In this document: positions 1 through 64,000 of the stretch, piece by piece
Layout: each line of letters begins with the position of its first letter
Numbering within the stretch: position 1 is the first letter of the stretch
Origin: Coptis chinensis
Lineage: Eukaryota; Streptophyta; Magnoliopsida; Ranunculales; Ranunculaceae
DNA length: 64,000 nucleotides
NCBI GenBank assembly: GCA_015680905.1
Contig: CM027384.1
Coordinates: 80,385,501 to 80,449,500 of the forward strand
Reading direction: 5' to 3'
Notes under the pieces: model-generated
Told to the model about the DNA's origin: nothing
Databases searched by the model: none
The model's input: only the letters and a program-made list of their open reading frames with translations
Program-made: the position numbers and the translations under genes

Positions 1-1360
1 TTGAAGTTAATTCAATGTAGTTGTATCAAGTTTCTGATTTCCCGTTAATTATTCTTTGAGGTTAGTTCAGTGAAGTTGCACCAAGTTTATGATTTCCCAT
101 TAGTTCTTCATTAAGGTTAATTCAGTGCAGTTGCATCTAGTTTTCATTATTTCGTTAATTACTCATTGAGATTAGTTCATTGCATTTGCATCCAGGTTCC
201 AATTTTCCATTAATTACACTTTGAGGTTAGTTCAAGACATCTACATCCAGTTTCTGATTCCCCGTTAATTATTTTTCGAGGTTAATTCAATGCATTTGCA
301 TCTAGCTTCCAATTTCCGGTTATTTATGCTTTGAGGGTAGTTCGATGCAGTTACATCCGATTTTCGATTTCCAAATAACAATTCTTTGAGATTATTTCAA
401 TGCATTTGCATCTAGTTTTCGATTTTCCGTTAAATATTCTTCAAGGATATTGCATCCAATTTCTTATTTCTCAGACTATTAGTTAATCTATGATTTTAGT
501 TTAATGTAGTTGCATCCAGTTTTCAATTTTCCATTAATTATTTTTTGAGATTAGTTCAATGCAGTTGCATCTAATTTCCGATTTCCCGTTAATTGTTCTT
601 TGAGGTTAGTTCAATGCATTTGCAGCAAGTTTTCGATTTCCCGTTATTTATTTTTTGAGGTTTGTTCAATGCAGTTGCATCAAATTTATGATTTCCCGTT
701 AATTATTCATTGAGGTTAGTTCAATGTGCAGTTGCATCCATTTTTCGATGTTTCATTAATTATTCTTTGAGATTAGTTTATTGCATTTGCATCCAGTTTT
801 CGATTTCTCATTAATAACTCTTTGAGGTTAGTTCAATATATCTGCATCTAGTTTATGATTTATGATTATTTATCCTTTGAGGTTAGTTTGATTCAATTTC
901 ATCCGATTTCTGATTTCCTGTTAACTATTCTTTGAGGTTATTTCAATGTATTTGCATATAATTTCTGATTTCCCGCCAATTATTATATAAGGTTAATTCA
1001 ATGCAGTTGCATTCGGTTTTTTATTTTATGTTAATTATGTTTTGAGGTTAATTCAATGGATTTGCATTCAGTTTCCGATTCTCCGTTAATTATTATTTGA
1101 GGTTTGTTTGATGCATTTGTATACTGTTTCTGATTTTTCGTTAAATATTTTTCAAGAATTTGCATCCAATTTCTAATTTTCCGTTATTTATTCTCTGACG
1201 TTAGTTTAATGCAGTCGTATCCAGTTTCCGATTTCTAATTAATTACTTTTTGAGTTTAGTTTATTGCATTTGCATAAAGTTTCCGATTTTCCATTAATTT
1301 ACTCTTAGAGCTCAGTTCAATGTATTTGAATCCAGTTTTTGATTTCCTTTTAATTATCCA
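1..1360. repeat. Degenerate 55-bp minisatellite, block 1
   Basis: About 25 head-to-tail copies of a roughly 55-bp unit. The core reads GAGGTTAGTTCAATGCA, then TTTGCATCCAGTTTC, then GATTTCCCGTTAATTATTC. Copies differ by many substitutions and small indels, so the array is old. No open frame follows the period. Unlike a CRISPR array it has no unique spacers: the whole unit repeats. Confidence 0.9.
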
Positions 1361-1893
1361 ATGTGATGTGTAATACCAACTTTCTATTGATCCATCTGTA
1401 GTGTCCTTACAAACATGACATAAAAATAAATTATGCTTGATTTACTATATGGGATCATTAAAGATTATCCAGTCCCCGATTTTCCTTTAATTATTCTTTA
1501 AATTATACCTAACTCATTATGTGGGATCTTCAAAGATTATCTACGAACGGGTCCTGTCATATTAATTATTCTGAAAAATATATGCAACTATATATGCATA
1601 ACTATTATATACAAATATTATATTGATCATTCATCCAAATTTCTTATAACATAAAAACTCCACGTACGTGCTCTCCATTAAAAAAAAACTCACCATTGAT
1701 AAAACCCTTCAACTTCATTTTGTTGTTTAATAATAATAATTTGATTGAAATTTTGTGAGATTGTCTAATAAGACGAAGTTCATACTGTAGTACTTGAATA
1801 GCAAGGTGTTCCAAATCATACGAAAAAAGATAAGATAAACACCGTTTTAAATGCAAAACTATACTTATCAAGACGTTCCACCAACATATAACA
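1361..1893. other. Non-repetitive gap inside the minisatellite
   Basis: The 55-bp period is lost here. The stretch is AT-rich, with two related phrases (TATGGGATCATTAAAGATTA and GTGGGATCTTCAAAGATTAT about 65 bp apart). I see no gene. The 75-residue minus frame here has no family resemblance. Confidence 0.6.
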
Positions 1894-2810
1894 CAACTAT
1901 ATTTTGAGGTTAGTTCAATATATTTGCATCCAGTTTCTGATTTTCTGTTATTTATTTTTTGAGGTTAGTTCAATGCAGTTGCATCCAGTTTCCGATTTAT
2001 TATTAATTATTCTTTGTAGTTAGTTCACTACATTTGCATCCAATTTCCAATTTTCAATTTCATGTTAATTGTTCTTTGAGGTCAGTTCAATGCATTTGCA
2101 TCTAGTTTTTGATTTTCCATTAATTATTCTTTGAGATTAATTAGTTTAATACATTTGCATTCGGTTTCTGATTTCTCGTTTATTATTCAATAAGGTTGCA
2201 TTTGCATCTAGTTTCTGATTTCCCGTTAATTATTGTTTGAGGTTAGTTCAATGAATTTGCATCCAATTTCCGATTTTCTGTTAATTATTTCTTGAGGTTA
2301 GTTCAATGCATTTACATCTAATTTATTTTTTGAGATTAGTTCAATGTAGTTGCATCCGGTTTCCGATATTTTGTTAATTATTTTTTAAGATTAGTTCCAC
2401 ACATTTGCATCCTGTTTCCAATTTACAGCTAAATTTTTTTTAGGTTAGTTCAATACAATTACATTCAGTTTCCGATTTTCCGTTAATTTAATTTTTTAGG
2501 GTTAGTTCAATGCATTTGCATCCAACTTTCTATTTCCCGACAATAATTTTTTTTTATGTTAGTTCGATGTATTTGCATCCAAGTTTTGATTTCCCGTTAA
2601 TTATTCTTTGAGGTTAGTTTAATACAGTTGTATCTATATTCCAATTGTCCATTAATTACTTTTTAAGATTAGTTTAATGTTTGCATGTGCATCCAATTTT
2701 TGATTTCTCGTTAAATATTATTTGAGGTTATTAGTTTGATGCATGCATTTGGATATAATTTTCTGTTTCCCGTTAATTGTTCTTTGACGTTAGTTTCATG
2801 TAGTATTATA
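1894..2810. repeat. Degenerate 55-bp minisatellite, block 2
   Basis: The same unit as in the first block resumes for about 16 more copies in the same orientation. It ends in a T-rich run near position 2820. Block 1, the gap and block 2 are best read as one array interrupted by an insertion or by local decay. Confidence 0.88.
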
Positions 2811-3427
2811 TATATTTTAAAATATTTGTCATTATTGGTTGCCGTTATTTTATTTTATTTTATTTTTCTATTATATATTTTGTGATGTTATTTTTTTGTA
2901 TAATTTAATTTTCCACATGTAATTTGTTTTGGTTTGGTATATAATTTATTTAAGCCCAACGCCCACTTTAACTAAATCCATAGTTATATAATTTATTTAA
3001 GCCAACGTCCACTTTAACTGAATCACGTTATTCCACTAAAATTGGAAATTATAAAATTTATAAATTTAATTGGAATATGTCGTAATTATTGTGGACGGAA
3101 TTGTGGTTTTTGAAATCCTTAACTATTACTAAATGTCTAAATCCCACAGTGGATGCCACATCAAATTGATCAAATTTTATTTGTTTAAGCCCAAATATAT
3201 AGTGCATACAATACAATTTTATTTGTTTTGGGTGTACATTGTTACTTATTTTATGATTAGTTGATTTTTTTCTTTTTTTCCCAGTCACATGTGTGGTTAA
3301 CAAATGCATAAAGTAAATGTTAAAGCAACTCAATTCATTTTTTCTTTTGTTCTTTCATCGTTTCATTGTCATTTTCTAGAAAGAAATTTTGTTATGTTAA
3401 AATTCACCTGAATTCTTTGTGGCGTAA
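2811..3427. other. AT-rich spacer with a short tandem duplication
   Basis: No gene seen. At about 2938-3028 a segment of roughly 45-50 bp is duplicated in tandem (core TATAATTTATTTAAGCC followed by CCACTTTAACT). A third related phrase, TTTATTTGTTTAAGCCC, occurs near 3175. The spacer ends in GGGGG at 3428-3432, the left target duplication of the LTR element that follows. Confidence 0.6.
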
Positions 3428-3432
3428 GGGGG

Positions 3433-6400
3433 TGTCACACCCCGAATTTCGACAGAATTCGGAAAAACATTATTTGTCCCCGACTCTTCGATCTCCGAGG
3501 TGTGACGCACTCTCCACTCCCAAAAACCCATAAACAGTTTAAATATGCGGATAATTAAAACCAATAAAATTTTTAACTTAAACAACAGTCCTATTCATTT
3601 CAAAAATAATTTACAAATGAAAATGCAAATAACATTATCTCAACTGAAAATCTATATCACCTCAAAGGAAAACAAGACACATCCTGAGATGCAACGCTTA
3701 ACTTAAAACCACAAGCAAAGAACCGATCATCTTCAACACTAAACCCTGTCAAGACTTATCAACTATGTTCATTTAATGAACACACCCGATAAGCAAACAT
3801 GCAATCGGGTCAAGATTATAAACAATCTTTGGTGTGAGTAGCCCTAAAATACAAATATACTTATACATATATATACACAATCCACAAGGCGGTTAGTTCC
3901 TCCACCGAGGCTTTTAACTTTCAACGACAAATATAACATCCTTCAGAATAATAATTAAGGCAGGTAGTTCCTCCACCGAGGCGCCTTAAGTTCCCACTAA
4001 CCACACAACAAACTATACACATAATAAATAAGGCATGTAGTTCCTCCATCGAGGCGCCTTAGGTTAAACTAAACAAATAACCAAACAAACGTATTATATA
4101 CGTACCTCATTCCCTGCTCAATCACAGAGTGGGTCGTCTCTGGCCAAGTAATTAATTTGACCCACCCTTCTGCAAAACTATATATAATCATCTATCTACA
4201 GATACATCATTAACAAATATATTACCATAATTATATTAATTAAGGTTTTCTTTGCGTGTCCCTAAAATCACGTCGTATCTATGTCTTACCTAGTTTCCCT
4301 GGCTACCACAATCGCAACGAAAACCCAACATGTACATCCACATGCCTCCCCTTACATAATGAACCACTCCGTGCGTAACCACCCGAAGCGGGATGCCGCA
4401 CACCAGGTAAATCCTCACACGGAAGCAATTATGTAAAATCGCCACTATTCGGCATAAAAATATTGCGCATCATCGTTCTATTTTTTGAACGAGCGGAATA
4501 ATCAAGCCACTATTAATTTTCGCCCGGGGGGGCGCGGAAGGCCAGGCCAAGCGGCCTTAATCAAACGCGTATGGGCCGAAGGCCATTCAGATTAACTGAA
4601 ACGCCAGAAGGGCCAATCACATGAGTTGTGGTAGTCAGGTTCTAGGATTTTCGTTATGTAATTTATTCAGGTGTCATACATTAATGACTCATAAACATTT
4701 CTACTATATCACGTGCAGGTCAATTACCTTATTGCACTAAGCCATAATATCTAGAAACATCTCAATTATATCTCATAGTCACTTTCGTTCTTTCACGTGC
4801 CAATATATTATTGCACTACACCACACTCCCGTGGGCAAATATTCACCGATACTATATTAGCATCTCACATATAAAATAATGGAGTGTATATACATTTATA
4901 CATCTCTCAAAGATATTGCATTCCATATATATATCCCAACATGTTATATCATGTCACAATGCTTCAACGTATCGTATACATCTTTATTATAACGTATTAG
5001 GAATATAATGTCTCCTAGCATCTCAATATCGTCACGTGTCAAAAATACACAACATCAATGTCAAATCTTTCTCAGATAATGACAACCAAAAATATACTAG
5101 CTTCCACAGCATTTTATTACTATATGTGTCCATATAATATACACATAAAACGTAGCACAAATAAACAGTCCACAATCCACAATCAAAGCCTAATATATAT
5201 ATGTTTTACACACTACTCACGTCAAATCTAAATTAGATAATGACCAACCAAGTTATATAATATCGACAATATTTTATTACTATATTTGTCCATATCAACA
5301 AACATGTGAAAAACTGGAAAAGTCAACATTCACAGTCAACGGTCAAAGTCAACGGTCAACAGTCAAAGTCAACGGTCAACGGTCAACACATCATGGTCAA
5401 GGTCGAACTCAACATGTCATAGTCAAAGTCAAAGGTGAAAGTCAACCGTTCATGGTCAATGGTCAAAGTCAACCGTCAAAAGTCAACGGTCGATGGTCAA
5501 AGTCAAACTGTCCTGGTCAAAGTCAAACTGTCGTTTCCATGTTCGACAGGTTCATGGGCATAGCCATGGTTCATGGCTAAGGGCAAAGGTGCATGGCTCA
5601 TGAGCTCATGACCAAGGTAATGGTTCGGATCCAACTGGCCGAGCCCAACCTTATTACCCGGAAGTCTAAACAGTGAAAGGCCCATGTAGATCTATTTTAA
5701 GTCCAATGGACTGGTTCATGCAATATTAGATACGGGCCCAAAAACGTATACTGAACTGGCCCAAAACACAACTGAGTTCGGCCCGAAAACAAACAAAGAA
5801 AACTGTCCCAAAACTTAACTTAAACTGGGCTCAAACTAGACTTAATTAAACTGGTCCAAAGATACTTAAAATCGGGCCCAACCAAATAAATAGAACCGGC
5901 CCACATAAAATTAGAGCTTTTGGCCCAACCCAAAAAGCTAAGGCCGAATAAACCAACCCGGTGCCCAAGCCCAAATCGGCTTGGGAATCGTTTCATCATC
6001 TTCTTCCCTAACCACCACCACCGCCCGACCAAACCCACCATTCCCTCTTCCATCAAACCGAAAATGAAGAGAAGGAAAACCAAACCACTTTACTAAACAC
6101 AAAACTTCAAATGTTTAAATTTCGATTTCACCAAAACTAGATCTCGAGATAAAATCGGCCACCATTAAAGCTTGGTTCGCTTAAATCGACAAAGACTACT
6201 ATCAAGCCCCCACTCACCCAAACACCCACAACTAACAATAGACCAACCCACCATCACTCAACCAAGAGAAACCAACCGAAAATCAGCCCAACACTGGTTC
6301 GCCACCGCCCATTAACAGAGCTTCATCTGAGCTTCGGCTCCCAATACAACCCTCATTCAACGACCCATCATCCCTCAATCAATCCCTCATAATCCCAACA

Positions 6401-7008
6401 CCAACTAACCCATTCAAATAGACAAATTTAAAACAATCAAAGCGACGATCGGCGCCATTAACGTCTCGTTCAAGAGCTTGAACAAATCTTCAAAAGCGAT
6501 TCTAAACCCACATCAAAACAAATCAACATAATCTAATAGTAGTACAATTCATCCTTTAGCCTCCATGAGCGCTGTTCATAGGTTCCACGGTTCAAAATAA
6601 AACTAACGGATATCGAAAAACTAAATAATCAAATAAAACCGGTCGACACACTCGGACAATAAATGTTTTTGTTCACACATAACACTCTAGTTTCGATGAA
6701 AAGAAAACGTAACTACTCATTGTCTTTAATTTCGGGCGAATCCTCCTAGCCCGATTCGTCGCGCTCCACCCTCCCGAAATCCAGCTTTCATGCTCTGCCT
6801 CCATTTTTATTATTTTATTATTTCTCTGAACCCTATTTTCCAGAACAATATGTTTATATACTTGGGTCCGAAACCCAAGCCCAACACCGACTCGAGCCCA
6901 AAAACCAGGCCCACGTATCCCGAGTCCAATCCGACGAATTTTGGAAATAAATAATTCAATTGAATTAATAAATAGAAAAAATACGTATTTAAAAATACGT
7001 GCGTTACA
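3433..7008 (-). repeat. LTR of the gypsy-type element (3' LTR by polarity)
   Basis: A 3.58-kb terminal repeat. Parts, left to right: a triplicated GTTCCTCCACCGAGG motif (about 3888-4061), an AT-rich middle, a GTCAA-rich array (5321-5530), a GGCCCA-rich stretch (about 5650-5980), and a terminal AAAATACG / CGTATTT hairpin-like end next to GCGTTACA. A 114-residue open frame at its right end is mirrored in the other LTR and matches no family I know, so I do not treat it as a gene. Confidence 0.85.
5321..5530 (-). promoter_or_regulatory. W-box (TTGAC) array in LTR, copy 1
   Basis: About 22 GTCAA pentamers occur in 210 bp, nearly all preceded by A or G. On the element's sense (minus) strand this gives about 21 TTGACC or TTGACT, the core bound by plant WRKY transcription factors. 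Spacing is irregular (6-20 bp), built from short phrases such as AGTCAACGGTCAA. That WRKY factors bind here is inference from the known consensus. Confidence 0.6.
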
Positions 7009-8753
7009 GCTATACACATCTCAAAAGAATCTCGTCCCGAGATTCGGAAGTAAAGCTATACGAACAAAAACGTTGGTTATTAACTTAGAACCTATACACA
7101 AGAATGCACGTTGATTAAACTTAAGCAAGATAACATTGATATTAATTATTATTTTATTTTTATTTTTTATTTTTTTATTTTAAATAATACCCGAATATAT
7201 ATCCTCATGTCATTACAAAACCTATTATAGTTTAATTGTCTATATTAAAACAAATTATTACTATCACTTAAATACAAGATAAATATATCATTACTCATAA
7301 GCATGCAGTTTCTTGACACGTAGCAAACTCTACGGAAAAATAATATTCTACTTAACTAATCAATAATATGGAGAAAGTTCATCCTTGCATAAAACATAAT
7401 GAAGTTTTCATTATCATGCATAAAAGAACATTATTGTCCTAGCACACTTAAAACAAAAATTACTCATGTCATTGATACTAAAATAAAACTTTATATTTAA
7501 TTTAGTCATGCTCTCAGAAATATTAAATTTTAAAACAACCCTTGAATCCTAATTCATGCTTGCAACTGGATCAAATATAGCACGTATTCAAAAAAAAAAA
7601 TAATAATAATAATAATTTTTTTCATGTTCCTCTATCAAAATCATATAGACTGAAACAAAACAATTAAGAGTAAATACTCGAATATGCCAAAATCATGTGA
7701 AACTAATTTAACGATATTAATCAATCATGTCATAATTTATAGGCACGACACACTTATAAGACAAAATAAAAATCCGTTTGTTGTGGAAATACGATCATCA
7801 TTATATTAAGACATCATCTACATAAATTCCAATATATTTTAAAAATAACAATTATCACCATTATTTTAATTAATCATTAATAACGTGACCTTAAGAAAAC
7901 AACCTACACATACATGTTTTCTTGGTAAAACAATATTAATCATCACGTACGCACGGTAATAGTTCACCTATATACAATACTATAAAAACGTGTATACGCA
8001 AGTATACACATCTCAAAAAGAATACACGTGTATACGCAAGTATACACTTCTCAAAAAGAATACACGTGTATACGCAGGTATACACATCTCAAAAAGAATA
8101 CACGTAGATTTTATTATTATATTCAATCTATTTCTAACTAATCACCTCTAACAGATTAATCTCTTATACTTTAAAATATTATTCATCCATTAACGTGTAC
8201 GAGTGAGGCGAGATAGTTCCTCCAACACCGAGGCAATTAGTTCCTTACTCAGTACGTCACAACGCCATCAGATAATACAACTCATTCAATATAGATTAAA
8301 AATATCTCATTATTTCTTGAATAATATCATACCACTCAAATACAAAGTTCACAAACATGTGGTCATACTTAATCCATACTCCACGTGAAAATGATCACAA
8401 ACAATAAAACAACATTATAGCAGTAAACATCATCTTGATCAAATCCATTAATAATTAACATATTACACATATAACCACTCCTCATATGATAAGGAAAAAT
8501 AAAAAAAAAAGCATTTCATATGCACTCCACAAGAGTAACTAATATAGATATATACATCACACGTACAATCCAATCAAGAAAAATATTGACTCTCTTTATT
8601 TCTATATCTCTTTCATTTTCTTTGTAAAAACAAAACAACTAGCGGAAATAGTTTTGAAAATAAAACTTCTTAAACACTCCCCATAAAACCACTTTATCCG
8701 AGAATCACCTAGACTCACCTAAGTCTAAGCTAACCAAATGCTCGATACCAAAT
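7009..8753 (-). other. Internal region of the gypsy-type element
   Basis: A 1.75-kb AT-rich interval with no recognisable gag, protease, RT, RNase H or integrase. It holds a 38-bp unit repeated three times (7988-8101) and, near 8206-8250, phrases (GTTCCTCCAACACCGAGGC) resembling the triplicated LTR motif. Two coordinates mark its ends: a polyprotein-end-like phrase by 7040 and a tRNA-primer-like phrase by 8745. Confidence 0.7.
7988..8101. repeat. 38-bp tandem triplicate
   Basis: Three near-identical 38-bp units beginning ACGTGTATACGCAAGTATAC and continuing ACATCTCAAAAAGAATAC. The second half resembles CTATACACATCTCAAAAGAA at 7009-7028, beside the LTR junction, so the array may derive from that junction. 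Confidence 0.85.
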
Positions 8754-11700
8754 CATTACACCCCTCGAATTTTCATTGTAACTGAAAAACATTATTTGTC
8801 CCCGACTCTTCGATCTCCGAGGTGTGACGCACTCTCCACTCCCAAAAACCCATAAACAGTTTAAATATGCGGATAATTAAAACCAATAAAATTTTTAACT
8901 TAAACAACAGTCCTATTCATTTCAAAAATAATTTACAAATGAAAATGCAAATAACATTATCTCAACTGAAAATCTATATCACCTCAAAGGAAAACAAGAC
9001 ACATCCTGATATGCAACGCTAACGCAAACCACAAGCAGCAACCGATCATCTTCAACACTAAACCTGTCAAGACTTATCAACTATGTTCATTTAATGAACA
9101 CACCCGATAAGCAAACATGCAAATCGGGTCAGCATTATAAACAATGCTGGTGTGAGTAGCCCTAAAATACAAATATACTTATACATATATATACACAATC
9201 CACAAGGCAGTTAGTTCCTCCACCGAGGCTTTAACTTTCAACGATAAATATAACATCCTTGAATAATAATTAAGGCAGGTAGTTCCTCCACTGAGGCGCC
9301 TTAAGTTCCCACTAACCACACAACAAACTATACACATAATAAATAAGGCATGTAGTTCCTCCATCGAGGCGCCTTAGGTTAAACTAAACAAATAACCAAA
9401 CAAACGTATTATATCGCATTCTCATTCCTCGCTTTCAAAGAGTGGGTCGCCTCTGCCCAAGTAATTAATTTGACCACCCTACGCAGAAAACTATATATAA
9501 TCATCTATCTACGGATACATCATTAACAAATATATTACCATAATTATATTAATTAAGGTTTTCTTTGCGTGTCCCTAAAATCACGTCGTATCTATGTCTT
9601 TACCTAGTTTCCCGGCTACCACAATCGCAAAACCCAACGCCGAACATGTACATCCACATGCCTCCCCTTACATAATGAACCACTCGCGGCGTAACCACTC
9701 CCGGCGGGATGCCGCGACACCGTAAATCCTCACACCGAAAGCAATTATGTAAAACGCCACTATTCGGCATAAAAATATTGGCATCATCGTTCTATTTTTT
9801 AACGGAATAATCAAGCCACTATTCGGGTTTCTCGCCGGGAGGCCGAAGGCCATTCAGCTTTAAATCGAAACGCCGGAAGGGGCCCGAAGCGCCATTCGAT
9901 TAATCGAAACGCCGGAAGGGCCAATCACATGAGTTGTGGTAGTCGAGGTTCTAGGATTTTCGTTATGTAATTTATTCGGTGTCATACATTAATGACTCAT
10001 AAACATTTCTACTATATCAATGCGGTCAATTACCTTATTGCACTAAGCCATAATATCTAGAAACATCTCAATTATATCTCATAGTCACTTTCGTTCTTTC
10101 ACGTGCCAATATATTATTGCACTACACCACACTCCCGTGGGCAAATATTCACCGATACTATATTAGCATCTCACATATAAAATAATGGAGTGTAGATACA
10201 TTTATACATCTCTCAAAGATATTGCATTCCATATATATATCCCAACATGTTATATCATGTCACAATGCTTCAACGTATCGTATACATCTTTATTATAACG
10301 TATTAGGAATATAATGTCTCCTAGCATCTCAATATCGTCACGTGTCAAAAATACACAACATCAATGTCAAATCTTTCTCAGATAATGACAACCAAAAATA
10401 TACTAGCTTCCACAGCATTTTATTACTATATGTGTCCATATAATATACACATAAAACGTAGCACAAATAAAAAATTCCCGCGATCACAATCAAAGCCTAA
10501 TATATATATGTTTTACACACTACTCACGTCAAATCTAAATTAGATAATGACCAACCAAGTTATATAATATCGACAATATTTTATTACTATATTTGTCCAT
10601 ATCAACAAACATGTGAAAAACTGGAAAAGTCAACATTCACAGTCAACGGTCAAAGTCAACGGTCAACAGTCAAAGTCAACGGTCAACGGTCAACACATCA
10701 TGGTCAAGGTCGAACTCAACATGTCATAGTCAAAGTCAAAGGTGAAAGTCAACCGTTCATGGTCAATGGTCAAAGTCAACCGTCAAAAGTCAACGGTCGA
10801 TGGTCAAAGTCAAACTGTCCTGGTCAAAGTCAAACTGTCGTTTCCATGTTCGACAGGTTCATGGGCATAGCCATGGTTCATGGCTAAGGGCAAAGGTGCA
10901 TGGCTCATGGGCTCATGACCAAGGTCATGGTTCGGACCCAACTGGCCAAGCCCAAACCTTATTACCCGGAAGTCTAAACAGTGAAAGGCCCATGTAGATC
11001 TATTTTAAGTCCAATGGACTGGTTCATGCAATATTAGATACGGGCCCAAAAACGTATACTGAACTGGCCCAAAACACAACTGAGTTCGGCCCGAAAACAA
11101 ACAAAGAAAACTGTCCCAAAACTTAACTTAAACTGGGCTCAAACTAGACTTAATTAAACTGGTCCAAAGATACTTAAAATCGGGCCCAACCAAATAAATA
11201 GAACCGGCCCACATAAAATTAGAGCTTTTGGCCCAACCCAATGACTAAGGCCGAATAAACCAACCTGTGCCCAAGCCCAAATCGGCTTGGGACTGTTTCA
11301 TCATCTTCTTCCCTAAACCACCACCACCACCAAAACCACCATTCCCTCTTCCATCAAACCGAAAATGAAGAGAAGGAAAACCAAACCACTTTACTAAACA
11401 CAAAACTTCAAATGTTTAAATTTCGATTTCACCAAAACTAGATCGAGATAAAATCGGCCACCATTAAAGCTTGGTTCAAGCTTAAATCGACAAAGACTAC
11501 TATCAAGCCCCCACTCACCCAAACACCCACAACTAACAATAGACCAACCCACCATCACTCAACCAAGAGAAACCAACCGAAAATCAATAACACCGGTTCG
11601 CCACCGCCATTAATCAGAGCTTCATCTGAGACCCAGCCCCAATACAACCCTCATTCGACAGCCCATCATCCCTCAATCAATCCCTCATAATCCCAACACC

Positions 11701-12308
11701 AACGACCCATTCAAATAGACAAATTTAAAACAATCAAACGACGGTCGACGCCATTAACGCCTCGTTCAAGAGCTTGAACAAATCTTCAACAGGCGATTCT
11801 AAACCCACATCAAAACAAATCAACATAATCTAATAGTAGTACAATTCATGGGCGGTAGCCTCCATGAGCGCTGTTCATAGGTTCCACAGTTCAAAATAAA
11901 ACTAACGGATATCGAAAAACTAAATAACTGTGAAAACTGGTCGACACACTCGACAGTAAATGTTTTTGTTCACACATAACACTCTAGTTTCGATGAAAAA
12001 GAAAAACGTAACTACTCACCTGTCTTAACAGCTCGGCGAATCCTCCTAGCCCGATTCGTCGCGCTCCACCCTCCCGAAATCCAGCTTTCATGCTCTGCCT
12101 CCATTTTTATTATTTTATTATTTCTCTGAACCCTATTTTCCAGAACAATATGTTTATATACTTGGGTCCGAAACCCAAGCCCAACACCGACTCGAGCCCA
12201 AAAACCAGGCCCACGTATCCCGAGTCCAATCCGACGAATTTTGGAAATAAATAATTCAATTGAATTAATAAATAGAAAAAATACGTATTTAAAAATACGG
12301 GCGTTACA
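8754..12308 (-). repeat. LTR of the gypsy-type element (5' LTR by polarity)
   Basis: A 3.56-kb partner of the repeat at 3433-7008, collinear throughout. The outer end GGGCGTTACA abuts GGGGG. The inner end is less well preserved than that of its partner, so its exact start is approximate. Differences between the copies look clustered rather than scattered, which could reflect either gene conversion or consensus errors in assembling near-identical repeats. Confidence 0.82.
10628..10837 (-). promoter_or_regulatory. W-box (TTGAC) array in LTR, copy 2
   Basis: The same array in the LTR that by polarity is the upstream one, so it would lie in or near that LTR's promoter region. It is essentially identical to the copy at 5321-5530. 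Regulation by WRKY factors is inferred, not shown. Confidence 0.6.
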
Positions 12309-12313
12309 GGGGG

Positions 12314-12654
12314 TTTTAGGAAAATCGTTTTTGGTTGGAACTATTGTTTTTAGCAATTTAATTTCGTTGTTGTTGTTTTTTTTTTTAGCTATATTGTTTA
12401 GAAAAAGTTTGAGACTTTGTGGAACTCTAGATGGAATTGCTTCTTTATATCCTACTTTTTCATAACTAGTTTTAGAGGTCTCTGTGAGTGCTACAAAAAA
12501 AATAGATTGGTGATGATATAACTATAATATATATCTAAGGATTTGGATTTTTTTTTTCCATAATTAGTATTAGAGTTTATAAAAAAAAATGAAAACTCAG
12601 TAAAACCTTGAAAAATAGAGCGAAGAGTGTATGACTATAATATATATCTAAGGA
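12314..12654. other. Spacer right of the gypsy-type element
   Basis: No gene seen. The phrase CTATAATATATATCTAAGGA occurs twice (about 12522 and 12634); the second copy abuts the Helitron end at 12655. A 74-residue plus frame at 12241-12465 straddles the LTR border and is not a gene. Confidence 0.55.
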
Positions 12655-12681
12655 CTAGCAAAAAACACGTGTCTTGCACGT
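12655..12681 (-). mobile_element. Helitron 3' terminus (minus orientation)
   Basis: On the minus strand the sequence reads ACGTG-CAAGA-CACGT, then 12 bases ending CTAG, followed by T. A short GC-rich hairpin 10-12 bases before CTRR-T is the diagnostic 3' end of plant Helitrons. The element body would extend to higher coordinates; its TC 5' end was not located. The stem is weaker than in the two later Helitron ends. Confidence 0.5.
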
Positions 12682-12940
12682 TTTCAATAGGGCAGCAATA
12701 ATTATTAATCAACTTTTAGCTCTGAACACGTGGCATGCAAACAAAACTAGTGGGTCTTCAATTCACGTGGTACAAATTTTTGTAGATTAGAATTTTACCT
12801 TTATGTCCTTGAAAACGATAAATAAAGTAGTTTTTAATCAAAGGCTAAAAAATAAATTTAATTAGTATGTCGGACACCATGACAGCTAACCGGCTGGTGT
12901 GGCAAAGCCTCATTATAACGTAGTAAATATATTATATTAA
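12682..12940. other. Helitron-side sequence up to a MITE
   Basis: AT-rich, no gene seen. It would belong to the Helitron whose 3' end lies just to the left, if that call is right. Confidence 0.4.
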
Positions 12941-13257
12941 GAGCATTCCCAATACAATTAGCAACTTGTTACCTCTACATGACTATTTCTCTTCATTTTT
13001 ACTTTATAGGTGAAAAGCTGGTAGGAGTTGCGCAATGCAGATGTGATTTTAAATTTCGGACATGATGTTTTATTCAGAAAGGACTTACGGCACAGCTTGA
13101 TGCATGTTTGTTCTAATTATTTGTAAAATTCGTTATTAGTATCAATAAAATTTTCACTTAAAAAAAAATTGTTTCAGACAGAATAATACATCCCATCCGG
13201 ACAAAAAAATAAAATAAAATAATAATAATAATAATGACACTTGTATTGGGAATGCTC
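12941..13257. mobile_element. MITE, PIF/Harbinger (Tourist)-like
   Basis: Perfect 17-bp terminal inverted repeats: GAGCATTCCCAATACAA at the left and its reverse complement TTGTATTGGGAATGCTC at the right. The element is 317 bp and flanked by TAA on both sides (12938-12940 and 13258-13260). The TIR style and 3-bp target fit Tourist-like PIF/Harbinger MITEs. There is no coding sequence. Confidence 0.85.
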
Positions 13258-13262
13258 TAACC

Positions 13263-14544
13263 TAGGGGTGGGCAATGGGCGGTCGGCTAGCCCGTAGTCT
13301 GCCTAAAACACTTAAAGGATATTAGATAGGTAGGGTCGGCCATGACCCCTAAAAAAGTTATAGGGCGGGTCGGTCGGTCACAAGTCTAAACCTCAAGCTC
13401 GACCACGACCCAGCCCTCTTTAAGGGCTTTTAGGTTTGTAGGAACTTTGTGGTAGGGCTTTTGGGGCCTATATTTTTTTTTTTTACTACATCGGTTTTTA
13501 AAACTCATTTATATTACAAAAAATGCATAATAATCTACAAACTCAAAGTCTAACCAATCTAGTAATAATCATGTATAAGTCCAAAATTTAAAATGACATC
13601 CACAATCTAATGAATCAAGACATCGAGAGTTTGAATTTGTTCTTCCTCAGACTCAAACCTCATTTGAAATTACATTTAACATTGAAATACATGTAGACAA
13701 ATAATTATATTATCATTTTTAAAGGAAGAAGTAATAGATATAAAGAAGAAACATAATAGTTTTGGTTAAAGGGTCGTGGAAGTTGTTAAACTATTTGTAA
13801 TATCATAAATTATTTTATAATAGATTCAAACAAATATAATATTACCTTTCTTCTAATTTAAAAGTGATTCAAGCTTTGTATATGGAAATGAAAATATTGG
13901 CTTTTGAACAAGTGATGGAGAAAGGTTTGAGATTACAAATGTCATTTTTCCGACAAAGGGGTGTTTTGGTTTCTATGTTACAAATGTCTCGCTCGTATTT
14001 TTTTTTTAATGGTGTGGAAGGAACCTTTAGTTTTTAGACTTGCTTGGATGTGAATAAAAATATAATTTATAAGAAATAAGTGAGAAAAGAAATCGGAATA
14101 ATAAGTTATGAACTTTGACTTGATGATCAAAGGAATAAAGTCTTTTTTTTATTAAGGCTAGTCTTCATTGTTCTTCATGGGCTGCTAAGTTTAAGTTTTT
14201 GTTATATAAAACAAGTTATTGGAAAGATCTTGCTTGGGTGTAAGTGATAAATTCTGAAAGGACAATGTTATTTTAATTGAAAATATTTAACAAAAAAGAG
14301 TTGAATGATTATGGTATGTGTATTTATAGTGAAAGTATGAAAAAGGGCGGTTAGGGCTTGGTTAGGAGCTTGGTTAGGGGTCGGGCCTATGTTTTAGAAT
14401 CTTAGCCTAGCCGCCCTAGAAGGCATTAGGTAGAGGCGGGGGCCCTAAACTCTGTGAGGGCTTTAGTTGTGAGGGCTTTATAGGGCTTATGGTCGGGTCG
14501 GTCAGGGCCGGGTTAGGGTCGTTAGGGCCAAATTCCCACCCCTA
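13263..14544. mobile_element. Non-autonomous hAT transposon
   Basis: Left end TAGGGGTGGGCAAT, right end ATTCCCACCCCTA (imperfect TIRs), flanked by a perfect 8-bp duplication CTCTAACC (13255-13262 and 14545-14552). The length is 1282 bp. Subterminal regions are rich in GGGTCGG and AGGGC phrases (13265-13400 and 14345-14530), as usual for hAT transposase binding. No transposase is recognisable inside. The left target duplication includes the last three bases of the neighbouring MITE plus its TAA, so the hAT element came second. Confidence 0.92.
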
Positions 14545-14730
14545 CTCTAACCCCAAATATTATTGTCGGTATAGATGGAACATGGAAGTATGGAACTAGA
14601 AATCATGCAATATAGAAATTCTCAAATTGTCTGTGAAACATGATTGCTTCATAACTTAAAACTCCACCTAAAACGAAGTGCGTAAAAATAACTATTACAA
14701 AATTATAATTACAAGATATACATTACATAC

Positions 14731-14766
14731 GTTGCTCTCTCTCTCTGTCGCTCTCTCCCTCTCTCC
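14731..14766. repeat. CT-rich microsatellite in AMT 3' UTR
   Basis: An imperfect (CT)n run on the plus strand, lying just downstream of the stop codon of the minus-strand ammonium transporter gene, so probably within its 3' UTR. Confidence 0.7.
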
Positions 14767-14787
14767 AAAATTTTATGTACTGGGTAT

Positions 14788-17371
14788 TTACAACTGAATT
14801 GTTACACCTCTAGCACCATTAACATAGTTTGAAGGAGTTCTTTGCTCAGAGTACATAGATGCATTCAATCCATGTTTTGTTGCATCATACTTCTCTCCAT
14901 CACCCCAAAGGGCATAAGCTTCTTCACCATGCACAGCATCATCTCCAATTAAAAGGTGTTCGTCAGGCATTCTTAAGGGTATGACCATTCTTATAGCAAG
15001 AAGAATAAGTGTAGTGGACACTAAATTCCAACCTATAATAAAAAGAGCTGCAACCACTTGCTTCAAGAACTGTATCCCACCTTCACCACCATAAAATGCA
15101 CCCCTGGAGTTCTTTACCGGTAAGATGAGTCTACAAAGAGCTGGTTCTGCCAAAAGCCCGGTAAGAAGCCCGCCCAATAGCCCAGCTACGGCGTGCGTAT
15201 GGATCACACCAAGTGTGTCATCCACCTGATCAGATGGCAAAATGTATTTAGTTCAAACTGTATTGGGGGCAAAATAGAGTGCCGTCTAAATTAATTTTTT
15301 TTCAAATGACCTTCAAATCCCCTGTTCGTCTTAATATCACAGCTCATAGAGATGGTCAAAAGTTTTTTTTTTGGTAAAGATGGTAAAAGGTTTTGTAAAC
15401 TACAAAATAGACGCCCATAGAGAACAAAATCTCTATCTTTGACTTTTTTCCGGTTTTTAGCTTACTAAAAAGTTTCAAAAATTAGTGCATTTAGTGAGAG
15501 TTTTTTGTATTGGCAGCTTGTGTGAATTTTGTGAATATTAAAATTCGTTCAAACATCCAACTGGTTAGCCTAACTAGTTCAGGAAGGCGTTGGTGTGTAT
15601 CTAGCCCCCATGAGGTCTCGAGTTCGAGCCTTGTGAAGTGTGGATTTTCCGGGATTTGTTCCAGATCGCACACGACTTGTTCCTTACGGGCCTAGGTGGC
15701 GGCCTCCAGGCTCAGGACTGGTTCCAACAACCCATAGGCGGCCGATTACCCAAAAAAAAAAAATAAGACGTTCGAGCTCACAACCTTAATAGGAGACCTA
15801 CATTAGGAGATCATTTTCAAGACTTCAGTGAGATAACACGGTTACAGAGATGATCTCTGTAACCGGTTGTAGAGATCTCGAACCCTATCATTATCACTGC
15901 CAAAAGTACTGCATACCTTCTGTAGTAATGTGGACTTTTTGTGGAGAATCATCATTGTGAACCATGGAATGCTACCAGAAAGAATGCCCATCACTATTGC
16001 TGCCCAGGATTGCACCACCCCTGCAACATTTACACAATTAGTCAACCACTAAATATAGTAATGAAAATAACCCATAGAATTAATGATCTCTACGTCTACA
16101 AAGGCAAGCTGGTGTTACTTGTTAGGCCCTGTTGGGCAGTGGAATAAATATTTCCATTAACTACATTTCTAACTCTAAGGCTGGTTGGCAATTATCCCTA
16201 AGAACTGATTTTAGTTGGTGAGTTTTAGCCTTTTTGCGTGTAGTGGGACAATAACATGTAATGTAACTGCTAAATCTATTGAAAATTTGCACATGGACAA
16301 GCTATTTTTGGATTATACACAACTGGCGAGCTGCATACCTGCCCCTGGAGTGATGCAAACAAGTCCTGTCATCATTCCTTGAACAGCTCCTATCACTGAA
16401 GGTCTTCCAAAGAACACCACATCAAGAGAAGTCCATACCAAAAGACTCGTTGCGGCACACACATTAGTGTTTAAAACTGCAATCGATGAAGTAATATTCG
16501 CTGCGTAAGGTGCACCCCCATTGAAACCGGACCATCCCATCCACAACAAACCAGCTCCAGCCAGCATAAGTAGGACATTATTTGGAGAAAATCTCTCCCT
16601 ATCACTTTTTAATCTAGGCCCAACCTGAACAACACATAAATCATAAACAAGCGCACCATATGTACAACAAACTCAGTAAAACTCAGCTGAATCAACTCAA
16701 TTTTCAAAATATATAACTTGAATAATTACCCAATATGCTGCGGTGAACCCAGCGATTCCAGAGGAGAGATGGATGACATAACCACCAGAGTAATCAATAA
16801 CACCCCACTGATAAAGAAACCCACCTCCCCAAAGACTAAATGCACCCACAGTGTAAGAAAAAATGAGCCAAAGTGGAACAAAAGCCATCCAAGCCTTGAT
16901 ATTCATCCGGCCCAGTACCGATCCAGCCAATAAAATCATAGTAATAGCAGCAAAAGTAAACTGAAAATATACAAGTGTAGCCATGGGATAAAAAGGCTGA
17001 CTCTTTGTTGTTTCGATTGAACCATCAGCACGATAATGTGTACTTGCAGGTACACCTGCTCGGCCAGTGAGATATTTTTGTCCTAGAGCTGGTGCACCCT
17101 TACCCCAGAATGGTAAGAGTTTGTCACCAAAAGCCATTCTATAACATAACAAGACCCAACAAATTAAAACAGCAGCAAAAGCATAGAGAGCCATGAAAGC
17201 TGAGTTAACAGCCCATTTTTTCTTGACTATGCTTCCATAGAGAATAACTAAGCCTGGCATGCTTTGAAGTGCTACAAGTGTTGAAGCTGTCATTTGCCAT
17301 GCGTTATCGCCTTTGTTTAACCAATCTGGTACAGCTGGGGGTGCTGCTTCATAGGCTTTGGCCATTTCCAT
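14788..17371 (-). CDS. AMT2/AMT3-type ammonium transporter, 4 exons, intact
   Basis: Moves ammonium across the plasma membrane; a member of the AMT/MEP/Rh family, plant AMT2 subfamily and closest by eye to AMT3-type proteins. Exons, read on minus: 17371-16730, 16624-16339, 16020-15917 and 15225-14788. All introns are GT-AG and the phases join cleanly, giving 489 residues, normal for the family. The N terminus holds [10 protein letters not shown], then about 11 hydrophobic segments. Pore features: Asp193 and His201 in [15 protein letters not shown], and His353/His355 in [10 protein letters not shown], matching the conserved Asp and twin His of AMT proteins. The cytosolic tail has [20 protein letters not shown]; its Thr aligns with the regulatory phospho-threonine of AMT1. 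An in-frame ATG at 17365 has the better plant context (ATGGCC), so the first two residues are uncertain. A SINE lies in intron 3. I see no inactivating change. Confidence 0.95.
15560..15763 (+). mobile_element. tRNA-derived SINE in AMT intron 3
   Basis: Starts near ACTGGTTAGCCTAACTAGTT (A-box-like), has GGTCTCGAGTTCGAGCC (B-box-like, GGTTCGANNCC type) about 50 bp downstream, a GC-rich body, and ends in an A-run at 15751-15763. This is the layout of a plant tRNA-derived SINE. It is antisense to the host gene. Exact edges and target duplication are unclear. The small open frames on both strands here are shadows of the SINE. Confidence 0.75.
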
Positions 17372-17456
17372 GACGAAGTAGGTTGATCAAATCGGCTTGA
17401 GGCCAGGTGCAAAAAAGTAGTAGTAGAATTGAAGATCAAACAAATTAAATGCCTCC

Positions 17457-17465
17457 TATATATAT
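17457..17465 (-). promoter_or_regulatory. Putative TATA box of the AMT gene
   Basis: TATATATA on the minus strand about 90 bp upstream of the start codon, which leaves room for a 5' UTR of about 60 nt. No other TATA-like run lies closer. The position suits a promoter, but the start site is inferred. Confidence 0.45.
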
Positions 17466-17915
17466 GTGTGTGATATGCCTATATGTAGTTCTTGGATATC
17501 TAAGTTTGGGAACTTGCTGGTTAGGTGGGTGTATGTGAAAAGTCATGTTGTGAAACGATTGGATTAAGGTGTGCAAGGAGAGAAGAAACTTCTTTGAAAG
17601 CAAAATGGTTGGCGAGGTAGTCTGGTGACATGGGGTCCATTTGATTCAATTCGTTTAGGAGGTGTGGACTGTGGACTGTGAACGTGTGGTACGGAAAAGA
17701 GGAGGTAATCCTGGGCTGCTGATAACAAAGATCCATTTCATATTTTGAAACACACATTAATCAGCCAGACTTTGCGAGTTTGCGCCGTAAACCCAAATAT
17801 TTGGTAATTCGTCCCTAGACAGCCTTGGGTGTCAGCCTTACGTACATTTCTATTCATCTTTCTTTTGTGAAACTAGTTCAGTCTTATACCTAAGTTTGAG
17901 CGAAAAGATATCTTA
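17466..17915. other. Upstream region of the AMT gene
   Basis: Presumed promoter of the minus-strand transporter gene. A 78-residue minus frame (17521-17757) has no family resemblance. I recognise no clear cis elements beyond the TATA box. Confidence 0.4.
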
Positions 17916-18141
17916 TATCCTTTTAAAAGTAGTGTTAAAAGTCGATAAAGCGAAAATTTATCAGTCGATAAATAAAAATGGAAAAATATTTTACCTCTAT
18001 AATTTAAAAAACAAAGATGTATTGTCGACTTTTTTTACTTTATCGACTTAAAAATAGAGATAGGATGAAAAAATTTATTTTAACTCTACTTTTATCGACT
18101 TTTAAACTTTATCGACTTTTAACACTACTTTAAAAAGGATA
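17916..18141. mobile_element. Foldback MITE with long TIRs
   Basis: Left end TATCCTTTTAAAAGTAGTG continues TTAAAAGTCGATAAAG; the right end is its near-perfect inverse (CTTTATCGACTTTTAA ... AAAAAGGATA). The TIRs are about 35 bp and the element 226 bp. The interior also repeats the TTTATCGACTT phrase in both orientations. Flanks GATATCTTA and GATTTCATT match at 6 of 9 bases, a possible decayed 9-bp Mutator-type duplication. Confidence 0.75.
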
Positions 18142-18336
18142 GATTTCATTTGATTCAACTTATTTGTTTTTGAATAAATTGTATACAAGGAGGTGTTACT
18201 AAAGAGTACAAAGAGAATTGGAAAATTATTTGGAATAAATTTGATACATGGAGGTCTTACTAAACAATGAAAAAATAATGAGAACAAATACACTATTTGG
18301 TACTTGGTACTTAGAGAATGATTGTGGAAAGTCCGG
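18142..18336. repeat. Short imperfect tandem duplication
   Basis: A phrase of about 38 bp, GAATAAATT...ATACA(A/T)GGAGGT followed by TTACTAAA, occurs twice about 60 bp apart. The flank ends in TCCGG, the left target site of the next element. Confidence 0.55.
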
Positions 18337-20970
18337 TGTTGAAGTATGTAAAGTATTCCACGTTTCTATAAGTGTGGATCGTGATTTAGTATTTGTTTTG
18401 AGTAGCTTGACACCCAAATAAGTAAAGTATAAATATATGAACTAAGGTGAAGAGAAATAACTCTCTAACCCTATTATTCAAGCCTCCACTCTTCTCTATT
18501 CTTCTTCTTCTTGGTTTCTCTATTACAATTATGTTTAAACTCTCATAGCATCACCACTAACATGGTGCCGGAGCGAGGGGTCAAATCTAAGTTTAGTAGT
18601 ATCTTTAGGAGAGGTAACCCCAAAATAAATATACAAAAAAAAAAAAAATCAATTCTTTTCAGTTTTCAATATAGTATTCAATTCAAGTTTTAATTTTTTC
18701 TCACAAGAAGTTTCCACTAGTGTTTAAAGTTTGTTTAAAGAATGCTAGAAGAGAGAGATCAAAATTTCTCGGTATTGGTTTCTTAGTATTGTTTCGGCCT
18801 CATGATCTCCTTCTTCCCGCTAATCTCTGTCTTAGTATTGATAAGAGGGCACAACCTCTATGTATCTCTCGAAATTAGTATTGGACGAGACGGCGACGAG
18901 CTCGGTTTTAGCCTTCTAGGGCTTACGCACTTTGGGCTTTGTATCTCATGCAGTTTCTAGGTGCGCCGCACGCTTCCTGGGTCATTAGTCTAGCACGCTC
19001 TCTTCATATCCATATAGAGAATAGGCTCCTATTATGATGTTGGACCTTCGTTATTTTCATGAGCTACATATGAACCTGTTTGTTTATTGAAATCGTTGGG
19101 TTTCTTGATTGAAAGTATTGGTTCGCCTTCAAAATTGGTTGGTGTATGGTGAAAATATGGAGATATGAGCTCATTGAGTAATTTCAAATATTGTTGGTAT
19201 GTCAAATTTGAGGAATATAAAGTTTGATGTCAGTCTTGTTATGGATGTTTGAGTTTCTAGCTTCCGCGCAGTTGGTATTAATGACCAAAGTATTTGTTAT
19301 ATATTTTAAGTTGTTTGTTTGAAGTATTATAGAGCACACGACCTCTATCATGAGGAATTATTCTTTCTATCTTCTTACGTTTTGAACTATTCCGAAGTTA
19401 AGAATCATAACAAAGGAGCTGACCACCATCCACCCTCTATAGTGAGTATTGTTTGATACATGTTACGTTAGAATTTTTTGTGTATATGGAGTATGAAGTA
19501 TTGTTTTTGGAGTAGGCATTGGTTGATCTTTGGAATTATAACCGTCTTTGCTTTGTTCTTTGAAGTGGGTATTGGTTGGTTGTATAATTTCAAGTTTTAA
19601 GTTTAGTATGGTAGGGTGGTCAGTTTATTTATTGGGTTGGTATTTGGTCTCCTCTATTTCAAATTCAAGTCGGAATAGATAAGCATTTATATGTTTCAAC
19701 TTAGCCTTGTATATTCCAACTTGAGGGGAAGAATATGGAGATATGAGGACATTGAGTATATGAGGCAAAGAGAATATGGAGATATGAGGAAGAGTACTCA
19801 TGTCTCCATATTCCATAATGCCTTGGCGAACCCACTTCATGAGGCACGCCCCTCATACCAGGCATATCAGCACTCAAGTATTCAGGTAGCAGTCACACCT
19901 AAACTGCACATATGTTTCAGGTAGCAGTCATGCCTAAACTGCACATATGTTTCAGGTAGCAATCAAGCCTAAACTGCACTCATCAGTATTCATGTACTTG
20001 ATCCGCCCTAAATCAGCATTATGTTTCATGTAGCAGTTAAGCCTAAACTGCACTCATCAGTATTCAGGTAGCAGTCAAGCCTAAACTGCATGTATGCTTT
20101 AGGTAGAAGTCACGCCTAAATTGCACATATGTTTCAGGTAGTAGTCAAGCCAAAACTGCACTCATCAGTATTCAGGTAGCAGTCAAGCCTAAAATGCACG
20201 TATGTTTCAGGTAGCAATCAAGTATTCATGTAGCAGTCAAGCCTAAACTGTACTCATCAGTATTCATGCAATCAATCCTTTAAATCGCACTCTTCAAGAT
20301 ATCAAGTAGCGATCAAGTCTAAACCGCACCGATTATTCGATTCAAGATTCGGGGAGTATCCATAATGGTATTTTGTTGACGTCATTAGTGATATTGATAG
20401 TAGTAGCCAAGAAGCGCACATCAAATCAATATTATTGTTTTCAATTTATATTATGATAGTACAGCCACATAACAGCGAATGGAGTGAGTAGTAGCCAAGC
20501 AGCGCGCCACTAAACCGGTGTTATGGTTTCAGTTTGTGACCGTGGTACACCTTCAGTATTCAGGTTAGGCCATTGCCTACACCGACAGTTTCACTTTTCA
20601 GAATGTCTCAACAGTTGTTTGAGTTCTTCAACTAAAGACAGTTCTTCTATCGCGAAAAGGGGAGGGCGGTATTCTTATATTTTATTTTTGCAATCCAAGC
20701 TGTAATTTGCATAGTTTGCGTAATTACAGCTTGAGGGGAAGTGTTGAAGTATGTAAAGTATCCCATGTTTCTATAAGTGTGGATACGTATTTAGTAGTTG
20801 TTGTTTTGAGTAGCTTGACACCCAAATAAGTCAAGTATAAATATATGAACTAAGGTGAAGAGAAATAACTCTCTAACCCTATTATTCTAGCCTCCAATCT
20901 TCTCCATTCTTTTTCTTCTTGGTTTCTCTATTACAATTATATTTAAACTCTCATAGCATCATCACTAACA
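18337..20970 (+). mobile_element. Small non-autonomous LTR retrotransposon
   Basis: Direct LTRs of 226 bp (18337-18562) and 229 bp (20742-20970), each starting TGTTGAAGTATG and ending CACTAACA, flanked by TCCGG and TCTGG. A primer-binding-like TGGTGCCGGAGC follows the left LTR at once (initiator-Met tRNA type), and a polypurine tract TTGAGGGGAAG precedes the right LTR. The interior is 2.2 kb with no recognisable gag or pol, so the element must have been mobilised in trans. LTR identity is about 95% by eye, an age of the order of a couple of million years at commonly used plant rates. Copia-like affinity is a guess from LTR style. Confidence 0.9.
19860..20310 (+). repeat. Tandem repeats inside the small LTR element
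   Basis: About ten copies of a phrase CAGGTAGCAGTCAAGCC followed by TAAACTGCA, alternating with CATATGTTT or CATCAGTATT linkers (period about 35-65 bp). The array belongs to the element's internal region. No open frame runs through it. Confidence 0.85.
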
Positions 20971-23249
20971 TCTGGCAATCTTATAATTTAGAGATTCCAT
21001 TGGTTTGAGTTAATTTGAGAAATGATAGGAAAATTGTTCAGGTTGTTTAGTTATGACTACTAATCCGACTTTCTCATGCATATTGCATATCTAGTAGTAC
21101 TAAAAATCATGTTGAAGATTTATAGTTGAGTGCATTTTAAAATACAACGATTGAGAAAATAACAATGACCCAATTTCATGAACGCGTATGATGGAATATA
21201 GTCAGAAACACATCCAAACAAAGAAGTTTTGATATTGGTGGACGACAAAATATATATATAAAGAGGTTTGCTTCCATGCACATGCATTCCAATGCATTCC
21301 AATGTGCACTAATCTCAGCCCCACATCTGATTTTTGTGGGGAAATCCATGATCCAATTGTTAACCGGATCAATTGGTTTGGAAAAAAAAACAAGTACATG
21401 AAATACCAAATTTACCCAAAAACTAATCCAACCTAATAACCATCGTGGAAATTGGAAAGTGAAATAAAACTTCGCTATTTACTTCCGGCTGGTTCGAAAA
21501 AAAAAGGAAAATAGTTAGCGCCAAACTCTCATACTCTTTTCGGGTTCATCTCCACTAAACTATCGAGTTCATCTCCATTGTTTTCCTTTCTCACTATCTT
21601 CCAAGAGAAATCCTCTGCATTTCAAACTCTGGATTGGGCATCTCTCAAATACTCCTTCAGTACTCCTTAAGGTTTAGATATGAGTATTTAGTAATTTAGG
21701 CTTAGTTCATGAAATCTTTCTATGGATTGATTAGTGAATTAATATCTAGTTTCAAAATATATGTTATTTACATATGGTGGTGCTTGGTCTTCAATGGCAA
21801 ACACAAGTTTTTTACATGTATATTTTGGTTCAATGGTTTGCTTTTCTTGCTTGTTTATGATTTTCACACATATATCATGGTTTCCTCTATATAAATGCAC
21901 TGATGCCATCAGAATCTGCAATTAAATGTGCTAGGCGAGAGTAGTACTATCTACTAAGGCTAAGAGCAATGATATTTCGAGGCTCACTTCTTTGTCTCCT
22001 TATCTTAGTTCCTCAGTTTTTCAAGAGCAATTTTTCCCTCTCAAGTTTTGTGCATCCATCTATAATATTAGTACAGACTTTTAGACTAAAGTAGGTTCAA
22101 TTCAAACTCTAAAAACATGTATAAACAATTAAGAATGTAGGCTGTAGTCACGCACAACTTTATTTTCATGGTGAAGTCTTTTAATAGTGCAATCAACAAA
22201 GGATAGTTTCATAACACGATGATTCAAAATGGTCCTTTTGGATAATTTGTATAAGAGGCAATTGAATCCTTCTATTATAAGGGCGGTTAATTATATTTAA
22301 TCTACTTTGTAACATTAGCTTTGTCCATTGGAATGAAAATGCAAAAATTGTTTTTCAAGAGATTTTTACTTTTATTCTTGAAACAACCAACTTAACGCCC
22401 TCGAAGTGCCAAACTTTTAATAGCATAATGTTCTTGCATAGGGATTGTACTAGATGCCTTTGGTTGTGCGGAGATCACGTACATAACATAGTCTTCACCT
22501 AAAAGTGTACTAGTTAAGCAGATTAAACCGATTTACTTTCATCCCGATATCACTGGCGGCATTGTTAGTTGATCCTATAATTTGATGGCACACATGACAC
22601 ATGCAAGAGCGAAAACAATCCTTGAGACCGAGAAACTGAATTGTCACTTTTTCTAGCATAAATGTTAAAAAAAAATGATGTTGGAACAGTATTACCTCCT
22701 CCTTTCTAGTTCTGGAATCACATCTTGAAAGAACTATAGTACTATACAACGTAATAACGAGAGACGTAGTGATATTTTATAAGTAGATTCCTGGCCTGGC
22801 CGGATTGCCAATTATGTAGGTATTCTACTCCTTGAAAATTGAAATTGATCAGATTTTCAATACTAGGATTCGAGACATGTAAATATTGAGGTCCATAAGG
22901 GGAGTTTAATCACATATTGAACTTGCTTATCTTCTTATGTCACATAATAAAGAGAGTTTAATTTTACTGCTAGTTTCTTTTGACTTGCTTCCGTTACTTA
23001 AATTATCGTTACGCATTACTCACCTTCACCTTTTGTCCCTTCATGACACAAAGGTGAATCTTTTAATTGTTTATTTGTGAACCTAAAATGCTATTGTCTG
23101 TTTTATTTTTTATTTTAAAATGAAATTTTAACTTCAAATTAACGTTGCTTCATGTGAATGCTATTTATTTGTTGTTTATTTTATTTTCCACTTATAGTGC
23201 AAGAAGTAATGAATGCATATTTATATTTTAGTGATCAAGTGATGGATGG
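20971..23249. other. Gene-free interval
   Basis: About 2.3 kb of AT-rich sequence. Several small frames (60-94 residues) exist on both strands, but none shows family motifs or splice structure. A short (TA)4 run lies at 21250. I see no transposon ends. Confidence 0.5.
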
Positions 23250-26200
23250 TGGATATCTCTAATGAAGACGGAGATTGGGCTACAAATATGTGTAATGACG
23301 CATGTCCGTATGAGGAAAGTGATTTTTCGCATTAATCGAAATAAATGTTGTGGAAGGTTCAACCAATGTGAGTTTGGAAGGCGAAGATGAATCGGATGAC
23401 CATAGCATTAGTGAAATTGAAGGTTTTGAAGGACAGTCAAATGAAACAGATGCAAGAAGTGAACAAACTAATGAGAATGATTTCAATCTATTTAGTGGTA
23501 AGTTGGGAGGGGAGGATCTAGATGAAAATGTAATCATGTTTTCAATGCGTTTTAAAACCAGCAATGATGCATTTGAGTTCTACAAATGAGTATGCCAAGG
23601 TTGTTGGGTTTAGTGTGCATAAAGGGTGTCTACCGATTTCATAAAGATATCCCGATTAAAAGAAATTGTGTGCGCTCATGCCAAGGTGAGAAAGAGGTGA
23701 AATATTTGAATATGGAACACAAAAGGAAACAACGTGAGTTGTCTAGATGAAAGTGTCTTGCGATTTTTGAAGTGATTTTTGATATTAAATGCAATATGTG
23801 GGTTGTTAATAAGTTTGTTGTTAAACACACTCATCCAATTGTGCCTTATCCTAGTTCGATATTTGGTCGCTCACATAGAAAGATGGGCAGTGAAGATGCG
23901 GCTTTGGCAAAGAGTCTAATTTATGTGGGCATTAGACGATGTCAAGTGATGGATTTCTTAGTTTATAGGGTTGGCCAGTTTTGTAAAGTTGGTTACATAA
24001 GAAAGGATTTGTATAATTATATGACCAGGATGAGGAAAATTTGTTATATGAATGGAGATGCTAGCACACTTGTTTCTGCATGAAAAAAACAAGTCGAAGA
24101 TTGATCCGAATTTTACTACTCATACGAGTTGAATGAACTTAGCCAATTGGTCGATTGTTCTCGGGCGATTTGATGTCTCGTCAGATTCTGAGTTGTTTTG
24201 GTGATGTGTTATTGTTTGATTCAACATACCGGACAAATCAATACAAAATGCCAATTGTCGATTTCTTTGAAGTGAACAATCATAGACAAACTATTGTATT
24301 TGGTTTTTGCAGTTATGACTAGTGAGTCGGAAGCGTTTTACATTTGGGCGTTAGAGCGTTTTCTAACAGCGATGGGCGGTAAGACACCTAAGTCGGTCAT
24401 AACAGATGGTGATCATGTAATTCGCAAGGCTATTAAAGCTACCTTACCTAGTGCTAGACATCGCTTATGTGCTTGGCACGTTTTGAAAAATTGTATTGAC
24501 AATGTCCGTGTTTCTGGGTTTCAAAGGGACTTTTGTTCACTCATGTTTATGAAATGTTCAGAAGAAGAGTTTGACCAAATGTGGGAACATTTGTTAGAAG
24601 CACACCAGGTCCATGACCATGAGTGGGTGAAGAAGATATACAAAAAGAGGATGAGGTGGGCAGAGGCATATCTTCGAGGCGCATTCTTTGGTGGTTGTAG
24701 AACCAACCAACGTTGTGAAAGCATGAACTCTGTTATACGACTTCATGTAAAGCCTGGTTTAAAAATGGTTGAGCTCTATGGAAAAATGAAGCTAGCACTT
24801 GAGAAGATCCGGCACCGTGAGCACGAAGAAGAAGTTATTACCATACTCTGACAACCAAGCCAGTAATTGTGACCTACCTGACTGAGTATGAAAATCAGGT
24901 GAACTCCATCTATACAGGGGCGGCTTTTAATGTGTTTAAGATGCAATTGTAGCAAGAGGCATTGTACATTGTTGATTCAATGAAGGATCATTAAGGTGAC
25001 AATATTCGTTACTACACTTTGCATTGTCATTTGTATAGGCACTGCAAGTCTATTGTGGAATACAATGTTGTTGATCAAAATGCTAAGTGTTCTTGTGGTC
25101 TATTTGAGTAATTTGGTTTTCCATGCCGACACATCATTTCCATCTTAAAAAATGAAGACGTCGCTGAAATACCCTCTAGTCCTCTAGTTACATGTTATTG
25201 AGGTGGACGCGATATGTGAAAACGGTCATTCATACTGTTACTTCAGTTAATGTTCATAATGAAGCAACTTCTGCTATATATTTGTTATAGTGAGCTTATG
25301 GGGATTTGCAAGAATATTTGTTTGAAGGCCTCCAAAACTAAAGAAGCTAGTGAAGAGTTCAAAGATTTCCTACATTCTTATTTTATGTCAAAAGAGATCC
25401 CATCAACTGCTGAAGAAAATCCTCAAGTTCCTGTTGATGAGCCATCGATACTCACGGAGATCGCCCACTTAGAATCGATCGTGATCCACCCGGGGTAGCA
25501 CCTAAGGGTCGACCAAAAAGACTTAAAGGACACAATGAGACAAGGAAGAAAAGTTGTGGCGAATGTGGTGTTGTTGGGCATACAAAACCCACGTGCCCAG
25601 AAACATCGAGAAATTGGGGGTAACTAGTTATGTTCACCGCTTTAGTTTTTCCAATACAAGTATCTATATTATTGAAGAACTATAATTTTTAAACATGTTG
25701 CGTTGCTAGTACTTCTATTTTTTTAATAACTACAATGCTATGTGTGTGTAATAGGTCCAAGTACAAACTCAAAACGTGTGAGGAAATGTGCTCGATCAGC
25801 CGATTTGAGCGAAGAAGAGGAGATACATTCTACGAGTGGTAGGTACTGCCATTTGCTCAATTTTGGTTTCCAAAGCTCAATATAATTCTCAATTTTTGTT
25901 CTAATATAGGTGCGTGTGGTTTTGTTGCTACGGAGAATTCTGATAAAAGGAAAGGAAGATCTCGAATCAGCAGGTGTGGAAATTGCAGTGAAACAGGGCA
26001 TACGAAGACTACGTGTACATGGCCTAAACCTTAATCACAAGGTAGGTACTGTATCGAGTGGTATATAGAAGGAACATGCACTGAGGTGGTTAAAGCATAT
26101 TGAGTAGTTATATTTGGAAGATTACAATATCTTGAATTATGTATATACTTATTTAATATTAGTATTTTCAAAATCTTAGTATTTCATTATTGAATTTATT

Positions 26201-26376
26201 GCTTGAATTCTTTTCAAACAGCTTCTTCTTCTAAGGTTCCAACAGCTCCTCCGCCTTCTCAGGTAATTATATTTATCTTCTAGGATATATTTTCCCACCA
26301 ATCGACCATATTTACTAAACGAATGTAAACTGAGAAGGCATTAACTTTGTTGTATTTGTTTTTGCAGGGTGATCAG
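23250..26376 (+). pseudogene. FAR1-RELATED SEQUENCE (MULE-derived) gene, broken
   Basis: Fragments in order: an acidic N terminus (about 23350-23590), a FAR1 DNA-binding region (to about 23860, ending VKHTHP), a transposase core with FDSTYRTNQYKMP (about 24217) and VITDGD (24396), RHRLCAWH (24455), a SWIM-type zinc finger (CSC...CRH, about 25090-25130), and two CX2CX4HX4C zinc knuckles (CGECGVVGHTKPTC near 25558 and CGNCSETGHTKTTC near 25978). Short 3' exons (SSKVPTAPPPSQ, then GDQ and stop) with GT-AG borders end at 26376. This order is that of FHY3/FAR1-family proteins, domesticated MULE transposases that act as transcription factors. Roughly six to eight frame breaks or stops separate the pieces, for example between 23590 and 23770 and between 24083 and 24290, so it is not functional as it stands. 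Confidence 0.85.
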
Positions 26377-26436
26377 TAGTGAGATTAGATGATGTTGGGA
26401 AGGTCTCCAGAACTGGATGAGGTTTTAGGATTGCCA

Positions 26437-26821
26437 GAGTATTCGGTTTCTGTTGGATAGTTTTAAGATTTTGTTCCACGAAAGAGATGTATCGATGCAT
26501 TTGGAGTACAGGGAAGAAATGTGGAGAATCCTTGATAGTAGAGTAGTACCTCCAAGGCTTTTCATTAAGGGGAGATATATTGGTGGTGCAGATGCTGTTG
26601 TGACATTGCATGAGCAAGGGAAGTTGTTGCAGTTATTAGAAGGATTGCCGAGGGATCAGTCCACCAGTCCGTGTGACGGGTGTGGAGGAATGTGCTTCAT
26701 ATTATGTTATAATTGCAATGGAAGTCGTAAAATTAGTCCAGATGGGAGTGACGATGGCTTGTCAGTTCAGTGCCCACAGTGCAATGAGAATGGGTTGCTT
26801 GTATGCCCAATGTGCTGTTGA
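26437..26821 (+). pseudogene. Glutaredoxin-like protein, 5'-truncated
   Basis: The open frame reads ...FHERDVSMHLEYREEM, then PPRLFIKGRYIGGADAV, then a zinc-binding C terminus CDGCGGMCFILCYNCNGS and CPQCNENGLLVCPMCC with a proper stop. This is the plant glutaredoxin-domain family with CX2C repeats (At5g39865-like). The first half of the thioredoxin fold, with the region of the usual active site, is missing, and no ATG begins the domain; an in-frame stop lies just upstream. It starts about 60 bp after the last FAR1-RELATED exon, so it was probably joined there by rearrangement. The remaining 120 codons are open. Confidence 0.8.
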
Positions 26822-29800
26822 GCGATGTCTGGAGCCTTAGCCGTTTATGGTGAGCAAATGTCCTCTTATGTACATTTAACTTTTAGTTTCGTTTATTTGC
26901 TGGAGCTGTTTGTGTGACCAAATCTTTTTTCGTTTAAAAAAATTATCCGATGAGGTGACCTACAGTATAAAGATTGAAAGGAGAAAGAAAATGGCAACTA
27001 AAACAACCATTTATACGATAATACCTCGATTCCATTCAGCCACATATAATAATCTCCCATCTGAATAGGATGTGCTTGAGTGGGATATCTCTCAACTCCT
27101 CCCCACAGCGACCAAAGTGAATGAATCCCTTCATTATTGTTATCTCCTAATTCCTTGACCCTTGATCTGTTATTGTCTTTTATTTTAAGTTCTTTGTTGA
27201 CCCTTGAATGTTACAAGCCTTTTGGAGGTCTGAAAATCTTGATTGTCTTACAGTTTTTAAGCTTGGCATGCATATACCCTCTCTAAGTTGTTTTTCTTAA
27301 TTGCAGCTTCTGTACCATTGGCATCCAAGGGACGTGAATGGAATACTAACGTCGATTCTGGTTTTTGTATTACTTCATAGGTACGTTGTTTTTTTCTCTC
27401 ACGTCTTCAGTTTTGTTTATATGAATTATCAAAATGCCATTGCTTGATCATAACTATTTAACAATCTTTGACTGCTTTAACATAAGTATTCGTAATTGAT
27501 GCAAAATACCTCTAGCTAAGAAGTTACATTTTCAATCACTTAACCTCCATAAAGACCCCATACCTGTCAAGGAAGAAATAGTGCATACTTTGATATTACT
27601 AGATAGACTAATAGCTGATAAGGGGCAATGGTGCATTTCTACATCTGCCCCAAATGACTACCTTTACGAACTTATTCACTTAACAAGTCAGTTTTAGAAA
27701 CATAGTTTTGGGTTTTATGGTACCTTTTATATTATCCTCTCTTTCTTTTTTTTTTTTTTTTTTTTTTTTTGCTAATTAGATGTTGTGCATCTATGGGTTG
27801 GTTTGTTTTAACTCAGTTTAAATTGGAAACAACAATATCATCATCATCCAACTGATTGTGGCTTTCAGACATCACTCTTCTATTTTAGTTTATATCCACT
27901 TGAGAAACTGTGGTGGTGCTCAAGAAGGGTACAATCTATTGGACTTCTTTGTCCTCATAATTGTAGTTAAGATGTTATAATAAAGTGCATTCCATTTATT
28001 CGACATGTGGGGTATAATACGGCTTCTGATATGAAATCGCAAAAAGTGGACTTCCTGATTAAAAAAATACCAAAGACAATTTAGACTTCCTGCTCTGAGG
28101 TAGGAAAATGGTATGAAGCTGCCTGACAGGACATAAAATGATTGTCAGAAAAATGAAGGTTCTTAACGGTTGTCGACCAAAGCCTTCTATTTTCCATAGA
28201 GAAATTCCTTCAGCAAAGAACGTGTACCTGATAACAAAAAACTTTTAGAAATTTCTATGAATCTAAGGTTCCATCTTTGTGATGTTCACCAGGTTCATCC
28301 GTACCCTCAGCTTATGTGTTATGGATTATGAGGGAATTGCCTCCTGCATTTGCAGTTGATAGTGAAAGACAATCGAGCATAGTGACCTTCATGAGTGACA
28401 CAACAGTGGCGATGCATAATTCTCAACGCTGGACTTCTGCGACTTCCTCCCAAACTTACCTAACTTGACATTTTCCAGGCATCAAGAGCAAGTCCCATCT
28501 AAATGAGCATTATATACGTGATAAATTGTTTTCCCAAACTTCTTGGAGGAAACATGCCAGCTGCTTCATCAGTAAATGTTTCTGCTTACAGTGGAAATGG
28601 CGAGGTTGGAGTAGTTCAAATTCCTCCATGACAAGCATCCGGACCACGACTGCAAGGTTTTAATCGTTGCCTTGCACCATGCTTCTTGGCATTTTGCTCG
28701 TGTAAATAGCCACAAATTTCTGGCAGTTGGAAAAAAAAATACTAGAGCTGTTTTGGAGTTATCGGCTTCACGTCATTGTAAATCATTTGTATAAGTTTCC
28801 ATCTAGTGAGGAACCTTGCATCCAAAATATGGGCTATTTCGAAAGTGCTTGATCCTGATTATCTCAGCTAGTCAAATTGCCGGTTCTCTAGCTTAGTCGC
28901 CTTGTTAAGATTGAAAATAAAATCTCTTGCAGTAAACTGTGGTCTGGAGTAAAGAGGCCAACTTGACGTCCTCCGCTCTCGCCATCATTTTCTACAGAAA
29001 GTTGGTATGACGTGCAGGGATCAAATTTTGGGCTAAAAAATTGGGAACCTTTCAGGCAGCAGATCCATGTGGCATGAATTTTTGGTAAAAGAAACATCTT
29101 TGACATAAAGAAAAACAATGTAGGTGATATCAGTCGTCAAACTTGTATGCAGATCTTGCATGTGGTTGTACTAAATTTGTGATACATTTTGTTTTCCACT
29201 TTTCTCCATCATCAGTTACAAGATATCAGCATTACTAAAGCTGTGACAATCCCAAAAACTGATGTGTTTGTGCACTATGTGTCGTTCCATGGGATCTCTA
29301 TTGTTACTGAGCATATGTATATGACTTAGTTTTGTAGCTGAATCTTTTCTATTAATTTAGCCAAGTCCCGGCTGTTTACCAGGTCTTATGAGTATTCTCA
29401 TAGTTCTTCCACTACATAGAGGTATTACTTGCCTGAAAATTGGCTCTGACTTGCATACTAATTTTGTGACACCAACTCTCTTCGTTGAACTTTACAGGTT
29501 CGCACTCACATTAGAAGCTTAAATTTGCATTAAATAGTTTGACCCAGATTGAATCCATTGCTTGCACTCTTTCCTAACCCTTTGACCATCAAATAGACTA
29601 TATAATCAGTAGTAATATTTATTTATCACACAACCACTCAAAGATGAGAAAATTTCAGTTGAAACACGAGGTTTTTCTAGCCATGTAAAACATTCAAGTT
29701 ACATTCCTCAAGGTTTACCACAAGTTTTAGCAGACATTTTTCATCTCTAACGTTTCTTTCTCACAAAATAATTAAAGTTTTCATTCAAAGAAAAAAGGAT

Positions 29801-31799
29801 TTACTGAGCACGAGCAAATATTTGAAAACAAATTCCTCGTACATTAATTTATGTTTCAGCTTGTACAGTGCACAGAATAGCCGAGAAAGTCGAATGCCTC
29901 ATCGTCCAACTTATCTAAAAAAACAATGGTTTTCAGTAGTAGTTCAGGTTGCACACATTGAAAATCTGCAACCAACCCTATGACTAAATTTTAGCTGGTA
30001 CTATTACAAGTTGACATTTGCACTTCTTATTAGTTCTTCTGCCCTCCGGACTTGAATGTCAGCCATTTAAATGAATATTTGAGCAGTTGTGCATTCTGTT
30101 GCAGCAACCAATATAAGATCTGTGTAACAAAAAGAAGGGAAAGCAAGGAAAAAAGAGTCAGAAATTCACAAAATGGTGATAATATACATACGACTAACTG
30201 AAAAAATATATATTAAAAAAATTCTAGGGATAGCATAAGAACATGAGCAATGTTGGTTGTTACCTGCACAGCCCGCAGGAAACAATGTCAAGTAATGGAA
30301 ATCGAGTAGACTGACAAATATGCAATCAGTATACTTAGATGTGCTAAGCCTCAAGTAAGGGAAAATAGTAGCCGAAACACTTGTTCCAATTCCTCATTCA
30401 GCCAACATAATGGTTCCACGAAGTTTTTCTGGCGGTGAGAGCATATATATTGACAAGGAGCAAACCAGAACAGGGTCTGATTTATGAGAAACCAAAGTCC
30501 AACACTTCCCTAATTAAATTGCATGAGAACATTACCAATTCAAATATCAGTAGTCACATTCTAGTGACAGAGGATTTGGCTGTGCCAGTGATTTACATTC
30601 TAAGGTTCTTTTACTATGAATAGCAAATGCATCACTGTAGCCAGAAGCACACAAACAGACATCACAAACGATGTCACAAATATGTAACGGCTATATTATA
30701 AAAGAGAATTAAGTGCAAAAGTTCCTTCACAAAGCTTGCAAATACACACACACACACACATCCTCAGAGTAAACCATGCTATCAGGCCTTAATATAAATA
30801 CTGCAATGGTATGATATATATGACTAGCAGAATACCAAGTTAGATCTACAAAGGTATCAAAATTGGTGTGTGTGTGTGTGGGTTGGGAGAGGGGGCCAGT
30901 GGGGGACCAACGGTAAGTGAAGATGTACCTTTTACATAATCACTCCCATACTCCTTGTCTCAAAGATCCGAAACCATGAGGAGGCCATATCTAGCAGAAG
31001 AAACATTTAAAGGGATAAGTTTTAACCTTCGAGAGTTCAATAATCCATATAATGTATTTCTTCAGCTTAATCTAATCTTTACCTGTGAAGGTTACCAATA
31101 ATGATAAAAAAAAAACAAGGGGTGGCCATAATTACTCATTTATTATGTTAAATTACTTCATAAGATTGAAGATAGCTAGAAAGGTGAAACATCATTGTAA
31201 AATTATTCTAGAACTAGTATACTGCATTGCAGTGGGGGCGTGAGCGTAGTATATTATTTATTTGGCTTTTTTTTTAAAAAAAATTATTATTTTTATTATT
31301 TTATATATCCGAACCAACCTTTGATCACGTCACAATGTCAGATGATATGCCTATGAGTTGCTATACGAAACCTTTGTTAGGAGTGCTGATTTTTTTTGTA
31401 TCAAATTCAAGAACAGTAGCAAAACTGAAGCTATGCCCTGACTCCACTCCTCCCAGGGCCAGGGCAAGGTAACCAATGAAGCGTAATATGTGGATTGGTT
31501 TTTGAGTTAGTTTGAGACGGTGCAAGCGGTCATGCATTCTAGTTTTTTATTGGGAATATTGGTAACACTCGTGAAATAAAGCGAAATAATGTTCCCAATC
31601 TGTAAAAGTGACTCCCTGGACTGTAACTTGCAAAGATATGGGACTGAAAGATGGAATGATTGAATGTGTCATCAGAAATTTCATGTCAGGACTAAAGACC
31701 AACCTAACCTGATTCCGATCCACAGTATGTGCAAGTGAACCGTGAGTCTGTGATCTTATATATATATATACTGTCCATAATGACTCCAGAGAGGCGTGC
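26822..31799. other. Gene-poor interval, 5 kb
   Basis: I find no convincing exon chain on either strand. Features seen: a poly-T run near 27748-27770, (AC)n at about 30746-30760, (TG)n at about 30866-30880, and (TA)n at 31757-31770. At about 31230-31250 ACTAGTATACTGCATTGCAG resembles an inverted Helitron 3' end but has a weak stem. The 60-90 residue frames lack family motifs. Confidence 0.45.
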
Positions 31800-31945
31800 A
31801 ACATGACTTGGGCGCAATGGTAAAGATGCCCTCATGGTGACTGTTCCATTACAGTAATAGAGCAGGGGCTTAAAGTTTAGTGCACAAGGCTAGCCCAGAG
31901 TGATTCCCTAAACTGTTAGGGGGTTCCACCCACGATCTTAAGCAC
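31800..31945 (+). mobile_element. tRNA-derived SINE-like fragment
   Basis: TTGGGCGCAATGGTAAAGATG resembles the A-box head of Au-type plant SINEs. The B box is not clear. The tail phrase AGCCCAGAGTGATTCCCT recurs at 33137-33154 in front of a duplicated segment. Degenerate; edges approximate. Confidence 0.45.
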
Positions 31946-32889
31946 ATTATTTTGACAGCTTGGAAAGTAACGAAAACCATAGCTTGTTTTGTTTTTCAAA
32001 GACCTCACATCACAATCAATTTGTAAGCCTTTCAATAATTCTAAGCAAATGGGATTATGAACCAAATGCACATATTTTAAGTTTTCTTGTTTCCTCTTTC
32101 ATGTCAATTTTCCATACTCCAACAAAATTCAGTGTTGGTGTGAAAAACTCACAGGTGATTACACGTGCTAGATATGATTTTTAGATATTTGTTTGGTGTG
32201 AAATTTTGAAGTGAAGTCAACGTTTTAGGTTCTGCATGCACATATTGTTGAAGAGAGGCTAAATGTATCCTACACATGAGTTACCATTCTTTCAAAGGCG
32301 CTTCAAAGCTTCAGCATGGGGTGGCGCTTAGTTGGTTCTTCGGTGCTCCTCTGCCTCTCGACTCTAATTAGACGGAACTCTCCTCCCATGTTCGAGAATT
32401 TTTTTTATGGAATCGGTACTTTAAGAGAAGTTCTAGAATAGCAAGCATCATCTTACTTAAATACCAAAATACAAAATTCATGCATTCGATAAAGCTTTAC
32501 TTATGAGCTTTACTGAGGATGTGACAAAGGTATGGGGATTGAGGGATATCTATAGTTCTATTGAACCGAAAGGCACAAGTTACATAAAACTAAGTTACTA
32601 ATATAGTTGATGGCTCATGACCAAAGGAACTACGTCAATTTGTTTCAGTAACTTTTGATAAAATGAGAAGAAAACTACACCATCTTCTTAAGATGGTTAC
32701 CTCAAAATGTCTTATTCCTCTTATACAATCAAACGTCAGGCAAACAAGTTAAATAGCTGGAAACATTTACTAATCAAATTCATAAACATGAACTCAAGAG
32801 TCAAGAGAGGGGTTCCTTTCCAGATATAGGTCAAGATATCTTTACACACTCAAACACTCTCATCAAACAATTATCATCTATACAAGTGA
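31946..32889. other. Gene-free interval
   Basis: AT-rich, no gene or element ends recognised. Confidence 0.45.
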
Positions 32890-32890
32890 A

Positions 32891-32990
32891 TTCCAGTAAA
32901 TAAAGCAAGGCACAATTGTCTAAAAGGACATCACCCAACTAAATATAAAAATGACAAATTCCACAACATGAAAGAGGAGGAAATGCCCAT
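32891..32990 (+). repeat. 100-bp direct repeat, copy 1
   Basis: Begins TTCCAGTAAATAAAGCAAGG and matches 33176-33275 at nearly every position (about five differences). Confidence 0.9.
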
Positions 32991-33175
32991 TATCTACATA
33001 CATACAAGAAAGATGTAATAGTACCTCCAATTGCACCCATGAAAACGTTGCATTCCGCATCCGCCATAATAAAATTCAATTTGATCCCTCTAAGAATGCT
33101 TTGATCCGCATTAATGTCATCAGCTGCAGCTTGGATAGCCCAGAGTGATTCCCTGGACTGCTAGGGAAGGCACAG

Positions 33176-33275
33176 TTCCAGTAAATAAAGCAAGGCACAA
33201 TTGTCTAAAAGGATATCACCCAACTAAATATAAAAATGAAAAATTCCACGAACATGAAAGAGAAGGAAATGGCCA
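33176..33275 (+). repeat. 100-bp direct repeat, copy 2
   Basis: The partner of 32891-32990. It is preceded by AGCCCAGAGTGATTCCCTGG, a phrase shared with the SINE-like tail at about 31890, so the duplication may have involved SINE sequence. Confidence 0.9.
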
Positions 33276-34859
33276 CTATATTGAGTGGTTGTTAGAGGGA
33301 AGGAAAATGAAAAGAGAGAGAGAAGGAAAGAAAATGTGGGCGAAAGTGTTTTTGAGAGGGAAGGAAAATGAACCGAGAGAGAAGGAGAGAAAATGTGCGA
33401 GAAAGAATTTTTGGTGTGTTTTGAGGGGGCACAGACAGACAGCAGACAGGAGACATTTTACACCCTCGGGAAAATATCCAACTCAAGAACGTTCCCATAC
33501 GCTCACTTGATTATTCCCAAGCCTAAAACTAGCTTAAGAAAATTAGCAATATCAATATTTTTTTACCAGGAGTGACGGGTGAAGCATCGCTAGCACCTTG
33601 ATCTGTAATATTTGCATCATTTGCAAATTTCTTTTTTTTCTTTAATCAACTGAATTCTTTTCTCAATATTGTTAATATGGGACACTATGCCAATAAAAGC
33701 CTCATCAAGGTACTCTTTTTATTGCATACAAATTCATCTTCAGACCAGCCACCTCCTCCTCTAGTGATCCATTGGAACTTGAAAATCTAAGAGAAAAAAT
33801 AAATAAATAAACATTTAGACCTAGGACAACATCAGCATTGCATATACTATCTAGCGAATTTTTAACACTGTAAAATAGTTAACTAGTTACTCTATTTTCA
33901 TACCTTATTGAAATTTTCACGGGAATAGTGAGCTAAGTATAGTCTATCTTTCACTCTTAGAATAGATTAGTTATGTCAGGGACGAACATACACCACACTT
34001 AGAGTTGCTTGATTTCTGGTCAGCTTTTCTAGTCTCAAATCATGCTTATTGAAAACAACCTTCCATCCAAATATAAACAGGACTTGTTTAAAAGTGAGAC
34101 AATATGTTAACATAAATAAAGGCTCTCTTTAAACAAATTACAAGAGTCCTATTCACATTCTCTCAAATCAAGAACTGAAAGGAACAAGATTCAGCATAAC
34201 ATCATTACTGTACAGGGTAGTGAATTCCCAGGGGTTCATTGACATAAGATTAGTTCCCAGACTAGAGACTACAACATATAAAACTCAACTCAAAAGCATA
34301 TGAACCAATTACCATGGTCAACGTCTCTTGTCAAATTGGTCACTATAACATAGACAACAAACTAAAAAAACCACTTACAGAACTAGATTACATTTTTGGG
34401 TAATATGCTATGGTCTTGCATGCATGAATATCAGAATAATTGCAGAGAATAATTGATAACAGGTGTCCATTAACTAAACATGAAGAACTAAAGCATAGAA
34501 CATATAGAACATAGAAAATATTACCTTTTAGTGTTGACACGATAGCTGAAAAAGATACAAAGCAGAGAACAATTGTTGACTGTTGATAGTTGATGCCTCC
34601 AATTGGGAGGGGAGGTAATAAATGGAGCGGAAATAGAAAATGTGCAGTGGAGATCCATTCGAAAGTGGAGAGGGGAAACATGGTGATCGTGGGTTTCCAC
34701 GTGGTGTGTGGGGGGAAGCCAGGAAGATAAATTCTTGAATTTTTTTGAAGTTTTGAAATTTTGAAAATTCTGATAAACTGAATCAAAATTGAAAATTGTA
34801 CTTCATCCGAAATGTGGGTAACGAGCCAAATCCACAGTGCCCAATTTTTCCATATCTGC
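33276..34859. other. Gene-free interval with purine-rich tract
   Basis: 33276-33420 is a GA-rich tract on the plus strand that inflates small open frames. On the minus strand at about 34786-34527 an open stretch ends in a good donor (ACTAAAAG|GTAATA) and could be a first exon (hydrophobic frame starting MFPLSTFEW), but I see no continuation, so I do not call a gene. Confidence 0.4.
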
Positions 34860-35215
34860 CGATATTCCCCCCTAAACCCTCCCCACCCAAAATTGAAATA
34901 TATCGGTCTATATCAATATTTCAGAGAATCCAGCTTTTTTGAAATAGTTAAAATTTTGATATAAATCATTATATATATCTAATATATCACTGATATATAA
35001 CGACATATGTCAGAATTATCTATCAACAGTCAATATAATCGGTCAAACAGTCAACAAGTCAATCGATATATATCAAATATATCGGATATATTGCTAATAT
35101 ATATCGGTCCAAAAATGAATCAAAATATCAAACTGAAATATCACATTATTTCCATATCGTGTACCCATATTCTGATATATTGATATATCAGATGATATTT
35201 TTGGCCTTGGTTGAA
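34860..35215. repeat. TATATCGG-rich low-complexity stretch
   Basis: Dense, irregular TATATCGG / ATATCGGATATAT phrases, partly self-complementary. No regular period; possibly a decayed MITE. No gene. Confidence 0.6.
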
Positions 35216-35317
35216 GAGAAAAAGAACTAAGTTAGGGGTTCAATAACGTTTTTATTTTTCAATTTTTGGTTTAGGAGGAAGTACAATCAACTTATGTGTT
35301 TGCTCAATAACCTCAAA

Positions 35318-36555
35318 TAGATATGAACAATGATTGTTCATATGAATAGTGATTGCTCATAACTCATGTTAAGGTATAAACAAATCATTGTTCATAATTT
35401 CATGTTAAGGTATGAACACTCTCATTGTTCATACCTAAAATAGGTATGAATAATGAGTCTTCATATAAACAATGATTGTTCATAGCTCAGGTTGAGGTAT
35501 GACTCCCCAAAAAAAAAAAAAATAGGTATTAACAATCATTATAGGTAGGAGCAGTCATTGTTCATACTCATATCTCATGTTGATGTATATTATGAACAAT
35601 GAGTGTTCATAGCTCATTTCGTCCTTAAGAGTTATTAAAATAAAAAAACTGAGTTTGTGGGCTATTTAAATGTGGAGATTGGGTTTGTGAGTGATTATAA
35701 AAAAAAAACCCCATATCCTTAAGACTAGACAATACCATGGTGGTTTTTCAAGCTTGTTGATTGCATTGCTAGCTCTAGTGGAGTCAGATTCCAATTCAAC
35801 CTCTTTATCGCCTTCTTCAATACATCGACCTAAGTATATATACTTCAACAGCTTTTAGCTATTGCAAGTAGTTCTTTATGTCTCTTACCTTCTTGTTATA
35901 GACAATTGAAGCTAGCTTAGATGTTTGCTGAAATCTTCGAACATTTTTTTCCTTCCAAATTAAATGTCGTCCACTAAAGCTCAGATAAAGACTTTATATA
36001 TCTCTCCTATAATGACAAATATCCTAGATTTGAAATACATTTTTTTCGATTTTGCATTTTATGTCGTTTTGGTCATTGTTCATACCTTATGTGATGTATG
36101 AATAGTGATTGTTCATACCCAAATAGGTTAACATACTTCATACACTATGTTGATGTATGTTCATACTCCAATATGTGTTCTTACTGATTATACATTATGT
36201 TAATGTATGAACTTATGAACAATGATTGTTTATACTCCAAATAGATATGAACAATGATAGATTGTTCATATGAATAGTGATTGCTCATAACTCATGTTAA
36301 GGTATGAACAGTGATTATTGACACTCATATTGAGGTATGAATGAGTATGAACAATGATTGTTCATACCCCAAATAGCTATGAACAATGAGTATTCATATA
36401 AACAATGATTGTTCATCGCTCAAGTTGAGGTATGAAACCTCCCAAATAGGTATGAACAATCATTATAGGTATGAATAATCATTGTTCATACTCATAGCTC
36501 GTGTTGATGTACATTGTTTGTGAGTGATTATAAAAAAAAAAATCATATCCTCTAG
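35318..36555. repeat. Palindromic AACAATGATTGTT repeat array, duplicated
   Basis: Many copies of the near-palindrome TGAACAATGATTGTTCATA, separated by phrases such as CCCAAATAGGTA and GCTCATAACTCATGTTAAGG. Two sub-blocks (about 35318-35715 and 36235-36545) are collinear, and both end in GTTTGTGAGTGATTATAAAA. The 400 bp between them (about 35720-36060) is ordinary sequence. No open frame runs through the array. Confidence 0.85.
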
Positions 36556-36689
36556 AGTTGTTTTGAAACGAACTTGGGCCCTTGGGCTAATTTATTGTAT
36601 TTATAATATATTGCCTTGGCTTGACCTGATTTGACTAAAGTAATTTCATTGTGTAATCAAGTCAACTGCTGTTTGGTAATACTCAAGAT

Positions 36690-37133
36690 CTCAAATGGAC
36701 TCTAAGAGGTAAACAAGGTAATTGATGAGGTTAAACCTGGGTAGTTCAAGTGCCTATTAATCACGCTTAAAGACAGATTTTTCGAGAAATTGGTATAAAA
36801 AGCGTCAGCTTTAATAGGTCCTCTGTGTTTTTTGTTTGTTTAATAGGCCTTAACAAGTAATGCTTCCTCACCCACTTATTTGACCTACTATTTGAACTTA
36901 TTGATGTGTCAAAAGTCCTAATCATTGATTTACATAGAGATATGTGTCTGTGTGTATTGCAATGCAAACCAACGTCATACAAATAGTGAGTTCAATAGTA
37001 GATCTAAAAAGTAGGTCAGTGTAGTCCTACTCAAATTTAAGTCCACAAAAAAGCCCAAAAGAGAAAAGCCCACGAATCCATATGGTAAACGAACTCAAGT
37101 AAAACAGTCGCTAGCTAAAAAGAAACTGCTGAG
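36690..37133. repeat. Duplicated block, left part (partner at 59347)
   Basis: CTCAAATGGACTCTAAGAGG and following bases match 59347-59380. After about 300 bp of unmatched sequence the match resumes at AAAAAGAAACTGCTGAG, just before the hAT insertion. The final 8 bases, CTGCTGAG (37126-37133), are the left target duplication. Confidence 0.8.
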
Positions 37134-38127
37134 TAGGGGTGTGCATGGGTACCCAATTACCCGAACCGGAACTGGAACCGAAACCATTTATAGCGGGTAT
37201 GGGTTCTAAAATGTTATACCCATTTAAAGTGGGTCTTTAAGAACCGACCCGATAAAGAACCGAACCCGTTAGAACTGAATAGTAAAAAACCGATAGGTAT
37301 CCGAACCGAAACCGGAACCGATTAGTTTGATTTTGATATATAGAATTTAATATTATATTACACTAAATAAAAACAAACCCAAACATTATTATTATATATA
37401 GTATTATATATAGTCTATATTTATTAGGTGTAAAATTATACTAAATATATATAATATTTAGCATAATAGTGAATGTGTGTTATTAAATGCATCTTTTATA
37501 ATATTACATTAAATATGTGTATTATAAATATTAATAATAATATTTTACGTGTTCACGCTCTATACACGATAGTCAGATACTATGAATTAACTTATGCACT
37601 GTCTATATATTAACTAATACATGAGCGTGTATATTACATGTATATATATTAGATAACTTAATAATGCAATGCTAACTAACAATTGTGGTACATGTGGTAT
37701 TTATTCTATATATGACGCATTACCAATAGTATAATATACATATGTTCAATTTAAAATATACACATACATATAATGTATGAGAATATATTTAAAATTTTTA
37801 GATAACTTTCAAATATTATTATTGAATTTAGGACCATTACTTCTTATGAAAGGACAAAAATATCGATGACAAGTGTTATATATAGTCCCCGTAAACCAAC
37901 TTTTATATCGGTTATATAACTAAAAAAAATAATTTTAGCAATAAAAATGTATAACCCGATAAGGAACCGAAACCGAAATCGGAACTGACTTAATTAATGG
38001 GTATGGGTCCGGGTTTTCAAAATATAAGAAAAAACCCGAAAGAACCGAATCTGATAAGAACCGCTAAAAATAGACCCAGAACCGAAACCGGTAAGAACCG
38101 ACCCAGAACCGACCCATGAACACCCTA
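37134..38127. mobile_element. Non-autonomous hAT transposon (994 bp)
   Basis: Ends TAGGGGTGTGCATGGGT and ACCCATGAACACCCTA (TIRs with one mismatch or indel), flanked by a perfect 8-bp duplication CTGCTGAG (37126-37133 and 38128-38135). Subterminal zones are packed with GAACCGA / CCGAACC repeats (37160-37320 and 37960-38115). The middle is AT-rich with no transposase. The paralogous block at 59.5 kb lacks the element and shows the single-copy target, confirming the borders. Confidence 0.95.
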
Positions 38128-38480
38128 CTGCTGAGGTTATTTTGGAGGTATTTCGGAACTCCCAACCCCCACGTTCAAGGTTCAAACCCCCATGTGTCTA
38201 GTCGTTTCTTCATTTGTTTCGTCTTCAACGATCATTACCCTAATAGGTGACAATTTTGTTAGCATTGGTTCGTTAAAGGATATCAGTGGACTTAACATTT
38301 CCGAGGTATACACGTATCCATTTCCCATTGCTTAGAAGTTTTTACCTTTTCATGTTATTTTTCTTTTTGTTCCTTTGTTTTGTTGCTTAGTTTCATTATG
38401 TCTACCAAGTAGTAATTTTTGTGTTTTTTCTGATGATACCGGTACCTTCTTCTTGAGAAGTAATAGAAGTGCTAATCTTG
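38128..38480. repeat. Duplicated block, right part (partner at 59490)
   Basis: Matches 59490-59840 closely: GGTATTTCGGAACTCCCAA, GGTTCAAACCCCC, GGATATCAGTGGACTT, TTGCTTAGAAGTTTTTA, TTCTTCTTGAGAAGTAATAG. The match ends about 50 bp before the chaperonin exon at 38529. It may contain a small exon ending TTCCGAG|GTATAC, but no product is recognisable. Confidence 0.88.
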
Positions 38481-38528
38481 TGAAAAGCTTATTCTGATCA
38501 TATTGACCCGACCCAATTCTAACTTCCA

Positions 38529-38805
38529 AGGGCTTTAACATACCCTTCAAGACTTATAGCTAAAAATGCAGGTGTAAATGGAAGTGTTGTCATAGAGAAG
38601 GTAGCTTCCATGAGGACATGTATCTTGTAACTTTACAGTTCCGAAACTAAAAATAGTTATCCTTTTTGTCATGGTTTATTGACCATTGGAACGTCTGGTT
38701 TCCATTTTTCAGGTTCTGTCTTGTGACGAAGTGAATTATGGATATAATGCTGCAAAAGACTGTTACGAGGATTTAATGGCTGCTGGAATAATGGATCCAT
38801 CGAAG
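38529..38805 (+). pseudogene. Plastid chaperonin Cpn60-beta fragment, two exons
   Basis: Exon 1 (38529-38600) encodes [15 protein letters not shown] then VNGSVVIEK with a donor at 38601. Exon 2 (38713-38805) encodes [20 protein letters not shown] then [11 protein letters not shown] with a donor at 38806. Both introns are phase 0, at positions I expect for the family. These residues belong to the conserved C-terminal part of plant Cpn60-beta, where the next exon should begin VVRCCLEHA. That exon and the upstream two-thirds are absent. The retained intron shows that genomic DNA was copied, not mRNA. Upstream it abuts the block shared with 59.5 kb, so the locus is a chimera. It cannot make a chaperonin. 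Confidence 0.85.
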
Positions 38806-40070
38806 GTAACATCGTGGAATAAGTTGATGATGTATAATATTGTATATTGAGTTTGTCTCATTTTTAATGTGGGTGAAAACTTGTCTAGATAACAAGTTGA
38901 ATGTGAGAGGTGAAGGGAATATTGAAGATGACTATAATACGGTGGTTGACAATTAGTCAAAGAGAGGTGACAAATGTCCATAAATGTTTGCAAGTCACTG
39001 AAAAAATTTGAGGATGATGATGTGGGTGTAAGTGGTACATTATTCTTTCTAATAAGCAGCATTTGAATGTAAGTGATGCACTAAACTTATCATGGAAAAA
39101 GACAAGTCATAATAGCAAATCAGCCAACCATTTCTTTGAAAGCAAATAAAATTTTGTTTACCCTTTCTTCATAATGATCATAGCTATCTGTCACATAGCA
39201 AATAAAATTTCGTTTACGACTAATTTCCTTGTACGAAAAACTACCTGGGCATAGCTATGATTCCCATAATGATCATACTTACAAATAATTTGTTTCTTGT
39301 ATGTGAATTAGGAATATGCAATGTGTTGATCTCTTTGCAACTGAGCACACCATGCACTGATAGCTTGCAATCTCATTATGTCTTTTTCTCCATCTCTTCT
39401 GACTAGAATATGTTACACTGCTAGAGTGATACCTGTGTGGGGTAGTTTTTCTTGATTAGCTAGCAAGTGCTAAGGGTTTCAAAATAGTTTCTTGCCTCAA
39501 TACTTGAATACTTAATCTTCCATTAATAGGATTAATTGTGATATATTTATGCATGTGACAGATCGAAAAAGTCTATGCTATTGTAGTTTAAAGTGATAGG
39601 CTAAGTTTAATACACCCATCTCTTCCAAGCAGTTACCATGCCCTGAAATGGAGAGTCTCTTGGAACTCGTTCCTTTCAAAGTAGAATGCATATCAAGGAC
39701 CTTTTGGCATTGGACTTTGTTGTTTCGGTGGTCTAAAGTATTCAAAGAGTTTAGAGGATGTTTCTATGAACCTTTTTTGCCAGGTGGGATCGTCTTATGC
39801 TCTTTGCTATGGGATCGTCTTGAAGATCATAATTATAAATACAATTGTTACTGTTCTATTGTTCTCATTGGCTGATTGTTAGTACTTAGTAGTATTCAAT
39901 GTTATGAGATGGTTATTTTGTTTGATTCATATATTTTATGCTGGTTTGAACTTAAAAGTAATAGCAACATCTGTTGGACGTCAATAAATATTTCAGTTAC
40001 TGAAATTCAAAGTTGAGTATCCTCTAGAGAAATCAACATTTTAATCTTATAATTTTCCCCTCCTTTTCAG
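38806..40070. other. Interval between chaperonin fragment and unknown exons
   Basis: No exon recognised. The 99-residue minus frame (38763-39062) and 75-residue plus frame (39648-39875) show no family motif. Confidence 0.4.
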
Positions 40071-41179
40071 GCTTTCATAATTGCTTCAACTGCGATAGAG
40101 GAGGAAATGCTACACTGGTAACCTTTGACAACCTGGGTCAATAATTCTCATTTTCATTTGACTTGCAATATAACTGCAGCCTAACCTGTCGTAGCAAAGT
40201 TATACAGAAAACAAAAGTTGGTAGTAACGTTGGAGATAAATTGTTGAGATGCAGTACCTGAAGGTTTGAGTATATAGCTTAAATTTGGAGGGTCATGAGA
40301 TGTAGGGAAATGTACCAGAAATACTTCTGGTCATGATTTTCTTTTGTAGTAGTATTAATTGCCACTACCTTTCTTGTTTCCATGGATAGTTAAGATACCT
40401 CTGCTGTTGTTTACCTTTTCTTTTGTTTTGGAAGGCATTTTTTTTTTGTTTAACACAATACCTTATTCTATTGTAGGTACCATGAGCACATTGTATGAGC
40501 TGATAAAACATTAAACCTGAAACTTCTCAGGAAGGGCATTCTAACTCGAATATATGCTCCCATGGTACGTTCAATTACAACATACGTGTGTCTTTCAAGA
40601 AAACATGCACGTGGTTTTCTATCACTGCTTTCCTAAGAGATAAAGACTGTTGCCTTGACTCCAATTATTTGGAAATCACTATAGTTTCAGTCTGTTTCTT
40701 AGACTTAATCTTGAAGCCGTGTATTGTTTACTTATGCTTACCACTAGGGTATGTTATTTACTTACAGAAAGTCTCATGGGATCAATTGTCAAGTTTTGCC
40801 TGTACTTTGTGATGCTTTTATACTGATAAGCATGTGCAGATATGTACCTTATTAATGTTTAATTAGCATAAAATGCGTCACTTAATATTTTCTTCTTCAG
40901 GCCATTGTTCAAGGATTAAGGGAGTCAGGCGTGTTCAGTTATGTTGTCATGTCTGCACAAATGACTCTATCGAAAGAGAAGTTCTTATCCTCTATTGAGA
41001 GCAGCAATTCTTGTAGAACGGATAAGTCTAATGTTTTATCCATGAGAAAGTTTGGCAGAAGTGAAGATTCTCAGGCAACTGCAAGGAAGGTCCTTGAGAT
41101 TGCTGACGCGTCTCATGTAATAGCAGTTCCACCATTGTCTCCACCCGGCATGGATGAGCTCCAAGTGGAAGTATCGTGA
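40071..41179 (+). pseudogene. 3' part of an unrecognised plant gene, three exons
   Basis: Exons 40071-40117, 40477-40564 and 40901-41179, each with AG/GT borders, join in consistent phase (2, then 0) to one frame: AFIIASTAIEEEMLHWYHEH..., LLRKGILTRIYAPM, AIVQGLRESGVFSYVVMSAQ..., ending PPLSPPGMDELQVEVS and a stop. The last exon is open for 92 residues, with a polar, Ser-rich middle and a conserved-looking end. One in-frame TGA lies in exon 2 after WYHEHIV. I do not recognise the family and offer no function. The phase-consistent introns argue that this is the tail of a real or recently lost gene. Upstream exons were not found. Confidence 0.55.
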
Positions 41180-41772
41180 ACCACGTGTTGTTGCTTCTTC
41201 GTCCAAGCACCATGTACCATTGCTTCTTTTTCATGTTTGGACGGTGGTTCTATATATGATGTTGGGTCTCATGGGTCTTTCCCGATCATTACCCAAGCGC
41301 TGGTGTACATTAAGGTTTAGAGTTACTTGTTAAGAGTGAGAAAAGGAGATACCATTGTCATTTTTTTTATTGGGCCTGACTGCCCAATTGAGGTTTAGAA
41401 ATATTGGCCTATTTGGTGTTCATGTATAGAAATTCGAAAGCAAAAATAGTGATTGTATTCTTGAATGTTGAGTTCAACAAGTAAATCAAGTATATTGATT
41501 CAGAAGAATATATCGTAGTCTGATTTCTATCCTTAAGAGTTGCTTTTTCTTCCATGAGGATGACACAATTTCAGAATTTTCAGTCCATTTCGGTTACATT
41601 AAACAGGCCAAAATCTGCTATTTAACAATGCTAAAAGTAGGTGCTAAAGTGCTGATTTGGCACAAAACTTGATGAGTCTCGTCTTTTCGTGGAAAAATCC
41701 CGTCCAGTAGGAAGACAGACAGACATTTCTCCTTAACAAATTTGTGGACTGCCGTCTCTATTCTGTTTGATA
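41180..41772. other. Probable 3' UTR and spacer
   Basis: Follows the stop codon of the unknown gene. No further exon seen. It ends at TA before the Helitron terminus. Confidence 0.45.
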
Positions 41773-41800
41773 CTAGTTAATGCCCGTGCCTTCGGCACGG
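41773..41800 (-). mobile_element. Helitron 3' terminus (minus orientation)
   Basis: On the minus strand: a perfect 7-bp stem CCGTGCC-GAA-GGCACGG, then 11 bases GCATTAACTAG, then T. Stem, spacing and CTAG-T are a textbook plant Helitron 3' end. The same family end recurs at 54066. The body lies at higher coordinates; the 5' TC end was not found. Confidence 0.8.
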
Positions 41801-42984
41801 ATTCCATAAAATTATTATATATTGTAGCCCCCCTAACAATTATTGATCTCAAAGTACAATAATTAGGCAAAGGAAGAAAACTTTTTTTATTGGCTTTTAC
41901 ACTTAATTACTTGCCTATGGATAGACTTCAACTTTGCAACAACATTTAAGAGCTACACCTCTTCCTCCGAACACGATAGTAATTAACTATTGAAAATAAT
42001 TTAAAAAATTGAATCAGCAAATACTTGAACATCACTGAGAACTCTGTACTCTTCACAAAATACTATGTTGTATAGCAGTATGTGAAAGACCATTATCTTC
42101 TTTAGTTTCGTTACTTGTTTGCATCTTAATCAGTAACTCTTGGTGATTTTCCAAGTAATTCTTTGATTCTATATACTTGTAAGTTATGTTTATTTATGTC
42201 TAAATGGTAAAATCCAGCTAAATATTGTATAGTGATGAATTTGTGCAGAAGTCCCCAACAGCTACAATGAATATCATTAGTGGTTGCTAGATGCTAGTAT
42301 TGGAGAAGTGTAAATACTCTCCATTGTTCCAACAGTTGGTCTGTGTAATGGTAAAATCTGATGAGCATGTAACAATTCAATTGCTCGACAACTTTTCACG
42401 GCACTACGTGATACATTCAAATCTTACCAAAAAAAAAAAACAACCCACGTATCACTGATTATACTGAAAGCACAAATCACACTTGATCTCACTCACTAAC
42501 ACACATTTTTACTATTAAGATTGTGCTAGCGATATCTATATATATTACACTTTTTCTCACATTGTCAATCGTGACTTTTTATTCTATAAATCAATTTCAA
42601 AGAGGAAGCAGATTTTCAGATAGCAACGGCAAGATTAAAATTTCAACACCAACACTACTTCCAATGCCGATTCAATACCTCCATCGCCAACGGCAAAGTG
42701 AGAGGTGTAACAATCCAGTGAATATATTTGATAATAGTATGCCAAAGTACCAAAGTACCGGGTCGGAACCAACGACCACCAAAATAAAAATAAACGACTC
42801 CTAAACATAACGATAATAAATGCATCATTTTAGACTGTTAGATGAAAACAATATATGCACTAAGTAGTAGTCAAAGGTGTAACACATATCAATTTATTAA
42901 GCGGCCTATATTGCTAGTAGCATAGCCATCGAGAATCGGGGAACAAATGCAACAAAATATAAGTTACTTGGTCAAGCGGTTTTA
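41801..42984. other. Putative Helitron interior, gene-free
   Basis: AT-rich. The only long frame (93 residues, plus, 42523-42804) has no recognisable motif. By position it would lie inside the Helitron ending at 41773. Confidence 0.4.
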
Positions 42985-44345
42985 TTTACAAATCGTGTAA
43001 AGTTTGATGACTTGCACTTCATCGTAATGTTCGGATATAGGGATGTCACTTTTTCCAAGTACCATCTCTATGAGATCTATAGCGGATTTGGAAGAATGGC
43101 CATTCTTTGTACATTGCTTGCAAATCTTCGGTATATCCTCTTTCGATGCACCCTTTAGGCGGCCACCAACACCAAGCCAAGCGGGGAGAACAAATATTGT
43201 CTCAGGTCCATGCAAATACCCATGGTATTGCACCTAAGATGTCCGATTCTGTTGAATTCTTGCTTCGCGGCCGGGTCCGCTTCCTATGTTGAGGAAACCA
43301 AGCTCGACTTTGTGGCGTAACCCTAGTTAAAGTAGGCAAGAAAGTCCGGGTTGTCATATACAATCCGATAATTGTTGCAACTGAATTTGGAAATTTCTTC
43401 CATAAGGTTACACCAATTTTCTTCTCTAGGGGTATTGGAGGCTATAACCGAAGTCGGACAAAAAGATATGTTTAAACAAAGGTTACAGAATTTCTAATTG
43501 AGCGTGTTCTAATGAAGAGTGTAACGCTCATTGGAAAAACCATTTGACGATTACTATAGATTTTTTTATATATAGATTCAAGAGGATGAAATAACCATGA
43601 ACGAGGCGATTTTGAAAAAGGTAAGACACTGTGCTATTATTGAGCGTTAGCTAGCAAAAGAATTATCTAGTAGTATCCAAGTTCGCAAGAATCGCATGAT
43701 GGACCTACCATTACGTAACCGGTGGTTGGGACTGAATGGCAAGATACGATGGGTCCACCACCACGCCCAATACTTCCTCCCCGTCCATGGAATAGTGTTA
43801 CTTTGATGCCATACTCATTGGGTAGCCACAACGTCCTCTTGGGCTTTGTACGGTTCCCACGCTTGCAGTGAAGCGGTCAACATCTTTTCCAGAATCTGAG
43901 TACCCAACCATTACCTGTCCACAATAACCCAGTGGAGTTACAGAAGTTTCATATGGCCTAGACAAAATTATCCCATTTATTTATAATGCGTACCTCTTGT
44001 TGTCCATTGTGGTTTTTTATGATGTGCTCTCGATAACAATCAATTGCTAACAACTTTCTGATCACTGAACCAGCTCCTCTCAAGTCCTCGACGGTTTCAA
44101 ATAGAGGGACCACTCTCAACCTATAAGCAACCAAAGGGGTCAGGGTACCTGGATAGAGCTGGTTGGTCTCCTTTCCTGAATAGAGCTACTTGCCTGCTGA
44201 GCCAAAACGACTCCATAGCTACTGGCCTGGATAGAAGAGCTGAGACCTTGGCTGGTACTCGATGTTCTTGTAGCTAGAAAAGGCAACGAAGTTGATCCAG
44301 AGATGTGATCTTCTCGCGGAGGAAGCACTCAATTCAGAGGCCTTG
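42985..44345 (-). pseudogene. Phosphoenolpyruvate carboxylase fragment, bacterial-type-like
   Basis: PEPC carboxylates PEP to oxaloacetate in the cytosol. Pieces read on minus: about 44115-43994 (VVPLFETVEDLRGAG, SVIRKLLAIDCYREHI, donor after NGQQE); 43914-about 43716 (acceptor, [30 protein letters not shown], catalytic-loop region); about 43450-43315 (PREENWCNLMEEISKFS, NPDFLAYF); and about 43290-42985 (AIPWVFAWT, FVLPAWLGVG, MYKEWPFFQ, AIDLIEMVLGKSDIP). The PREE...NLMEEIS phrase and the Ser-rich stretch upstream (44345-44140) recall plant bacterial-type PEPC (PPC4). About four or five frame changes and the loss of the rest of the protein make it a pseudogene. Introns are retained. It lies 1.2 kb inside the Helitron end at 41773, in the same orientation, which fits gene capture. 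Confidence 0.82.
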
Positions 44346-44534
44346 CCTAAGAAGCTAACTTTGCATGCGATACACGAGCATCGGGCTTGTTGGCATCCGT
44401 CGCCGATTCCAACCGCCCATCATCACCCGAGAAAAGTTCAAATCTGTTGTAGGTTGAGGGCGTATGACCTTGTGATGTGTTGCTTGAAAGTCAGTGTTAG
44501 GGGGTGGAATTATACATTCCTGAATTTCTGCTGA

Positions 44535-44817
44535 GAAACCTTGTTAGCTGTCGGACCCAGACCTTCCACAAACCGCAGCAGGCTCTCCTTGTATCCATAG
44601 CCACCCATCCTTCCGTTGTCAATCTGTAGAGTCTCAAGAATGTAATCACCATAAACTTTTAGGAACTAAATTTTTTTCACAGTGATAAAGAAGACTTACG
44701 CGCACAATAGATTTGGAGCAAGTGGCTTCCTTTGAAATTAATGACTCGGTTTCATTTAGGAAAGATTTAAAAGGCCTGTAACTTGAACGCGGTTGTCCTT
44801 CTCTAGTTCCTGGAAAA
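44535..44817 (-). other. Two exon-like segments of unknown origin
   Basis: On minus, 44817-44697 reads from an acceptor (TTTCCAG) through GTREGQPRSSYRPFKSF to a donor (GTGCGC|GTAAGT). About 44635-44535 reads LQIDNGRMGGYGYKES then LLRFVEGLGPTANKV. Neither resembles PEPC. They could be 5' exons of the same transcription unit or a second captured gene. Family not recognised. Confidence 0.4.
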
Positions 44818-44859
44818 AGTAAAGGAAAAGAATAGAAAATAGAAAATCCCATGGTCAAA

Positions 44860-46270
44860 TTTATATAACAAATCTAACGGCATTTTAGTATATTACATTG
44901 ATTACATAAAAACAAAAAAGGTATTTTTACATTTGATATAATATCAGTTGGATGGTTCAACTTGCACCCTACATACTAATTACTATGCATACTTTTTCTC
45001 TAGGAGTCTACTGAGGGCATATGCTGATAGTCATAGAGTGACACAAAAAGTCACGTTGTGCCAAAATTTTAGCAGCAAGTCTTCTATACAAATATAACTT
45101 TGAGTTAGTAAACAGTATATAAGACGTACTTGAAGTGTTAGCGTGGATAAATTTTAAGCATATGCATGGATGAAATTTGAATCACCATATCAAGAATGTG
45201 ACTTACCGTTTGATCGCGACATTGGAAGTCATTCTACTCGATCTACCTCTTGTATTAAGCTCAAAGGTTGCAATGTAGAATTTAAACTTCGGTTTCAAAT
45301 TTGGGCTTTCGCCATGTCTTTTTTCATCAAGAATTGTGACTCAAGGTTTCGGTGCTTCGTTCGAGGGTTGAACCACTGCTTAGTTATTCGTCTATAGTTT
45401 GAGCCTGAAAAACTCATCGCATGTTTTCATAATAAAGGTAAGCAGGTATTTTAGGCAACATTCTTTGTCAAAAATGACTAAGAACTGTTGAGACTAAATA
45501 GTAAAGCAAGCACTGATGATTTGAAGAAAAGATGGTGTTTTGAGCATTGAAAAGCATCGCATTCTCAAATATCAAGAAAACGTCGTGCTATAAGTATTCA
45601 AATAATTAATCAATCACAGTCCAACTATGCTCCCATAAACTCAAATATGGAAACTGAGTCATGTTTCACTAATTAGATATCACAGGATTCGACTAATAAT
45701 TGAGGCATAGGGTAAAGATCTTGGAATTTATATTAACCGCACTGAGTGGACTACTAAGACACTGATTCTAAGAGATTTGTAAGCTCCTTGCTCTGTTTTT
45801 TTCTTTCATAGTCATGAAATCCATTGGCTCTTTAATAATCTCATAGTATCCTTCAACCTTCCAAAGCAAGAAGTCCGCTATAAATATTATTGAACTTTGA
45901 CATTGGGGGAAAATAAATCAAGTACAAACCTCTGGGATCAACCGGGTACAAATAAGATCTCACGGTCTTTCCCAAAAAGAATCCAAGAAGTAGAATACTC
46001 TCATGAGCGAGCTATGCCCAAGTATTACCTTGAGTTTCATTAATCAAGGATTTATGTTCATAAATACTAACCTCTCTGATATCTCAAGAACAACGCGGCG
46101 TTTTTTTTCTCGGCATCCGAGGTGTCGGTCGCTCGTTGATGGTTGACTGATACAAGCAAAACTACGCTTTTTACATAGAGACTCATTGCTACAAAACATT
46201 AGCATAGAGCGTGTAGAATTTTACATATTTATGGCAAAACAGAAGCTCACCATTGTTGCCCAAGGGATTT
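44860..46270. other. Gene-free interval
   Basis: No exon with family identity. The plus frame of 75 residues at 45170-45397 is unsupported. Confidence 0.4.
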
Positions 46271-46988
46271 TCATTCTCTACCCTTTGGAGTTCCTGCAAG
46301 AGCAAATGAGACTCTGAGCAAAACCTCACCGAGGACATTGGATTGTTAACGCGTCTAATTGACCTTTCTGGCCAAAGAGCAAGTGAGCTGTTCAAGGATC
46401 TAGGTCTATAGGACAAAATTTGAAATACTTAATAAAGCATTGGTAAGATCTGCTTGCAATAGGTAGAAACCATGCTTGAAGTACAAAAAGTATAGTGAAA
46501 TAGAGAGAGAGAGAGAGAGAGTACCTGAGTGCAATGTGAGAAAGAAAGGTAGAGAGTGCACCAATGACCTGTTTAATAACAATATGCAATAAAACTCATA
46601 GAAAACAATACAAAATAGACAAACTCCTGAAAAAATTCCTATTTGAAAACATCATTTGCACTGAAACGCCGAATGAAAATATATTAATTTAAACAGTTAA
46701 AAACATCTCAATATCTCAATCTTCAGATTATGGTAAAAAAAATATATGATGCCATGAGAATATAATTGAAAGCGCAGAGAGAGATGGAGATTACCTGAGA
46801 AAGAAGTAGCGATATGGGGATCGGAGGGAGGAGTTCTGGTATATACTTGAGATGGTTGAAGCACTGAGAGGTGGAAGGAGAACCCAAAAGGTTGTGAAGC
46901 TTTTCACAATTAAATTCTAATCTCGGAGAACGAAAGGTTTGGATACGAAGGGTTTTCACATTTAAGAATTTGATTTATATCCCTAATC
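46271..46988 (-). other. Exon-like 5' leader behind promoter block 1
   Basis: On minus: a leader from about 46985 containing AAACCTTTCGTTCTCCGAG, ending at a donor TTTCTCAG|GTAATC (about 46794); then a small exon ending TTGCACTCAG|GTACTCTC (about 46522) beside a (GA)n run; then a segment ending TTGCAG (about 46290). No long open frame follows. This looks like an untranslated leader of a minus-strand transcript whose body is uncertain. Confidence 0.4.
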
Positions 46989-47065
46989 TCACGTGGAGGC
47001 AATTGTGACCCTCGATTTATACCCCCTGAAAACGAATCCTTGCCGCAAGTCAGGAGTTGTGTTCA
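46989..47065 (-). promoter_or_regulatory. Repeated promoter-like block 1
   Basis: On minus: GGATTCGTTTTCAGGGGG, TATAAATCGAGGGTCACAAT, then CCACGTGAG. The first of six copies. The TATAAAT and CACGTG are intact. Confidence 0.65.
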
Positions 47066-47299
47066 TTGTCAAATAAAATTTAATTATAAAAATAATAATA
47101 ATAATAATAATAAAAGAAAGAAAGAAAGATAAGACGTCCAACCACAAAGCCTTTACATCTCTTATCAAATGTTGTAGAATGACTATAAATGGAGAAGCAC
47201 GCTGAAAGAAACAACATGATCAACAAACTGAAAGAATCAATTGTAGGCATATTATCACTACGTATGTGTGCTGTGACACGAATTGCTTCTATTTTATTT

Positions 47300-47335
47300 A
47301 TTTTTTTATTTTATTTTTTTTTTTTTTTTTTTTGT
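47300..47335. repeat. Poly-T / TTTTA tract
   Basis: A T-rich run with about 22 uninterrupted T at the right end. It lies between promoter-like blocks 1 and 2; nothing else was recognised in 47066-47509. Confidence 0.8.
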
Positions 47336-47509
47336 TTCTGAAATAGTAATTGATGGTATTGGTATAAATGAATCCTCATAAAATCTGTAGGGAGAACGAT
47401 AGCTACAAATAGAATAAATTAATGAGTTTACCATAGTTCATAGTTAAGAAGGTGGTTAATCGATTTCCTACAAACTAAAGAAAGAGTGTACAAACCAACT
47501 CACACGCTT

Positions 47510-47595
47510 TGGTGGCACTATTGTAACCCTTGATTTATACCCCTAAAATTGAATCCCAGCCGCGAGTCAGAAAAGTGAGTTGTTTTGTAAAGTCG
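47510..47595 (-). promoter_or_regulatory. Repeated promoter-like block 2
   Basis: On minus: TGACTCGCGGCTGGGATTCA, then TATAAATCAAGGGTTACAAT and GTGCCACC. The G-box core is lost but TATAAAT remains. Only 450 bp separate it from block 1. Confidence 0.6.
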
Positions 47596-48421
47596 GCATC
47601 CCTAACTTTCGGAATAATTAGGATATGAGTGGGAGCTTGGGGATTTATATTATTGAATGCAAAGATCTGTTGGAAGAAAATCGATCAAGAAAGTAAATGA
47701 CAATAAGAATGCTAGTAATACCATAAAGAGAGAGGGTGGGCATTTTACACATATATTAGTTCCACCAAAATTATCAAAGGAATATATATATACAACTTAA
47801 GCCGGGTCATTAAGCATAGGAGGAATATATATAATATAGTAAAGGGTCCATCATACACAAATCATCTATCATGGATAATAACATTTTTCAAACTCTAATA
47901 CTGAAAAAGAAACATGTAAGAATATGTTATGAGGAATTTCATTAAGAAATCAACAATTTAAAAAGAACAACATTATTCAGATAAACTCAAATTCCCCTTA
48001 AGTCTTGTTAACTTGTAACATCCGGTGGTCTTATGAGGATAAAACTTTATTCACAGTTATCTTGTATCTACAGTGGCATGTTCATTGCAAATAAGAGCCG
48101 TGAAAAATATTTGAAGCATGGGAGAAGTCGAAACCACAGTGCTCTTATGAAAGCGTTATGCACAATTACCATACACAGGCAGAAATCTTTAGTAAGAAAG
48201 TGTGTCGAGAAGAAAATTGAAATGATACCACATTAGCAGGAATCTCTTTCCTCATAATTTTGTCAAATCTGCATATAATGTATGAGAATCATTTTACTTT
48301 ATAGCATATGCTAGAGTTATGGTAAAATGTTATTCTTGATACAATTATTAGATACATCTAACGTTAGCAATAACATTGAACATCACAAAGATAAGAAAAA
48401 GAAAAAGAAAAAAAAGCTTAC
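47596..48421. other. Presumed intron or body behind block 3
   Basis: No exon firmly recognised on the minus strand after the donor at 48421. The 67-residue plus frame at 48033-48236 has no known motif. A 16-bp AAAAAGAAAAAG tract lies near 48395-48416. Confidence 0.35.
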
Positions 48422-48486
48422 TTTGTGGGAGTATTCTCAAAGAGGAAGTGAAGTAGGCTACTTGCAGCTTCTTCTTCAGAAGCCAT
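48422..48486 (-). CDS. Putative first coding exon behind promoter block 3
   Basis: An ATG in excellent plant context (CACCAATGGCTTC) lies about 240 bp downstream of the TATA box of block 3. It encodes MASEEEAASSLLHFLFENTP and ends at a donor reading GTAAGC after CCACAAA. The 65-nt exon is the best-formed start among the six blocks. I do not recognise the protein and find no second exon, so the gene may be truncated or its downstream exons too short to see. Confidence 0.4.
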
Positions 48487-48705
48487 TGGTGAAGAAGAAG
48501 AAGAAAAAGACAAATGATTGCTTATAACCCTAACTCTACTCTTAAAGGGTTTGAAGGGAACGGGGGTTTATTTTATTTCCAATTCGTTGATTGTGAAGAC
48601 CAAAAGATTTATCTTTGTTCGGTTTCCATAATTAAGACTGGGAAATAACCAAGGGTTTGCACACAAAGGGTTTTCACAATTAAGACATTTAATTAATTCA
48701 TAATC

Positions 48706-48796
48706 CAACGTGGCGGCATGGTAACCCTCAATTTATACCCCCTCAAATTGAATCCTAGACGCGAGTCATAAACCGAGCTGTTTTGTTAAGTTGATA
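48706..48796 (-). promoter_or_regulatory. Repeated promoter-like block 3
   Basis: On minus: AACTTAACAAAACAGCTCGG, CGCGTCTAGGATTCAATTTG, GGGGGTATAAATTGAGGG, CCGCCACGTTGG. Followed on minus by AAACCCTTTGTG and then the start exon at 48486. Confidence 0.65.
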
Positions 48797-50884
48797 TAAA
48801 ATACTAATTGATGTGACCTATAGTGTTAGGTCACAAAAGTTCACCTGAATGCTATTTAGAGTATCTACTTTGAAACCTATCTTTGGGAAATGTATCATAA
48901 GCTAGGCACCTAGGTTAATTGTAAATTAACATTCTAAATTGAATTAGCTTAAAGCACATATTCTAAGTCATGTTAGTCAGGATAATAGCGTCTAGCTATT
49001 GCCTCTGTAGGATTTGGACATTTTCAAAATCTGGCAGATCAAGTAGGTCTTGAAGGTTCAACTCTTAATCAAGGAACTCTTTCTTTAATGTGCATACGGA
49101 TTTAATACTCCAAATATATGGTACTAAGTCATGTTAATAAGTATATGAACAACATTAAGAACTTTGAACGTCTAAGCTTCACATATTAGAAAACAGTAAA
49201 CTTAATTTTAGCATTTAACCTTAAATCCTTAATCAATAAAATTAATCTATCAAAGAAGAGCGGCAACATTGACCTTAAGTTGTTATCAAAAGGTGTGTCT
49301 AGACTGGTGTGATATATTTCTAGTGGCAGTACACACTCAAATTATTAGTTGAAATATGCATCACTATGAGTACTAAAACTATAACAAATATGTTGGCAAT
49401 GAATAACATTAGTCATAGCATCGCGTAAAGAACATACACACCAGCAGCACCCCTCCACAGTGAATTATTTGCTCATAAAATCAACCTATCTTCTTCCTTC
49501 TTGGGAAACCTTGGGAACACAGTTCAAAGAAATATAACAATTAAATTACATTGAGTCTATTGGGCTGAGAAATACTTTCCAATTAATTTTCATTTGTATA
49601 AACGACAACATCATATGCACACATGAGTTTGACCAAAAAAGAAGAACCCAAATCTTACCAAAAAATGCCACTTTCAATGGTGGTACGATTAACTCCAAAA
49701 AACTGCACAGAGTTTTTAAAAGAGAGGTAATAAAGAACAATCTTGAAGAAAAAAGAAAAGAAAAGACGACTAAAAATGATACGTTAAATATTTTGTGAAT
49801 GTATTAATCATTTATCTTAGCTTATTCCAACTCGAGGAAGTTCAATACTTGACCAACTAACAAAATGCTTTAAAAAAAAAAAAAAAAAAAATGCATCCTA
49901 CTTTACCAATCCTTCTCAACACTTCACATATAAATACACAATAACCTCAGTCAATCATCAACTTCATAAAAAAAAAGGAACAAATTTAGAAAGGGGTGTA
50001 TCCAACTAACTATACCATTTATCCTTTGCCACCAATAAACCATTTAGAAGTATACGTTTTCAGAAGTATCCTTTGCCACCAGTAAACCATTTATTCCAAC
50101 TCCGAAATCGTTTTTAGAAGTATATGTACGTATCCCTGAAAGTGTAAATGGAAGAAAAGATAACTGCCATTACTTTTTTAGTAGACATATTTATTGATAA
50201 CAAAATCGAGAAAATCATATATATCACAAATATAATAAGCAATTGTGTTCTTGCAATTATGAATTTATTCACGATTTGGGTTTGATTTATGCCTACCTTG
50301 TTTATGCTTTTCCTGATCTTCTTTTGACTCCAATCAAAATCGGTGATTTCAAAAGTGACACACAGATTAGAGGGGCGATGATTTGAGATGACTCCAATCA
50401 ATCTATGGCAAAAGAACGCAACACGAAATAATTTGCAGGAAAAATAATAGCAACCAACCTTTTTAATTATACACATCTCTTTGCACTCACATGTTGTAAC
50501 TCTATTTGTATAGAGACTAAAAGCAGGTGGAATCCCTTGTTGTATTGTTGCTTTGCTTTTGCCTTTGAGCATAGTGGATTCGGTGTCACGCAACAGTGAA
50601 TCCTGACATTTGTAGGCAATAGAAGGACTGTCAAGGATCTCTCAAAAATCACATGAAGAAGAAGTGTGAGGGTAGAGTAAAAGAGACGGGAAGAACTTTG
50701 GAGAAACGAATGGTTTTGAGGTTTCTATTTTTTTTTCTCATTTAATTTTAGTCTAAATCATTTACTTTTAGTCTAAAACCTCTGAGAGTGAGAACGAAGG
50801 GTTTGCCGATTCTTTTCCCTTTTCACAATTTTCATAATACGGCTAATTAATTAATTTCTAACCTCTCTCATCTAACCTCTCTCA
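48797..50884. other. Body behind promoter-like block 4
   Basis: A minus frame of about 152 codons from an ATG near 50572 to 50114 lies 340 bp downstream of block 4's TATA. It is AT-rich, lacks known motifs and is probably chance. An A-run lies at 49870-49890. No other exon recognised. Confidence 0.35.
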
Positions 50885-50980
50885 TACTGTGGCACATTGT
50901 AGACCCTCGATTTATACCCCCTCAAAATGAATCCCAGCCGCGAGTCAGAAAACAGCTTTGTTTTGTTATATTGATATATA
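50885..50980 (-). promoter_or_regulatory. Repeated promoter-like block 4
   Basis: On minus: GACTCGCGGCTGGGATTCAT, then GAGGGGGTATAAATCGAGGG, then TGCCACAGT. Downstream AAACCCTTCGTTCTCACTCT matches the leader of block 5. A (TA)n run at 50977-50995 sits just upstream. Confidence 0.65.
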
Positions 50981-50996
50981 TATATATATATATATA
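50977..50996. repeat. (TA)n microsatellite
   Basis: About ten TA units, followed by CGGTCCGGCTATCTTGACAT. Confidence 0.85.
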
Positions 50997-53975
50997 CGGT
51001 CCGGCTATCTTGACATACCAAGCCAACCGTTAGATCTTGTTGAATCTAACGCTCTAGATATGCACTACACCTAGGCGTCACATGCAATTTCAAGAGGACA
51101 ACAACTTAGAATGGATAAACTATAACCAATAAGAAAAAGGAGATGTACTATCACAACAGCACCATGATATAATGATAGACGTAAACTGTTTAAGGTTCCT
51201 ATGCCGCTACCCTTAAGCAGATGTAAAATGAATTGGGAAAAATAAAGACAAAACAAAATGAATTGCAGGCGAGGGAGGGGGTGGGGAAAAAGTCCTTTTT
51301 GATAAAACTAACTGTTGGCAAAGGGGTGCTTTTTTGCAATGCTAGAAGAGGAGGTGTAGCTCTTGGTGGTTTAATTTTCCGTGTTTTTTTTCCCTTTTTT
51401 GTTGATTTTACCTCTTGGCTTGGTGCAAAAATAGTTTGTAAAATGGAGTTATGTTATTATCATAGTCAACTTTCCTACATATTAATCTTAAGTTCTAAAT
51501 AAGTTGCAATTTTAAATTTAATATAATACAAAACCTTTTTATTATGTAGTTTTGACTGGATAATATATGACCCAACCAAATCATAGACTCAACATCAAAC
51601 AAATTAAATAAAAACGATGCATTTTTTTTAAATGACATTTGTCTATAATAGGTACATACCTTAAAGAAAAATGGGAGCGCAATCACTAAACTGAAGAGCT
51701 ATATGGTTTATGACATTACAGGCTTTAAAGGACTTGAAAGAACAGACCCTTTAGAATTGAATAAATATCGAGAACCATTCTCTCCTTCCGAACAACTATT
51801 AAAGAATTTTTAATAAACAATTGAAAAATGGAATCAACAAAGAAATTAGACCAAAGTTAAAACGCCACGTTACCCCCTCCCAAAGTTCAAAGCATCCTAG
51901 GACTAATAAGGTTCCTAAGAAAAAGCAATCATAAATTAAAGTTTAAGCTATTGAGGCTTACCAATTTTGACGTAAAATGTTCGCTTTCCAGTGCTATTTT
52001 TTATTTGTGTAAACTTGCTATTGAAATTTGTCTCGCTTCCCTTCACCATTCATGGTGTTGTGGCTTTAGTACAATATTTGATTGAAGAAAACCATCAAAG
52101 GATTTTAATCCAGCTGCAGTTATATCATTAGCAGAAAAATCCACTTCTTTTGCAATATGAAGCAATTCAAAAAAGAAAAAAATAATAATTAGAAAAAGAA
52201 CATTGACAAACCTCTGACATAGCAATCAGAAAATGAGGAAACTATCAAGAAGAGAATCAGATGAGTAGATTCTTTGAGCACATAGAAGAAGTAACCTGGT
52301 TGTAGCCTAAGCTCTCGATTGAAAAGAACAGTCCATCCCCAAATTTTAGACCTATCAAAAGCATGTCTTTGGTGAACAGAGAGTATAATTGTACATGAAT
52401 TTAATAAAACTGGTCCATAATCCAAAAGGAGCTATCTATCATAGAAATTAATACTAAGATATTTGACCCTCCTTGACTCAACTTATAAAATTTGACTCAA
52501 CTTATACCTTCCCATAATAAAACAAAATCAATGAAGAAAGAAAGAAAGAAAAAAATTAAAGAAAAGTCAAAATAAAATTTGGTTAGTGTTAAATGTTTGT
52601 TTACTTCAACTATTTGGTTAGTGTGTACGCACTATCTTATCACTTGAATCAGGGCTATCCGCCTATCCGCTAGAAAGTTGAGCACCATAACAAACATTCC
52701 ACTTTTCAGCCGATAATGCAACTCTAATTAGTATGAGTATCTCCATTTACGGGTTTTAACATTACAAAGAAGCGTGTAAAGCTTCAATGCCATCACCTCT
52801 AATCTACAACCAAATTGTTCAAACCTCAATGCCTACCTTGTTCACCTGGGTTCTAAACCATGCAACAAAAAGAGCACCCACCCCAGGTCAAACGCCACTT
52901 AGACATATTTCAGAAGTCTCGCTGCACCATTTGGAATGGATTGAGGAAAGCGGTGGCCTCCTATATGCCCCGGTAACATCTCTGTAACGACCTTTCTGAT
53001 CTCTGTCTCCGAATGCTTCTGCTGCGTGCAACTAAGAGCTCATTAGAATCTGGCAACCTCAGTTCCTATCTAAACTGAAAGCGAATCAGAACCATGCCAA
53101 ACATCTGCTGAAATTAGTGGACATCTACAATGAGTAGCTCCCCCTGGAGCTAAATCGGGCTGTTCTGCGACGAACCATGTGATGCCACTATCTGACCAAC
53201 CTGGATCAAAACACTGCGGGTACGTGGAGATCAATTTCAGTGACGTCCATATTTAATCTATTTTAAAACCCAATAGTTCAACTGAATCAAAACAGAAGCA
53301 AAAGAAGAAAAGAGGATAGAAACTTTACCTTGTAAATGCATCAATTCATCGCAAATTTGGCACGCATTAGTTATGTCCATGCCAATTGATTAAGCGCACA
53401 AATCTTCATGAAAAATGCTCAAGCCTGCACCAATTCCCAACAGTTTGAAATACTCGAGTTCTCAAAAGTTCCACAAAAATATAGTGGAACACCAAAAATA
53501 AGAAAAGCCGACATGTGAAAGAGGAAAACAAACATATTGATACAAATTAACACCCAGTGATGCAATCAGGCCTAAATCAAGCAGTGAGAGCGATTTATTT
53601 AACAATATGCAAGCAAGGAAATTAAAAGGTATAAATAATCGCATAATCGAACATGAGTATGTGAAATATCACAATTGAAGGAGAATTTAGGTGGGAAAAC
53701 TTACATCGCGTGACAGAATTTAGAATAATTTGATTGACAGTTATCCATGCATCTTTTTTCTTCAATGGAGTTGCTTACCCAAAAAACTTGAGTGAAGTAG
53801 AATGAAAGCTCAGAGAGAGAGAGAGAGAGAGAGAGAGATTAAGTTCAATATTGGGGAAGATGAAAAATAGAGAGAAACTAATCCACCGCTGAGGAGAAGT
53901 AATTGCCATAATGGCGAAAGTGAGAACGAAGGGGTTTGCACTCCGAAGGGTTTCATACTATTAATTATTCCTAAT
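50997..53975. other. Gene-poor interval behind promoter-like block 5
   Basis: On minus, block 5 is followed by a leader with AAACCCCTTCGTTCTC, an ATG starting MAITSPQRWISFS that stops after about 34 codons in a (CT)n tract (plus 53811-53838 GA), and a donor at TTTTTTGG|GTAAGC (about 53778). A possible exon lies at about 53225-53110 (minus: CFDPGWSDSGITWFVAEQ) with no family I can name. Nothing else recognised. Confidence 0.4.
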
Positions 53976-54065
53976 CGACGTGGCAGAACGATGGCCTTCG
54001 ATTTATCCACCCTTAGATTGAATCCTAGCCGCGAGTTAGGAAAGCGAGCTATTTTGTTAAGTTGA
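53976..54065 (-). promoter_or_regulatory. Repeated promoter-like block 5
   Basis: On minus: TCAACTTAACAAAATAGCTC, CTAACTCGCGGCTAGGATTC, then GGATAAATCGAAGGCC and GCCACGTCG. The TATA core is altered to GATAAAT. Its upstream (plus-right) edge TTGA abuts the Helitron terminus, whose insertion falls between A and T as expected for Helitrons. Confidence 0.65.
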
Positions 54066-54093
54066 CTAGGTAATGCCCGTGCCTTTGGCACGG
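54066..54093 (-). mobile_element. Helitron 3' terminus (minus orientation)
   Basis: On minus: CCGTGCC-AAA-GGCACGG hairpin, 11 bases GCATTACCTAG, then T. It differs from the end at 41773 at only a few positions, so both belong to one family. The 5' end is not located. Confidence 0.78.
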
Positions 54094-54584
54094 ATTGTTT
54101 TTGAATTTCTTGATTTGCATTGATTTTTTTAATATTATTTATTTATTTATTATTATTTTTTCTTGTTTAGATTCACTAATATTTCTCCTAGCCACAGTTT
54201 TAACAAACATCATCTCTATGTTCGTCTCTTATTTAAATAATAATTATTGATTCATTATTTTATGATTTTGGTACAGTTTTTTGTCTTGAAGATATATATT
54301 TTAATTCATGTATTTTTCACAATTTCAAGAAATAAAACAAAAACAAAAAGTACTTGTGAAAAATTTATCCAACCGAAACAATTTTGACTAATATGATACA
54401 TTAAATGTGCTTGTCCACAAACTTTATACATCACACATGTTTTGGCAATATGTATCCCTAACATGTATATACACCCTCCTAATGATTTAGTTTCCGATAT
54501 TAAAAAATAAAATAAACTACAAAAAATAATAATAATAATAAATAATAATAATATAAAAATATATATATATATATATATATATAT
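54094..54584. other. AT-rich interval
   Basis: No gene; ends in (AAT)n and (TA)n tracts (54527-54584). The 103-residue minus frame here is low complexity. Confidence 0.5.
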
Positions 54585-54970
54585 GGGGAAAGATAGAGGC
54601 ACATTCACTGTAGCCACATTCTAGCCACATTGTAAATTAATCTAAGCAAAATCATGGATTTAAAAGTTGAATTAAATGCTGAATTTTTGTAGATATAATC
54701 TCCCCACCATGGAGAACATGCTCACAAAAATTCATCTCATTCAAAGAAATCTAACCTTAGAACATGCTCACAAAATTTTTGGACCGTTAGATAAAGAGCT
54801 CAAAAATGAACACTAATTTTTACATGGTTAGACATATCCAAATATTATAATTTTTTGTGAGAATGATCTTTATGGTGGGAAGATCATCTCCACCAAAAAC
54901 CAGACCTTAATTCATTTGTATGTGAAAAATGTGGCTATAATGTGCGCATAAGAATGTGCCTCTATCCCTC

Positions 54971-54973
<3 letters not shown>
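54585..54973. mobile_element. MITE flanked by TA microsatellites (Micron-like)
   Basis: TIRs of 22 bp: GGGGAAAGATAGAGGCACAT at the left and the inverse of GGGGAGGGATAGAGGCACAT at the right (20 of 22 matching over the full TIR). The element is 389 bp and sits directly between (TA)n runs on both sides. Insertion into TA microsatellites resembles rice Micron MITEs. No coding. Confidence 0.82.

Positions 54974-55033
<60 letters not shown>
54974..55033. repeat. (TA)n microsatellite
   Basis: About 30 TA units immediately right of the MITE. Confidence 0.9.
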
Positions 55034-55037
<4 letters not shown>

Positions 55038-55557
55038 CAAAATATGAATATGATATACGCTCCAGCTAGCCATGAAGGCACAAATTATGTTGTCGTCTTT
55101 TATCTTTGGTGCTATCTCTACACGTCTATGAACACCATGTCGCAAAGAATTTTGGCAAAACCTTCTTTGTGTTTGTTATTTTGGGATATTGAAGCAATAC
55201 AATCACTGTTGACATTGAAAATGTAAATAGAAAACATATGCAAATTGCAAATATACCAAAGTTATTGGGCAGGTAATTGAACCATACTATACAATTGAGA
55301 ATATTCACTGCAACAGTTAACTACACTTTGAGCAATCATTTGCACATTGTAAGGTATATCAACAAATGTTAATTTGTTCTTGTTCGACTCATGACGGCAC
55401 ACCTGACTCATCTCTTACTTCAACGTAACCGGTAAAGTATAAGACATGAAATAAAAAATAGAAAAAGATTTGTGTCAAATTCACTCTACAAAAATTATTT
55501 TGAACATACTTCAACGGACTGAACATGAAATTTTGTAGTTCAAAAAAAACTTAATTC

Positions 55558-55560
<3 letters not shown>

Positions 55561-55608
<48 letters not shown>
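55561..55608. repeat. (TA)n microsatellite
   Basis: About 23 TA units. The flanking intervals 55034-55560 and 55609-56640 hold no recognised gene. At 56168-56290 a GC-rich phrase (CCTAGCCCGTG repeated three times) looks like the fragment of an unidentified repeat. Confidence 0.85.
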
Positions 55609-55611
<3 letters not shown>

Positions 55612-56640
55612 GGTGACTACATGCACCGGAGGTAATGTGACTTTTCCTAAATTTTATAATTTGATTTCATTTTATGGTTTTGAATTGTTTTTGTTTATTT
55701 CATTTTCGTTAACTCATAGTTTTTCTATAATTCCAACTGTTCATCGAGACGATGTAAACCAACTATCCATTTTAAAGTGTTGCATAATGGTTTTGTCGCC
55801 CTCATATTTTAACGCCTCGCATGTTATTGACTTCATTGAAATCCAACTATTTTAGAGTATGTCTCATCCTATATTTTAACCAATTAACTCTCAGAGTAAT
55901 ATCCAATTCATACTTGTCATAACTTTCCGATCCGTTTTAAATTCTTGTAAGCTATCAATTAAGAAATTAAAATACCCATGAAAAAAACCTTATTGAACTC
56001 GTTGATCATCTCTATAAGAACTTCTCAATAAACTTGTTATTTTTTATTTTGATTTTTAAGTAGACTTGTCTTTTAATAAATTGCTTTTGGAAAAATGGTA
56101 GAAACCTTAAATAATTTGCTAATTTTATTTTAGTATTTTAGATAGTCTAAATCTTTGGCATATAGTGTAATACCCCGGCCCGTGTGGGAATATACTGCAT
56201 CGCCTAGCCCGTGAAGCGAGGTTGAAACAGGTACTTGGAAAGGTGCCTAGCCCGTGGGGCAAGGGTCACCTCATGTATGAATTCTAGCATCTATGAAGTT
56301 GTTTGAGATATGAGACATAAGTAATTCATTCGCCAAATCCCAACATAGAGATTTTTTTTTCCGGATTTATGGATTCATGGAAACTATGTAGTGAAGTTTG
56401 CACATGTAGGAGTAGTCATAGGATGGGTGGCCTCCTGAAAACTTGTTGTCGGTGTCAAAAAACCTTACATTGTGGTGACTATGTGGGAACAATCGATGTG
56501 TAGGATTTTTGATTCCTTAAATATCAACTTTGATAATAAAATTTTTTTTTGAAAATTTTGATTGAACTGAGTTCTTTATTTTAATTTTTGAAATATTGCA
56601 AAAGAATTAATTAATTTGATATTATTAGAAAATTATTTTT

Positions 56641-56875
56641 TAATTACCTAATTAAACCATTATTTATTGATTTGCAAAATTAATAAAAAAAATTTAACTA
56701 TCATTATTTATTGATTTAATAAATTAATGAAAAGTTTTAATTACCAATTAAACCATTATTTATTGATTTGCTTAATTAATAACAAATTTTAACTATCATT
56801 ATTTATTGATTTAATAAATAGAAGTCTTAATTACTATTATTTGATTTGGTAAATTAATGGGAAGTCTTAATTGCC
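56641..56875. repeat. 98-bp AT-rich tandem repeat
   Basis: Two full copies and a partial third of a unit with AATTACC(T/A)AATTAAACC, ATTATTTATTGATTTG and TAACTATCATTATTTATTG. Confidence 0.8.
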
Positions 56876-56885
56876 ATCAAACTCC

Positions 56886-56974
56886 AACACGTGGCGGAAC
56901 GGTGGCCCTCGATTTATACCCGCTCATATTGAATCCCAGCCGTAGGTCATAAAACTTCCCTCCCTTGTTATATT
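56886..56974 (-). promoter_or_regulatory. Repeated promoter-like block 6
   Basis: On minus: GACCTACGGCTGGGATTCAA, then GAGCGGGTATAAATCGAGGG, then CCACCGTTCCGCCACGTGTT. TATAAAT and CACGTG intact. No start exon recognised behind it. Confidence 0.62.
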
Positions 56975-57502
56975 AGATTCTGAAAATTTTAAGGCTTGTA
57001 GCTATCTGTCTGTATGCTGGGATCACACCAAACATCAAATATCAATCATTAAAGCACACAATATCATATCAATTTTAGCCTTACAGGTGGACGCAGTACA
57101 CAGAAGGCATCCAAGACTAATTAGCAATTCGCTTTAATTTAATGAACAAATGTAGCCTCATACCATTGCAACTAACATAGATAAACACCATTACTAGAAA
57201 AGCCTTATACTGTCAGAGGAATACAACTAGACCAGACTGCCCTATTTTATTCAAACAAATGCGGATAATCAAAAAATTTACGACAAACTACAATTTAACC
57301 ATGATCGGAGACACCTCGCAAGGCTTACATAACTTGATCTTTAGCTTGCTTTGCCAATACACTGATAACCACACCCGTACTACATCCACACAAATGTTCT
57401 AACTTTACTTTTTTTGATGGTTGGACATCTAAATGCATTTCTGGGGCATCTCTAATTTGTGCAGATTTTTTTGAACACGGAACCATTGGCAACATTGCGT
57501 TC

Positions 57503-58553
57503 TTACTGACTTTGGGCAATGCATGCATAAAAAACGCGCTTTTTGGATTTGATGATTTGAGATAGAACTGATCCCGCCTCAGTACCTGCAAATTACTTCA
57601 ATAAGCGAACTCAAAGCACTCCAACAAACAGGTCTAATTGCATGATAATATCATCTAAGAGGTAGTTAAAGTAAAATCCATGTAACCACAAATCTAATCA
57701 ACATGAATCAAAACATAAAGAACTACCTAAAATTAATTTGATAACAGAACGTGCACCCATTTGTTCTGCCGCCTTTTTGCTTCTGGCGGGAGTACCGATA
57801 TATGTTTTACCATGGAAATCCAAAGTTGAGATGAACACTGGAATAAGACAATTTGACTGGGTAGTTGTATAAATAGTCATTTCCAAACCAATCTTCACAG
57901 CAAATTCATTAAGGATAGATTTGCAATAGGTCATATCCTGCAAGAGTAACAAAAACAAATAAAAATATATAACCTAAGAGGAAAAAGTAGAACAAGGTTT
58001 AATATAATAGTAAAATAGCATAAGTAAGGCTTAATTAAATCAAGTCACAACATAACTATGACTTGGACATGTCTTTCTTCAATTATAGTTAAAACTTTTC
58101 TTCCTTAATACCATTTATTCCCCTCAAGTTCTTACCCCAAGACCTTGATACCAACCTCTCAAGTCTTGACCAGTAGGCCACTGGACGACACTATGATTTG
58201 GATTTTGGACATGTCATCCAAGTAAAATAGTCTAATCGCCATATAACATGAGTACGCATACGGACATGTGTGCGCGCACACACACAGACACACGCATGCA
58301 TGCAACACACCTCATCTATTATTGGACATCCTTTGTCTTTGACCTTATTCAATATAGATTCCAGAGCAATTTTAGCAGTATTCTGTTCTGCCTCTTTCTT
58401 ATGTAGAAATGTCTCAACTAATATATAATTTCCCCCATCAACAGAAATAGAAGATCTAAATTGTGGCACAGTTCCAAAGCATTCAGTAGTATAGGTCGGA
58501 AGTGGCAGTTTGGATTTCTGAGCATACTCTTGCAATCGGTTCTTATGCATCAT
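57503..58553 (-). CDS. Double-stranded RNA-binding protein (DRB family)
   Basis: Binds dsRNA; plant DRB proteins partner Dicer-like enzymes in small-RNA production. Exons on minus: 58553-58311, 57937-57727 and 57585-57503, all GT-AG, joining in phase to 178 residues. dsRBD1 spans about residues 3-70 (HKNRLQEYAQKSKLPLPTY ... KKEAEQNTAKIALESI) and dsRBD2 about 84-150 (CKSILNEFAVKIGLE ... RSKKAAEQMGARSVI). Exon 3 then reads GSVLSQIIKSKKR, a phrase typical after dsRBD2, and stops soon after. The next frame in the same exon continues as LPKVSKNAMLPMVP...PSKKVKLE to 57325, as if the C-terminal tail were lost by one small frameshift near 57515. Both RNA-binding domains are whole. The start is the first of two adjacent ATGs; an upstream untranslated exon is possible. 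Confidence 0.85.
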
Positions 58554-59273
58554 GACTTCAATTAGACCACGGGGTGTTCCCAATTAGACAAAAAAATAAA
58601 ATCCATGCCAACAACTTTTTTGCACCGAGTTAAAAAGTATCTAGACAAAAAAAAAATTATTAGAAGGGAAAAAGCAAAAAACCATTCTGCATATTTAATC
58701 TATGATACTCATTGTCAGACAAAAAACCATTCCGCAGATTTAATCTATGATACTCATTGTCAAAGGTAATGTAATAGGTGACTTTAAAACCTAGTCAGAT
58801 TCTGTCTTTGCATTAATAGGCCATAATTATCCTCAACGATATTTGGTAACTATATAATTCATATATATGAACATGCAAACTATAAACTATAATAGTCAGA
58901 GTTTGTATATTAACTATAAACATGCAGACACATGAACCACCTCAAACACACAACCAAACTTAATGAAAAAAAATCACAAGTTAATCTATCTTATCAAAAC
59001 AAATGTATCTTTCTATGACAGTCAATCTCATTTTAATCGAAAACCTTGAATTGCAAATAGAATCAAATCTTAGTTAAAAGATGAAACCAAAATTGAGAAG
59101 AAATCAAAGTGAAGGCTGAGAGAGAAAGAGTACCTATCAAAGAACTCGTGCCTTCCTAATCAATCTAAAAGGGCGTGGCTCCTGTCTTTTATTTTAGGGT
59201 GGAGAGTGTTTTTTTATTTTTTGGTGGAGGAGGGCGATGGAGGATGAAAATGAAGAGTGATTTCTTTCTTTTT
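58554..59273. other. Upstream region of the DRB gene
   Basis: Probable 5' UTR intron and promoter. A 43-bp unit (ATTTAATCTATGATACTCAT core) is duplicated in tandem at about 58678-58764. No other gene seen. Confidence 0.45.
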
Positions 59274-59346
59274 GTTTCGAGAAATCAGGAAACACGTAGA
59301 GATTTATGACTTGGTTGTTTCGAGAAATCAGGAAACACGTAGAGAT
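59274..59346. repeat. 43-bp spaced tandem duplication
   Basis: GTTTCGAGAAATCAGGAAAC followed by ACGTAGAGAT occurs twice, 43 bp apart, just left of the duplicated block. Confidence 0.85.
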
Positions 59347-59840
59347 ACTCAAATGGACTCTAAGAGGTAAACAAGGTAACTGATGAGCTAAACTGAATCT
59401 AATCAGTTAGCATTAGATTCGGAGGTTGACAAGGATTGGCAAGGTAAACCAAATCTAAATAGGGTTGACAAGGTAAACAAACTTAAAAAAGAAATTGCTG
59501 AGGTTATTTCAGAGGTATTTCGGAACTCCCAAACCACCCCCACAACAAGGTTCAAACCCCCCACGTCTCTAGTCATTTTCTTCATTTGTTTCCTTTATAA
59601 CGCTCATTACCCTTAGAGGTGACACTTTTATTAGCATTGGTTCATTAAAGGATATCAGTGGACTTCACATTTCTGAGGTATACACCCATTTCCCGTTGCT
59701 TAGAAGTTTTTAGTTTGTCATGTTATTTTTCTTTTTGTTCCTTGGTTTTGTTACTTAGTTTCATTATGTCTCCCAGGTAGTAATTATTGTTTTTGTTCAA
59801 ATAATACCCGTATTTTCTTCTTGAGAAGTAATAGAAGTAA
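59347..59840. repeat. Duplicated block without the hAT insertion
   Basis: The second copy of the 36690-38480 block. It reads straight through AAAGAAATTGCTGAGGTTAT, the unoccupied version of the hAT target at 37126-38135. It lies about 200 bp upstream of the OTU gene, while its partner lies upstream of the chaperonin fragment. Divergence is moderate (around 10% by eye). Confidence 0.88.
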
Positions 59841-60036
59841 TAGAAGTTTGACTGTTTTCTAAATTTTGCTGTGTTAGTTCTCATATATTCGTATACTGCA
59901 CCTTCTCGTTTGCAAGTCAAAATGAACGTCTAAAGGATGTTAAAGGTCAATTGTTATGCTCGACTAGAGTTATCAATATGTCGTTGAAGCCTCAAATATT
60001 AATATTTATTTATTTAGTTTTGATTTTCAGGTTCGA

Positions 60037-61185
60037 ATGGAAAAACTACATAAGGAGGTGGTTGGCGTGAAGTTAGATTTATGTGCAATGAAATCGTATC
60101 TTGATGAGAGTTTTAAAGGTTTAGAGTCCCATGTCAACCAAATTGGGGATAGAGTTAAGTTGGAAATATCAGCAAAGAAATGGGAGAATGATCCTGAGAT
60201 GAGATGTTTCGAAGCAGCTTTAATGGAACTAGAGAATACTCCAGTGCCAATTATTAGATATAAAGATGCTTCACCTATCACTCCTGAGCTGATGAAGGAG
60301 ACAATGAAAGCAAAACGGAAGGTAAATTCATTCTAAGAATTTTATGATTAAGTAGAAACTATATTAATGAAAAGAAAAATAGTTGCATAGTGAGATGTTG
60401 TTATACCTTTGAAACGGTGTGTGCTAGAGATTCTTTAGACAATACCCCCATAGTAACAACGAAAAAGGTGCATTCACATAATACTCATTTTACTTGTTAC
60501 AAGCACGAAGATAACTATTTGTTATTGTTTTAGGTTGGGTTTGGTAAGGATATGGGTGATTGCTCCTTCTATCGTTATTTGGACTACTTCCCAGACGTTC
60601 TACAACCTTTAATTTTGGATATTGAAGATCCAAAGGGTGACGACAACTGTAGATTTAGGGCCTTGGCCATGGCATTGAGGTATGGCGAGGAGGGCTGGGT
60701 CCAAGTACGAGTTAATCTGATTTCAGAGTTGCACGCAAGTAAGGAAGAATACATACGGATGTTCGGTTATGAAAATGTGACTCGTTTTGACTTGTGAGAG
60801 AAGTCTATTACACTTTAAGGGTGATGCTCCTGAAGAGAAATGGATGTTGCTACCTGAACATGGGTATCTTGCAGTATCAAAGTATAACGTTGCGATTGTG
60901 TATTTTTCAATGGCAGGTTGTCACACTTTTCTGCCGTTAAAGTCAGCATTCAATGAGAATGACTATAAAGTCATTGGTATTGGGTGTGTTCCAAACCACT
61001 TTTTAAAGTTGAATTTGGAAGCAAATTGTCCAATGCCAAAGATCGCGACGTTTTGGGAAAAACATCATCGTGAAATCGCAGATGAGTGGAAATCATATTT
61101 CATGTCTCACTTTGATGCATTTCCACTTGTCTCTTGCAGAGATGATCATTTGGGCGACCATGTGATTCTGAGTGATTCAGACTGA
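60037..61185 (+). pseudogene. OTU-type cysteine protease, MULE-associated kind, one frameshift
   Basis: Exon 1 begins after an acceptor at 60030; the first ATG is 60037 and it runs to 60321. It encodes a helical region (HKEVVGVKLDLCAMKSYLDE ... TPELMKETMKAKRK). Intron 60322-60533 is GT-AG, phase 0. Exon 2 carries the OTU domain: LDYFPDVLQPLILDIEDPKG, then the catalytic motif GDDNCRFRALAMALRYGEEG (Asp and Cys present), and later FLPLKSA, VIGIGCVPNHFLKLNL (catalytic His) and HREIADEWKSYFM, ending at 61185. Between about 60780 and 60797 the frame moves by one base; upstream it closes at 60797, downstream it is open for 130 codons. OTU proteins of this sort (LDYFP...GEEGW) are common in plant genomes and often linked with Mutator-like elements. 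All three catalytic residues survive, so loss of function may be recent, or the shift may be a sequencing error. Confidence 0.8.
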
Positions 61186-62370
61186 CTTGGTAGGAGGCTC
61201 CTACATTGTGCAATATTTAAAATTTTCTTTTTTCATTCTACTTTTTGCGCATCCAACTTTATGACTTCTTTACACTTATTTTGAACTAATATGGTTTTTG
61301 TGTAAACCTACAGGAAGACATTTCATATATTATTTAGGTGCCATCTCGTAGGAAGGATGGTTCGTCATCCCAGCGACGTGACAAACATTCTCTTATTGAT
61401 ATTTTCAGTTAATATTAAGAAAATATTTTTCATTATTGAGTAGAAGTGTATGCTTTTGTTTTCTGGATTAGACTATTGACAAACATTATCTTGTTGATGT
61501 TGTCAGTTAGTGCAACAACATTGAATTTCTATCTGGTTGTTATTGTGATGTACTTAAGTTAAAATTTTATTATTTCTTATGCCTAAGTTGATATCTTATC
61601 AAGTTCTAAATTGATGGTGGTCAAATAATGGTATTTGATACGAGTGAAGGATATGGTATGGATGTACAGTGCTAGTGCTCCAAGTTTGCCATAACTGTGT
61701 TTTACATTGGGTGCAGATAAGTTTCTTTCTTTATTCATTTTTGTGTTTCCATTGCTATTCTGCGGCAAGTGTTTTCCTTCAACTCAATTTGGTCATTTAA
61801 ATGATTTCTTGTTGCATATGCTTTTGATTTAGTCGGGTCTTTGTATATGGTTCTGCCGATGTTACTTTGTAGTCTTGTATTGTAGAATCACTAATATTGT
61901 TTAATATTTGCATGTGTGTATATAGAATCGGATTAGAGCTTTCTATGAGAATTTTCTCAAGTGGGGAAAACTAATGTATGAGATATATAGGGGCTTGGCA
62001 AAGAAGTTTTTCGAGAATTCAGTATCTGGGATTCTAGCTGTTTTCTTCATTATCAGTTAAGAATGATACTCAGGGCAAGAAATAACAAAATGGGCTGTAA
62101 TAGTTCCAGGGTAGAGGTGAAATGAGACTTGTCTATTTTCATAGCCTTAATGCTTAACATGTGGATGCCTTGTTCAGTCTCAAGCAACCCACGCGAGGTT
62201 ATTCAGCATTGAGGCTATCTTGTCTGCCTTGGTTGTTCTTTTTAATTTGAGATTGTAATGAATTTTGACATTATCTTTGTGTTAGGATGCATTCTTTATG
62301 CATAGCACTTTTTTAAGGATATGGCTTGTATTCTACATTTCTACCCCTTTAGATAAGTTCAACCATATGC
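61186..62370. other. Gene-free interval
   Basis: The OTU 3' UTR and spacer. ACAAACATT-CTTATTGAT-style phrases occur twice (about 61381 and 61480). No exon recognised. Confidence 0.45.
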
Positions 62371-62691
62371 TTCGGTCAAGAGGTGGGATATGATGTTGTG
62401 GCAGACCTGAGGAAAAAGATGAAAGGAAGAGGTTTGAGGAAGCTACCAGGGTGCAGTTGGATTACCATTAGCAATGAAACCCATTCTTTCCGTGTTGCAA
62501 ATAAAACACACCCTTGTTCTCCTGTGATTTATCGGATGTTAGATGACCTCATAGTAACGATGAAGGGTTCTACCAATGTTCCTTATTTTGACGGTTTTTG
62601 TGAATCTGTTTGGTTGGCTCGAGAAAGGACTGATTATGAAGAAGCCGAGATGGAATGCTATCTCGAGCTATGGGTAAATTTAGATAGTTAG
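62371..62691 (+). pseudogene. PPR protein C-terminal (E motif) fragment
   Basis: The frame reads VADLRKKMKGRGLRKLPGCS, WITISNETHSF, then THPCSPVIYRMLDDL, the E/E+ tail of PLS-class pentatricopeptide repeat proteins (organelle RNA editing or processing). Only about 70 residues match. No PPR repeats precede it and no ATG starts it; the sequence upstream is unrelated in frame. The frame continues to a stop at 62691 without a DYW domain. A truncated duplicate rather than a working gene. Confidence 0.75.
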
Positions 62692-64000
62692 TTACTCTCA
62701 CGAACTGTAAACTATTTTTTATGTGATTCGCCCGATGGTTTCTTTTTATCACATCTCTTTGAACTATCAAAACATTCGATCACGCATAATAGAAGTGGTT
62801 ATGTTAACAAACTATCAAGCGGGATCTTATGCCGAGTTGCAGTGTCCTTCAATAGATGATGGCTAATATCAGAAGTGCTAACGGATTCATTGACAACCAA
62901 AAAGATTCATGTTGATTGAGTTTTGGCTAAAAGCTTTTCGCGCAATTCTCAGCTACTTGATGAGGCGAATTTTAGTGCTGATGCATGTGAAGCAAGAGAT
63001 GTCATAATGTAGAGGTCCTCCACTTCTCAACGGTAGCCAAAAGTTGGATATCCTTATCTGTTCTAGGTTTGTGAGGGAAGTTATATACATGATATTTGGC
63101 ATGCCATACTAGTTGGGATCTCATCCGTCGGTGCATCTTTGTGATTGTAAATTGGGATATTCTTTTCTTTTTCTTCTTCTTGGCAATTTTTTGTAGTTTG
63201 TAAAACTTTCTTGTATAAATGATTAAGTTCAAAGAAAAAAGGAGAGATGCATTTGCTGCATTATGAACTAGAGCCTAGTTCAATGACTAATAAGTAAGTC
63301 GATTTCACTAGCTCAACAAGGATTAAGCAAAAGATTTCTGGACACCACATCCCATCCCATGCAGTGCTCTGTAGTCGTGTTCCATACTTTTGGGCTCAAA
63401 GGAATCCCTTTGACAAAAATAGATGCATGGGTGATGTTACCTGTTTTCCCAACTAGCATTCAGCTCTAAGTAATACAAATAATACACCCACTTCAATCTA
63501 CCCACTTCAATCTACTACACTATCCGTTTCTTTTAAAGCCTATTCAAATAGCAACTTATTTAGAAATCTTATATAGCTCCAGTGGCAAACCAACAGAAAC
63601 ACTCCAGACCTTCTTATAAGTAATTCAAACTACATACTAAGATACACCCAAAGCAAGATGAGCATCTCATGTTGTAGCAGACACCACAGGCCAAATGTAG
63701 CCTCACAAATCCACTGAACAATCTGAAACTGCTATGAGAGAGGTCTGTTCTTCAATTTTCCTAATTTCCAGGAAGAAGAACTAACAAGCAGGTGTAAGGA
63801 ATAATGTAGCATATGCACCACGTATGGAAGTAATCTAATCAAGGAACAAAGCAGTGAGGTTGAAGTGAAGTCTAAGAAAAACACACCACCAGATAATAGA
63901 CAAGGTCATCCAGTGGCTTGCAGTACATAATAGTATAATACACAGAGCAAGATCAAAGCTTTCGATGGAGGGTGATCAATAACAAAAGTAATGAATTAAC
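62692..64000. other. Gene-free interval to window end
   Basis: No exon or element end recognised. The 76-residue minus frame at 63002-63232 overlaps a T/C-rich tract and is unsupported. Confidence 0.4.

Follow-up and report, generated by a model that had tools for sequence, protein, structure and literature searches.

The question raised by this locus is why a TATA-containing block should recur six times in one orientation, with largely unrelated sequence between the copies. A sequence-only reading had offered two answers: a decayed tandem gene cluster, or an unnamed element that carries its own promoter. The window analysed here is the whole 64-kb stretch of DNA, C8:80.39-80.45 Mb in a genome of 936 Mb; gene content (an ammonium transporter, a MULE transposase and others) and size indicate that it is probably from a plant. 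The best explanation overall (probability about 0.85) is that all six blocks represent 5′ terminal regions of Helitrons from a single family and that the larger Helitron of the window, H1, was built by self-insertion.

Six blocks with a common edge

All six copies of the block were present in one orientation on the minus strand (46994, 47511, 48710, 50889, 53980 and 56891), as described before. Five were 64-75% identical to a reference copy in an ungapped alignment of 84 nt. A 32-nt core allowed up to 9 mismatches gave five matches on the minus strand, none on the plus strand and none in 20 mononucleotide shuffles; the sixth block, B2, lies outside this count by a one-base shift and was seen separately. 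The TATAAAT string was confirmed in five of the six blocks, the exception being B5 with GGATAAAT. The ACGTG core had been claimed for four blocks, but the exact string occurred in only two of six, and ACGT in four. The leader claimed for at least three copies was found in three of six when one mismatch was allowed, but its exact form, AAACCCTTCGTTCTC, in only one. The upstream edge of the block is TC, clear in B3, B4, B5 and B6 and worn in B1 and B2 (hyphens mark element boundaries here and below):

46989..47077, minus: B1, worn 5′ terminal block (alignment and edge reading)
47510..47594, minus: B2, worn 5′ terminal block (alignment and edge reading)
48706..48794, minus: B3, inner 5′ terminus with A-TC (edge reading; relative at C5:55.03 Mb)
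50885..50974, minus: B4, inner 5′ terminus with A-TC (edge reading)
53976..54065, minus: B5, outer 5′ end of H1; its TATA string is lost (copy edges)
56886..56977, minus: B6, 5′ terminus of H2 with A-TCTAATATAAC (edge reading)

Upstream of the A-TC of B3 (48795-48840, minus), a hairpin-like sequence, TGTGACCTA...TAGGTCACA, followed by TTAG was noted by eye and may be the eroded 3′ end of another Helitron.

Genome-wide, the block core gave 349 matches at up to 3 mismatches, dispersed on C1-C9, and a 3′ motif gave 239 matches at up to 1 mismatch; neither reversed pattern matched anywhere. Pairing of the two ends was tested with 100 listed of the 349 blocks and 100 listed of the 239 3′ ends. Among these listed places, all 27 pairs within 15 kb were on the same strand, with the block upstream in 23 and downstream in 4, the latter as expected for tandem neighbours. 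At 35 kb, 29 of 31 pairs among the listed places were same-strand and 2 opposite-strand. From forty scored 5′ ends came 11 further pairs no more than 15 kb apart, none of them on opposite strands; one is the window's own 3-bp junction, put on the wrong side by the script.

A 12,293-bp Helitron with five 5′ ends

Five of the blocks lie in one mobile unit, and the sixth begins its neighbour:

41773..54065, minus: H1, composite non-autonomous Helitron of 12,293 bp, 5′ TC at 54065 and 3′ CTAG at 41773
41773..41800, minus: 3′ terminus of H1, a hairpin (7-bp stem, 3-nt loop), a 7-nt spacer and CTAG (fold)
54066..56977, minus: H2, second Helitron, CTAG at 54066, with related units at C5:86.1 Mb

A 121-base query over B1 returned 213 candidates, and among the 40 that were scored six matched at 100%, the window included (C6, C7, C8 and C9). 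The stretch 41772-54065 recurs almost whole at C8:36.3 Mb (94.9% over 12,445 aligned bases) and at C9:4.6 Mb (94.6%), so B1-B5 belong to a single mobile unit; its 41.8-50.0 kb part is also found at C9:59.6 Mb and C6:25.7 Mb (93.7%). The flanks of the two near-full copies differ, and similarity ends at the TC and CTAG edges of H1. On the minus strand the 5′ start of H1 reads TCAACTTAAC. An A precedes the 5′ TC in five of five other copies read at that end (C8:36.3, C9:4.6, C3:8.5, C9:59.6 and C6:25.7 Mb), and a T follows the 3′ CTAG in all five copies read at the 3′ end. The canonical 5′ TC of Helitrons is thus present in H1, H2 and five other H1 copies, and the 3′ end shows the canonical CTRR behind a short hairpin, whose DNA fold has an energy of -8.3 kcal/mol (z -3.3, with an equally good fold in 2 of 200 shuffles). 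H1 is a Helitron that has a single 3′ end and a single outer 5′ end, with four more 5′ ends in its interior.

H2 stands upstream of H1 in head-to-tail order: its CTAG (54066) abuts the TC of H1 (54065) with zero bases between them. The copy at C9:59.6 Mb, related to H1 and some 13,057 bp in length, also adjoins another Helitron, and for this copy an empty site was found at C9:59.72 Mb. The site is 99% identical (725/733, the mismatches including a one-base gap that arose because one flank base too many was cut) and reads CTATA^TCAATTTAAC. The copy is proven to have inserted between the A and the TC of another Helitron's 5′ end, with no target duplication. Insertion at A^T is thus documented by an empty site for one copy and by A and T flanks for the others. 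An LTR, TIR or MITE element was rejected, since direct reading shows two dissimilar ends and the one empty site lacks a target duplication.

The same observations bear on the decayed gene cluster, in which promoters would have outlasted the gene bodies. Collinear blocks with TATA and a leader, some with ATG exons after them, speak for it. However, a cluster predicts local copies only, whereas the 349 matches are dispersed over C1-C9 and have defined element termini; B1-B5 travel together, the TC edges are sharp and an empty site exists. We regard a cluster as extremely improbable: each of the six blocks is a Helitron 5′ terminal region. The other answer held in its element part, since there are many dispersed copies with defined ends; the element is a Helitron and the block its 5′ end.

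Coding relatives were sought with PF14214 (Helitron_like_N), which gave 157 matches in the genome, with 150 of 2000 candidates scored, and none in 14 control genomes. Three of the 40 scored 5′ ends had a listed match (among the 150) within 20 kb, always downstream on the same strand. Among 100 listed blocks one had a listed match within 20 kb, on the opposite strand, and among 100 listed 3′ ends two had one within 30 kb, one on the same strand and one on the opposite. At C2:33.0 Mb, a B5-like A-TC 5′ end is followed downstream, on one strand, by Helitron_like_N, PIF1 and Pif1_2B frames; these Rep/helicase frames are separated by stops and may be either broken or spliced, and the nearest same-strand family 3′ end among those listed is 32 kb away from the 5′ end. 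Several family pieces also lie within 33 kb at C7:80.80-80.83 Mb, possibly a nest of insertions.

Head-to-tail joins and the proposed growth of H1

How did one Helitron come to hold five 5′ ends? Its copies are of two types, which share 41773-50004 and diverge beyond. Type A comprises the window, C8:36.3 and C9:4.6 Mb, together with C3:8.5 Mb by its coordinates and 5′ end; type B comprises C9:59.6 and C6:25.7 Mb, and C5:0.48 Mb as far as it was read. The outer unit 51765-54065 also occurs at C6:56.27 Mb, fused to a different Helitron body, and a relative at C5:55.03 Mb has its own A-TC start at the block homologous to B3. A search inside H1 for a 3′ end of the family pattern found none. Neither join, at 50004 or at C6:56.27 Mb, has a canonical CTAG, so recombination or deletion contributed as well.

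Serial self-insertion with inner 3′ ends lost or skipped, as proposed in maize and Fusarium, explains these observations best. This would let transposition start at the outermost TC and end at the last CTAG, so that H1 would grow on its 5′ side, every step adding one 5′ block and whatever host gene piece the newcomer had brought.

CTAG directly followed by TCNANNTAACA occurred at 118 places at up to 2 mismatches (31 exact), and the control gave 0. When 93 exact 3′ ends were compared with 100 listed of the 118 junction places, 17 were followed by the exact TCNANNTAACA, 6 by a copy with one mismatch and 1 by a copy with two. On its own, TCNANNTAACA is uncommon: with both strands counted and Helitron ends included, the 64-kb window has 7 copies and 200 kb of other loci have 34. 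It is a motif only: of three CTAG-TCNANNTAACA junctions read onward, those in the window and at C9:59.6 Mb enter the block, and that at C8:36.3 Mb does not within 45 bases.

Tandem neighbours could also be rolling-circle concatemers rather than insertions at a resident 5′ end. Like units are indeed arrayed at C5:86.1 Mb, where H2-like elements stand head-to-tail about 2.5 kb apart (L049, C5:86107500-86117400) with joins of CTAG-TC once and CTA-TC, lacking the G of CTAG, twice; and the excerpted text of PMC5876387 names tandem arrays and head-to-tail junctions, known from plants and bats, as evidence for rolling circles. However, the bodies of H2 and H1 differ, the C9:59.6 Mb copy has its empty site at the A^TC of another Helitron, and the termini downstream of exact junctions are varied. 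We therefore consider concatemers an unlikely source of the tandem neighbours in general; for arrays of a single element, such an origin is likely. CTA-TC was rejected as a general junction (4 matches at up to 2 mismatches, 1 truly of that form). The junctions at L049 and at a further locus, L052, have one extra base before TAAC, which places them outside both the CTA-TC and the CTAG-TCNANNTAACA patterns.

More tentatively, beyond self-insertion as such, the A^TC junction at a resident Helitron's 5′ end might attract insertions preferentially, conceivably because a transposase bound and nicking at that point could accept an incoming strand. A ratchet could follow, leading to same-strand arrays and then to composite Helitrons: each round would bring a promoter-like 5′ end with a captured exon, and one unit would gain several promoter-exon modules.

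Two pieces of host genes were recognised in H1:

43002..44146, minus, sense to the Helitron: captured PEP carboxylase fragment, no intact gene (PF00311)
47597..48543, minus, sense: captured 5′ part of a HIT-family gene, with leader, ATG exon and intron (match at C13:538 kb)

The PEP carboxylase fragment consists of five collinear PF00311 pieces, three above and two below the curated cut-off. It is 89.6% identical to a host copy at C8:11.467 Mb, whose gene status was judged by eye, and lacks an internal 351 bp. Intron loss was rejected because the gap, also by eye, ignores the splice borders; a deletion is more likely. The HIT-family part lies downstream of B3 and is 74% identical to C13:538 kb, where HIT-domain pieces, one above and one below the cut-off, follow the matched part; we take this candidate host gene to be HINT1. 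The captured exon differs in 98 of 1165 pairwise comparisons, above the 3080 of 80858 for the element, and so shows no sign of being kept intact. Pfam searches assigned five of ten H1 reading frames to PEP carboxylase, one to a weak match below the cut-off and four to none; of eight window frames, one had a weak below-cut-off match and seven had none.

A putative promoter or left end, and known systems

A TATA string at a fixed position (55-56 from the aligned edge in five of six blocks) and the leader suggest a promoter, and the sequence makes it plausible that the block works as a TATA promoter directed into the element. A transposase-binding left end fits as well: the block keeps a constant relation to the terminus, B5 has lost TATA and constraint is uneven. 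The block could be this left terminal sequence and nothing else, its TATA look being incidental and driving no transcription. Elements with unrelated bodies share the block at a fixed distance from the terminus, and the left terminal sequence used for a bat element is given as 150 bp in the excerpted text of PMC5876387. Against this stand the placement of TATAAAT, the conserved pyrimidine-rich leader and the sense ATG exons downstream of B3, so that we hold the purely terminal role to be a serious possibility, somewhat short of even odds. The conserved 5′ region may be both transposase left end and TATA promoter. Divergence among copies is low in B1 (0/1210 pairwise comparisons) and B3 (4/1540) and ordinary in B2 (36/946), B4 (19/575) and B5 (12/499), against overall values of 3080/80858 and 285/11925; low block divergence was rejected as a sign of promoter function because it is not uniform across B1-B5.

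H1 and H2 represent a new Helitron family. Head-to-tail fusion itself is known behaviour, here unusually clear, and the family is known in kind, since Helitrons with multiple 5′ termini have been described in maize and Fusarium. The comparisons that follow apply to the excerpted texts of the papers cited. In maize, several 5′ termini occur in 17.6% of helAs (Dong et al. 2011, PMC3288121), with stepwise capture of gene fragments and a nested-insertion model as here, and the maize CTAT 3′ pseudo-ends resemble the CTA-TC joins at L049 and L052 (PMC3288121). In contrast to that work (PMC3288121), species and family are different here, one 12-kb unit holds five promoter-like 5′ regions, there is an empty site at a resident 5′ end, and H1 contains no family-type pseudo 3′ end. 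The FoHeli composites of Fusarium likewise have several 5′ termini but only one 3′ terminus, are explained by self-insertion and include one insertion near another element's 5′ end (PMC5148889). Their termini are non-canonical and fungal, whereas those of H1 and H2 are canonical, and their duplicated 5′ pieces are typically <200 bp, compared with up to about 3 kb, host gene pieces included, in the present family (PMC5148889).

Helraiser and Helibat share the TC and CTAG ends, A^T targets without duplication, and a 3′ hairpin that acts as terminator and whose bypass takes in neighbouring DNA; HelibatN3 has captured a promoter and first exon (PMC4778049, PMC5876387). Extension of the bat Helraiser was shown on the 3′ side, whereas growth of H1 is inferred on the 5′ side (PMC4778049, PMC5876387). 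The wheat Xuan-Feng elements form an autonomous/non-autonomous pair with TC, CTRR and a hairpin; the 966 bp upstream of the Feng8 coding start were tested and are a promoter, whereas the promoter here is putative, and no stacked 5′ ends are described in the excerpted text (PMC13286980).

Promoter-like repeats thereby become a readable case of Helitron fusion and growth. The record of self-insertion is unusually complete, with an empty site and two alternative 5′ halves on a common 3′ half, and two captured fragments have candidate host genes. How multi-terminus Helitrons arise could be tested directly if resident 5′ ends prove to be preferred targets. TATA and leader repeats of this sort should not be annotated as a gene cluster.

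The window also contains the following features:

14788-17371, minus: ammonium transporter gene in two reading frames (PF00909)
24294-24851, plus: piece of a MULE transposase (PF10551)
26453-26821, plus: frame resembling glutaredoxin, with a cysteine-rich domain at its C terminus (PF23733, PF00462)
58191-58583, minus: frame with a double-stranded-RNA-binding domain (PF00035), about 1.2 kb upstream of the H2 5′ end
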